Below, piece by piece: positions 1 through 64,000 of a stretch of DNA of 64,000 bases. The DNA lies in NCBI GenBank assembly GCA_946699065.1, contig CAMPDV010000138.1, forward strand, positions 124,001-188,000, in the 5' to 3' direction. Below the pieces are notes generated by a model. The model had not been told where the DNA came from. It saw only the letters and a program-made list of their open reading frames with translations, and did no database searches. Origin of the DNA: Loxodes magnus (lineage: Eukaryota; Ciliophora; Karyorelictea; Loxodida; Loxodidae). How positions within the stretch are numbered: the first letter of the stretch is position 1; every line of letters starts with the position of its first letter. Made by a program: the position numbers and the translations under genes.

Positions 1-1200
1 TTTGAATAGAGTCCTTTCTTTCTCATCACATAATGAAATTGCTTTTCCCTTTTTTTCCGAACTCAATCTTCCAGTTCTTCCAATTCTGTGCAAGTATTTT
101 TCCTTTATTTTAGGTAATTAAAAATTGATGACATTATTGACAAAAAGAAGATCTAGCCCACGACCAGCCAAATCAGTAGCGAGTAAAACTTAATGATCTC
201 CGTTCTAAAAGCTCTGCATGTTTTCAAATCTTTTAGCTTGCGATATATCACCATGGACTTCGCTAAAGCTTCATTCGGGTTTTATTTATTCCAATAGTTT
301 TTTAATTTGAAAGCATTTTTTCTTAGAGTTAAAAAATACGATTGATTTCTTCTTAATAACTTGATAAAGAGCAACCTCTCTAGGTATATTTTTGATTCTT
401 ACCATAAGTTATTGGATATCAGGTATAGCTTAATTTTCTATTATCTCAGGATCTTTTACGAACTTGTTAAATGATTTATCGATTGTTGCTGAAAATAGCA
501 AGACTTATGCTGCATGCTAATCTTTTATTTAATCAATTATGATCTGAAGATCTTCGTAGAATCCACTTTCGAGAAGCTTATCTGCTTCATCGAGTACTAT
601 GTGATAGATTTTTTAAAGCACAGGTATTTCATTAAACCAATTTTTGAAAATTAATCCAAGTCTACCAGGAGTTCCAATGATAAAGCACTATTTTTCTTAC
701 TGCTGTAATATTTCCTTCTATTTTTCAGGCTCAGTATTGCCTCCAATTATAAATAGTTACTCTAAACCTCCACCCAAGTTGTTTAATAGCTATTTAAGCA
801 TTTCAAAGCATTATTTACCCAACTCTCTAGTAGGAGTAATAATAAGAGTGCAAATCTATTTATCTTCATTTTCCCTGTTAGTAAACATTTTTTGTATTAT
901 AGGTAGAAGAAATGCATTTGTTTTTCCACTGCCAGTAACTGCATTTGCAATTAAATCTTTTCCCTTAAGGATAATAGGAATAGCTTACTACTAAATTTAG
1001 GTAGGATAGTAGAAATTTAAGTCTTCACATACTTTACTTATTTTTCTAGACAGGCCTAACTGCATAAATGAGCAAATGTTTATGGGTTTTGCAACTTTCC
1101 TTTTCTTAACTATTTACCCACTATTCTTAACTTTACTCGAGAAGCTCCAACTCTATAAGTCTTCCTATAATTCTTAGAAGAATTTAGCCTTAGAAGACAT
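1..1200 (-). CDS. DEAD-box ATP-dependent RNA helicase (3' end beyond window)
   Basis: ATP-driven RNA unwinding enzyme of helicase superfamily 2, probably in RNA processing or ribosome assembly. Read with UAA/UAG as Gln, 400 codons are open from ATG at 1200 to the window edge. Motifs in order: Q-motif region with PTQIQ near residue 72; motif I AVTGSGKT at 87-94; PTREL (Ia); GTPGR (Ib); DEAD at 204-207; SAT at 237-239; [10 protein letters not shown] (V); HRIGRTGR (VI) at 371-378. All key residues are intact, so it should be active. One in-frame UGA (context [14 protein letters not shown]) is read as Trp. The order and the motif IV-V region resemble the Drs1/DDX27-like group, but I cannot assign the ortholog. 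The neighbour ATG101 lies about 0.7 kb upstream on the same strand. Single copy in this window; no intron seen. Confidence 0.95.
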
Positions 1201-1918
1201 TTTAATTAATTTAATTCCCTCAACTTAAATCTATAAATCCTTCTTTAATTTAAATCACTTCCAGAACTCAATTTTTGTTTTTATTACCTTTTAATTTTAA
1301 CCTATCAACTTCTACAGAACTATAGCGATAAGGCTCTACTATATAAAGTCTATTTCTGCCTTTTCTAGATAAAAAATCCTTCAATTATTAAAGCGTATTA
1401 TCTTGTTTATTGATTTTAGATAATATTAGGAGTAGATTGAATCCTTCAAGGCGCAAAAATTGAAAAGATATAATTTTAAATATATATTTATTTATTTAAA
1501 GGAAATAAGAAATAAATTAGTTTTCTAGCTTAATTTAGAGAAATATCATCTTAAATTATAAAAATCAGACTGAAGAAAAGAAAAATTTACATTAAATAGA
1601 CTACTTAAATAAATATTTTATAGCAATGCACTTTAAATAAACTTGGAAGGAAGAGTTAATAAGTAATTACAGCTTAATAAATTTCAATTTTATTAGAATT
1701 GTTAAGATGCTGATTTATTCTAAATGAAGATGCAAGTTATTATAAAATAGTAAAAACAATAGAAAGAATTGCTTTTCTTTTTTTCTTAATTTTTTTACTA
1801 TAAAGTTAAGGGTATTTTAGAAGGTAAAAAGGTTTGGAACAAATATAGCTAACATTTTAACTTTAAAAGAGAAAGAAATAATTCTATAATATATTTAAAT
1901 TGTTCAGCAGACAACGAA
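1201..1918. other. Intergenic region between helicase and ATG101
   Basis: AT-rich spacer holding the 5' flank of the helicase and the 3' flank of ATG101, both on the minus strand. I see no coding stretch, RNA gene or repeat shared with the rest of the window. Confidence 0.6.
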
Positions 1919-2524
1919 TCAAGAGTTGTTATGAATTATCATTGGATTTTTTAAAATGTATTCCATCAGTCCGCCTTCATTTTTTCCAAAGTTTATTTCG
2001 TAAGGGTAAGTAATTGCAACGTCTTCTTGAGTTTCAAAATTTGGAATATGATCAAATCTTTCATTAATTTTAGATATAATATCAAGCAATCGTTCCTTCA
2101 CCCCTTCACTCAATGTACTTAGTCTTTATTTCCGTTCTTCTTCAGTTTTTACTTCAAAATATTGAGGCATCACTTAGACTTAAATTGACCACATTTCAAA
2201 AGGAATTTTCTCAGTTTGCTTGTAGAATAAAAATGACTTTTTTTGCTTAGTAGTGAAAAGTATCAAGTTAATCTCGCACTCTAGTTGGCTTTTCTTAACA
2301 ACAAAATCTTCAAATTCTTAAAGTTTATCTTAAATGTATTTGTCACTCTACATATCATCACATGCTAGATAAACGATATTAAGCATCTAAGATTCGCGTT
2401 GAAACGGAATAGTCTAGCCAAGTTCTCTTTAAAACAAGATTGAATTGAATAAGATATAGAGTACTTCTTTTAGCTAAGAGATTTCCATGTTCAAGGGCTT
2501 TAATTGATAGTGCACACAATTCAT
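1919..2524 (-). CDS. ATG101: Autophagy-related protein 101 (HORMA-fold ULK/Atg1 complex subunit)
   Basis: ATG101 pairs with ATG13 in the ULK1/Atg1 kinase complex that starts autophagosome formation. The ORF is 201 codons from ATG at 2524 to TGA at 1919; the family is about 218 aa in human. With UAA/UAG as Gln it is continuous and contains no in-frame UGA before the stop. Family signatures visible: RELGQTIPFQRES near the N-terminus (human RSTGKFHYKKEG region), the core block IPFEMWSIQVQVMP (human IPWEVWTVKVHV), the helix with INERFDHIPNFET, and the terminal strand YPYEINF. The human WF finger (W-P-F just before the core block) is not conserved; the aligned residues here read LFY. Intronless and single copy in the window. 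Confidence 0.92.
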
Positions 2525-5500
2525 TTTGTTATATATTTATAAAATAATAAAGAATTTAAATAATTTCAACTCATTTTCTACATTATAACTCCTCAATTTA
2601 AACCAATACTTCTTCCTTGCTTGGCTTAATTTTATAAATCTGAATGATGACTTTTATTTTTTTAATTTGATGATAATTAAAGAGACCATTTATTGAAAAT
2701 ATTGCTTTAGGTACTTAATTAGTTATATCTTTGCTTATTTAGGAGATACTAATAAATTAACAGAATCTTTTCAGGAACTTTTGTCAAGATTATGATTTAA
2801 AATAATTTGCAGTTTTGCATTCTAAAATTTTCAATAATAAAATAATTTGATGTTTTATTTAAAAAAATTAAAATTAAATGTAAAAGCAACATAATAAAAG
2901 ATAATAATAAGCGAAAGAATCACAAACTAGATATAAATTAATAATTAATTAAAAAGATATCTCATAATTTAGATCTTCTCTATTAAGATTATTATAAATA
3001 ATTTATTTCCTTTATTATTATCTCTTATATTGAATTATTAGTATCAATGTAAATCATTTGATTTAATATTGGTAGTGGTATATAATTCACAATCTTTATT
3101 ATAAAGTGAATTAGTTAATATACTATAAAATAAAAGTTATAGTCGCTTAATTATTAAGATGATTCTGCAATTTTTTGTTAGTCATACTTGAAACTTTGCT
3201 GCTTGAGATGAATGGATAATTTTGTTCCTTCTTGAAATGTATTACATAAAGCTTTCAATCATCATTTACTTTAATTATTAATTTTAATGCTTATGTCTCT
3301 TTTAATTGTTCTCCTTATTTACTTAAATTTTTAAAAATTTTTGCTGAATAGTACTTGCTCAACATGTTAAAATAAACTTAAACTGCTTAAGTTAGAATAG
3401 AATTTAAATTTATATAAAAAATAGGAAAAATTAATTTTAATTAAAATTAGCCTATATAATAAACTTAGAATTTAGGTATTAGATCTTATGCTTTTTATTT
3501 AAATTTATTATAATTTTAGGATTTCTTTAAAACATCCAAATGGGCTTAATGCAATAATGATTTTTTACAGCATTTTATAGGAACTAAATCTAAATATACG
3601 CTTATCAAATTTATCTTATGAGATTGCTTCGCTAATTCCTTTAATTATTTTATTTTTATAGCACTATCTGATTTTTCTAGTTTTATTAAACAAATTTTAT
3701 CTAGCAAAAAATAAAAATTTCTTTAGCTTTAGTAGGTTTATAAGAAGACAGCACTTAGTTATATTAGTTTAATTTAAGATATTTTTAATAAGCTATTAAA
3801 TTAATTTGTATATATAATAAATTATTAAGTTTTATTTAATAATTCATTACTTTTTATGTTTTCTTCAACTTTATAAGTCTGCATATCATAAATATCTCTT
3901 ATTTCGTAATTTGGTTCTTATGTTTTTTAAAACTAAAAGAGTGAAAGCAAGTTTTCTTATTTAATTCTCTATTTGGAGATATTTATGTTACATTTATTTC
4001 TAAGAAGAATAAACATTTTTAAATTTGAATATAATTGAAAGAAGGAACATTTTTATATATTTAACTATTAGAGTAATAAAGAAAACTTATTATTGTTTTT
4101 ATCTAATTACCCCTAAATACATCATAGGGTATATAAGGAAAATAATAATATCCTTAAAATCATAAAAGATAAATCTGAAGCAGATGTAATATAATCCTCT
4201 TTAATGGCATATATCAAATCCTTGTCTTTATACTTTTAAACTTATTTATTGTTACAGAAACTTATCCTCAGAAGTAGTTTCTTTAACTCTATTAAATAGT
4301 TTATATCTATGTATTCTAAGATTTTTTCTTTTAATTATAGAAAGTCTAAAGTCAATCCATTTTATATTAAATAAATTTAGTCTAGAGTATAAAGGAGGAA
4401 ATTAGTGTTACTCTTTTAATTTTAATAAGCAAAATAAAAAATAAATAAGAGAGCACTTAATATATTTAATAGATATAATAAAAACTCTTTTAAATTTAAT
4501 TAATAAAAACAGCTTCTAGGTGATATATAATTCAATTCTAGCTGAAAAATATAGTGAAAAATGACTTTATTATAAATATTTTTTGTATTTAATTATTTAA
4601 CATATGAAATATAAGCTGATCATCTGGCTTAATGGAATTATCTTAATTAGAATAGCTAAGAAGCTAATATTAATTCGTTGATGTTTTAATTATTTAAATT
4701 GTATATAATTTATTTTATATAAATATATTTATTATTAATATAATACACTTAATACTACTATATCTTAATTATACATCTACCATGTTCTTTATAGAGATAG
4801 CTATTTAGCTAAATTTAAAAGTATCTACTAAAGCTTTATTTTATATATGTTTGCACGATTATTTGATATCTTTTGCAATACTTAGTAAATTTGAATATTC
4901 GTTCTAGCTAAAGTACTATTTGAATATGATTTTAATGCTAATAAATTTAATAAATAGCCTTTCATTCCTTAAGTGCTATATTTATCAATTTACGTAAAGA
5001 AGAAAAATTAATAATAATAGAATATGTAAATTATAAAGTTATAAAAAGAATGGTATATTTCCATTAGTTATATACAATAAGATAAACTAAAAGGAAATAA
5101 AATCACATAAATATCACTAGTTACAATATAATCATCTCTAAATCAAAAGTTATATTTATTATTATAAAGGTAAATTTATTACAAAAGAGTGATATAATCC
5201 ATTATTCTCATTTTTATCTTTAGAACATACCTACATAAGCTTAAATTTATTAAAAAGGATTAAGTTACTTTTTATTAAAGAATTTAGATAATTTTAGCAT
5301 TTTAATTCGTTGTGTGCCTTTACTAAAAAATTAATAACTAATAAGAGGGAATAAATAAACAATAATTTTTAAATAGATAAGATAAAATAAAAAACATTTA
5401 TCGTATATTATTTGAAAGCTAAATAGAAGCATTAGTATAATAAATGAAATACTTGAATATTATAATTAGATATATTACTTTATAAATTTAAGAATTTACC

Positions 5501-5900
5501 TTTAAATATAATTTTTCATTAGTAGTTAAAAATTATTATTCATATATACTTGTAAAAATATTTAATTTTTATATTTTATTTACAAATATTAACTCTATCA
5601 CTTTAATTTAGATAACCTTCCCATTAAAGAAGATTATATCTTTAAATAACAATTAATTCCTTTTTAAAGAGGAAATTAATTATATGTCTTCATTGTTTGG
5701 TTATTAGTGTAGAAAATATTTTTCTCTATCACCAAGATACGTTATAATTTAAATCAATGAACTGGATTAGAAGGACTCTTTTATAAATTTGTCTTGAAAT
5801 ATTTGTTATACATTAAGAATCCAAATTAATTTAATTTTAATTTAAACTTAATTTCTTAAGCTAATATTAAGAATTTATAAAAAGCTACTATTAAATATAT
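2525..5900. other. Gene-free AT-rich region
   Basis: About 3.4 kb of extreme AT content with stops, including UGA, dense in all frames. I find no coding stretch, structured RNA or copy of the repeats described elsewhere. Confidence 0.55.
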
Positions 5901-8039
5901 AAATTTTATATGAATAAAATAAATTGTAATAATTTCTTAATCTAAAATTTTAAATAAATTTAATATTAAAGAATAACAAACTAAAAATTTCAGAAATTAC
6001 TAACTATCTGCCCTGGCTTAAGAGATAAAGAAAAAAGTTAAAAATTTAAATATAAAAATTTTAATTATTTTTTTCTTAGTGTTCTTAAAAGAAAGGATTA
6101 AAGCAAAAATGTTTTATTGCTATGGTTAATAAGAAAAAATAAAAAGAAAATAGAAATTATATATATTAAATAATTAAAATTTAAGTTAATTAATACTAAG
6201 ATTATCTTAAATTGTCTATAAATAACTTATCAAAGCCATCAAATTCTTTTAAAATAATTACAATAGAATCAATTATTTAAATATAACTAAAGCATCCTTT
6301 TAGATAAAATATTTAAAAGTTAAATAAAATTTAAATAAATAGATAAAGATTTTAACCTTTTTAATTATCATTAAAGGATATAAAATTTTATTAATTTTCT
6401 TTTTTTTTAATAGATTTTTAATTATTTCAAGTATTTGTTTTAACAACATCCCACTAATTAAAAAATACAATTTTTTATATTTTTATTTTAGCGGATTAAT
6501 TTAAGTCTATTTTTATAAACATTTCTAAGAAAAAAAGATATAAGTCTAATTTTCTAATATTATGATATTTTATATTTATTAATTAAAAAAATGAAAAAAA
6601 AAATTTAAAATTACAGTTCATTATTTCTATTTATTGGTCTTTTAAAAAATAAAAAATAACTATATACTCACATAGAAAATAATTAAATCATTAAGAATTT
6701 AAAGATAAACATGAGTTTGAACTTTATATTTAAATACCTATTTCAGTATTTCTAAGGAAGTTCTATTTGAGTTGCAATAAATTAAATTTAAATTTTCTAA
6801 ACATAATTGTAAATAAAATTTCTTATTATGATTAAGTTTCTAAATTAAAAATTATGAAATTTAGTTAGACAGAAAAGGACTAATAATTAAAAAATGAAAA
6901 TTATTAAATTTCTCTAATTACTCTATTTATTGTAATCTACTACCTTAATTAAATTTAAATAAATTTAAAATATATTCATTTAGTTAATATTTTCTTCTTA
7001 ATTTAACTAAATATTTGCTAGAAAAAACAATTTTAGGTATGCTAATATAATTAAATAATTATGAACGCTTTAATTAAGAAAGTGTGTTATGATTTAAGCA
7101 ATATGAAATTAAAATTTTCCTGGTGAAATTAAAATTATAAAATTTAATGGATATTAAAGAATTCTTCATAGATAAAGGAAGATAACTACAAACTGAGTTT
7201 TTAACTATAATATACAACAAACAATAATTGAATTTGAAAGCTTTTGTAGATTATAATATTAAAATAATTAGCTAGAAGCTTTTTGAAGTAGTTATTTTAA
7301 ATAAAGTGAATAATTATCTTAACTTTGCTCTAATAACCTTTTTTGCCCTTTCTATAACTAATTTATGATAAAAATAAAAAATAAATAATAAATAGCACTA
7401 AAAATATTTTAATAATAATAAATAAACTCGAAATAAAAACTTTACAAACTAAGAAATTTTGGATTGCTATTCCAAATGAGAGAAAATCTCTAGATAAAAG
7501 ATGAAGTTAAATGTAGATTTTAGTTTAGGAAAAATAAGAATTTCTAAATTTTATATAGTTAAATTATCTTAAGGTTTAAAAAAAATTAAATATCTAAATG
7601 AGAAATAATCAGATTTTATAGTATGGATTTTTCCTTGAAAATAGTTCTTTTAATTTGTCCTATAAATATATCTGATACAGATGGTTAAGCCTATAATTCA
7701 AAACTAAATAATTGAAAAATAATTATATTTATAAAAAATTTTATAATTGCTTAGTTATCAACTCATCTTATTAATATTTAAAATCACAATTAAGGCATAT
7801 ATTACTCCTATAATTTAGCAAAAATTATAAAATAATTACTCTTCAAACCTTTATCTAAGATATGAATGCTTACGATTTTTAGATAAAAAATAGAAATTTT
7901 TACAATATTAAGGATTTTTTTATTTTATGTTTCTTTAAAAAATTTTAGAATTTATTTTTTATTATAAGTTGCTTTTTTAGTTTAATGAATAAATAAATTC
8001 TTAAGATTCCTTTTAATTCTTTAATAGAGTTAGAGTTTT

Positions 8040-11000
8040 TCAAATTAGTTTGTCGTAAAAGACACCTTCACAGATTCCTCCTTTTATTAGCTTTCTTGCT
8101 CTTTGTTCGAACTCTCTTGGATTTTGCTTTATCAAATCATAAATATTTTTATTTATAAAGTCTTCAATATCCTAGTCAATAAACAATTATTTCAAGACTT
8201 CATAAATTTAAACAAGAGTTGTTTTATAACTCCAGTTTTTTAGCAAACTAAGACCTATCTCTCCTTATGAAGAAATACAAGGATGATAAACTCTATTCAA
8301 GCATTTAACTTTAAAAGGAACTTCATAAATATTTTCCGAGTCAATCACAATGATAAAATTAACTTTAGCTCCATGCCACAAAGATTTCTAATCTTTCACT
8401 TCTATTTACAATAACAAGCTTTAAATTTAATTTTTGAAACCATTGCTATCTCTTTAGCAGATTCTTTCAAGTTCATCACATTCCCTATTTCATCTTTTCT
8501 ATCTTTCCTCTTTCGTTGCTTTATATTAAACGGATTGTAAATTTTGCTATATTTTGAGTTTATAAACAAATCCATCTTCTTCAATTTTAAGTTTGTTTTT
8601 ATCAATAACTTATTTTTCTTATTTAAGTGGATTTATTAATTTTTTATTGATGTCAAAGGATGGAGGATTATATGAAGAAAATCTATCGCAAAGAATGCAA
8701 ATTATTTTATCTTTAATGGTATTATCAGGCAACTATTCTTTTATTTCAATAAGATAGCTCGTTATACATCGATTGTAGCAATCTGCACATTTGTTTCTAC
8801 TTATTTAAGCTTGAAGGATATTTTCCTCTAGTTCAATATAATTTCAGCATCCTGTACAGAAAATCTTCATTTTTTTACCATATAGAAATAACGAATTTGA
8901 ACCCCAACTCGCTTAAGTACTCAAACGTAAAATTGACTGCTTTCCATTTTAAATGCAGATTTAGCAGAATGTAATTGCCTTGTTACTCATATTAAGGTCG
9001 CAGTTAATGTTTTTACAACTTAGGCAAGAAATCTTCGTATCATTATAGCATTTTAAGCAGAAAGAGATGCTACCTTCTACCATTTCAGCTGTCAAAATAT
9101 CGAATTATTAGCAATTTTCGCATTTTAATTGAAGGTTTGCTAGTTAGATATTTACTGTTTTTCTTGCTAATTCTTCGATGTCTGGCATAATATGCTTTTA
9201 TGGAATCTAATAAACTTAAAGACAGTTTCTATTCAAGCATTATACTTTCTATTTAGTGCACTACATATATTTCAACTTATTTTCTTTTTTGCACTTCTGA
9301 TTGAGACAATCGAATAAGTCAATAATATCAGGCTAGTTAAAATATTCATTATCGAATACTTCTTTAAAAGCTTAGTAATTATCTTTAAGTTTAATGAATT
9401 TTTATTTATAATAATTTAGACACTGGCCTATAACACTTTAACTATTTACTTTTCTTTCTAATATATCATTTAGTTTTTCTTCTAATCCTGCTCTCAAATT
9501 AGCATCTCCTAATTCTCTATCAACTTCTCTTAATGCATGGATTAAAGTGACACCTAATTTTGTAGGTATATAAATTCTATTTGGATCTTATACTGTAACT
9601 AAATTATTTTCTTACAGCTTTTCTAATTAGCTACTTATTCAACCTTCAGATCCAATTTTTTTGCTTTTTAATACTTATAAAAGTTCACTTTCACTATAGA
9701 ATTTAGGAGCATTTTAATCACATTCTATTCCTGGTTTTATACTGATTATTTTGAGATTATCATGCTATGTAATTGTATGAATTCTACTAACTCTATGAGA
9801 AAAATCTTTCTAAAAGCATCCGAAAACTGAAGCTCCTTACTAAATCTTATCATAACCTCTTCCTCAGAATTCTACACCCTAAATAAATGTCTTTATTATA
9901 GTCCTTCCCTCAACCATTTATTCAGCCAGACTTGCAAAAAGATGATATACTATTAAGCAGTATAATTCGAAAATTTTTTTCCTTTAATGAACTTATTAAA
10001 ATATCTACATAAATTACTATCCATCCAAAGCTTCTAAAGGAATAATAGGCATTAAATCACCTAATTATCCATATTCGTATTACTAATTCCTTAAAATTTA
10101 GACATCTATTCTTCATTACTAGGATTAAAAAAAGGCATCTAAAAGTTCTTCATAGTTAAAGTATTTATTATGATTTTTAGCAAATGATATAGGATTTGTA
10201 ATAATTCCTTATTAATAAAGAATCTCAGCGTATCTTTAAGTATCAGCCACTTTAAGTCTCAAATATTTAGAGGCTTCTATAATTAAATCGTATGTATTAA
10301 GAGCCATTGGTCTTCTTCTATTATTTAACTCTTCCTGAATAATATCTGTTATAGGATATGCATCATTGATATGTTCTTGGAAATTTTTTCTTTCAATAAA
10401 TCTCATAAGTTCATCTTCACTATCAAATTAGACTTAAGAATATAAGCAGAGCCTTACTTTATTTGATGCTTAAACTTCAATTATCACGTAATATTTATAA
10501 AAATTATCTTTAGCTTTTATTTAGTCATATTTATCAACAATTAGTGCTAGAGCAGGAGTTAAAACAGGGCCAAACTTTAAAGGTCTTCCAGGAAGATTCA
10601 TTATATCTGAATATCTATTTAAAAGCTAACTAAATGCTATTCCAATACGTAAATCAACTTCTCTTCTAGCATTGTAATAATTGATTCAATTATTTCTTAA
10701 TCCGTGTATTTAATACTCTTCATGTCTTAACACTACTTCCAAATAGTATGAGGAAACTGTTAAAGTTTTCATTCTTCAAAAATCGAAATTTTATTTTCCC
10801 ATTTAATTCTATTAAACAACTTCGAGTATCTAACTACAAATTGACTCATTTTCTATATTATTATCCAACATAAACAAAACTTAATTAGCATCTTTAGTTA
10901 CATTCTCGATATTTTATATCTCTTATCTACTTTAGTTACTTTAAAGAATTTAAATGACGTCCTCATTAAAAAATTCAATTTCCTCATAGTCTGAAAGGAA

Positions 11001-11201
11001 TCCACGGAATTATAGTTTATACAGATGTCTTTCTACATAAACAATAGTAAGATGAGTATCATAGTCTCATAAATTACCAACTAGCTCAATGTTTTAATTA
11101 TATCTACTCTAACGTATAAATTAAAATCCAAAAGAATATTCAAAGCACTCTCTTAATGCTAGGGCGCAGTCTTGAGTTGAGCAAAAGACCACTGTATTCA
11201 T
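8040..11201 (-). CDS. Topoisomerase III-beta-like / UBC12-like E2 fusion protein, catalytic residues lost (copy 1)
   Basis: 1,053 codons from ATG at 11201 to TGA at 8040, with no intron. The TOPRIM-like domain starts MNTVVFCST: the Glu of the AEKP motif (residue 9) is Thr, and the DxDxxGEN motif reads DNNIENES at 113-120, losing the second Asp. ARREVDLRIG and FGPVLTPAL follow as in TOP3B. The active-site block SYPRTET reads TNPISFA: residue 336, Tyr336 in human TOP3B, is Asn, and the next Arg is Ile. The IYIPTKLGVTLIHAL block and a CxxC zinc array (about 632-880) match TOP3B closely. Residues about 900-1053 are a UBC12-type E2 fold (VYHPCISSQGEI..., ending near RKLIKGG); the Cys of GNVCLNIL is Gly983. 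No Met lies between the zinc array and the E2 domain, so it is not a separate gene. Eight in-frame UGA read as Trp. Probably a pseudoenzyme or scaffold; function unknown. Confidence 0.9.
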
Positions 11202-12870
11202 TTTTATAATTAAATCTATTTGACTAACTTAAATAGAAAACTTTAAAAACCTATCAATAAATAATCGCTTTTAATTAAATATTTAAGCTGAAAATATGAA
11301 ATGGAAGATTCTCTAAATAAATGCGATATTTTACATTTACTTTCAGATCTTATGAAATAACTACAATATTCTAGCTATTTGATTCTATTTAATCAAATCT
11401 TCATTTGCAAGGTCTAAAAATTTACTATTTTTGGAAAATATTTCATTTTCTTAGATAGTATATTCAAATATATTTGAGATCTTATTACCCTAAAATAAAT
11501 TAATATAGCACATCTAACAATCCATATAATTTTTTACGTTTTTATGTATTACTAAAATTAAGAAAGAAGCAATAATTAAAGCTTTTATAAAATATCTAGA
11601 TTTCATGTGAGTTAAGTGACTAGATTTTAATAAGTAAAAACCTTTAACTTTTAGTATATTAAGGATATTTCTCTTTCTTATAAAGTTATTTAGCTAAACA
11701 TTAATTTAGTTTTCTTTTTTCATTATCATTTACTTTTCATCTATTCTTTTCGAATTGCAATGCTCTATTAATTTATAAGCATCTTTCTTTTAATTTAATA
11801 TATAAAAAATATAATTCAATCATCATTATCAACAATAGCTCTAAACTCATTAATCTTAATATTTAGAAGTATAACTTAAATTAATTTTTATAATTAAGAG
11901 AAGATAATAAATTAACTTAGATTTATCTATAAAAATATGAAGAAAAAATTAAAAATAAAGATAGGATCATATTAGCTTAAAGGTATACTTAGATTATACT
12001 AATTAAGTCAATAAGATCTAATTAATAATTTATCTTTTATATTTAACAAATATTAATAACAATAGCTTCCAATTTTATTTTATTCCTTCTTATGAGAAAA
12101 CAACTGAATAGCCAAAACTCTCTCTATTTTATAATTAAAAAGTAGTTTTTCTTGCTATTTCCAAATTCTTTTCATATAAAAAGGATTTAATAATAATAAA
12201 AATGATTATACTTGTTCATTAATAAATAAATGAATGTAATGATTTGATAGTAAATTAAATAGACTAAGAAAAGTAGAATCTAAATAAAGCATAAAAATCT
12301 CACATCAACATTTTAATAAAGCATTTTATACTTTCTTTTAGCAAATAAGTAATTTCCCCTTTATTAATAGATCTTGCTATTTAACTTTTATTTATGAATC
12401 ATATGCTCTTTATGACTTCATCAAATATATTTTTAATTTTCTTAAGCAAACTTAATAACCAATTGAAGGAAGCTTTAAGGTTCCATTATCTAAATAAAAA
12501 TTAGAAAACTTAATAAAAATAATTGTTTACAGTTTACTTTAACTAATTATTAGCATATATCCATAAAGTATCTAATAGACATAAAGGGTTGTTTTAATCA
12601 ATATATTGTAATAATAATTAATAAGCGTGAATATAAAGAATCAAAAGAATATGAAAATAATAATAAAATATTTTATTAGATATTTCACACTATTATTTAA
12701 ATTTAAAGCAAAGCTTCTTATAAGATTGCATTATACTAAATTAAAATTATAGTAAAAGATAAACTAGAAAATCTTATTTTTATTTATAAATAAATATCTA
12801 ATTTTTTAAAATTTTAAGTTATTTTAGTAATTTTATCTTTTAATCAGTTTATTAGTTTAATTTTAATGAA
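10975..12870. repeat. Source block of recent duplication (copy at 53,370-55,255)
   Basis: The first roughly 77 codons of the TOP3B-UBC12 gene plus 1.67 kb of its upstream flank recur at 53,370-55,255 with only a few differences per hundred bases. The copy leaves this homology at a run of attttaa and continues with sequence matching 14,640 onward, so 12,870-14,640 is missing in the copy. Confidence 0.85.
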
Positions 12871-13424
12871 TCAGATAAAAATAAAAAAAGTATATAATAA
12901 AGAGACTTGAAAATTTAAATATTAATGTGTTTGATATAGGCTCTTATTAAATTAAAAATCCTTAAAGTAAGTTATTGTATACATGGTTATTAAGATCTTA
13001 TTAACTTTAATTTAAATTATTCCTATATTTACTTAATTTTTTAATATTCATATTTTATCTATAATTTTTCTTGATTTTATGATACAATTATGTAAAGTTT
13101 TTATTTATTTCAGAACAAAGTATCACTTCTTTTTTTTAATTTTAGATAAAAATATATAAAAAGGAGTATTGTAAAGAAATTTAAAGAAGCACATTCTAAA
13201 ATTTTTTATTTTATTTACAATAAATCTAAATTTTCTCTAAATAGTTTGTCATATAAGTTATTTTCATAGATCTTCCTTTTATTTGTTCTATTGTACTTTT
13301 TTCTACAATTTTTAGCTTTTTTTATATATTTTTATTGTAAATTATTTAAAAATCATAATTATTATTTAACTGTATCGTCATTCTTATACTTATTTCTTTT
13401 TTTTAATTTAAATAAGGAAAAAAA
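11202..13424. other. AT-rich region upstream of TOP3B-UBC12 copy 1
   Basis: Non-coding region that holds the 5' flank of the fusion gene. It recurs almost unchanged at 53,600-55,255 and in diverged form at 27,545-29,700 and downstream of 42,590. I see no gene or promoter element I can name. Confidence 0.55.
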
Positions 13425-14201
13425 ATGGTAGAAGGGTTCAAGAAAGGCTTTTATATCACCTCCCAAAAAGGGGAGAGAAAGTAAGAACCCTCATCTCTAA
13501 CTAACACGTCTTCTTCCTAGAAATAATCTTCTTCTCAAAACCTTCAAGAATAATAGACTCAACTAGGAACTTCCAGATTAACTTAAAAGATGGTACAAAA
13601 GCGCCAAAAAGCTACCTCGATGACACCAACTGAAGAGGAAGGACCTAGAAAGGTGCTGGAGACGCAAGAAGCAGCAGCCGTGCGAGAGTTTGCGATGCCA
13701 CAGTTCCAGGAAGAACAGGCATAAATTTTAGTCGCATTCTCTGACCTGAAGGAGGAAGTAAAGAAGCTATGATTAGAGAATAGAGCTCTAAAAAATCAAG
13801 TTACTGAGCTCAAGGAATGGAAAGAAACCTTCTGGGAAGTCTACGATCGAGAGCAAAACACTTTCTTCAGGGAAATGGGATTGATACAGCAGAGAACAAC
13901 TGTGCTTGAAGAGAACAGCAAGTAGCAACAGTAGACAATTCAAGATCCAATGGACAAAGAAGGAGCTATTAATTTACCGAGGAGTCCAGACAAGAAATGA
14001 ATTAGGAATAAACCAAGATGTTTTGTATGCAAGCAAACTGGACATAAATATAGACAATGTTAGAAATTGAAATTAATTAAATAATAGTACTGGAATAGAA
14101 AATAATAAGAAAAATAATAGTACTAATATTAGGATAAGATTAGACGAGAATTCTGTAACTAATTTTATCCGTCAGGAGGTCAAATCTACAAACCGAAGTG
14201 A
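13425..14201 (+). CDS. Gag-like ORF1 protein with coiled coil and CCHC zinc knuckle (intact)
   Basis: Nucleic-acid-binding protein of an ORF1-only retroelement. It starts MVEGFKKGFYITS, the N-terminal signature shared with the copies at 15.65, 18.27, 21.19 and 37.30 kb. A Gln/Ser-rich low-complexity stretch follows, then a coiled coil (residues about 110-150) with a FWEVYDREQN element related to the FWNIS motif of its relatives, then a zinc knuckle C199-x2-C202-x4-H207-x4-C212 (CFVCKQTGHKYRQC). Two in-frame UGA are at Trp-like sites. The stop is probably the UGA at 14199-14201, but the next UGA (14220-14222) is possible because the family motif PxGxIYK precedes both. GC content and codon use are clearly less AT-biased than the flanks. 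No reverse transcriptase follows, so it depends on enzymes in trans. The empty site is the matching point near 29,745. Confidence 0.8.
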
Positions 14202-14330
14202 TATGCAATCTAAGGCGACTGAAGAAAGAGTCCTGAAGGGAGCTGGTTCCAGCCAGGTTATCAAACTGGTCCTGTGAACACGAGGTTGAAAGTCCTCTAA
14301 GTTCACTAAACTCCAATTTAAACTTTTTAA
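14202..14330 (+). mobile_element. 3' end of the ORF1 element with terminal hairpins
   Basis: Two stems are visible: GCTGG/CCAGC at about 14,242-14,253, and GTGAAC..GAGG/CCTC..GTTCAC at 14,274-14,306, whose two paired segments are separated by unpaired AC and TAA. The layout resembles the terminal hairpins of the other elements in this window. A short AT-rich tail follows. The stems suggest an RNA recognised during reverse transcription; that role is inferred. Confidence 0.6.
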
Positions 14331-14829
14331 TTTAGTAATTTAATTTAAATAAGCAAATATTTTTTAGTATTATTAGCTAGTAAATTAAAATTTCTCATTG
14401 TCAAGAATATTTCTAAATATAAGAAATTTAGGAACAAGTTATATTATGAGTATAGTGCTTTTATAAATACTCTTAAAATAAATAAATGAGTCCTATTTAT
14501 TTAAATAGTAAAATTTTATGAAGCCTATTTTTACTTAAATATTTACAATTAAAATACATTCATTATTTTTAAATATATACCTTTTTTATAGTTAACTTAA
14601 GAAATAAAAAAAAATTAAAATTTGTCAGTTAATATTTATAATTTTAAGCAAGCTAAAAATAAAAAATAATAAAGAGAATAAAATTAAATTAAATTTAGAG
14701 ATTATTAATCTTCCTACTAGAAACTTTTAGTCTTTATGGTGGTTTTTAATTTATAGTTATAACTGTAAATTTTTATTAAAAAGTAAGTTGCTAAGTTAAT
14801 CATTAATCATTAAAATAACTGTTCGACTT

Positions 14830-15654
14830 CCGGCTTAATTGAAATTTTAATTTATAAAATCTACGTTCCTGCATGCACGTTCATTGTATTGCTCTTTTTC
14901 TTGACTTCTCTCTTTTGAATAATCTGAGTTGAGAATTTTTTTCCAGATTTTCCCATTTCCCGATGGAAAGAATTTCGTCGCTCGATACTTCAGTAGCTAT
15001 TAGTTAACATTTCTCCAGATATTCATTCTTATTTTTTTCTATTGGGGACATTTCCGCCATAAATGTCAAGTACTGTTGCAAATGTAGCGTTTTTTTCTTG
15101 CTCTAGGAAATGTCTTTTCTTGTTTCTCTATTTCCATCTTCATGATTTATCAAATCCTTACTTGATATAAACATCTCTTCCTTCTGAGAGTTTAATCCTC
15201 TTCGAGTTTTTTTATGTTTCTAATAAGTTGATAAATCAGCTGTTTCATTTCTAAGTGTTCATTTATTCTATTTCAGTATTATCTTAATCAAAGGTAATAG
15301 AATCTATATTGAATTATTGTAATTTACCTTCTTCGTTTATTATTTATTTTTTCAGTTATTATTTTTATCGATTCAGTTGAGAGGTCTCTTTTTTCAGTTT
15401 TCAATGGAGCTATGTTGACTTTATGTTCTGAATTTTTATCTCAGTTCTTACTTGTCCTTCGATGGAAGAGATCCTCTTTATTTTAATTTGTAGGAGTTAG
15501 TATTTTTTATAAGTTCTTCTAATCTATTAGATAGTTCTGGTTATTTTTATTAAGAAAATCGTTAACTTGAAGGAGACGTGGTGAGAATATGTGCTACTGA
15601 TTTTCTCTTTTGTTCTGAGGAGATGGTATAAAAACTCTTCTTGAAGCCAGCCAT
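14830..15654 (-). pseudogene. ORF1-type gag-like relic (frameshifted)
   Basis: Starts MAGFKKSFYTISS at 15654, the family N-terminus, followed by a Gln/Ser-rich stretch and coiled-coil-like sequence. The coding signal changes frame several times. One change is a single-base deletion near 15,192 relative to the copy at 55.8 kb, which keeps a longer open stretch (LEEELNSQKEEMF). No zinc knuckle remains. The matching position in the right duplication unit (about 30,180-30,240) is uninterrupted, so this is an insertion. The relic ends in a GC-richer segment around 14,820-14,880. Confidence 0.6.
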
Positions 15655-15699
15655 TTTATATTATAAGTTGTTAAGTAATAAAATAAATAAAAAACTTTA

Positions 15700-16690
15700 A
15701 TTTTTAATTTGATAATATAAAATAAAACTTATATGAAATTAAAATAAAGTAGCTATAATATTCTATTTAGTTCAAAAATACACATTTTTTTAATTTAAAA
15801 GCTTCTCTTTAAAAATAGATCATATTTTCTTATTAATCTATCCTTAATGAAATTTTCTACTTTTTTTCTGCCATTCTTGATAGAAAAGCTTCCTTTTTCA
15901 AAATAGAAGCAGCTAATTACTAAGTTTTAGTTATTTATTATACTTTATTAGTAAATTAAAGGATTATAAAATAAAGATATATATTTAAATCTCTAATTTA
16001 GAGTGTGTAACAAATATCATTTAAAGATTAAAAAATGTTTTATTAAAGTTAAAATTTTCCATATTTTATGAAATAAGAAAAATAATTTAAGCAGTGCATA
16101 TATAACACAAAATTAATACTAAAAATTCGAAGAAAATTGTTGGTAAAAATCTTAAAATTTAAAATCTAAATTAAGATTATTTTCTTAGTAAATATTCTAA
16201 AATTAAATAAAAAGAATACTAAAATCCTTTGTGTTTAAAGCTTAAAACTTATTTCTCATATATTTTCTATTCTCTTTTGAATTGCTATCTAATTTTATTT
16301 TATCAGCTAAGAATTTCTTGTACTTAAAATAAATTAATGATGCTAAATACTTTTAAGGAAATTAAGTTTAATTTTATTTAATAAATAAGGCACTCTATAT
16401 TCTTTAATGAACTAATATTTTATAAAACTTTATTATCTTATCATGTATGTAGCTTAATAAGACTGTCTGTTTTTTACAATTTTAAATAAGCATAAGCTTA
16501 ACCTTATATCTTAAAATATTAATGGTTACTAAGTATTTTATTGTATTCTTTAAAAAACCAAAATTAATCTTCTAGGTGATAAGATTAAATATTAAAGAAA
16601 TCTTACTATTAAATCTAGCAATTTAATTTTTAATTTTTTCACATAATTATTTTCTTCCCAAATATTATTATTATTATGAATATATATATT
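15700..16690. other. AT-rich non-coding stretch
   Basis: Part of the old duplication (matches about 30,250-31,130) and of the recent one (matches 56,300-57,290). No gene seen. Confidence 0.5.
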
Positions 16691-16723
16691 TTTAATTAGG
16701 AATAAGCAATACTCCAACTGAGA

Positions 16724-17036
16724 CTAACTTAACACAAGTACTAGGAAGTTCTTCAGAAGCAACAAACTGAACAAAAATTCTGGCAGGAGCCAAGAGGAAA
16801 AAACTGGAGGCATTGAGTAACGGTTGTTGAAAGCTGCCAGAAGACTAGGTCTCTTGGAGCATGACTTCGAATATGCCCTATTAGAAGACAGAATTCCCAA
16901 AGGAGTGAAGCACTGGAGGAAACTTTTAAGGAGTAATTTTATTAATTTTATAAAAAATAAATTTAAAGAGCTGCCCACCATCGAGAGAGCTACACGCTCT
17001 ATAATAGAGTTAATTAATTTTAACTAAAAAAGTTTT
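16724..17036 (+). pseudogene. C-terminal fragment of a retroelement protein
   Basis: The frame starting near 16,824 reads as a basic, helical protein tail (motifs LLEHDFEYALL and KGVKHWRKLLRS). The sequence before it is coding-like in another frame (EQKFWQEPRGKNW), so the piece is 5'-truncated and frameshifted. It runs directly into the structured RNA that also follows the reverse-transcriptase relic at 40.5 kb, so it is probably the 3' end of a LINE-type element. The copy at 57.3-57.6 kb differs by only a few bases. Confidence 0.5.
16967..17000 (+). repeat. Terminal-type hairpin
   Basis: An AGAGC/GCTCT stem encloses an imperfect inner stem and is followed by ATAAT. It belongs to the same hairpin family as 36,290, 45,414, 47,178, 47,444 and 57,562. 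Confidence 0.6.
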
Positions 17037-17320
17037 TGAACCGGAAACTCCTTTCCGATTGCACGACCCGACGCTCTCTTTTTATGGAATAACGGGGATA
17101 TCCTGTTGTACTCCAGGCACAGCTGCTAGGGAGCTCCATCGCTGTGAGCAGCCGGGTTTCAAGCCCCTACCAAGAGCTGATAATCTCAAAGAAAGCGTTC
17201 CCTTCAGAAAATGACTCTGACCAGGGACTTTCTCAACGACAGGAAAGGAACTTGTTCCTAGCCATAAAACTAGAAAGTGTGGTCATGAAGGTCATTTTCA
17301 GCTCCCACCATTTTTTCAAT
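17037..17320 (+). ncRNA. Structured RNA at LINE 3' end (copy A)
   Basis: GC-richer, strongly conserved segment, also at 40,556-40,850 and 57,603-57,905. Stems differ in sequence but keep pairing between copies: CGGAAA/TTTCCG here (17,042-17,057) against ACTGCAA/TTGCAGT at 40,569-40,586. AACGGG/CCTGTT needs a G-U pair on the plus strand, which favours this orientation. Indels of one base between copies argue against a protein. It follows retroelement coding sequence in every case, so I infer a 3' UTR structure that the reverse transcriptase recognises. No match to an RNA family I know. Confidence 0.65.
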
Positions 17321-17359
17321 TATCTCTATAATCGAGTTTATTTATTTGTTTATTTATGA

Positions 17360-18269
17360 ATAAAAGTGTTTGGCCTTCTTGTAGGTATTTCAACCTATTT
17401 CTAACCTGCCTCCATAATGTACCAGAGGCTAAAATCAAATTTTCGTACTCCAACCACTGTTCTGAATTGCTTATTCTTAAAGTCTCAAATTCCTCTTCCA
17501 TTACTAATTATCTTTTTTCTTTTATATATTCCCAAGAACGTTCATCCATAACTGTTTCTATTCTTAATTAGTTTGAACCACTGCTACCTCTTCCTTTTTT
17601 CCTACTGTTGTCTTTGCTTTTGCCAGTAACTCTGTTTGAAATTTAGAAATTTACTTTCTTCACAAGTGTTCTCTTGAACCACAGTAGTAGCAGGATTTCA
17701 CTTCTCCCTTGTATAAAGTCTTGTTAACTTCAATTTCTTCGATCTCCATTTTATCTTATTTCTTCTTGATTCAATTTACTTTCGCAATTTCTGCTGATTT
17801 TCTTATTAGCTGTGTTAATTTACCATCAAGTTCTAAGTATTTTTAATCTTGATTCTGGAATTAGTTGTTTTGACTCTGAGATATGTTCCAGAAAGCGATT
17901 AGATCTCTTTCATGAGTCTTGATTCGATTTCTCTTGTTTATTTAGATTCTCTATTAGTTTATCATTTTTCTTTTTCAGCTTCCTGATCTAGAGGTTTATT
18001 TTGATGAGCTATTCCGTACTCTTCTAACTAGAAGGAATGAACTCTGAGACCTCCTAGCGAAGAGCAGACTTCATCTGCTAATTCGATTTCTCTTATGAGG
18101 TTAGAGTTATTGTATGTGCTATCTTCTGAGCTAGTTTCTTCTCCTCTCCAGGTTATTAGGATTAAGAAAAAGGTTAGTGTTGAGAGAAAGAAGACTATCC
18201 AAGATTGGATTAAGGTTTTTTTTCCAACTTTTTAGAGGTGGTGTAGAAATCTCTTTTGAATCCTTCTAT
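17360..18269 (-). pseudogene. ORF1-type gag-like gene, inverted copy (start codon lost)
   Basis: Reverse complement of the element at 21,192-22,103. The conserved N-terminus EGFKRDFYTTSKK is present, but the first codon is ATA instead of ATG. A Gln/Ser-rich region, a coiled coil (QLIKINLQ...) and the FWNIS motif (TGG here) follow, then a knuckle CYYCGSREHLWRK in which W is encoded by UGA and the last Cys is replaced. The 3' tail contains TAAA repeats (17,335-17,357). Scattered single-base indels break the frame. Confidence 0.7.
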
Positions 18270-18660
18270 TTTATATTTAAATCTATATTTGTTTAGTTAT
18301 TTTCGGTAAATATATATTTAAATATCTTTTTATAATTAAAGAAAATAATTCAAATCCGTTCAATTAAGCAAATGAAGCTATATAATTATTTTCTCTTTTT
18401 TAACTACCTAGCTTATCAAATGCAATGCTATTATTATAAATAATTTAATCTTCTTTAATTTTATAGTTTTCTTATTAATGTGGTATAGATTAAATTTGAA
18501 AAAAGAACATAAAGTTAAATTTATTTTGAAAATACTTTTTAATAATAATTTTTTACTTTTTATTAAAAATTTTATTATCAAGTAAGTTATTATATTAGTT
18601 TAGCACTATATCTAATTAAAATGCTTATATGCTTCATTCTTTAGACTTACACGAATATAA
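18270..18660. other. Non-coding spacer inside the inverted pair
   Basis: AT-rich spacer between two minus-strand ORF1 relics. No coding stretch seen. Confidence 0.5.
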
Positions 18661-19490
18661 AACTAAATGTTTGGTGTTCTTGGAAATTTTTCAAACTCTT
18701 TTCCACCAACCTCTTATATTGTTCTAGAGACTAAATATAAACATTTAAAAGTCTCTACAACTCTTCTCCTTGCTATGCATACTTTCACTGAGATATCCTT
18801 TCGTCTAGATAATGATTGATAACTCATCTTGTATGTTTTCCAAATTTGTTGCAATATAATCTTTCTCTTTTAGTTTTAGTTGTTGTTGTATCTTCTTTTA
18901 GTAGTTCCAGTATTCTTATTTAAATATTTGAATTTCTAACATCTAGAGTTACAATAATAACATATTTTTGCTTCTCGTTTTGGTTTAAATCTTGAGTTAT
19001 TTTCTCCTTCTATTATCATTGGATAATTCCTTTATTCTTTCAGTTCCATTTAACGCTTCAATTTCACTATTTTTCTTCTATTTTTTCTAACTTGTTGATC
19101 AGATCTTTTTTCTTCTATTGATAGTTTTGAGATAACTGTTCTAGTCTTGTGAAATATTTCAAAATTCATTAAGGGCTCTTTCCTAGGTAATGAGTCTCAA
19201 TCTTATTTCCTCTGCAAGTTCAAGTTTTTCCGTTAACTTATTATTGTCTTCTTCAATTTTTTTTATCTCTTCTTGGAGGTCCAGCGCCACTTTAATCAGT
19301 TAATCATAGCTTATTTGCTACTATGTGGTGAGATCCGAGACTTCTGAGCGCATTATATTTTTATCCTATTTTCTAGGCTTTCCTTCAGAGGTGAGAGACT
19401 CATCCTGTTGAGTGACCTTATTGCTACCCTTTTCCTGATCCTAGCTTTTCTAGGATGTTGTTAACTTTTTTTGGAACTACAAAGAATCCT
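18660..19490 (-). pseudogene. Diverged ORF1-type coiled-coil relic
   Basis: N-terminus ISGFFVVP near 19,490 matches the family signature with ATG changed to ATA, then shifts frame. The coiled coil (QLIKVALDLQEEIKK, then LELAEEIRLRLI) leads into ALNEFWNISQDQN, where Trp is TGA (19,159-19,161); relatives at 36,868 and 62,120 have TGG at this site. A degraded knuckle CYYCNSRC follows. This copy lacks a piece kept in the duplicate (59.2-60.05 kb), where the knuckle reads CYYCNSRMYLWKRC with TGG. Confidence 0.65.
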
Positions 19491-20580
19491 GATATCTTTT
19501 TATTTCTATACTTATGCTTCTATTCTTATTTTAAAATATTAAACTCCTAACTTTTCCAATTTTATCTTACCTGTATAAAAATTTTATGCTTATTTATTTT
19601 CTATTATTGGTTTTTTAATTTTTAACCAAAAGTTGCTCAACAACTTAAAAATTTCAAGTTTATTAAATTCCTTTATGCGAGATTGGATAATCTCTTATAT
19701 TAAATGTTTGCAAATCTAGAAAAATTAAAAAAGAAAGGAGAATAATGATTTATATAATTCCTTGGCTTTGATAATTATAAGGATATAATACTTTTATTTT
19801 AAACTGAAAGAAATATTATCATTCTTTGTTTAAAATGCCTTGTATATTCTAAGACTACTAACTTTTCTTTTTAAAGTTTATTAATATTTTCAGCTTTAAA
19901 GAACTCAATATTTTTAATGAAGCTACTAAGATTAAAGACAGATAAATCACACTTAAATTAATTGCTAAACTAGCAAAAATATCCGACTCTACCAAGCATT
20001 TAAAAAAATGCAATTTAGATTCTCAAAGGTATATGAAAAAAGCAGTTGTTAAAATCTTAATTTTATAAAGGAAATTAAATAAATTTTTTCTCTATATAAA
20101 GCATTAAACACGTAAGTACAAACAATTTAAACTTGATAAAATTCCTATTATTTCTCATTTATCGTAAGACAATGATTAGAAGTATCTATCAAGCAAAAAA
20201 TAATAACTTTAATTATATATAGTAGATAAATCTTTAACTAATAAAAGTTATGCTTATTTAAATTTAACCTTTTCTTTTACAGAGTTTTATAAAAACATTA
20301 CTATAAATATAAAATAAATTATTTTATAATAGCTTTAACTATATAATTTTCATATAATCGAACATTTATTTGTTTTTATTCTATAATTGTAGTTAAAATT
20401 AGTATAATTTCTGCTATAAGAAATGATTGAAAACAATTTTAATATTTTACTTAATTTATATGAAATAAATTACATTTTTAAAACTAAAGATATAATTTAA
20501 ATATTTAGGAGGAAAATAAAATTCCCAGAAATTACCTATCCAAAACTAAATAAATAATATAGAAAATAGATAATCAGTAT
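19491..20580. other. AT-rich non-coding stretch
   Basis: No coding stretch seen. Nearly identical to 60,060-61,127. Confidence 0.5.
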
Positions 20581-21075
20581 ATGCAAACTCAGAACTTAAA
20601 GCTACAACTTTCGGAAAGATCTTCAAGACAGATATTACCTTATCGAGAATCCTCATTGCATCGTGGAGAATTGGACAAGTTCCAACATATTTTTAATTAA
20701 AATTGTTACATAGATTAAGAGAATGGTTAATAGCAAAGATTGAATAAGGTGATATAAGAAAATCAATAGCCTATGATTAAAATTATATCAACTAATTCCC
20801 AAAAATAAGATAGAATACATAGATTTACAAATAAAAATTTTCAACAAAACGCTGCTCAAAAGTAGATTGGAATTATTAGAAATGAAAAATGATGAATGAT
20901 TGAAAAGTGATGAATCTAAGGAAGAGGAAGTAAAAACCAAGAAAATAGGGATGAGAACGAGGAAGAAAATGAATAACAAGAAGAGCTAAAAGAGTAAGTG
21001 GAAGAATAGAAGGAATAAATTGATAACTAAGATGATCAAGCTGAAGTATAAGATGAAAATGATGGCTCGAGATGA
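20581..21075 (+). CDS. Unrecognised protein with acidic Gln-rich tail (copy A)
   Basis: 165 codons from ATG 20581 to TGA 21073-21075. The open frame also extends upstream to about 20,521 without a further stop. The first two thirds are Gln-rich and polar (e.g. LSERSSRQILPYRESSLH). The last third alternates Glu with Gln (UAA/UAG) and Asp, a pattern that makes sense only under the reassigned code. Two UGA-UGA pairs lie in the middle (EK-UGA-UGA-MIEK-UGA-UGA). They may be Trp-Trp, or the first may be a stop. The copy at 61,128-61,622 has the same length, with the second pair changed to UGA-CGA. It lies between inverted ORF1 elements. No domain recognised. Confidence 0.5.
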
Positions 21076-21191
21076 AAAGCTTATTAATAATTCTATAGTA
21101 TCTTTAATTGAAGGAAGTAATTCTAAAAATTAATAATTTTACAAGACTATTTTAGCTTAGCTTAACTTTGGGAGGAAAATAAAAAATATAA

Positions 21192-22103
21192 ATGGAAGGA
21201 TTTAAAAGAGATTTCTACATCACCTCTAAAAAGTTGGAAAAAAAACCTTAATCCAATCTTGGATAGTCTTCTTTCTCTCAACACTAACCTTTTTCTTAAT
21301 CCTAATAACCTGGAGAGGAGAAGAAACTAGCTCAGAAGATAGCACATACAATAACTCTAACCTCATAAGAGAAATCGAATTAGCAGATGAAGTCTGCTCT
21401 TCGCTAGGAGGTCTCAGAGTTCATTCCTTCTAGTTAGAAGAGTACGGAATAGCTCATCAAAATAAACCTCTAGATCAGGAAGCTGAAAAAGAAAAATGAT
21501 AAACTAATAGAGAATCTAAATAAACAAGAGAAATCGAATCAAGACTCATGAAAGAGATCTAATCGCTTTCTGGAACATATCTCAGAGTCAAAACAACTAA
21601 TTCCAGAATCAAGATTAAAAATACTTAGAACTTGATGGTAAATTAACACAGCTAATAAGAAAATCAGCAGAAATTGCGAAAGTAAATTGAATCAAGAAGA
21701 AATAAGATAAAATGGAGATCGAAGAAATTGAAGTTAACAAGACTTTATACAAGGGAGAAGTGAAATCCTGCTACTACTGTGGTTCAAGAGAACACTTGTG
21801 AAGAAAGTAAATTTCTAAATTTCAAACAGAGTTACTGGCAAAAGCAAAGACAACAGTAGGAAAAAAGGAAGAGGTAGCAGTGGTTCAAACTAATTAAGAA
21901 TAGAAACAGTTATGGATGAACGTTCTTGGGAATATATAAAAGAAAAAAGGTAATAGTAATGGAAGAGGAATTTGAGACTTTAAGAATAAGCAATTCAGAA
22001 CAGTGGTTGGAGTACGAAAATTTGATTTTAGCCTCTGGTGCAATATGGAGGCAGGTTAGAAATAGGTTGAAATACTTCAAGAAGGCCAAACACTTTTATT
22101 CAT
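21192..22103 (+). pseudogene. ORF1-type gag-like gene, forward copy of inverted pair
   Basis: Starts MEGFKRDFYITSKK, then a Gln/Ser-rich region and coiled coil. A two-base loss relative to its duplicate near 21,515 shifts the frame before the FWNIS motif. The knuckle CYYCGSREHLWRK (21,769 on) has W encoded by UGA and ends with Gln instead of Cys. The C-terminal part MEEEFETLRISNSEQWLEY is shared by all four copies of this pair. The 3' end has an AATA/TAAA-type tail. The inverted partner is 17,360-18,269. Confidence 0.7.
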
Positions 22104-22109
22104 AAATAA

Positions 22110-25100
22110 TAATAAATATAAATTTAATGAATGCTAACTTTAAGAATAAAATTTTGATAATTTAATTATAAATTTAAATTTCTTAGAATAGTTTAAATTA
22201 TTTAATCATAAGCAAATCTATGAAAAAATAGATTTTATATAAAAATCTGAAACCAGAAATTTAATTCTTAGTAGACATAGCTTTAAATAAAAATTAATTT
22301 AAAGTTAAAAATTAAAAAGCATATTGCTATATTACTAAGGATATAAATTAGTTATGAAATAAATAAATAAAAGATAATAACTAAAAATATAATTGAAATA
22401 TATTTACACTTTTTATTTTCAAAATAAATAAATAAAAGTGTTGCACTACTATAATTGATAAAAGATGTGTTAAAAGAAGATAAATTTATTTAAATAGAAT
22501 AAAATTTAAGTTAATTAATATTAAGATTATCTTCAATTTTTATTAAATATGACTTACCAAAGCTTTCAATTTTATCAAATAATTATAGTAAATTTTACAT
22601 TTTAGATATAACTATTATATCCTTTTAGCTCTTATGTTTAAAATTAAATTTTAAAATAAAAATCAAAGACCAAGAAATTCCAAATTTTAAACATCACTAA
22701 AGAGTATAAATTAAATAAATTCATTTTTAAATTATTTTATGCTTAGTTGGATCGAATACTCCTTAGACATCTCACTTAATTCATAAAACTGATAAAATAT
22801 AAAAAAATTTAGATTTTAGATGTTTAAATTATATAGATTTGTATAAACATTTCTAAGAAGAATTAAGATGCTTAATTATTTTGATTTATAATATTTAATT
22901 TATTTAAACTGAACTAAAGATATTATTTAGAAAAATTTACAATTTTAATTTCTTTCAATTATCCTTATAAAACAATTTTATCTAAAGACTCTCAATGAAG
23001 ATAAATAAATAAGAAATTAATTAACTTTAAATAAAGCTTTTGATAGCTTATAAGCTGAAAGCATCTTAATTTAGGTTATAATAAAGATTAATTTTTTTTA
23101 ATTAATTAGATTGAATTTTACTTTAGTAGCCTTAAAAATAGATCTTCTGGACTAACCTGTATAAATAAATTTTGAGAGATGATGAATTGCTAAATTTAAA
23201 TTTATAATTGAATTAAGATAGAAAATAGCTTGTAATTTAAAAGATTTAAACTATTAAATTTATTTTCTAGTTGTTTATAATTAATCTTATTCCTATAGAA
23301 ATGAGGTATTAATTATTGAAATAAATTTTAAAATATTAAGGTTTTAAAATATTTTGCTATATAATATTAGATGCTTGCTAGAAGGAACAATTTAGACATG
23401 CTAAAGCAAAGCAAATAGATCTTAATTTTAGTTAAGTTAATTAAAAAAAATTAACCCTGCATGCATTTTAATTTTTTCTTAGTAAGAAATAAAATAGAGA
23501 TTGCTGTGAATATATAGAGCTTTAAATGGTAAATGAATCTGTTTTAAAATTAAAATTTTAACTATAAACTCTTATGCTTAGCAGAGTTAAACTTTTATTA
23601 GACTAGATAGGTTCTAATACAAATTAAGAGAAACTAGAAGACTTAAAACTAGCTTCTTATAAATTAAAAATTATTTAACTAAATTTGATCTAATGTCCTT
23701 CTTTTTCATTCTAAAAAACTTATTCATAAAATAAATAAAAATAACCACTAATAAAATTATAAAAATAGATAATCTGAAAGCTAAAATTTTGCAAATTGAA
23801 TGATTTTAGGATTTATGATTAAAATCAGAGAAATATACCAGATAAAAGTTAAGAATTTAAATAAGTTATTAAAAATAGATAAAACAATTATTAAGATTTA
23901 ATGTGCTAGCTAATTTTAAGGAATTTTAAAATTAAAATATTTAATTTAAGCGAGAAATCTTCGGATTTCTAAATATGATGAAAATAATTTATGTTTGAAA
24001 CTGCTTTTTCTAAGTTTATAACACTAATATTTAAATCTATAATATAATCTAAATTATGCAGAGGTTTATATTTATTTCTAAAGATTTTATACTTAATTTA
24101 GTTATCAACGTCTTTCATTAGTTTATCCTTGTCATATTTAAATTCTCGTTTATCTAGATGAAATTAAGCTTATTTATTTAAAATAACCTTCAAAATTTTT
24201 TCTGAAATGACTGCTCATTATTATATTAAAATATAGGAATTTTAATACTATTAGTTGACTTTACATTAAAATTAACTATATAAATTAAAGAATTTGAAAT
24301 TAAACTTTATTATTATGAATTTTACATAGTTTTAATGAATAAATTCTTGAGATTCCATTTAATTCTTTTAATAAGTTAGAGGTTTTCAAATTAGTTTGTC
24401 GTAGAAGACACCTTCACAGATTCCTCCATTTATTAGCTTTCTTGCTCTTTTTTCGAACTCTTTTGGATTTTGCTTTATCAAATCATAAATATTTTTATTT
24501 ATAAAGTCTTCAATATCCTAGTCAATAAACAATTATTTCAAGGCTTCATAAATTTAAACAAGAGTTGTTTTATAACTCCAGTTTTTTAGCAAACTAAGAC
24601 CTATCTCTCCTTATGAAGAAATGCAAGGATGATAAACTCTATTAAAACAGCTAACTTTGAAAGGAACTTCATAAATATTTTCCTAGTCAATCGCAATGAT
24701 AAAATTAACTTTAGCTCCATATCACAAAGATTTCTAATCTTTCACTTCTATTTACAATAACAAACTTTAAGTTTAATTTTTGAAACCATTGCTATCTTTT
24801 TAGCAGATTCTTTCAAGTTCATCACATTCCCTATTTCATCTTTTCTATCTTTCCTCTTTCGTTGGCTTATATTAAACAGATTGAGTATTTTATATTTAAA
24901 GTTTATAAACAAATCCATCTTCTTCAATTTTAAGCTTTTTTTTATCAATAACTTATTCTTCTTATTTAAGTGGATTTATTATTTTTTTATTGATGTCAAA
25001 GGGTGGATGATTATATGAAGAAAATCCACTACAACGAAAGCAAATTATATTATCTTTAATGGTATTATCAGGTTATTATTCTTTTATTTCAAGAAGGTAA

Positions 25101-28100
25101 CTAATTATACATTCATTATAGCAGTCTGCACATTTTTTTCTACTTATTTAAGCTCGAACGATATTTTCCTTTAGTTCAATATAATTTCAACATCCTGCAC
25201 AGAAAATCTTTATTTTTTTACCATATAGAAATAACGGATTTGAATCTCAGCTTTCTTATGTACTCAAGCGTAAAAATGATTGTTTTCCATTTTAAATACA
25301 GGGTTCGCAGAATGTAATTATCTTATTATTTATATTAAGATCACATTCAAAGTTTTTGCATGTTAAACAAGAAATCTTCGAATCATTATAGCATTTTAAG
25401 CAGAAAGAGATGCTACCTTCTACCATTTCAGCTGTCAAAATATCGAATTATTAGCAATTTTCGCATTTTAATTGAAGGTTTGCTAGTTAGATATTTACTG
25501 TTTTTCTTGCTAATTCTTCAATGTCTGGCATAATATGCTTTTATGGAATCTAATAAACTTAAAGACAGTTTTAATTCAAGCATTATATTTTCTATTTAGT
25601 GCACTACATATATTTCAACTTCTTTTCTTTTTTGCACTTCTGATTGAGACAATCGAATAAGTCAATAATATCAGGCTAGTTAAAATATTCATTATCGAAT
25701 ACTTCTTTAAAAGCTTAGTAATTATCTCTAAGTTTAATTAATTTTTATTTATAATAATTTAGACACTGATCTATAACACTTTAACTATTTGCTTGCCTTT
25801 CTAATATATCATATAGTTTTTCTTCTAATCCTGCTCTCAAATTAGCATCTCCTAATTCTCTATCAACTTCTCTTAATGCATGGATTAAAGTGACACCTAA
25901 TTTTGTAGGTATATAAATTCTATTTGGATCTTATACTGTAACTAAATTATTTTCTTACAGCTTTTCTAATTAGCTACTTATTCAACCTTCAGATCCAATT
26001 TTTTTGCTTTTTAATACTTATAAAAGTTCACTTTCACTATAGAATTTAGGAGCATTTTAATCACATTCTATTCCTGGTTTTATACTGATTATTTTGAGAT
26101 TATCATGCTATGTAATTGTATGAATTCTACTAACTCTATGAGAAAAATCTTTCTAAAAGCATCCGAAAACTGAAGCTCCTTACTAAATCTTATCATAACC
26201 TCTTCCTCAGAATTCTACACCCTAAATAAATGTCTTTATTATAGTCCTTCCCTCGACCATTTATTCAGCCAGACTTGCAAAAAGATGATATACTATTAAG
26301 CTGTATAATTCGAAAATTTTTTTCCTTTAATGAACTTATTAAAATATCTACATAAATTACTATTCATCCAAAGCTTCTAAAGGAATAATAGGCATTAAAT
26401 CACCTAATTATCCATATTCGTATTACTAATTCCTTAAAATTTAGACATCTATTCTTCATTACTAGGATTAAAAAAAGGCATCTAAAAGTTCTTCATAGTT
26501 AAAATATTTATTATGATTTTTAGCAAATGATATAGGATTTGTAATAATTCCTTATTAATAAAGAATCTCAGCGTATCTTTAAGTATCAGCCACTTTAAGT
26601 CTCAAATATTTAGAGGCTTCAATAATTAAATCGTATGTATTAAGAGCCATTGGTCTTCTTCTATTATTTAACTCTTCCTGAATAATATCTGTTATAGGAT
26701 ATGCATCATTGATATGTTCTTGGAAATTTTTTCTTTCAATAAATCTCATAAGTTCATCTTCACTATCAAATTAGACTTAAGAATATAAGCAGAGCCTTAC
26801 TTCATTTGATGCTTAAACTTCAATTATCACGTAATATTTATAAAAATTATCTTTAGCTTTTATTTAGTCATATTTATCAACAATTAGTGCTAGAGCAGGA
26901 GTTAAAACAGGGCCAAACTTTAAAGGTCTTCCAGGAAGATTCATTATATCTGAATATCTATTTAAAAGCTAACTAAATGCTATTCCAATACGTAAATCAA
27001 CTTTTCTTCTAGCATCGTAATAATTGATTCAATTATTTCTTAATCCGTGTATTTAATACTCTTCATGTCTTAACACTACTTCCAAATAGTATGAGGAAAC
27101 TGTTAAAGTTTTCATTCTTCAAAAATCAAAATTTTATTTTCCCATTTAATTCTATTAAACAACTTCGAGTATCTAACTACAAATTGACTCATTTTCTATA
27201 TTATTATCCAGCATAAACAAAATTTAGTTAGCATCTTTAGTTACATTCCCGATATTTTATATCTCTTATCTACTTTAGTTACTTTAAGGAATTTAAATGG
27301 CATCCTCATTAAAAAATTCTATTTCCTCATAGTCTGAAAGGAATCCACGGAATTATAGTTTATATAGATGTCTTTCTACATAAATAATAGTAAGATTTGT
27401 TTTTTTTCCTCACAATATACCTTCTAATTTAATATTTTAATTTTGATCTTCCTAATTTATTCATTAAAATTTAAAAGAATTTTCAAAACATTTTCTCAAC
27501 GCTAAGGAGCAGTCTTGAGTTGAGCAAAAGACCACTGTTTTCATTTTTATAATTAAATCTATTTGAACTAACTTAAATAGTAAAATTTAAAATATCATCA
27601 ATTAATAGTTGCTTCTCAATTAAATATTTTAAAATTTCAAATAATAGATTTGAAAAACTTTCTATTATAATATATTTATTCTTAACTTTTATTTTTAGAT
27701 AGTGTAATTTACTACTAAATTCTAACTGCTTTATTCATTTCACGAAAGCTTTATTAAAAGTCTCTAAAATTAAAATTTGTTTATAAGCTTGTATAGCTAA
27801 TATAAATATACCTAGAATTTATATCCATCAAGTTATATACCATATCATTTTATTTTCATACAATCTTCTTTCTTATTTTATTTATTCAAAACATTGTAAG
27901 AAATAATAATTAAAACTTTTAGAACAATTTCTAGATTATATCCTAGTTTAAGAGATTTCATTTTAGAAATTCAAAAATTTAAATAATTTTAAACTTATTT
28001 AAGGATATTCTTCTTTCTTGAGAAATTGTATTATCAAAAATATTAATTATAATTTCTCTTTTTGCTAATTTGCTATTCGTCTATATCAAGTAATTTTCTA

Positions 28101-31100
28101 AGCTTCTATATATATTTAAGTTTTATCATTATCATTATCTTAAAATTAATTAAAAATAATTAAAAATTCTTTATCAAATATAACGCTAAGCCCACTAATT
28201 TTACATTTAGAAGGATAAATTAAAATAAATTTTTTACAATTAAGAATTTTAAACTAGATATATACATTAAAAATATAATGAAAGAACAAAGATAGGATCA
28301 TAATAGCTTAAAGGTATAGCTAAATTATACTAATTAAATCACTAGGATCTAATTAATAGTTAATCTTTTATATTTAACAAATATTAATAACAATACCTTA
28401 CAATTTTATTTATTCCTTCTTATGATCAAACAACTGAATAGCCTAAACTCTCTCTATTTTTTAGTTAAAAAGTAATTTTCTTGCTATTTTTTAATTTTTT
28501 CATATAAAAAGGATTGATTAAATATAAGAACAATTATTATAACTATCAATTAATAAAATAAAGGAGTGTACTGATTCTGTGGTAAATTAAATGGATTTAA
28601 AAAATAGAATCTAAATAAAACATAAAAATCTCACATCAAGGTATTAATAAAGCATTATACACTTCTTTTAGTAAATAAGTAATTTCCCCTTTATTAATAG
28701 ATCTTACTGTTTAACTTTTATTCATGAATCATATATTCTCTATGGCTCCATCAATATACTTTCGATTTTTAATTAAACTAAACTAAAAATTGAAAAATAT
28801 TATATATTCCTTTATCTAAATTAAAAATTAGAAAATTTCTATACGAATATTATTTCTTGCTAAATTAAATTTAACTAATTTATGGCATGTTTTCATAAAA
28901 ATCTAATAATCATAAAGGCTAATTTTAATTAATATCTATTAATAATAATTTATAAGTGGGAAATGAAGAATCAAAAGTATATGATAATAATACTAAGATA
29001 TCTTATGAATATTCACACTATTAGTTAAGCTTAAAACAAAGTTTCTTATGAGATTATATTACACTAAATTATAATTATAATTTAAGGATAAGCAAGAAAG
29101 ACTCTTTTCATTTTAAGCTAGTATCAAATTTTTAAAAGTTATAATAATTTTATCTTTAATCAATTTATTAATTTAATTTTAAGGAAAAGATAGCAATAGT
29201 TAAAATTAATAATAAAGCTACTTATATTTCAAAGCATTCTTAAGTTTTATACAATCTATCATCATTATAAAAATCCTAAAAATAAAGTTATTGTATACAT
29301 GGTTATGTTGATTATTAACTAAAGCTTAACTTTTCATATATTTAATTAATATTTTGAATATTAGTAATTTATTACAAATTTAATTTAGATTTTTATGATA
29401 AAATTATTAATATTTTAATTTTAATTTCAATGATAAGGATGCTTTTCTTTTTATCTTTAAATAAAATAACTAAAAAAGCAAAGGAGTATTGTAATAATTT
29501 AAAAAGAAATAAATTATTTAGACTCTTTTATTTGCTTAAATGAAAATTACCAAAAATTAATTGTTGTAAAAATCATTTTAAAAGATCCCTTCTTTTATCA
29601 GCTTTACCAAATAAATTTTAAAATTCTTAATTATTTAATTTAATATATTTGTTTTTAATTATTAATAATCATAAATATAGCCTTAATGTTTCATCATTCT
29701 TTAACTTCTTTATTATCTTTTAAATAAAGCAGCAAGCAATTTATTTTTAATTAAAAATATTAAATTAAGAATTTATCCCTGCTTCAGTGTTATTTTCGAA
29801 TTACTAAGGTAATAATTTTAGGTATAAGTTATTATAAGTACAATGATTCTATAAAAAATTTAAATAATATAAATGAATCTTATTCTATCAAAAGATGTAA
29901 GTATCTAATAAATTTTAAGCTTTATCGTTATAATTGCAATTATAGTAAATTTTGCTTAGCTTTGTGATATTTCTTTTTTATTTAATTTTTAATTAATTAT
30001 CTAAGCAATCTTAATTAATAATTTATAGCTAGATTTTATAATTTTAACAAGCTTAAAATCATAAAAGTTATAAAAGAAAAAGAAGGATATACTTGTAAAG
30101 ATATTTATGATTCCTACTAGAATCTTTTAGTTTAGTTAAATGATTTTGAAAATTTATCTTAGGAATATAAATTAAAAAATAAACTGATTTATACTAAATA
30201 TAATGAGAACTTAATCTTCTATTTACATAGATAGAATGTATATTTAGATGAAATATAATAAACTAGAGAAAATATTTAGTTTAGTTAGAAATACACATTT
30301 ATAACATATTTTATTAAATTCTTCTCTAAATTAAGATAAAATTAGCTCTTACACTTTATAAAATTCTAGCTTTCTAATTCTTTTTGCTGTAGATTGGTAT
30401 ATTAAATTATTATTTTTCTTCAAATAAAAATAGCAAAATGCTTAGATTTTAATTTTATTCTCTTTAAATTATGAAAGGTATTATATAATAGAGATATGTA
30501 TTTAAACCTCTAACTGAGAGTATATTTCAAATATGATAAAAGATTACATAGTCTTTATTAAAATAAAGCTTTTTTAATTTTAAGAAATAAGAAAAAAGAT
30601 GTATAAATATATATAAAATAAGAACTTATTACTAATTTGAAGAATATTAATGATAAAGATAATTTAAATTTATCATATTACTAATAAATAATCTAGAATC
30701 TATAGAAAATTACTATTCAATTCTAATATTTTGATTATTTATTTCTCATAATTTTAATTTCTTTTTTAAAGTCTATCTAATTTTATTTTAATTACTTAGA
30801 ATTTATAATTAATTAAGCTAGAGACTTTTAAGGAAGTTAAGTGTAATTATATTTAATAAATTAGATATTCTATGTTCTTTAATGAATTAAGACTTTATAA
30901 AACTTGAATATCTCAAATTATAAATAGCTTATTTAATTTATTTATTTTTAGAATTTTCAATCTGAAAATATTAATAGTTATTTGATATATAGTTATATTC
31001 TTAATATATGCTTAAATAATCTTTTATACTTTAAGAGTAATAATTAAAGGGATCTAATTATTAATTCTAGTAATTATAATTTTATTTTTCTTATATATTG

Positions 31101-31140
31101 CTTTCATTTTTCTCCCAAATATTTAAGATATTTCTTTAGT
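22110..31140. repeat. Right unit of the old tandem duplication
   Basis: Colinear with 5,900-16,680, but without its two ORF1 insertions. It carries TOP3B-UBC12 copy 2. Flanks are diverged, while the central part of the gene is almost identical to copy 1. Confidence 0.75.
24386..27544 (-). CDS. Topoisomerase III-beta-like / UBC12-like E2 fusion protein, catalytic residues lost (copy 2)
   Basis: 1,052 codons from ATG 27544 to TGA 24386, one codon shorter than copy 1 through an in-frame deletion in the linker before the E2 domain (KIQQNLQS becomes QIQNTQS). It starts MKTVVFCST, as human TOP3B starts MKTV. The first 50 or so residues differ strongly from copy 1 yet keep the frame, an in-frame UGA at the same Trp (LW), and the Thr at the TOPRIM Glu site. 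The losses are the same: DNNIENES for the TOPRIM motif, TNPIS for the Tyr site, GEIGLSLL for the E2 Cys site. The zinc array is intact. Sequence matching about 9,035-11,055 of copy 1 is nearly identical, while the flanks and N-terminus are not, which suggests gene conversion. Two open diverged copies with the same active-site losses argue for a selected non-enzymatic role. Confidence 0.88.
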
Positions 31141-32784
31141 CCAAGAATTTAATTTATTTCTTATAATTTACACTTTAAATAAGAATAAGCTTTTCAGCAT
31201 TTGCGATATAGAAATTTTGTTTTCTACATTATTATACTCTTTCTTATTTTTTAATTATTATAATAGAATATTTAAATAGTGAAACTTTATTAAATTAAAA
31301 TTTTATAGCCAAAATAACTATAAAAGTAATTCATGCTATTTGTATTATATTTTTTACAAATGATGTATAAAGTAAGATAAACTTTAAACTTTAAAGCAAA
31401 ATTTGCTTTAATAGTTATATACTTAATTTATTAAATTTAAAGTTAAAATATTTAGCATAACACTAATTTAAAATGCTTTAATAGTTCCTTTTATCAAATT
31501 AAAACTTAAATTATTTAATGCTTTTAATATCTTTTAATAGAATTATTAAATTAACTAAGTGATATTGATAAACCTTTGTGAGAATTATTAAATTTGTTGC
31601 TAATTTATTTAAAATCTTAAAAATAAGTTGAGAAATGCAAGCTAGTGCTTGATAAACTAAAGGGCAATTAAAATAAATATTGATATAAGAAAATATTATA
31701 TAGTGCTTATAAAAATTAAATTTGCTGATATATGCGATCTTAATTAAACAAGGATACTTGCTATTTTCTTTAAAAATATTAAATGTTTTTTCTAAAATAA
31801 TATGATTCTTCGCTTAAATTAGAAGATAAGTAACTAAAGATAAAATATCTAAAAAGATTTTATTCAGAAAATAAAATAGTAAAGTTATTAATTAAATTAA
31901 AAATAAGAGAACCCATACAAAAACTTGTTCGGAAAAGATAGCCAGAAAGATTTAATTATCTAGACACTATTTTTTAAGTTTTAAATAGATCTAAGCTTAT
32001 TATGCATATGCTATCTTTCTCTTAAACTTGATTGATATAGTATGTTAATTATTACATCTCATATAAATAAATTTATTAAAGGAATTTAATTCTATTATTT
32101 AAAACTTATTGATCTTTAAATTATCCTTCTAATATATTTGTAAACTTATTTAAACAATAAATAAAGGTAGGAATAATAGCTTACTAGATTTGTTATAATA
32201 ATCAAATGAATATACAATCCTTTTTATTTTTTAATTAATTTAGATCTAGTTCTAAAAGTTTTTTATTATACAGATATATTTCAAATCTTTTAACTTTCTA
32301 TTAAATAATTAATTATGCTTTAAATTTATGCTTATATCTCCATATATTACTAAAACCTATTACTGCAGGTATTCTTTAAATTAAGCGTCTCTAGCTTATA
32401 GAAAATGTTCCAAGCTATCATATAAACAATTTCCTTATGATAAATTATGCAAATTAGATATAATTTAGGTTAAGAAATGAGAAGTTCCAATCTTGTTAAT
32501 AAATAATTTACTTTTATTACATTTATTTAATAAGTTTAAAACATAAATTGTATCTACATCGTTTTAAGTTACTTTCAGTATAAATAAAATAGATAAAAAA
32601 GCTGCCTATTCTAGCGAAATTTAAACTTTCAAGTCTGATATATAAGTTCGTTAGTTAATAGCAATAAAAAATGTAAAATCTCAATATATAACTTAAAATT
32701 AGGATAAAAAGAAGGATTTAGTGTTATAGATTAGAGAAAAATACCCTTTAAATAATTTTGCTAATAAAATAAAAAACTATAGCA
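27545..32784. other. Long AT-rich gene-free region
   Basis: Up to about 31,140 this is the right duplication unit. Beyond that the sequence is unique in the window. I find no coding stretch or RNA gene in it. Confidence 0.55.
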
Positions 32785-34442
32785 TCATATGCAAAGAATA
32801 CTTTTTATTAATGATGAAAAATTATAATTAGAGAATATTTTTAAAAGTTAAGGTTAAGTTTCTTTATTTTTCTTTATTTTCTACAATAAATTTTCCCATT
32901 AAAAACTTCTATCCTTTAAATGGTTCTGAGGATACTTAATTTTTTTTAATCCTTCATATGAAAAGTTATCTTGAAATCCTTCAGAGTTTGGATTATTTTT
33001 CTAATTTATTTACATTTTTTCTATTAAATCTAAAAATAATTTTCTTATCTCTTAAAGCTCATATTTTGTTTAGGTTACTTTCTTATTATCCTCTGACTCC
33101 ATTATTTAAGGTTCTAAAGCCCGACTCATTATCTTTTGACCCAATGTAGTAATTTATTTCAATGGAAGTACAATTTTATTAGCTTAATTTATGGTGATTA
33201 TAACAATAATGACAAAAGTGAGAAAGGCTATTATTGAAATTAAAATTGCAAACACTCCAAAATTTTTCTTAAATTCATCTTCGCTTTCTTCGGAGATTTT
33301 ATCAATTTCGTCAATTTAAGTATAAGAGATTAAGACTCCAAGGCAGAAAGTCTAAATTATAAACTTACAGGTCTATATTTTTATTATGATGTATAGATAA
33401 ATTTTCTGATGTAGTAGTATTAGGTACCATTGAAATATGTATACTTTAATACTTTTTTCTCTGAAATATTTTAATTAAAAATGACATCTTCCCATTCAAA
33501 ATAACTGATTCCTGTTTTTTTATAGTCATATATTATATCAACTCCTGGGTCTACTTCTCAAATTTTTACTCTATTACTTATTGAACCTCCATATGTTACA
33601 AAAACAGAAAATCCAGTTGCAAAAATTTCAAAAGAGTCAAAAAGATGAAGTAAGTAATTTCACTGTAGATCAGCAAAAGGAACAGCAAAAGGTTCTTAAA
33701 AAGGAGTATTAGTATTGTTGTAAATAAGTTAAGACGCGGTAATAGTTAATACGTTAGTACCAAATGAAATGTATAAATTGGTAAAAGTTTAACTTCCATT
33801 TTAACCAATAGCAGAGTAATATCATTCTCTTATGTAATGATTATAATTTATAAATTCTTAGCCTGGATATGTTAAAAAGCACCCACCTTAATAAAAACCG
33901 ATTCCAAAGCTATAAATAGGAAAAGAAAATAAGGAACGTCAATAATAATCAAAATTTCCTGAATAATTCATATATGATTTGCATTCTGGTGTTAGTTCGT
34001 CTAATGAATTTAAGGAATAGAAAGTGCTAACATTAAAAGTAATTTCTTAATCTCCATACATTTCTTATGTATAGTTATTGTAAATAGTCAGCTCTTCTGG
34101 TATATTTTAATGTCAAGTTCCAGGCTTTATTTAATGAACATTCCTTACATTATTATCTAACTAATAAATATCCTTTACTATTTTCACAAATATATCAAAC
34201 CTCTATAGAAATCCTTCTAAATAAAATACTATAACTCCAGAATTTCAAGTTGTATATTAGTACAAATGAGTTAAAACTGTGTCTTCATAAGTATCTTCTG
34301 CAGACTTAGAAGAATACTTAGATATTAAAAAGAATAAAATCAAAAATAAGAAAGTGAAGAAAGAAATGACTAATAAGCATACTATAAGCAGCTAAATTAT
34401 TAGTACTTTATCTAAGTTCCTGGAATTAAATTTAAGTCTCAT
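32785..34442 (-). CDS. Two-TM sensor receptor with dCache-like ectodomain and HAMP-like tail
   Basis: Exon 1 is 34442-33369 (358 codons) and exon 2 is 33351-32785, separated by a 17-nt intron. The joined ORF is 1,641 nt (546 aa plus UGA). A hydrophobic helix at about residues 12-40 anchors the N-terminus. The ectodomain has several potential N-glycosylation sites (e.g. NGSQ, NNTN) and the dCache-type block REWYYSAIG around Trp207 (UGA-encoded). It ends with CLGVLISYTQIDEI, like the last Cache strand. A second TM (FGVFAILISIIAFLTFVIIV, about 386-411) leads to a HAMP-like stretch (IVLPLKQITTLGQKI). The short charged C-terminus has no cyclase, kinase or phosphatase domain. Six in-frame UGA and two TGG encode Trp. 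It probably senses small molecules at the surface and signals through partners. The 3' part is duplicated at 52.5 kb. Confidence 0.8.
32848..33720. repeat. Source block duplicated at 52,489-53,365
   Basis: The 3' part of the receptor gene, intron included, recurs at 52,489-53,365 with few differences. The left limit falls close to the end of the coding sequence. Confidence 0.9.
33352..33368 (-). other. 17-nt spliceosomal intron
   Basis: Reads GTAAGTTTATAATTTAG on the minus strand, with GT-AG ends and a near-consensus donor. Removing it (phase 0, after codon 358) joins the ectodomain frame to the second TM and tail and makes the whole ORF divisible by three. Unspliced, the downstream frame loses the TM. 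The intron is unchanged in the partial copy (about 52,993-53,009). Confidence 0.85.
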
Positions 34443-35504
34443 TTTATTAATTATTAAACTAATGAATTTAATATATCAAATCATTTCTCTTGCTTACTAT
34501 TTAAGAGTATTAAAATGCTTCTAGCTTGCATATATAAGATATTAGCATAAATCTCAAATCCATCTTATCTTTAAGTTTTTATTTAAAGGTTAATTAGAAC
34601 ATTTCTTAAAAAAGTGTTTTTAAATAAGCCCTCAATTTATGGGTCTTTATACAATCAATAAAATTTAGGGGGATAATTTAAATAAAGATATATTTAAATG
34701 TAAATTAAGAGATAACTTTAAAGATAATTTATAAATAAATGAAATTAGATTTATTGTCATAAAGTTTAATATCAATTAAGAAAGTTATCAATAAATAAGT
34801 TAGTTAGCTTCTTTTTTATTTAATAATTAAGGAAAAATAAATAGCATTAATTAAGAATATCCTTATACTAATTATAAGTTCTCTTATTAATTTTAAGAAA
34901 TGCTTACAATATTATTTTATGACATTCTATTTTAATTATCTACTCTATAATTTTAAAAAACTACCTAAAGTTTATTTTACATAAAGAATTAAATTTACTA
35001 GGGATTTTAAACTAGTTTATTTGTGCTTAATAGAATATAATAGCAAAGCTTTAAAAATACATTTAAATAATTGTATCTTAATAAACAGATTCATATCTAA
35101 ATTACTTCCTTTAGCAAGCAAAATAAAATAATATTTATAATTATCTAAGAATTTCTATAATTAAACTTGACTTTAACTAATAAATTATATAATCTTTTAT
35201 ATTTACTCTTATTAAGTTAATTCATATAATAAACATTTAGATTGTATTTATGATACATTAGAAACAAAGCAAGTTAATAAAATTGCTTTATTGTTAAATG
35301 GGGTATCAAGTATCTTTCTGTTGTAATATGGTTTAAGTTTTATTTAATTTAATTAAGGAAAAATTTTATTTATGCTAATTAATTCCTTCCTTTTATTAGC
35401 ATTTCTATTTTATAGAAAAAATTAAAAAATATATCAAGAAAAGAAAGAATAAATAAAACTTAATAAAGATCTAGTAATATTCTAGCTTCACCTAATCTCT
35501 TTTT
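34443..35504. other. AT-rich non-coding stretch
   Basis: Upstream flank of the receptor gene. No coding stretch recognised. Confidence 0.5.
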
Positions 35505-35890
35505 TCATATTTTCTTCTTTTCTCCGCTTTTCAAATCAAAATTAATTTTATCTTTTTCTAATTTTTTGTGTTTTAATTCGAAGGCAGAAGTTAGACGATA
35601 ATCCGATACTGTGTCAAAGGCCACAATCGAGTTTATTTCTTCTAAATTAAAATTATTTCTGAACTAAGTCATTTCTTTAATTTGATTCTATTTGTCAACT
35701 AGATTAACGACATGTAAAGGCATAATAACACTGATACCTAGAATTCAGTACTTCCTGGTCAGATTCTTCTACCGATAGAGAGAACTCTCAAATAAATTAG
35801 GCTAATCAGACAAAGGGCACATGCTTACTTATTCGCGGTGGCTTCTTTTACAATAATATTTGCAATCCAGTCTATACTGTGCCAGATTAG
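35505..35890 (-). pseudogene. Retroelement-like coding fragment
   Basis: A GC-richer island with an open minus frame ending at UGA 35505-35507; an internal ATG is at 35723. The upstream part reads LDCKYYCKRSHRE, a Cys/His cluster, then RKYWILGI. It aligns with the island at 47,480-47,830 (LHCEFFRTRCHH... and DRWIA), where the aligned Trp is TGG instead of TGA. I infer a shared mobile-element origin; no family assigned. Confidence 0.4.
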
Positions 35891-36259
35891 GAACTCAATT
35901 TGCTAGAATCCAATATTTGGTTAAAAAATGAATATATATAATACTAAATTTATAAAATTTAAATTTAATTATATTTTAAAATGAAGATATATTTCCTAGT
36001 ATATAGATAAAAAATTATTTTTTATATAATTCCATAACTTTTATTTATAAAAGATATTTAAAGAAGTAATTCCTTAAGATATTTCCAACAATCCTAGCTT
36101 ATATTTATTTTTTAAATGCTTTTAGGTATTCTAAATTAAGAGATCTTAAAATAACTTTCTTTTCATGCCAGCATTCAGAAATATTTGGGTCTAGTAAATT
36201 TAATTTTCTAGTAAATAAAATAAATCTTTTTCTTTCTAAGTATATTGCTATATAAAGAA

Positions 36260-36322
36260 AATTTTATATAAATAAATAAATTTGATTATAGAGCGCGTAG
36301 CACCTCGTTGGTGCGCAGCTCT
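36260..36322 (-). mobile_element. 3' terminus of ORF1 element: hairpin plus ATTT tail
   Basis: Read on the minus strand: stem AGAGC-GCG-CACC against GGTG-CGC-GCTCT (36,290-36,322), then ATAATCAAATTTATTTATTTAT (in short repeats). It lies just past the stop of the ORF1 gene at 36,385, so the element spans roughly 37,300-36,260. Confidence 0.7.
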
Positions 36323-36384
36323 TTATAATAATAATAATAATAATATTAATTTTGAGTTTTCCGTTTTAGGGATTTCCAACCCCG

Positions 36385-37296
36385 TCAGGAGGACAGCGGT
36401 TCATGCTCCCTGCTTTTAAATATAAATTTTTGGGACGTCCAATTTTAGCGAGATTGGGAACTTGGGTTTCTCCAGGTTTTCCTTCCTTTTACTTGATATG
36501 GTTCCATCTTGATCTTGTATATTGAACCATCCGGGTTGCAATACATTCTTTTCATTCTTGCTTCTTTTTTTTTCTTCTTTTGTTGTTCTTTTATCCAATA
36601 GTTTCTTTATTTCTATTAGAATTTCTAACATTTCCGATAAAAATGTCATACGCTTCCACAGCAGAAACATTTCTTTTTTATTTTGAATTATTTTCCTTGA
36701 TTTGTTTGCTCTTTCTAGGCTTCGATTTCCATTCGTATAGCTCCAGTTTCGCTTTACTCTTTCTTAAAAGTTTACAATTTCTCTTCTACTTTTCCGAATC
36801 TGTTATCCAGTTCAGTCTGTTTCTAAAGCTAATTTTAGGATTCGTTAATCTGACTGCGTGAGATATTCCAAAAGGCGTTAAGATTTCTTTCCTAGGACAT
36901 AAGTCTTTATTCAATTCCTTCTGCTAGATCTAGCTTTGCCATCAGCATATCATTGTCCTTCTTCAATCTCTTGACCTCTTCCTGGAGGTTCAGTACCACT
37001 TTGATGAGCTACTCAATGCGCATCTGGCCAGAAGGGTTTAACTCTGATACCTCCTGGTGGAGAACAGACTTCATCTGTTTCCTCGGTTTCTCGCTTGAGG
37101 TTGGAGTTCCCGTGTGCATATTCTTCAAGGTTGGCTTTCGTTCGTTTTGTTAGATTCCAAGTTTTTAGTTCAGTGTTGGTTAGGGTTGTGATAGAGAAGA
37201 TTGCTAAGATTATTAAGACTTGGTTTCTTACTTCCTCCCTTTCTTTTTGGCTTAGGAAGAGGTGGTATAGAAGCCTGGCTTGAAACCTTCAACCAT
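36385..37296 (-). CDS. Gag-like ORF1 protein with coiled coil and CCHC knuckle (intact, 303 aa)
   Basis: Single-strand nucleic-acid-binding protein of an ORF1-only retroelement. ATG 37296 to UGA 36385-36387 gives exactly 304 codons. N-terminus MVEGFKPGFYTTSS; Gln/Ser-rich linker; coiled coil (EQLIKVVLNLQEEVKRLKK, then LDLAEG); conserved LNAFWNISRSQ with TGG; knuckle C210-x2-C213-x4-H218-x4-C223 in which the residue before His is UGA-encoded Trp; basic tail with NPDGSIYKIK, as in the 13.4 kb copy. It is the best-preserved member here and could be functional. Its GC content is visibly higher than the flanks. The 3' hairpin and tail follow 60-120 nt downstream. No polymerase is encoded, so mobility would depend on a LINE in trans. 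Confidence 0.85.
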
Positions 37297-38370
37297 TTTT
37301 TAGTAAGTTTTTATATTTATTCATGTTTTAATATCTTATAAATTAATATATAGCTAGAAAATCCTTAAATTTGTATATTTTTATTATCTGCTCTTTCTTA
37401 ACTTCGCTAAAAGAATTCTTAATCCATAATATTTATAATAAATATGTTAGTTAAACTTTTGATCAGAATTACTTTTATACTCTCATAAAAATTAGCAATT
37501 AATATTTAATTACACTCATTTATACAAAAACAAATATTGCTTTTTAATCTTTTGCTTATAACTAGATTTTACATGTTCTTACTAAATATTTTGCTTTTTA
37601 TAAATAAATATTAACTCTTATATCATAATTTAAAATATAAAAAAGGGCTTTATTATATCTAGTAAATCAAATTAATCTCTACTTTATAATTAGTCTATCT
37701 AAACTCATCAAACTTTTTTCGATATATTTAAAATTTTTATTAAGTTTTACTATTAAGAAATAAAGCTTTATATCTTGTGCTTTTCTTCTCTTTACTATTA
37801 AAAATAGTTGTATTTTTAAAGTTTAAAGTATTAAGTTTTATAGTTCTAAAGAAAAATTGGCGAAATAAATAAAAAAAACTTAAATGTTAGCTTTTTTAAT
37901 TTTTATTATATAATATATAAAGAATATAATTATTATAAAGCCTAAATATATAAATTAATTATAGTATTTACACCTTTAATAGGTTCATCTTTGTATTAAA
38001 GTTTAATTGCTTCGTTAGTTATTGAATTTCTAGTCTTCATATTAATCATATACCTTTAAGGCATTTCTATTTTATGATTAGTTTCATTTTATTATTGGAA
38101 ACTAGCTTTAGTCAAGTTCAATGCCTAGCATTAATTATAATAAATAGTTAACTCTTTTAAACTATTCATATTTCCTTTAAGTTTATTTGAGTAAGCAATG
38201 CAGCTTTTAAAAAAACCCATCCCCATCTTGAAAAAGCCAATTAAAAGTTATTGATCTTCAAAAATATAACTAATAAGCATTGGAAAAAATACAAATTTCA
38301 TTTTTGAAAAATTTTAGGATTAAAGCAAAAAAAACTTTCTTTTTCTCAAAGAAAATTCAAAAATAATGTT
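37297..38370. other. AT-rich non-coding stretch
   Basis: Between the 5' end of the ORF1 element and the LINE relic. No coding stretch seen. Confidence 0.5.
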
Positions 38371-38374
38371 CTCA

Positions 38375-38692
38375 TAAGTTAAGAAATTACTAAGATCTAG
38401 ATAAAGACATAAAATTAATTTTAACTAATGGCTAAAAAAGATTTTATTGATCAATGAGAAAATTCAGTTTTTAATAAATACCTAAGCTTGACACAAGAAT
38501 AGATAGATTTAGCAATAGATAAATCGATTAATTTATAAAAATAATAGTAAGATTCAAAAAAACCTATATGATAATACACCTCTAGCCTTTTTCTCTTAAA
38601 GAAATCAAGCGAATTATATGAGATATACCTAGTAGTAAAGCACCAAACCTAGATGGCATTAAAGGGAAATTATTAAATTATATATATAAAAA
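38375..38692 (+). pseudogene. LINE-type reverse transcriptase, N-terminal (finger) fragment
   Basis: One open frame ending in KEIKRIIWDIPSSKAPNLDG, the classic GKAPGPDGI region of non-LTR reverse transcriptases; W is UGA-encoded. The frame breaks at about 38,685, where an ORF1-type element begins. The rest of the domain resumes at about 39,405. Confidence 0.7.
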
Positions 38693-39385
38693 ATGGAAAA
38701 TTTTTTGCAAAAAGTCTCTTCTTAAAAGGTTGCATCTCAATCAAGTTATGATCAGTAAAAAATACTTTAAGAACTCCAAGCTATGTAGATAGAAAATTTT
38801 AAACTCCTAGGAATTCTATAAGAACTCGAAAGGAAAATTGAATACCTGATGATTAATTAATAAGAACAAAAAAATGAAAATAAATAGTCAGGAAATATCA
38901 GAATAGAAGAACTAGAAGCAAAATTCAACCAATTTGCAGAGTTAACCTAAAGAACATTTCTCTAAAAAATTTCGATGAATGATCCCCAATGGATGTCGAA
39001 CAGCAAACTCCAACGATTTATATTCCCTATTGGAAAGATATGACATGCTGATAATGCAAGAGACTTGGACATAAAGTTCGGAATTGCTTCCAATTTAGAT
39101 TTAAAGAAAAGGAATTAAGAAAAATAATGAAAAAATATTTTTAGAATCTATTGTACTCAAGAAGGAAAAAAATACTTCAACTAAACAAAGAAGCTCCATG
39201 TAATTAGCGAGTAGTCAATGAGTTCAATAAGAAATGAATGGGAATTGACTATAGGAAACCATTAGTAAAAATAAATTAAAAATCTTGAAGATTTATGATA
39301 GACTTGATTCAGTCAATCTTGAAGTTTCTATTACTTAACAATAAACTATTAACTAGTGGAAAACCAAATAAATGTGACTCCTTGT
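38693..39385 (+). mobile_element. ORF1-type element inserted into the reverse transcriptase
   Basis: ATG 38693 starts MENFLQKVSS, then a coiled coil (QELQAMQIENFKLLGILQE; RIEELEAKFNQ) continues in frame to about 38,960. A frameshift precedes the knuckle CWQCKRLGHKVRNC, a complete CX2CX4HX4C whose first Trp is UGA. Similar tattaa..tata sequence at both ends (38,671 and 39,393) may be the target duplication. It splits the LINE domain between the finger segment (LLNY) and the next block (YGGHYLTL). Confidence 0.65.
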
Positions 39386-39399
39386 TAATCAATTATTAA

Positions 39400-40500
39400 T
39401 ATAAAATATGGAGGACATTATCTTACCTTAATTCTTCACTCTTTCCTGAATATTATGCTGAGATTCGAAAGAATACCATAGAAATTAAATACTTCAATCA
39501 TTATTCCTATTTTCAAAAAAGGAAATAAAGATGATTGAAGCAATTGACGACCTATTTATAATAAACACAGTTTTAAAATTATATGAAAATACCCTTACAA
39601 ATAAATTATAAATTTGACATATGAAAGAAGCTTAGTACATTCAAGTTAAATGGGATTTTTGAAAAAGAAGCAAGCAATAATGTAAATTTAAGTTATTTAA
39701 TAAATAATAGATATATTTCGTAAATAAACAAAAGAAAAACCAAATTACTAGCAATTCTGATATTTATGGAGAAAATGTTCGATTCTATAAAGAGAAAATT
39801 ACCTTTGATTAACTAAAATGGTTTAAATTTCCTCTAAGCCTTATAAATACTTATTAATCTTTTAGCATAAATTCATCTTTTATTAATAGATGGAAAATAA
39901 TAAAGATTATTTTAATACAATAATAGAGTAATGCATGCTAGTTCTCATGGGGTAGTATTAACCTTGTTGTACTTAGACATTATAATTCGATACTTAGAAA
40001 TCAAAAATAATATATTTGGATTTAAATGTAATAGCTTTGATAGCAGCATTGCATTTAGAGGATAGGTAAATGACTTAATCCTACTATCTAAATCGGAATG
40101 AAGTATATAGAATCTAATAAACCAAACTAGAGTTATAGACTAATAAGAAGTCAATCATTTAAAAACATTATGTCACATATTTAGGAATATTATTTGCATT
40201 AAAAAGGAGCCTCATTAATCACTGTAAGGACTCACTTTAACATATTATGATATTTATGCTTTATTAACACTTAAGAGAACGATCTTAACGAAAGGTTGGG
40301 AATCATGATATTAGAAGGAGGATAATTTTTGATCAGATATTCATCAATTAATTCCCTAGAGAGTAATTAAATGATTAAATTAAACATTTTCATAGAAAAC
40401 TTCTATTGTTTAGAATTTAATTCGTGCATGCATTAGATTAGGTCAGAAGAGTAAAAAATCAAGTCAAATGAACTGAAAAGAAGAGATTGTTGAGCTGATT
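39400..40500 (+). pseudogene. LINE-type reverse transcriptase, palm fragment (decayed)
   Basis: The block TSIIIPIFKKGNKDDWSNWR matches the LINE motif PxxKKGxxxDxxNYRPI; both W are UGA. Motif A reads FMEKMFDSI after a frameshift, and motif C reads QVNDLILLS in place of FADD. GFLKKKQAIMQ corresponds to the GFRKGRST region. At least two frameshifts and the lost catalytic Asp show it is dead. The structured RNA at 40,556 follows directly. Confidence 0.75.
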
Positions 40501-40555
40501 TTTTATAGACTTTAAAATATTTTTGATTTAATTTTTTTTAAAATTAATTTCAACT

Positions 40556-40850
40556 TAAAGAGTTTTGGACTGCAACTTCTTGCAGTTTAACGACCCCAAC
40601 ACTCCCTTCATGGGATAACGGGGATATCCTGTTGCTTTCGAAAAGCAGCTGCCAGGGAGCTCCATCGCTATGGGCAGCCAGGCTTCAAGCCCCTACCAGG
40701 AGTGGATAATCAAAAGGAAGGCGTTCCCTTGCAAAGGTTGACTTTGACCAGGGACTTTCTCAGCGACTGGAAAGGAACTTGTTCCTAGCCATAAAACCAG
40801 AAAGTATGATTCAGAAGGTCAATCTCAGCTCCCACCATCTTTTTAATTAT
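40556..40850 (+). ncRNA. Structured RNA at LINE 3' end (copy C, diverged)
   Basis: Third, most diverged copy of the element at 17,037 and 57,603. Stems ACTGCAA/TTGCAGT (40,569-40,586) and GCTTT/AAAGC (40,634-40,646) are perfect and differ in sequence from the pairs in the other copies (CGGAAA/TTTCCG and GTGC/GCAC), which is covariation. The unpaired-looking segments between (e.g. CAGGGAGCTCCATCGCT) are nearly identical. Its place after the reverse-transcriptase relic supports a LINE 3' UTR role. Confidence 0.7.
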
Positions 40851-40879
40851 TAAAATATTTTTGATTGAAAGTATAAATT

Positions 40880-41265
40880 CTTATAATTAAAGATGTCCTA
40901 TACTCTTAAAGTTAAAATTACTCCACGTGCTGTATGAGACCCCATCTTATTGCGTTTATTTCTCATGGTCTTGAGCAAGACCACCTAATTATTTCTCTAG
41001 ATTCTAAATCTTTCTGTTAAGGTCTAATATCATCTTAGCCATTTTATGATTTTGCTCCTTTTTAAACTCTCCAAAGTCTATAAGGGGTTAAATGTCCCGA
41101 CTTAAATATTGAATTCGCTGATTTTCTGTATCTTCGCAAATTTCTCAGTCGAAATATCGTATATTAATATTTCATAGGTTGCTTTGGAGGATTCATTAAT
41201 ATTTAATGCTGCTTTTTTTTAATTATGTTTTTAAAAAAAACTTAAGCTAAGAATTTACGCTACGG
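40880..41265 (-). pseudogene. Coiled-coil ORF1-like relic
   Basis: Minus-strand coding-like stretch (YEILIYDISTEKFAKIQK, then after a frameshift MAKMILDLNRKIQNLEKQLG). It is placed 3'-end-on against the structured RNA, the same arrangement as at 17.3 kb. No knuckle seen. Confidence 0.4.
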
Positions 41266-41279
41266 ATTTTCTCCCCTAC

Positions 41280-42480
41280 TATTAAAAGGTAACTGAAAAT
41301 GAGTATATAAATAGAAAATATATCAAGAAATTAAGATTATTATTAACAGAAACCTACCACATTAAAAATTTAGGAATTCATCCACGTAAAAAAAATGGTA
41401 GCAGGTATCTGGCATAAAGTTCAGGAGAAGCTAAGATTTAACTTTTAATTAAATTATAATTAAAACAAATAAATAATTAAAATATAAAATATGCTTAAAT
41501 TATAATATTACTTATAAATATTAAAATAATTAATTATCATTTGATTACTAATTTCATAAGATTTATAGTTTATTATCAATTAAATTATTATTTAATTTTA
41601 ATATTCTATAGCACTGCAACAAGTATTCATAGCTTAGTTTTATCAGTTATACCTAGATAAAATGTATGATAGTAGTTTTAAGCTTCACTCTTTTATTAAA
41701 TTTTTAATATATTCCTTCTATAGCATTTCATAGTAAATTTTACTAAAAAATGTAATAATTAAGAAGATTGTATGGCAATAGCAGTATAATTAAAAATAAA
41801 TATATCTTACTTCTTAAACATTCTCTTAATTATTTATAATCTAATTAAAATACTTTTATAGTTAAAATTTAGTAATAAATTACTTAATAAAGATGATGAA
41901 GTGAATCATATTTTTATACTATAAAATTAAATTTAAAGTAAATTAATATAATCTCTAACTAGTAAATTAAATAAATAGGTAAATTTAAACTATTACTCTA
42001 GTTAATTATATAAATCATTGCCTATTTAAAAATTTAATTATCTAACTAGAAAAAGGAATAAAATTTTAAATTCTGAAAGAAAGTAGAAAAATAGAAATGT
42101 TTATAAGGAGAAATAAAATTTTAATTTTTGCATATGATTTATAAAAGCTATATTTAATAAGGAAAGAACATTAAATTTAGAAAAATAGTTGCAATTTGCT
42201 TTATCTATTTAGAAAATAGAGAGAGACAGTCATTAAATTTTACGAAATAATTTAACCTCTAATCAAATTTACTAGATATAAAATGTTTAAAATAAGTTTT
42301 TTTAATGTTCTAAAACAAATTTTAAATATTTGTTTATTTTAGATATTTTCATTAGCTTTTTATACTTTTATAATCCTTTTAACTTATAAATAATGAAGAA
42401 ATGTTTAACACCCCAAGATTTTACAATCTCATATATAATTTAGAATAAAAAAACTTAATTTGGAAAAAATTTTATAAGCA
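41280..42480. other. AT-rich non-coding stretch
   Basis: No coding stretch or named repeat seen. Confidence 0.45.
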
Positions 42481-42588
42481 TTTCCGAAACTAAAGCTTAG
42501 AACTTTAAAGAAACTAGAAATTATTTTAGAAGCATTATTTTAATGCTATAGAGCAGCTTTTTGTTGAGCAAAAAACCACTGTTTACAT
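42480..42588 (-). pseudogene. N-terminal relic of the TOP3B-UBC12 gene
   Basis: ATG 42588 begins MQTVVFCSTKSCSIALKQCF, clearly the start of the fusion protein (MKTVVFCSTQDC...). Similarity fades after about 30 codons. Upstream sequence (42,600-43,000) aligns with the diverged 5' flanks at 11.2 and 27.6 kb, so this is what remains of another copy of the whole unit. Confidence 0.75.
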
Positions 42589-45410
42589 TTTATTATTAAA
42601 TCTATCTTTAGCTTCCTTAAATAGTAAATTTAAAAATGTCAGCACTTCTATCCTTATTTAAAACTTAATTTTAAAATTTAAAATCTAAGGATGGTATAAA
42701 ATTCTATTATAATTTTAAATCTTTAAACTTTTATTATATTTAAGTGAACATAACTTAATTCTAACTATCTTATTCCATTTATTAATGCTTAAAAGCTAAG
42801 TGACTGTAAGAATTGATCTTTTTATAAAATATTTTGTTCTCAAAGATAATAAATAGCTCTTGGAATTTTAAATTTGCAAAATTAATTTAGAATTGCATTA
42901 TAAATTTTTTTAATTTTAACTTATATTTAATAAATTTTAATTTTAACTTATCTATATGAAAGCTTTTATAAAAATAATTAGATGTTTTCATATAATCAAA
43001 TTAAAATTTAATAAGTTTAAACTTTTACTAACTTACATATAGCTTACATCATTTTTACGTTTTCCATAAAAGTAAATAATAAAAGCTGCTTATTTCCCTC
43101 TCCAGCTCTAACTTTCTGTTTCAACTAAACCAAAAAGATTATAATATTTTTTATTTATTTAAAAACCTAAATTCTCTTATTATTTTATAAATTAATTATC
43201 AAATCCCTTTAATAAGTTATTCTCATAAAATTTCTTTAAATTATCTCTAGTAAAATAGCCCAAATTAAGATTTTATTTAATAATCAACTATTTTACCTTT
43301 AAAATAGTAATCTTTGGATTAGATTAATATCTTAGAATTAAAAGCAATGAATAATATATATTCGATAAAAATCAACAATCGTAAGCTTATTAAGTTTATT
43401 AAATTAATTAATAAAGGAATATCCTTCTTTTTAAAGATAAGGGGATAAAGAACATTTATATATAATCTCTCAAACTACTAATCTTATTAAAATAGATCAG
43501 CTTTTTATTTTTTATCAAAATTTGTATCTTCAATTTTTATTTTTACTCTATTATTTGAAGAAGATTTGCTGAATATGAAAACAATAGTTAATTATTTGAA
43601 ATTAAGATTGTTCTAGATTATAATGATCTTGATTATAAATAATTTATTAAATAGAAGAAATTCTCTAGAAATTCAAAATTTCATTTTAACCTTATTAAAA
43701 TATTCTTTGCTTTAATTAGTTATTTAGTAGAAGCTATTTTATTTGAGGTTAGATATAATTCCTCATTATAAAGTATTAATTAGTTATCAATATACCTTGC
43801 TAGATTTATCCTTTTGAGAATAAATAAAATAAGGATAAAAAGAATGATTTGTAATTTTAAAATTATTCAGGAATTGAAATGAAACCATAAATAATTTAAA
43901 TGTCTGTACAATAAATTATAAAAAATATTAGAATACATATATATAATATTTTAGAAATCATCAACTATTCAATTTCAATGTAATGTATAATAATCCTAAC
44001 TAATAGAAACTAAAAAATATACTTCCTTGCAAAATTTATTAATTTTATTTATACCTCCAATTCATTCAAAAGAATAAGATATATTATTTTTATTTAAGAT
44101 TGTTAAACTATTTATTTTTAAAAATTTAGATATTAGAAATTATCCCTAAATTAAGTTCATCTTTATTTTTTAAATAAGATAAGCATCAACAACTAAAATG
44201 AAAACATTTAGAGAGACTCATAATTTTAAATTTCACTAACTAAATAAAAATTTATTTATAAAGCAAATTTTCAATTCAATCTTTATATTAGATTTTTCAC
44301 TGTAAAATGCTCTTAATATTTTAATTTTATTCATCTAAATAAAAGTTGTTGGCAAAATAATTTGAAAAGTTTTATAAATTAGGATATCTTATGATGACTA
44401 AGTTGCTATAAAGGCGGTTTTACTCTTTTTTATTGTAATAGGAGAAATTTATTCTTAATATATATATTTTAAATAAGTTTTATAATTAAATGAGTATTGT
44501 TAATAAAATTAGAGAAAAATATTATTTCTGTTCTTTAAATTTAATTTATAAGAGTAATATTTACTTAAAATAAATCGTTGAAGGAGACAATTTCTTTATA
44601 TGAGTTATTTCGCTCTTTTTTCAAGCTCTCTTTTATATAATCAAATTCATTATTTTTCTAATTAGCAAGCAACTGCTTAAAGGCTTACTTCTTTATTAGA
44701 TTTTCTTTTATCTCAACTTTCTCAATATGTAAAAACTTATTTTATCTAAAATAAAAAATCAAGAACGATTAGATGGTTAAAATCAACCTCAATAGCAAAG
44801 CATGCCCCTAGCGTCTAATATATATGAATTGCTATAAATTTTAAAATTTATATAGATATCTAAGGATATTCTAAGTTATTTTCAACGAAAACATAATTTT
44901 AGTTTCTTAAAACAAAAATTTAATATCTTTGATTTTATTTTTAGCTAAATTTTTTAAATTTTTTTTTCATAACTCTTAAAATGTTTAATCATATTTATCT
45001 AAATTCTTCACTTTTTCTATTTCATTTTTTTTAATTATCTTCCTTGTAGGTTTATATAACTCAGGCTTGATATAATGTTATATTTAGATTTTATAAATAA
45101 ATTAATGTTTTTTCAGTTGTAAAATTATTATTTAAACTGTTTCTTTTATAATATAATTTATTTTTTAATATTTTATTAGCACCAAATTATGGAAAGCTTT
45201 AAGAAAAATCTCCACTACAAAAGATATTAATATGGCTATCTTTAAAGGTTTGCAAAATTATTTATTTTTTATATTAAGAAGATAGCATACATAAAATAAA
45301 GCGATAACATCAGCTTAACAAAATGATATAGTCTTCAATAACATTCTTTGAAGATAAGTAAATATTATGAAAATAAATAAATTTAATTTATAAAAAAAGA
45401 AAAATGATAT
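42589..45410. other. AT-rich region, partly a decayed duplication unit
   Basis: The first part resembles the 5' flank of the TOP3B-UBC12 genes (e.g. 42,750 with 27,700). No gene seen. Confidence 0.5.
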
Positions 45411-45413
45411 TAT

Positions 45414-45700
45414 AGAGTACGTAGCCCTACAATAGGGCATATCTATTTAAAAAAGTCAATTTATGTGTTTCATTAATCTCTAATATTCCCATAGCATTCT
45501 CTCTTCTACTTGTAGGCAAGGTTGGGGTTCAAAATATCCAAAGCATAGGACGTTAACAGGCGATTACAGGTAGATTTTCAACCCATGATGAAGAGATTAA
45601 TCAGGTTCAACATTTAGAAAAGGTTGCTTCACAGTCAGTTCATCTCTGGGGAATTCTTCTCGCGACATTAGAAAATAAGGACCACTCAATTTAAATTTTA
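45414..45700 (-). mobile_element. Element fragment with terminal hairpin
   Basis: A GC-richer island (45,475-45,690) with coding-like but unassigned frames ends, on the minus strand, in a hairpin with stem GCCCTA/TAGGGC (45,414-45,446) followed by ATAAT. Stem bases differ from the hairpin at 36.3 kb while the pairing is kept. Confidence 0.45.
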
Positions 45701-46190
45701 TTATATAATATAATAATAATTTAATTATTTATATTATAATTTAATCAATTTTCTTGCTTTAACAAAATATCATTGAATTATTAATTTAATCTTAATCTCA
45801 TTAAAATTTCTCTTATTTATTGTTTTTCTTAGTAGTTTTACAAGTTTGGTACCTAATTTTGTATGTACTGAATTTTTATAAAAATAGCTTATTTTAACTA
45901 AATTTTATTAAAATATTTTTAACTTGCTGTTTATTAAACTACCTGATTTATATTTAAGTTTCTTTTTTATATTTTTATATATAAACTTTTATTATTCAAT
46001 TTATGAACTTAAAGATAAAAATCTTAGAAAAAAGAATATTTTATATTTTTAATTAATCATAATGCTGATCTTAGCTTTATCTATTAATTTTATTTTTTAA
46101 TAATAATAATAATAATAATTTTCTAATATAAAGTAGCCTTTATTTTATTAGTTTATAATAAGTTTTAAGAATCATTGCAAAAATATTAAA
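45700..46190. other. AT-rich non-coding stretch with an AAT microsatellite
   Basis: (TAA)n lies at about 46,098-46,122. Nothing else seen. Confidence 0.5.
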
Positions 46191-47026
46191 ATCATCAATT
46201 TCATCTCCAGATTCGCATTCTTGTATAATATATTATGGCTACTAATTTTTCTTTCTTTACTGTTGATTTCTCGTTTCAATCTCAGCCCTTTCTAAACATT
46301 TGTTTCGTTCTTATTTTTTGTATATCTACTATCTGTTAAAGTAACTAGTTTCCTCCATTTTTTATATATAGATCATCTTCAGATATACAATTAATCATGG
46401 CTAGACCTTATCGGAATTCTTTATTTTAGCGACTTCGAAATTTTTTGTATATCCAAGAGTTTTATTTTTTGTACCCTAGCCTTCTACGAAATCAGCACAT
46501 AATTTGTCTTCTTTTTATTACTTATCTATTATTTATTTTTATACTTGAATAATGTTTAAATTTGATTATTCAATCTCTATTGGATCGTGAATAGCTTTAA
46601 TCATAACTTGCTCGTGTCTTATTTAATTGATATTTTGAATTTCTTATATTTTTCTTCTACTCTCTTAATTTCTTAATTAAATAGATTCGTCGAAGCTTAT
46701 AAGTTAAATTCTGTATTTAGTATTTTATTATAAAACCGCCATAGTTGTTCGAAGGTGAACAACAAGGTCATCTTCATCAGAGATTGGGGAAGTTAAGTAC
46801 CCATAATCGACTTTATGTCTTCCTCTGCTTTGGTTTGGCCTCGAGACATAAGATTCTTAGACCTTCGGCACTGGCTTAATTTAAATTTAATTCTGGAACT
46901 AAAAAAAATAATATTGCGAGCTTCATCAGAGGTGGGGAATTTTAGTACCCATAATTGACATATGTCGTCCTCTGCTTTGGTGATGCAATGAGACACAATC
47001 CTGCCATGTCCTTGGACCTCCAACAA
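46190..47026 (-). pseudogene. Unassigned retroelement-like coiled-coil ORF
   Basis: With UAA/UAG as Gln and UGA as Trp, a long minus frame runs from ATG 47026 through basic coiled-coil sequence (NQEIKRVEEKYKKFKIS). Its GC-richer 5' part contains a diverged direct repeat of about 100 bp (46,770-46,865 and 46,918-47,022). No zinc knuckle or known domain. It resembles ORF1 proteins in composition only. Confidence 0.35.
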
Positions 47027-47057
47027 GTCGAAAAGATTACGAGTATTCTTAAATTAT

Positions 47058-47171
47058 ATCAGTATTGAACATTTTTATCAGTACTGAATAATTATACCAG
47101 TATTGAACAAGGTCTACCAGTATCTGATAATTTGATCAGTAACAAACATTCTTGTCAGTATGAAACATTTT
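47058..47171. repeat. Six tandem repeats of 19-20 bp
   Basis: Imperfect units built on ATCAGTATTGAACA plus a T-rich spacer. They end directly at the hairpin at 47,178. Confidence 0.8.
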
Positions 47172-47177
47172 TTTTAA

Positions 47178-47240
47178 AGAGCTGCGTACCAATGAGAGTG
47201 TTACGCGCTCTATAATCAAATTTATTTATTTATCATTTTA
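47178..47240 (+). mobile_element. Element 3' terminus: hairpin plus ATTT tail
   Basis: Stem AGAGC...GCTCT (47,178-47,211), then ATAATCAAATTTATTTATTT, the same end as at 36.3 kb but on the plus strand. Confidence 0.65.
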
Positions 47241-47443
47241 AAAATATTTAATTTTTAAGTCTATATTACTTATTTGCTAAATTAATTGCTGCATTGCTTC
47301 CTATAATTACTTATTTTCTGATTATAACAAATAAATCTCAAACTAGGTATCTTATTGTTAGTTAGAAGATTGATTTTAGGTGAATTGTTTCTTAGATGTC
47401 ATTTTATTTATTATTCTAATAAATAAATAATAAATACAATTAT

Positions 47444-48510
47444 AGAGCGCGCAGCATCGTTAATGCTCAATTCTTTTATTAATAATATTAAAAAAGTGTT
47501 CTCATACTTCTTTTTGTCATTCTCTCAGTTCGATGAGTCAAGCCAACTTCTCTTAGGAGAATATATTCATTAAAAATTATTCTTAAATCTTGAACCGAAT
47601 GCTCCAGTCTTCTTGAATAAGATAAAAAAGAATTAGTAGCTAAATTATTAGCAATCCATCTATCAAACTTTTATGTTGTTAGTGAGACCCTTAGACAAGT
47701 TAGGCTTGTCTCTTCCAATTTTGTCTGCCCTTCCCCGTGGTGGCATCTAGTACGAAAAAACTCGCAATGCAGTATAATTGCACCAGATTGATTACTAATT
47801 CTCCTCAGTCGCTATCCATATTTTTTATATAATAATTATTATTTATTGTGATGTCCCTTTCAATTAAGTTCTTTACCGTATAAATATTTAAATTTATTGA
47901 AAATAATTTTTTTAGCAGAATTTTGATAGTCTTATCCGTTTTTTGTTGCATTAAAATTTATCTACCAGTATTCCTTTCACCTATCTTAATTATAGGTGCT
48001 GACTAAAATTTAGATTAGCTCTAAATATTAATAAAGCTGATATCTTTGATTCCTTTAAATTTAGTATTTAAATATTTTCCATTCGGTATTTTAAATCTAT
48101 AAATATTACTTTCTAGAATAGCAAAATATTTAATTATTCTATTTAAAAGTTTCTTTCTTTCAGTTTTAACTTATTTTGAAACTTCTAATAGAATCTTAAA
48201 AAATATCAAAACTCTTTACAATATCAGCATTTTTTTCTTCCTTATTGTCTATAATAGTTGAGGTGCTGGTTCAACGTCTATGGGATCTTTTTAAGAAAAT
48301 CTTTTTAGAAAGAAATTTTTCTAAAATCTCAGCAAACTTAATTATCTTTAATTCTTTTTATTAAAATCGCATATTAATTTCCTTCATATAATAAAATAAT
48401 ATAATTATTTAATTCAGCTTTAAAATTTTGGCATCCAATTTTATCAAAGTCGTGTTAGATTTTAAATTTGGAATTTGGTCCAAAATAGTTTACAATTATA
48501 ATACTAGTGC
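47444..48510 (-). pseudogene. Retroelement relic with degraded zinc knuckle and terminal hairpin
   Basis: Minus-strand coding-like sequence starts near 48,510 (YFGPNSKFKIQHDFDKIG). It has a degraded knuckle CWYCKEFWYFLRF near 48,230 (W from UGA), shifts frame, and continues into a GC-richer part (SDWGELVINLV...). That part aligns with the island at 35.5-35.9 kb. It ends in the hairpin at 47,444-47,474 and a TTTAT-rich tail, facing the element end at 47,240. Confidence 0.5.
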
Positions 48511-48519
48511 TAATTTTAA

Positions 48520-49240
48520 TTTTGAATAATTAAGAGTTTTGAGAATCATATGACAACTCTGATTATAATTTGTCTTTAATTTGTGAGACTTTTTTGATAA
48601 GTTTTTAATTTGGATTGATAAGATAATAATAAAGTATTGATATTAATGATATAATGATATAATTAAATTGCTATATAAGTATAAGTTTAGATAATTTACT
48701 AGTATCATATTTTTAAGTTTAAAAGTATAAAAGTTATATTAATAAAACTTATATTAAACTAAGTGCTAGATTTTCTACTAATATTCTTTTTAAGCTAAAA
48801 GTGCATCTATTAGTTTAAATACTTTAAAGAATTATATAAATTTAAAAAGGAAAGTTACACTACAGGAAATAAAATAATTATTTTAATAATTTTTTAAATC
48901 TCAAACAACTTCAAAGGTAAATATGAATAATATATTTTTGTTTGTATGTATGCAAAATGCTTGATAAGTTAAAGTTATTTATTTGTAAACCATTAGTTAT
49001 TTACTTTAATTTTTTTATTTTCATACTAGCTTTACAGCAACCTATAAGGATAGTTTTCATATACTAGTAGAATTTTATTTTATAAGTTTTAATTTAATAA
49101 TCTTTTAATTGCAATATTTAAAAAAATTTAGCTATATTGAGAAGTTATAAGGATAAAAAAAAATTGTATTCTTAAAATTTTTAGCAGTCAACTGGAACTT
49201 ATAATTTTAATATTTTTAGCAAGTACAAAAGATGTTAAAG
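48520..49240. other. AT-rich non-coding stretch
   Basis: Nothing recognised. Confidence 0.45.
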
Positions 49241-49880
49241 TTCTATGAAATGAGGATAGATATTTAATTTATGTTTTCTAGTCCGCTTCCTCTTGTAAAA
49301 CCCATTGAAGAAGTGATTAGAATATAATATTATTAAGAAGCTACTTTACGCTATAAAGACATGCTAATTGAACAAATCTTCTGATAACAACTTGAAGGAT
49401 TTTAGAAATTTCCTGAGAAAAATTATTAAACTTAGTAAAAATCTAGGAAGAAATAATTCCAAACTTTAGTTTGCGCACTTAATTTTACAATACTCAATAT
49501 GATTTATATTCACGTATTATTCTGTGAAAAACGTGTTCTGCTCATACGGAGGTAAAGGCTAGTTTGAGTATACCTTTGAATGTGCATTCTAATTCTATTT
49601 GGAATTATACGAAATTTAACTGATTACTTTCCCTAGAAACCTGAAAAAAAATTAATAGCTTGTGACTAAGTCTACATAAATTAACAATTAACTTCTCATA
49701 AATAAACAAATGAAGGCCTTCAATTAAAAATTTTTCACAAGAGTATACAACAAAAAATTGAAATCGCAGAACAAAACATAAACAATTAACTTGAGTTTAA
49801 AGAAGAAACAAGAAAGAAATTACAAAAATTAATAGTGAAATGATGGAATTATATGAACATACTAAAATGAAGTATTTACT
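49240..49880 (+). CDS. Possible unrecognised gene, frames broken
   Basis: Coding-like segments lie in different plus frames: PIEEVIRIQYYQEATLRYKD, then NVFCSYGGKGQFEYTFECAF, then a Gln/Glu/Lys coiled coil near the end. Frame changes could be tiny introns like the 17-nt one at 33.35 kb or decay; I found no convincing GT-AG pair. Another coding-like piece (GFGDEKRSSKERFFRKLDN, 50,588 on) might be a later exon. Function unknown. Confidence 0.3.
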
Positions 49881-51635
49881 CATATCAGTAACTTCAAGTC
49901 ATTAATATTTTTATCAAAGTGAATTCTTCTTAAATTTTAAAATATTTATAACACTTTTAGTAAAAAATGAATTATTATTATAGTTTATTTGTTAATAAAT
50001 AGCTAAAGGAATAGAAACTTTTTTGCTTTGTTTGTCTTTTAATTTAAGAATTTACTAAATTATTTTTTTTAATCTTAGTAAATATTTTGGTATGCTAAAC
50101 TATTAAATATAAAAATTAAAATTAACAAAGATTAATTATTATAAAGATATATAACAAGAGGAAAAGTAATTAGAACTAAAAATGAGATAACAATGTTTAT
50201 TTAAGGTAAAAATATAGCTTATATTTATGAAATGCTGAAAATTTAGTCAAACTTATAATCTTTGTATCGATTCTTAGATCACATTTTGAAGTTATGATTT
50301 AAAACTTAAAAATTTAGTAAATTGAGTATTATAAAAACCATGTATAGCAAGAGTTGTCAAAAGCTTAAAGTTATTAAAAAAAGTTTAAATTAATTAAAAT
50401 TATTTGTTTAAGTTGAGAAAGTGAAATAGTAATTATCTGATAGCTTAAGAAAATATACTTTTTAGAAGAGAATGTTTGTAATTTCTATTATACTGATATG
50501 CGATATCAGTCAGCTCAATAGTACTTTTTTATATTTTCATGAATATCTTATATCTATTTCAAAATAATTAAGAATTTTATTTAAATAGGCTTTGGGGACG
50601 AAAAACGATCATCTAAAGAAAGATTCTTTAGAAAGTTAGATAACAGTGCTTTGGGATTAACTAATACTATTAAGAACTCTTAAAAGCTTTTATCTAAACA
50701 AGTGAAAATAAATAAATTTGATGATAATTAAATTATTAATTAATTTCCTTTTACCATTTAATATAATATAACTTCTTTATATCCTAATATTTAAACTTAA
50801 ATTAGCTTGCATACAGTTCTAATAATCCTATATTTAATTTAATTAAAAATTTAATTTAATTTAACTTAAACCAATTATAACTTATTGATCTATTATAAAT
50901 TTAAATTAATAAATTTTAAATTAATATTAAATTATTAATATAGGAATTATTGCTTCTAATATAATTATTATTTATAGTTAATATTATATTAAATTATATA
51001 AAATACATTTGTTTTACTAAGAAATGTTTGCTTTAATTACTTATTAAAGCTATCTTTACTATTTTACTTTTTATAATAATAATAAATCATATTCCTAATA
51101 TTTTTCTATCTATTATACATAATATTATTTAATTTATTGTCTTTAGTTTAATAGATAATTCTTAAAACCAACTAATAAAATAATATAATTAAGATAAATT
51201 ATAAAATAACTTTAATTTAGTTTAAAGAAAGATAAACTTTAAGCTTCTAATCAAAATAATTGCTACTTACTATTTATTTACTTAAATAAGCTTAAAATAA
51301 ATATTTGCTTTTGCAATGTTTATAGATAATTAGCTATGCTATAATTAGACAGTTAATGATATATTTTTAAATTATTATTTATTTTTTAAGTTAAATTTAT
51401 TAAATTGCTAGATATAAACAATCAATTATTTAAGCAACTCCTTAATATTTAAATTAAGTAGGAATTACCAAGAAATTTAAAATATTAGAATATATTAATT
51501 TAATCTAATTAAGAAATTTATTATTAAATTAATAACTTTATATTAGTAATATTTGCAGAGACTCTAAGTTAAGAGAGTTCTATTTTAGTAATTATTAAAG
51601 TATATAATTAAAGTATATAATTAAAGGAAGATTAT
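49881..51635. other. AT-rich stretch, mostly non-coding
   Basis: Apart from the possible exon at about 50,588-50,735, nothing is recognised. Confidence 0.45.
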
Positions 51636-51639
51636 AAAA

Positions 51640-52450
51640 AAAAATGAATTAATCTCTTCGACTCTCAAAAAATTAACTTAGAAACCTAAAGAGAAAAGCG
51701 GTAAAAGAAATTTAGAAAAATAATAGCAATAGGAGGAGTCAAGCTCTTCTTCAGAAGGTAAAGTTATGGTAGGATAAATAGAGATAAGTTAACCTAAAAA
51801 CGAAACTAATCAAAAACTTTAAATTTAATTAGACCAAATGTAAAAAGTAATCTCAAATTATGAAGAAACAATTTATAACTTAGGCGAAAAAATACGGGAA
51901 CTAATGAGTAACATAGAAGATTAGAACAACGAATTACTAATACTTAGAAGATAACTTATTTGTAGCAAATTAATAACGGAAGAATAACTCTGAACTTAAT
52001 CATAATAAAATTTTAAATAGGACACAAAAATGGAAATAGAAAAAATACCAATAGAATTAAAAACAGAATTGAATCCAGAAAAAGAAAAGTATTGCTACAA
52101 GTTTCATTAAAAGATTAGAAAATATAGAAAATAAATTATCATAAAAAAGAACGAAATAAAGACAATAATACAAACTTTGTTGATGTTGCAAATCAAATCA
52201 ACATATTTAAAAAAACTGTTGATAATGAAAGAAAATAAACGAATAAGAGCAGAAAAGAACATGGAGACAACTCAATAAACTATGAATAACTCCAACAGGG
52301 ATCTACAAATAAAAGCTTTTTGCAAGACCACTTGAACGGTTACAGTGGTAACCTTCCACTTAATAAAAAGGTCGTGGATCACACCCACGTTAAAAAAACT
52401 GTCCGCAGGAACTGGTTGCAATTCCAGAGAATGTAAAACTCTACTAACTT
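51640..52450 (+). pseudogene. ORF1-like coiled-coil relic with structured 3' end
   Basis: One open frame with Ser/Gln-rich start (EESSSSSEGKVMVGQ), coiled coil (IQLDQMQKVISNYEETIYN) and a damaged knuckle (YCYKFHQKIRKYRK). A GC-richer tail with possible stems (e.g. GTGG..CCAC around 52,345-52,360) and an ATT microsatellite at 52,455 follow. The start codon and family N-terminus are not found. Confidence 0.5.
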
Positions 52451-52488
52451 TAAGTATATTATTATTATTATTAATTAAAGGAAGATTT

Positions 52489-53365
52489 TAAAAGTTAAAG
52501 TTAAGTTTCTTTATTTTTCTTTATTTTCTACAATAAATTTTCCCATTAAAAACTTCTATCCTTTAAATGGTTCTGAGGATACTTAATTTTTTTTAATCCT
52601 TCATATGAAAAGTTATCTTGAAATCCTTCAGAGTTTGGATTATTTTTCTAATTTATTTTAATTTTTTCTATTAAATCTAAAAATAATTTTCTTATCTCTT
52701 AAAGCTCATATTTTGTTTAGGTTACTTTCTTATTATCCTCTGACTCCATTATTTAAGGTTCTAAAGCCCGACTCATTATCTTTTGACCCAATGTAGTAAT
52801 TTATTTCAATGGAAGTACAATTTTATTAGCTTAATTTATGGTGATTATAACAATAATGACAAAAGTGAGAAAGGCTATTATTGAAATTAAAATTGCAAAC
52901 ACTCCAAAATTTTTCTTAAATTCATCTTCGCTTTCTTCGGAGATTTTATCAATTTCGTCAATTTAAGTATAAGAGATTAAGACTCCAAGGCAGAAAGTCT
53001 AAATTATAAACTTACAGGTCTATATTTTTATTATGATGTATAGATAAATTTTCTGATGTAGTAGTATTAGGTACCATTGAAATATGTATACTTTAATACT
53101 TTTTTCTCTGAAATACTTTAATTAAAAATGACATCTTCCCATTCAAAATAACTGATTCCTGTTTTTTTATAGTCATATATTATATCAACTCCTGGGTCTA
53201 CTTCTCAAATTTTTACTCTATTACTTATTGAACCTCCATATGTTACAAAAACAGAAAATCCAGTTGCAAAAATTTCAAAAGAGTCAAAAAGATGAAGTAA
53301 GTAATTTCACTGTAGATCAGCAAAAGGGACAGCAAAAGGTTCTTAAAAAGGAATATTAGTATTGT
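52489..53365 (-). pseudogene. 3' fragment of the dCache/HAMP receptor gene
   Basis: Carries the second half of the ectodomain, the 17-nt intron (about 52,993-53,009), TM2 and tail, with few changes. The 5' half is missing: the fragment is joined at 53,366 to the TOP3B-UBC12 N-terminus, and the two reading frames do not match across the junction. Confidence 0.85.
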
Positions 53366-53369
53366 TGCT

Positions 53370-53599
53370 AATTCTATTTCCTCATAGTTTGAAAGAAATC
53401 CTGGAAATTATAGTTTATATAGATGTCTTTCTACATAAATAATAGTAAGATGAGTATCATAGTCTCATAAATTACCATCTAGCTCAATGTTTTAGTTATA
53501 TCTACTCTAACGTATAAATTAAAATCCAAAAGAATATTCAAAGCATTCTCTTAATGCTAAGGCGCAGTCTTGAGTTGAGCAAAAGACCACTGTTTTCAT
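53370..53599 (-). pseudogene. N-terminal fragment of the TOP3B-UBC12 gene
   Basis: ATG 53599, MKTVVFCSTQDCALALRECF and on to LSNYEEIE (about 76 codons), then the junction with the receptor fragment. It is closest to copy 1 (8,040-11,201) except for Lys at position 2. Confidence 0.85.
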
Positions 53600-55440
53600 T
53601 TTTATAATTAAATGATTTGACTAACTTAAATAGAAAACTTTAAAAACCTATCAATAAATAATTGCTTTTATTTAAATATTTAAGCTGTAAATATGAGAAG
53701 GAAGATTCTCTAAATAAACGCGATATTTTGCATTTACTTTCAGATCTTATGAAATAACTACAATATTCTAGCTAATTGATTCTATTTAATGAAATCTTCG
53801 TTTGCAAGCTCTAAAATTTACTATTTTTGGAAAATATTTCATTTTCTTAGATAGTATATTCAAATATATTTGAGATCTTATTACTCTAAAAAAAATTAAT
53901 ATAGTACATCTCACAATCCATATAATTTTTACTTTTTTATGTATTACTAAAATTAAGAAAGAAGCAATAATTAAAGCTTTTATAAAAATATCTAGATTTC
54001 ATGCGATAAGTAACTAGATTTTAATAAGTTAAAACCTTTAACTTTTAGTATATTAAGGATATTTCTCTTTCTTATAAAGTTATTTAGTATCTAAACATTA
54101 ATTTAGTTTTCTTTTTTCATTATCATTTACTCTTCATCTATTCTTTTCGAATTGCAATGCTTAATTAATTTTTAAGCACCTTTCTTTTAATTTAATATAT
54201 AAAAAATATAATTCAATCATCATTATCAGCAATAGCTCTAAACTCATTAATCTTAATATTTAGAAGTATAACTTAAATTAATTTTTATAATTAAGAGAAG
54301 ATAATAAATTAACTTAGATTTATCTATAAAAATATGAAGAAAAAATTAAAAATAAAGATAGGATCATATTAGCTTAAAGGTATACTTAGATTATACTAAT
54401 TAAGTCAATAAGATCTAATTAATAATTTATCTTTTATATTTAACAAATATTAATAACAATAGCTTCCAATTTTATTTTATTCCTTCTTATGAGAAAACAA
54501 CTGAATAGCCAAAACTCTCTCTATTTTATAATTAAAAAGTAGTTTTTCTTGCTATTTCCAAATTCTTTTCATATAAAAAGGATTTAATAATAATAAAAAT
54601 GATTATACTTGTTCATTAATAAATAAATGAATGTAATGATTTGATAGTAAATTAAATAGACTAAGAAAAGTAGAATCTAAATAAAGCATAAAAATCTCAC
54701 ATCAACATTTTAATAAAGCATTTTATACTTTCTTTTAGCAAATAAGTAATTTCCCCTTTATTAATAGATCTTGCTATTTAACTTTTATTTATGAATCATA
54801 TGCTCTTTATGACTTCATCAAATATATTTTTAATTTTCTTAAGCAAACTTAATAACCAATTGAAGGAAGCTTTAAGGTTCCATTATCTAAATAACAATTA
54901 GAAAACTTAATAAAAATAATTGTTTACAGTTTACTTTAACTAATTATTAGCATATATCCATAAAGTATCTATAAAGGGTTGTTTTAATTAATATATTGTA
55001 ATAATAATTAATAAGCGTGAATATAAAGAATCAAAAGAATATGAAAATAATAATAAAATATTTTATTAGATATTTCACACTATTATTTAAATTTAAAGCA
55101 AAGCTTCTTATAAGATTGCATTATACTAAATTAAAATTATAGTAAAAGATAAACTAGAAAAATCTTATTTTTATTTATAAATAAATATCTAATTTTTAAA
55201 AATTTTAAGTTATTTTAGTAATTTTATTTTTTAATCAGTTTATTAATTTAATTTTAAGCAAGCTAAAAATAACAAATAATAAAGAGGATAAAATTAAATT
55301 AAATTTAGAGATTATTAATCTTCCTACTAGAAACTTTTAGTCTTTATGGTGGTTTGTAATTTATAGTGATAACTGTAAATTTTTATTAAAAAGTAAGTTG
55401 TTAAGTTAATCATTAAAATAACTGTTCGACTTCCGGCTTA
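53600..55440. other. AT-rich non-coding stretch (duplicate of 11.2-12.87 kb)
   Basis: No gene seen. It contains the junction at about 55,255 where the source switches from the 12.87 kb region to the 14.64 kb region. Confidence 0.55.
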
Positions 55441-56258
55441 ATTGAAGTTTTAATTTATAAAATCTACGTTCCTGCATGCACGTTCATTGTATTGTTCTTT
55501 TTCTTGACTTCTCTCTTTTGAATAATCTGAATTGAGAATTTTTTTTCTGATTTTCCCATTTCCCGATGGGAAGAATTCCGTCATTCGCTACTTCAGTAGC
55601 TATTAGTTAACATGTCTCCAGATATTCATTCTTATTTTTTTCTATTGGGGACATTTCAGCCATAAATGTCAAGTACTGTTGCAAATATAGCGTCTTTTTC
55701 TTGCTCTAGGAAATGTCTTTTCTTGTTTCTCTATTTCCATCTTCATGATTTATCAAATCCTTACTTATTATAAACATCTCTTCCTTCTGAGAGTTTAATT
55801 CCTCTTCGAGTTTTTTTATGTTTCTAATAAGTTGATAAATCAGCTGTTTCATTTCTAAGTGTTCATTTATTCTATTTCAGTATTGTCTTAATCAAAGGTA
55901 ATAGAATCTATATTGAATTATTGTACTTTACCTTCTTCGTTTATTATTATTTTTTTCAGTGATTATTTTTATCGATTCAGTTGAGTGGTCTCTTTTTTCA
56001 GTTTTCAATGGAGCTATGTTGACTTTTTGTTCTGAATTTTTATCTCAGTTCTTACTTGTCCTTCGATGGAAGTGATCCTCTTTATTTTAATTTGTAGGAG
56101 TTAGTATTTTTTATAAGTTCTTCTAATCTATTAGATAGTTCTGGTTATTTTTATTAAGAAAAGCGTTAATTTGAAGAAGACGTGGTGAGAATATGTGCTA
56201 CTGGTTTTCTCTTTTGTTCTGAGGAGATGGTATAAAAACCCTTCTTGAAGTCAGCCAT
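55440..56258 (-). pseudogene. ORF1-type relic, duplicate of 14,830-15,654
   Basis: ATG 56258, MADFKKGFYTISSEQ. It keeps one base that the left copy lost (near 55,800), restoring LEEELNSQKEEMF in frame. It is still not open throughout. Confidence 0.6.
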
Positions 56259-57309
56259 TTTATATTATAAGTTGTCAAGTAATAAAATAAATAAAAAACT
56301 TATATTTTTAATTTGATAATATAAAATAAAACTTATATGAAATTAAAATAAAGTAGCTATAATATTCTATTTAGTTCAAAAATACACATTTTTTTAATTT
56401 AAAAGCTTCTCTTTAAAAATAGATCATATTTTCTTATTAATCTATCCTTAATGAAACTTTCTACTTTTTTTCTGCCATTCTTGATAGAAAAGCTTCCTTT
56501 TTCAAAATAGAAGCAGCTAATTACTAAGTTTTAGTTATTTATTATACTTTATTAGTAAATTAAAGGATTATAAAATAAAGATATATATTTAAATCTCTAA
56601 TTTAGAGTGTGTAACAAATATCATTTAAAGATTAAAAAATGTTTTATTAAAGTTAAAATTTTCCATATTTTATGAAATAAGAAAAATAATTTAAGCAGTG
56701 CATATATAACACAAAATTAATACTAAAAATTTGAAGAAAATTGTTGGTAAAAATCTTAAAATTTAAAATCTAAATTAAGATTATTTTCTTAGTAAATATT
56801 CTAAAATTAAATAAAAAGAATACTGAAATCCTTTGTGTTTAAAGCTTAAAACTTATTTCTCATATATTTTATATTCTCTTTTGAATTGCTATCTAATTTT
56901 ATTTTATCAGCTAAGAATTTCTTGTAATTAAAATAAATTAATGATGCTAAATACTTTTAAGGAAATTAAATTTAATTATATTTAATAAATAAGGCACTCT
57001 ATATTCTTTAATGAACTAATATTTTATAAAACTTTATTATCTTATCATGTATGTAGCTTAATAAGACTGTCTGTTTTTTACAATTTTAAATAAGCATAAG
57101 CTTAACCTTATATCTTAAAATATTAATGGTTACTAAGTATTTTATTGTATTCTTTAAAAAACCAAATTAATCTTCTAGGTGACAAGATTAAATATTAAAG
57201 AAATCTTACTATTAAATCTAGCAATTTAATTTTTAATTTTTTCACATAATTATTTTCTTCCCAAATATTAGTATGAATATATATATTTTTAATTAGGAAT
57301 AAGCAATAC

Positions 57310-57602
57310 TCCAACTGAGACTAACTTAACACAAGTACTAGGAAGTTCTTCAGAAGCAACAAACTGAACAAAAATTCTGGCAGGAGCCAAGAGGAAAAAA
57401 CTGGAGGCATTGAGTAACGGTTGTTGAAAGCTGCCAGAAGACTAGGTCTCTTGGAGCATGACTTCGACTATGCCCTATTAGAAGACAGAATTCCCAAAGG
57501 AGTGAAGCGCTGGAGGAAACTTTTAAGGAGAAATTATTAACTTTATAAAAAATAAATTTAAAGAGCTGCCCACCATCGAGAGAGCTACACGCTCTATAAT
57601 AG
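57310..57602 (+). pseudogene. C-terminal retroelement fragment, duplicate of 16,724-17,036
   Basis: Same basic helical tail (LLEHDFDYALL), with a small deletion near 57,532 that breaks the frame earlier than in the left copy. The terminal-type hairpin is at 57,562-57,595. Confidence 0.5.
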
Positions 57603-57905
57603 AGTTAATTAATTTCAACTAAAAAAGTTTTTGAACCGGAAACTCCTTTCCGATTGCACGACCCGACGCTCTCTTTTTATGGAATAACGGGGATATCCAG
57701 TTGTGCTCCAGGCACAGCTGCTAGGGAGCTCCATCGCTATGAGCAGCCGGGTTTCAAGCCCCTACCAAGAACTGATAATCTCAAAGAAAGCGTTCCCTTC
57801 AGAAAATGACTCTGACAAGGGACTTTCTCAACGACAGGAAAGGAACTTGTTCCTAGCCATAAAACTAGAAAGTGTGGTCATGAAGGTCATTTTCAGCTCC
57901 CACTA
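57603..57905 (+). ncRNA. Structured RNA at LINE 3' end (copy B)
   Basis: Duplicate of 17,037-17,320. Here the stem GTGC/GCAC (57,703-57,715) is perfect, where the left copy has a mismatch; the stem AACGGG/CCAGTT has gained one mismatch. Confidence 0.65.
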
Positions 57906-57964
57906 TCTTTTCAATTATCTCTATAATCGAGTTTATTTATTTGTTTATTTATGAATAAAAGTGT

Positions 57965-58865
57965 TTGGCCTTCTTGAAGTATTTCAACCTATTTCTAGCC
58001 TGCCTCCATATTGCACCAGAGGCTAAAATCAAATTTTCGTACTCCAACCACTGTCCTGAATTGCTTATTCTTAAAGTCTCAAATTCCTCTTCCATTACTA
58101 GTTATCTTTTTTCTTTTATATATTCCCAAGAACGTTCATCCATAACTGTTCTCTACTCTTAATTAATTTGAACCGCTGCTACCTCTTCCTTTTTTCCTAC
58201 TGTTGTCTTTGCTTTTGCCAGTAACTCCGTTTGAAATTTAGAAATTTACTTTCTTCACAAGTGTTCTCTTGACCCACAGTAGTAGCAAGATTCACTTCTC
58301 GCTTGTATAAAGTCTTGTTAACTTCAATTTCTTCGATCTCCATTTTATCTTATTTCTTCCTTGATTCAATTTACTTTCGCAATTTCTGCTGATTTTCTAT
58401 TAGCTGTGTTAATTTACCATCAAATTCTAAGTATTTTTAATCTTGATTCTGGAATTAGTTGTTTTGACTCTGAGATATGTTCCAGAAAGCGATTAGATCT
58501 CTTTCATGAGTCTTGATTCGATTTCCTCTTGTTTATTTAGATTCTTCTATTAGTTTGTCATTGTTCTTTTTCAGCTTCCTGACCTAGAGGTTTATTTTGA
58601 TGAGCTATTCCGTACTCTTCTAACTAGAAGGAATGAACTCTGAGATCTCCTAGCGAAGAGCAGACTTCATCTGCTGATTCGATTTCTCTTATGAGGTTGG
58701 AGTTATTGTATGTGCTATCTTCTGAGCTAGTTTCTGTTCCTCTCCAGGTTATTAGGATTAAGAAAAAGGTTAGTGTTGAGAGAAAGAAGACTATCCAAGA
58801 TTGGATTAAGGTTTCTTGTCCAATTTTTTGGAGGTGGTGTAGAAATCTCTTTTGAATCCTTCCAT
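57965..58865 (-). pseudogene. ORF1-type gene, inverted copy (right block)
   Basis: Keeps ATG at 58865 (MEGFKRDFYTTSKK) where the left copy has ATA. It stays in frame through the coiled coil and the IAFWNIS motif (TGG). A one-base loss just before the knuckle (near 58,290) breaks it. Confidence 0.7.
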
Positions 58866-59229
58866 TTTATATTTAAATCTATATTTGTTTAGTTTTTTTC
58901 AGTAAATATGTATTTAAATATCTTTTTATAATTAAAGAAAATAATTCCAGTTCGTTCAATTAAGCAAATGAAGCTATATAATTATTTTCTCTCTTTTAAC
59001 TACCTAGCTTATCAAATGCAATGGTATCATTATAAATAATTCAATCTTCTTTAATTTTATAGTTTTCTTATTAATGTGGTATAGATTAAATTTGAAAAAA
59101 GAACATAAAGTTAAATTTATTTTGAAAATACTTGATTAATAATAATTTTTTACTTTTTATTAAAAATTTTATTATCAAGTAAGTTATTATATTAGTTTAG
59201 CACTATATCTAATTAAAATGCTCATATGC

Positions 59230-60050
59230 TTCTTTCTTTAGACTTACACGAATATAAAACTAAATATTTGGTGTTCTTGGAAATATTTCAAACTCTTTTC
59301 CGCCAACCTCTTATATTGTTCTAGAGACTAAATATACATTTAAAAGTCTCTACAACTCTTCTCCTTGCTATGCATACTTTCACTGAGATATCCTTTCGTC
59401 TAGATAATGATTGATATCTTTCATCTTGCATGTTTTCCAAATTTGTTGCAATATAATCTTTCTCTTTTAGTTTTAGTTGTTGTTGTATCTTCTTTCTATA
59501 TTCCAACTTCTTTTAGTAGTTCCAGTATTCTTATTTAAATTTTTGAAATTTCTAACATCTTTTCCACAGATACATTCTAGAGTTACAATAATAACATATT
59601 TTGCTTCAATTTCACTGTTTTTCTTCTATTTTTTCTAACTTGTTGATCAGATCTTTCTTCTTCTATTGATAGTTTTGAGATAACTGTTCTAGTCTTGTGA
59701 AATATTTCAAAATGCATTAAGGGCTCTTTCCTAGGTAATAAGTCTCAATCCTATTTCCTCTGCAAGTTCAAGTTTTTCCGTTAACTTATTATTGTCTTCT
59801 TCAATTTTTTTTATCTCTTCTTGGAGGTCCAGCGCCACTTTAATCAGTTAATCATAGCTTATTTGCTGCTATGTGGTGAGATCCGAGACTTCCGAGCGCA
59901 TTATATTTTTATCCTATTTTCTAGGCTTTCCTTCAGAGGTGAGAGACTCATCCTGTTGAGTGACCTTTTTGCTACCCTTTTCCTGATCCTAGCTTTTCTA
60001 GGATGTTGTTAACTTTTTTTGGAACTACAAAGAATCCTGATATCTTTTTA
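59230..60050 (-). pseudogene. Diverged ORF1 relic, duplicate of 18,660-19,490
   Basis: Coiled coil, then ALNAFWNIS with TGA at 59,707-59,709. The knuckle reads CYYCNSRMYLWKRC and includes bases deleted in the left copy. It lacks another piece present there, so each copy has lost a different segment. Confidence 0.6.
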
Positions 60051-61127
60051 TTTCTATACTTATGCTTCTATTCTTATTTTAAAATATTAAACTCCTAACT
60101 TTTCCAATTTTATCTTACCTGTATAAAAATTTTATGCTTATTTATTTTCTATTATTGGTTTTTTAATTTTTAACCAAAAGTTGCTCAACAACTTAAAAAT
60201 TTCAAGCTTTTTAAATTCCTTTATGCGAGATTGGATAATCTCTTATATTAAATGTTTGCAAATCTAGAAAAATTAAAAAAGAAAGGAGAATAATGATTTA
60301 TATAATTCCTTGGCTTTGATAATTATAAGGATATAATACTTTTATTTTAAACTGAAAGAAATATTATCATTCTTTGTTTAAAATGCCTTGTATATTCTAA
60401 GACTACTAACTTTTCTTTTTAAAGTTTATTAATATTTTCAGCTTTAAAGAACTCAATATTTTTAATGAAGCTACTAAGATTAAAGACAGATAAATCACAC
60501 TTAAATTAATTGCTAAACTAGCAAAAATATCCGACTCTACCAAGCATTTAAAAAAATGCAATTTAGATTCTCAAAGGTATATGAAAAAAGCAGTTGCTAA
60601 AATTTTAATTTTATAAAGGAAATTAAATAAATTTTTTCTCTATATAAAGCATTAAATATGTAAGTACAAACAATTTAAACTTGATAAAATTCCTATTATT
60701 TCTCATTTATCATAAGACAATGATTAGAAGTATCTATCAAGCAAAAAATAGTAACTTTAATTATATATAGTAGATAAATCTTTAACTAATAAAAGTTATG
60801 CTTATTTAAATTTAACCTTTTCTTTTACAGAGTTTTATAAAAACATAACTATAAATATAAAAGAAATTATTTTATAATAGCTTTAACTATATAGTTTTCA
60901 TATAATCGAACATTTATTTGTTTTTATTCTATAATTGTAGTTAAAATTAGTATCATTTCTGCTATAAGAAATGATTGAAAACAATTTTAATATTTTACTT
61001 AATTTATATGAAATAAATTACATTTTTAAACTAAAGATATAATTTAAATATTTAGGAGGAAAATAAAATTCCCAGAAATTACCTATCCAAAACTAAATAA
61101 ATAATATAGAAAATAGATAATCAGTAT

Positions 61128-61622
61128 ATGCAAACTCAGAACTTAAAGCTACAACTTTCGGAAAGATCTTCAAGACAGATATTACCTTATCGAGAATCCT
61201 CATTGCATAGTGGAGAATTGGACAAGTTCCAACATATTTTTAATTAAAATTGTTACATAGATTAAGAGAATGGTTAATAGCAAAGATTGAATAAGGTGAT
61301 ATAAGAAAATCAATAGCCTATGATTAAAATTATATCAACTAATTCCCAAAAATAAGATAGAATACATAGATTTACAAATAAAAATTTTCAACAAAACGCT
61401 GCTCAAAAGTAGATTGGAATTATTAGAAATGAAAAATGATGAATGATTGAAAAGTGACGAATCTAAGGAAGAGGAAGTAGAAACCAAGAAAATAGGGATG
61501 AGAACGAGGAAGAAAATGAATAACAAGAAGAGCTAAAAGAGTAAGTGGAAGAATAGAAGGAATAAATTGATAAGCAAGATGATCAAGCTGAAGTATAAGA
61601 TGAAAATGATGGCTCGAGATGA
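61128..61622 (+). CDS. Unrecognised protein with acidic Gln-rich tail (copy B)
   Basis: Same 165-codon frame as 20,581-21,075, ATG to UGA. Substitutions are few and no indel breaks the frame. The second UGA-UGA pair is UGA-CGA. The Glu/Gln/Asp tail is kept. No domain recognised. Confidence 0.5.
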
Positions 61623-61739
61623 AAAGCTTATTAATAATTCTATAGTATCTTTAATTGAAGGAAGTAATTCTAACAATTAAAAATGTTACAAGACTATTTT
61701 AGCTTAGTTTAAGTTTGGGAGGAAAATAAAAAATATAAA

Positions 61740-62652
61740 ATGGAAGGATTCAAAAGAGATTTCTACACCACCTCTAAAAAGTTGGAAAAGAAACCTTAAT
61801 CCAATCTTGGATAGTCTTCTTTCTCTCAACACTAACCTTTTTCTTAATCCTAATAACTTGGAGAGGAGAAGAAACTAGCTCAGAAGATAGCACATACAAT
61901 AACTCTAACCTCATAAGAGAAATCGAATTAGTAGATGAAGTCTGCTCTTCGCTAGGAGATCTCAGAGTTCATTCCTTCTAGTTAGAAGAGTACGGAAAAG
62001 CTCATCAAAATAAACCTCTAGGTCAGGAAGCTGAAAAGAACAATGACAAACTAATAGAAGAATCTAAATAAACAAGAGGAAATCGAATCAAGACTCATGA
62101 AAGAAATCTAATCGCTTTCTGGAACATATCTCAGAGTCAAAACAACTAATTCCAGAATCAAGATTAAAAATACTTAGAATTTGATGGTAAATTAACACAG
62201 CTAATAAGAAAATCAGCAGAAATTGCGAAAGTAAATTGAATCAAGAAGAAATAAGATAAAATGGAGATCGAAGAAATTGAAGTTAACAAGACTTTATACA
62301 AGGGAGAAGTGAAATCCTGCTACTACTGTGGTTCAAGAGAACACTTGTGAAGAAAGTAAATTTCTAAATTTCAAACGGAGTTACTGGCAAAAGCAAAGAC
62401 AACAGTAGGAAAAAGGAAGAGGTAGCAGTGGTTCAAACTAATTAAGAATAGAAACAGTTATGGATGAACGTTCTTGGGAATATATAAAAGAAAAAAGGTA
62501 ATAGTAATGGAAGAGGAATTTGAGACTTTAAGAATAAGCAATTCAGAACAGTGGTTGGAGTACGAAAATTTGATTTTAGCCTCTGGTGCAATATGGAGGC
62601 AGGCTAGAAATAGGTTGAAATACTTCAAGAAGGCCAAACATTTTTATTCATA
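61740..62652 (+). pseudogene. ORF1-type gene, forward copy (right block)
   Basis: MEGFKRDFYTTSKK start. A one-base loss near 62,035 shifts the frame, but from there to the knuckle (NLIAFWNISQSQNN, CYYCGSREHLWRK) the correct frame is open, unlike the left copy. The TAAA-type tail is at 62,650-62,672. Confidence 0.7.
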
Positions 62653-62659
62653 AATAAAC

Positions 62660-64000
62660 AAATAAATAAAAATTTAATGGATGCTATACTTTAAGAATAA
62701 AATTTTGATAATTTAATTTTAAACTTAAATTTCTTAGAATAGTTTAAATTATTTAATCATAAGCAAATTTATGAAAAAATAGATTTTATATAAAAATCTG
62801 AAACCAGAAATTTAATTCTTAGTAGACATAGCTTTAAATAAAAATTAATTTAAAGTTAAAAATTAAAAAGCATATTGCTATATTACTAAGGATATAAATT
62901 GGTTATGAAATAAATAAATAAAAGATAATAACTAAAAATATAATTGAAATATATTTACACTTTTTATTTTCAAAATAAATAAATAAATAAAAGTGTTGCA
63001 CTACTATAATTGATAAAAGATGTGTTAAAAGAAGATAAATTTATTTAAATAAAATAAAATTTAAGTTAATTAATATTAAGATTATCTTCAATTTTTATTA
63101 AATATGACTTGCCAAAGCTTTCAATTTTATTTTAAATAATCATAGTAAATTTTACATTTTAGATATAACTATTATATCCTTTTAGCTCTTATGTTTAAAA
63201 TTAAATTTTAAAATAAAAATCAAAGACCAAGAAATTCCAAATTTTAAACATCACTAAAGAGTATAAATAAAATAAATTCATTTTTAAATTATTTTATGCT
63301 TAGTTGGATCGAATACTCCTTAGACATCTCACTTAATTCATAAAACTGATAAAATATTAAAAAATTTAGATTTTAGATGTTTAAATTATATAGATTTGTA
63401 TAAACATTTCTAAGAAGAATTAAGATGCTTAATTATTTTGATTTATAATATTTAATTTATTTAAACTGAACTAAAGATATTATTTAGAAAAATTTACAAT
63501 TTTAATTTCTTTCAATTATCCTTATAAAACAATTTTATCTAAAGACTCTCAATGAAGATAAATAAATAAATTAATTAATTAATTAATTAATTAATTAATT
63601 AATAAATAAATAAGAAATTAATTAACTTTAAATAAAGCTTTTGATAGCTTATAAGCTGAAAACATCTTAATTTAGGTTATAATAAAGTTTAATTTTTTTA
63701 AATTAATTAGATTGAATTCTACTTTAGTAGCCTTAAAAATAAATCTTCTGGACTAACCTGTATAAATAAATTTTGAGAGATGATTTATTGCTAAATTTAA
63801 ATTTATAATTGAATTAAGATAGAAAATAACTTGTAATTTAAAAGATTTAAACTATTAAATTTATTTTCTAGTTGTTTATAATTAATCTTATTCCTATAGA
63901 AATGAGGTATTAATTATTGAAATAAATTTTAAAATATATTGATTTTAAATATTTTGCTATATAATATTAGATGCTTGCTAGAAGAAACAATTTAGTCATG
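62660..64000. other. AT-rich non-coding stretch (duplicate of 22.1-23.4 kb)
   Basis: Matches the left flank of TOP3B-UBC12 copy 2. A TTAA microsatellite at 63,563-63,603 is greatly expanded relative to 22,998-23,012. Confidence 0.6.

Follow-up and report, generated by a model that had tools for sequence, protein, structure and literature searches.

Introduction

UEV-type E2 variants (Mms2/UEV1, the UEV of TSG101) have the E2 fold without the catalytic Cys and serve as protein docking modules. In UBC12 (UBE2M), an N-terminal peptide with a free N-terminus docks to E1 and DCN1. The C-terminal domain of the topoisomerase TOP3B contacts DNA and TDRD3. The active centre of human TOP3B consists of residues for the catalytic metal (E9, D117, D119 and H387), residues for the structural metal (E340, D386 and D511), and Y336, R338 and K10, and R338 touches the scissile phosphate, according to excerpts of PMC11743793. 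Human TOP3B-Y336F binds DNA and RNA without cleaving them and has been used for structures, and removal of the C-terminal tail weakens binding of both (excerpts of PMC9363430 and PMC11743793).

In the karyorelict ciliate Loxodes magnus UGA encodes Trp and is also the only stop, introns are mostly ≤25 bp, and the published MAC assembly of 706 Mbp is repeat-rich (excerpts of PMC11441545). Here we describe a gene family from this genome in which a TOP3B-like and a UBC12-like protein are joined.

Results

Gene structure and genetic code

In a 64,000-nucleotide stretch of the L. magnus genome (the window), a single frame on the minus strand runs from an ATG at 11201 to a TGA at 8040 under genetic code table 27 and encodes 1053 aa. 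This agrees with the initial annotation, which had placed one open frame at 8040..11201. The features of this gene, copy A, are:

8040..11201, minus strand: copy A, the full fusion of a TOP3B-like and a UBC12-like part, encoding P0001 of 1053 aa and ending in the TGA of 8040-8042
10695..11201, minus strand: TOPRIM-equivalent stretch, residues 1-169, with T9 for Glu9, Q10 for Lys10 and D113/N115 for Asp117/Asp119
9402..10694, minus strand: type IA topoisomerase gate (Topoisom_bac), residues 170-600
10188..10196, minus strand: former active site, N336-P337-I338 replacing Tyr-Pro-Arg
8688..9308, minus strand: cysteine/zinc array, residues 632-838
8517..8681, minus strand: linker, residues 841-895, in frame in 11/11 intact copies
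8043..8516, minus strand: UBC12-type E2 domain, residues 896-1053
8277..8279, minus strand: Cys975 codon; each of the 11 intact copies has HPC for HPN (alignment of 7 distinct rows with the own UBC12)
8253..8255, minus strand: codon of Gly983 (GGT in the coding direction), the position of the E2 catalytic Cys

Under table 6, in which UGA is a stop, copy A has eight internal stops; table 27 was adopted in view of the published code and of TGA/TGG exchanges at Trp codons 766, 942 and 990. Openness of the frame depends on the code: with all three usual stops readable every frame is open, and constraint was therefore tested instead.

In copy A, Pfam's Topoisom_bac (E 4.1e-47) matched residues 170-591, and UQ_con (E 8.6e-15) residues 910-1037. 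The solved chains nearest by sequence were TOP3B 9cah (E 7.3e-32) and UBC12 3o2u (E 6.6e-12), and a full-length fusion profile improved the TOP3B match to E 1e-38. The Pfam models Toprim and Zn_ribbon_TOP3B were absent among the P0001 matches listed up to E 10, a list from which HMMER filters discard most weak matches; across the fusions scanned (A, L012, L018, L020) the same two models gave no match, yet they find the genome's own TOP3B. The initial view of a colinear TOP3B homologue joined to a UBC12-type E2 thus stands, and in the domain search proposed with it Topoisom_bac and UQ_con were recovered; Toprim was not, and the TOPRIM assignment rests on the colinear alignment.

Copies in the window and in the genome

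When the window was compared with itself, the neighbourhood of copy A (7378-13406) matched 23728-29723, and 10972-12921 matched 53370-55301. Besides copy A it holds:

24386..27544, minus strand: copy B, a further complete fusion gene encoding 1052 aa (P0002), protein 92% identical to A
53372..53599, minus strand: copy C, first 76 codons only, ending at a duplication breakpoint near 53370
42530..42588, minus strand: relic of the 5' end of the fusion gene, some 20 codons that start with the ATG at 42588, with DNA similarity reaching the leader, to 42636

Within the gene, the alignment of copies A and B has one gap, of 3 bp; 150-bp windows lying wholly in the gene are 79-100% identical, and the two copies are nearly identical over residues ~170-600. 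In the flanks, identity is 53-66% in four downstream windows, 58-64% in the first two upstream and 60-91% further upstream, and the gap lengths are not multiples of three in 47 of 57 cases (6 of 11 downstream).

Segmental duplications give the window a mosaic structure: 14625-23400 and 55235-64000 share 95.9% identity over 8.8 kb, and 32821-33720 and 52467-53367 share 98.7% over 0.9 kb. It also contains an inverted repeat of 0.94 kb at 98.6% identity (17337-18278 / 21184-22118). A codon-usage scan gave 11 coding-like stretches, two of them copies A and B. Searched against Pfam, the other nine have no bearing on the fusion: they gave a DEAD-box helicase (16-1365, minus strand; DEAD E 7.4e-40, Helicase_C E 6.5e-28), one frataxin-like match below the cut-off and seven stretches without a match at E 0.01.

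The L. magnus genome (705,730,643 bases) gave 43 matches to copy A; the 34 regions examined cover 42 of these, the remaining one being copy C. Eleven full-length fusions are intact, each running from ATG to TGA in one frame (A, B, L011, L012-L017, L018 and L020), and they form four lineages that are 50-58% identical to each other. Copies B and C, the nine further intact copies and the E2-less sister clade described below are absent from the initial annotation or at most hinted at there. L011 lies just beyond the window (C138:188997-192155), and L012-L017 comprise five genes in a 4741-bp tandem array and one at 323 kb. The array (L012-L016, G000:C138:220490-242591, 4741-bp unit) is preceded upstream by a truncated unit with only the E2 end. 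One frame break was found in L019 and several in L029; further copies are truncated, and L032-L035, which hold the E2 alone, seem to be array units that were truncated. The remaining matches are genes with catalytic residues, relatives with only the topoisomerase part, of which some are broken, and two short fragments on C222. Topoisom_bac, run as a family search, matched 35 times, once below the cut-off, and every match lay within loci already found with copy A. Both domains were recognised in the other lineages scanned, with E values of 1.9e-42 (L012), 9.8e-23 (L018) and 1.1e-38 (L020) for Topoisom_bac and 7.3e-12, 4.2e-11 and 7.5e-9, respectively, for UQ_con.

Loss of catalytic residues

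The five losses named initially (E9T, D119N, Y336N, R338I and the E2 Cys to Gly983) are all present, with N115 of the fusion corresponding to D119. When the 11 intact fusions were aligned, E9, D119, R338, E340, H387 and D511 were kept in none, Y336 in one, K10 in six, and D117 and D386 in ten each, which amounts to 27 of 110 cells for the ten active-centre residues; E121, aligned as well and outside these ten, is kept in 10 of 11. The only Tyr336 is that of L020, a copy that lacks R338, E9, D119, E340, H387 and D511. Residue 336 (10194-10196 of the window in copy A) is Asn, Asn, Phe and Tyr across the four lineages, so that it has been altered more than once or has reverted; the Tyr of L020 may be ancestral or a reversion.

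The zinc array, which had been called full, is so for 17 of the 19 cysteines common to the genome's two TOP3B-type genes, which are invariant in 11/11 fusions, and not for the other two. Among all 484 columns common to these two genes, 86 are invariant in the seven distinct fusion rows, and against this background the conservation of the zinc cysteines has p 5e-12. The RG-rich tail of the own TOP3B is missing from the fusions, with the E2 domain in its place.

In the E2 part, the catalytic Cys position holds Gly, Ser or Asp in the intact fusions (Cys in 0/11), the HPN motif reads HPC in 11/11 (Asn in 0/11), and the canonical LFLEPNP stretch has turned LFIDQDI-like. Against solved chains the E2 profile matched UBC12 best (E 1.2e-14), followed by UBE2F (E 1.3e-9) and the next at E 4.3e-7. 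At E ≤ 0.001 the E2 domain found 21 matches in the whole genome, 19 from its own family and two UBC12 genes (C193 and C32), both with the Cys and HPN present. The fusion E2 thus appears to descend from UBC12, being nearer to it than to other E2s. The linker stands where the UBC12 N-terminus would be, and the resemblance of YKLKIQ to MIKIIPK, judged by eye, is weak. Viral contigs searched with the E2 profile for a viral source gave 35 pattern matches, of which none was confirmed. Among 150 matches listed, a long tandem array of E2 genes of equal score with 716-bp spacing was also seen at G000:C32:80272-102165.

Relatives in the same genome

The genome also has genes with catalytic residues: TOP3B (C24), TOP3A (C1, with Ser at the Asp386 site) and the UBC12 genes on C193 and C32. 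A second TOP3B-type gene (L037, G000:C8:104800-108000) keeps the Tyr and has YHKTDT for YPRTET, with Lys in place of Arg and Asp in place of Glu340, and its activity is possibly altered.

In a 17-row tree the fusions formed one clade (100/99) and the topoisomerase-only proteins another (100/100), the two being sisters apart from TOP3B; branches are long, and the depth and rooting are unsure. The tree was built without the near-copies L013-L016, L028 (missed by the end pattern), the genes with frame breaks (L019, L029, L030, L031), the fragments L039-L040 and the E2-only L032-L035. The sister clade (L021-L027, on C6, C818, C781 and C1159) has an N-terminal insertion and a Gln/Lys-rich tail that ends KHKKRKNPN in several members, and Tyr and Arg are both replaced by Asn in 7/7 rows read. 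As in the fusions, Arg338, Glu9, Glu340, His387 and Asp511 are gone in every row read. Unlike the fusions, the clade has the Gln/Lys-rich tail and no E2 match (L021 scanned), Asp119 is kept, and the gate begins about 120 residues later. Since both clades lack Arg338, Glu9, Glu340, His387 and Asp511, the topoisomerase chemistry was probably lost before the E2 was gained.

Selection

We computed dN/dS for 10 of the 21 possible pairs among the seven distinct rows. In the six between-lineage pairs, which share lineages and hence are not independent, the whole protein had a dN/dS of 0.41-0.53, pS exceeding pN (p ≤ 7.3e-14), and the E2 by itself, residues 896-1053, one of 0.33-0.51, pS again exceeding pN (p ≤ 0.0027 in 6/6). 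Within lineages the E2 was non-significant in 4/4 pairs, and the linker reached p < 0.05 in 5 of the 10 pairs. Parts of some pairs had values near or above 1: 0.89 for the gate (A-L011), 1.07 for the linker (L018-L020) and 1.62 for the zinc stretch (B-L011, where changes are few). The fusion family is evolving fast under constraint, and the substitutions between lineages are of a purifying pattern, both along the entire fusion and when the E2 is taken separately.

Discussion

The fusions are most likely a real, multi-copy and lineage-specific family of doubly inactive proteins that act as non-cleaving scaffolds, a reading to which we assign a probability of roughly 0.57. The pseudoenzyme fusion proposed in the initial annotation is well supported by the frame kept across the junction in four lineages, by purifying substitutions and by the consistent loss of the active centre, and is backed further by the presence, at other loci of this genome, of TOP3B and UBC12 genes whose catalytic residues are kept. 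Counting against the main reading are a dN/dS that lies moderately below 1, the parts of some pairs near or above 1, the non-significant E2 values within lineages, the broken and truncated copies, and the residues that survive (Tyr336 in L020, D117 and D386 in ten copies each, K10 in six). Its history may have begun with a TOP3B duplicate that lost the cleavage-religation chemistry, after which part of this pseudo-TOP3B group would have gained a C-terminal copy of UBC12, whose chemistry was lost too, and the fusion gene would then have been amplified in tandem and as dispersed copies.

If such a protein is expressed, as we infer, the gate and the zinc array could hold single-stranded or structured RNA or DNA without cleaving it. 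By analogy with TOP3B, a gate without its chemistry together with a kept zinc array suggests a nucleic-acid clamp, and binding is plausible because the Y336F mutant of human TOP3B retains the ability to bind DNA and RNA. This step is weakened by the absence of the RG-rich tail, by the loss of the phosphate-contacting R338 and by the weaker binding of the human enzyme without its tail. The pseudo-E2 might, in the manner of UEVs, serve as a dock for some ubiquitin/NEDD8-pathway protein or for a different partner; a partner of the NEDD8/cullin type, as initially suggested, is a guess from the UBC12 ancestry.

The copies might instead be decaying duplicates on their way to pseudogenes, with the constraint left over from an earlier function or produced by gene conversion within arrays. 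This is a doubtful explanation that nevertheless retains real weight, as it fits the segmental duplication, the 4741-bp tandem array, the broken (L019, L029) and truncated copies, and the near-identity of A and B over residues ~170-600 that gene conversion would be expected to give. The modest dN/dS also speaks for it. However, four lineages that share 50-58% identity have all kept the frame, start, stop, linker, 17 zinc cysteines and E2 core, dN is significantly lower than dS, and neutral decay over such a divergence would give frameshifts as are seen in the flanks.

Going beyond scaffolding, the fusion could be an adaptor that couples nucleic-acid structure to NEDD8 or ubiquitin, the TOP3B part being the clamp and the UBC12 module, as a dead dock or with Cys975 as nucleophile, recruiting or performing modifier transfer. 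We hold this elaboration to be rather unlikely.

It is improbable that the E2 remains an enzyme whose nucleophile has shifted to Cys975, where the HPN Asn used to be, from the lost Cys at 983, eight residues further on. In its favour, HPC occurs in 11/11 intact copies, in which Gly, Ser or Asp has taken the place of the old Cys, and some E2s are reported to lack a standard HPN (UBE2W, UBE2J2 and UBE2Q; excerpts of PMC9527308). Both the HPN Asn and the catalytic Cys are gone, however, LFLEPNP has become LFIDQDI-like, and many further columns are invariant, so that an invariant Cys975 proves nothing. A moved nucleophile is possible, with conservation as its sole support.

Returning to the scaffold reading, it takes the topoisomerase-like and E2 parts to be one protein. 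The linker can be aligned in all four lineages with few gaps, and the frame needs no intron. No Met occurs beyond residue 778 (A), 707 (B), 707 (L011) or 751 (L012-L017) up to the E2, and Trp904, encoded by TGA, aligns within the conserved start of the own UBC12 (KLRIQKE), which we take to be the first helix of UBC12. It follows most simply that the E2 is translated within the fusion. Two products would arise if some transcripts were read no further than the UGA at codon 904, giving a topoisomerase-like protein, and read-through or a different start supplied the E2. The double use of UGA as Trp and stop in karyorelicts would allow this (excerpts of PMC11441545), codon 904 is TGA in 7/7 distinct rows, and in L018 and L020 the linker or its vicinity does contain a Met (856, 888). 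It is nevertheless very improbable: codons 363 and 786 are likewise TGA in 7/7 rows, codon 904 lies inside the UBC12 start, in a Met-free stretch in the other lineages, and UGA acts as a stop depending on proximity to the poly-A tail (excerpts of PMC11441545), whereas the conserved end lies ~450 nt downstream of codon 904. An assembly chimera of two genes, conceivable in a repeat-rich assembly, is practically refuted by the shared junction of eleven intact copies, on two contigs and in four divergent lineages.

A literature search on topoisomerase/UBC12/UEV fusions and TOP3B pseudoenzymes found no such protein described, judged by titles, and the words 'topoisomerase' and 'ubiquitin' were not found in the main text of the L. 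magnus genome paper (PMC11441545). The component families are known; joined, doubly dead and amplified, the architecture appears new to the literature searched by title. Two unrelated enzymes have been joined, the chemistry of both has been lost, and the product has then been amplified and kept. The fusion is a natural experiment that asks what remains of TOP3B gate and zinc-array function once strand cleavage is gone, and of UBC12-fold function once thioester chemistry is gone. The sister clade lacking the E2, together with TOP3B and UBC12 genes bearing catalytic residues, builds the comparisons into one genome.

Compared with TOP3B, the fusion shares the gate domain and 17 of the 19 array cysteines and is colinear over its residues 36-848 with the own TOP3B-type genes (hhalign E 1.6e-47). 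It differs in that Arg338, Glu9, Asp119, Glu340, His387 and Asp511 are found in no intact copy and the Tyr in one of 11, and in having an E2 domain where the own TOP3B has its RG-rich tail. With UBC12 it shares the best E2-profile match, the own UBC12 genes being the sole E2s outside the family at E ≤ 0.001 in the genome, whereas the fusion E2 has no catalytic Cys, has HPC for HPN in 11/11, has no free N-terminus and is joined to a topoisomerase. UEVs share the Cys-less E2 fold and provide a model of how a dead E2 may act, and the fusion differs from them in that its matches favour UBC12.
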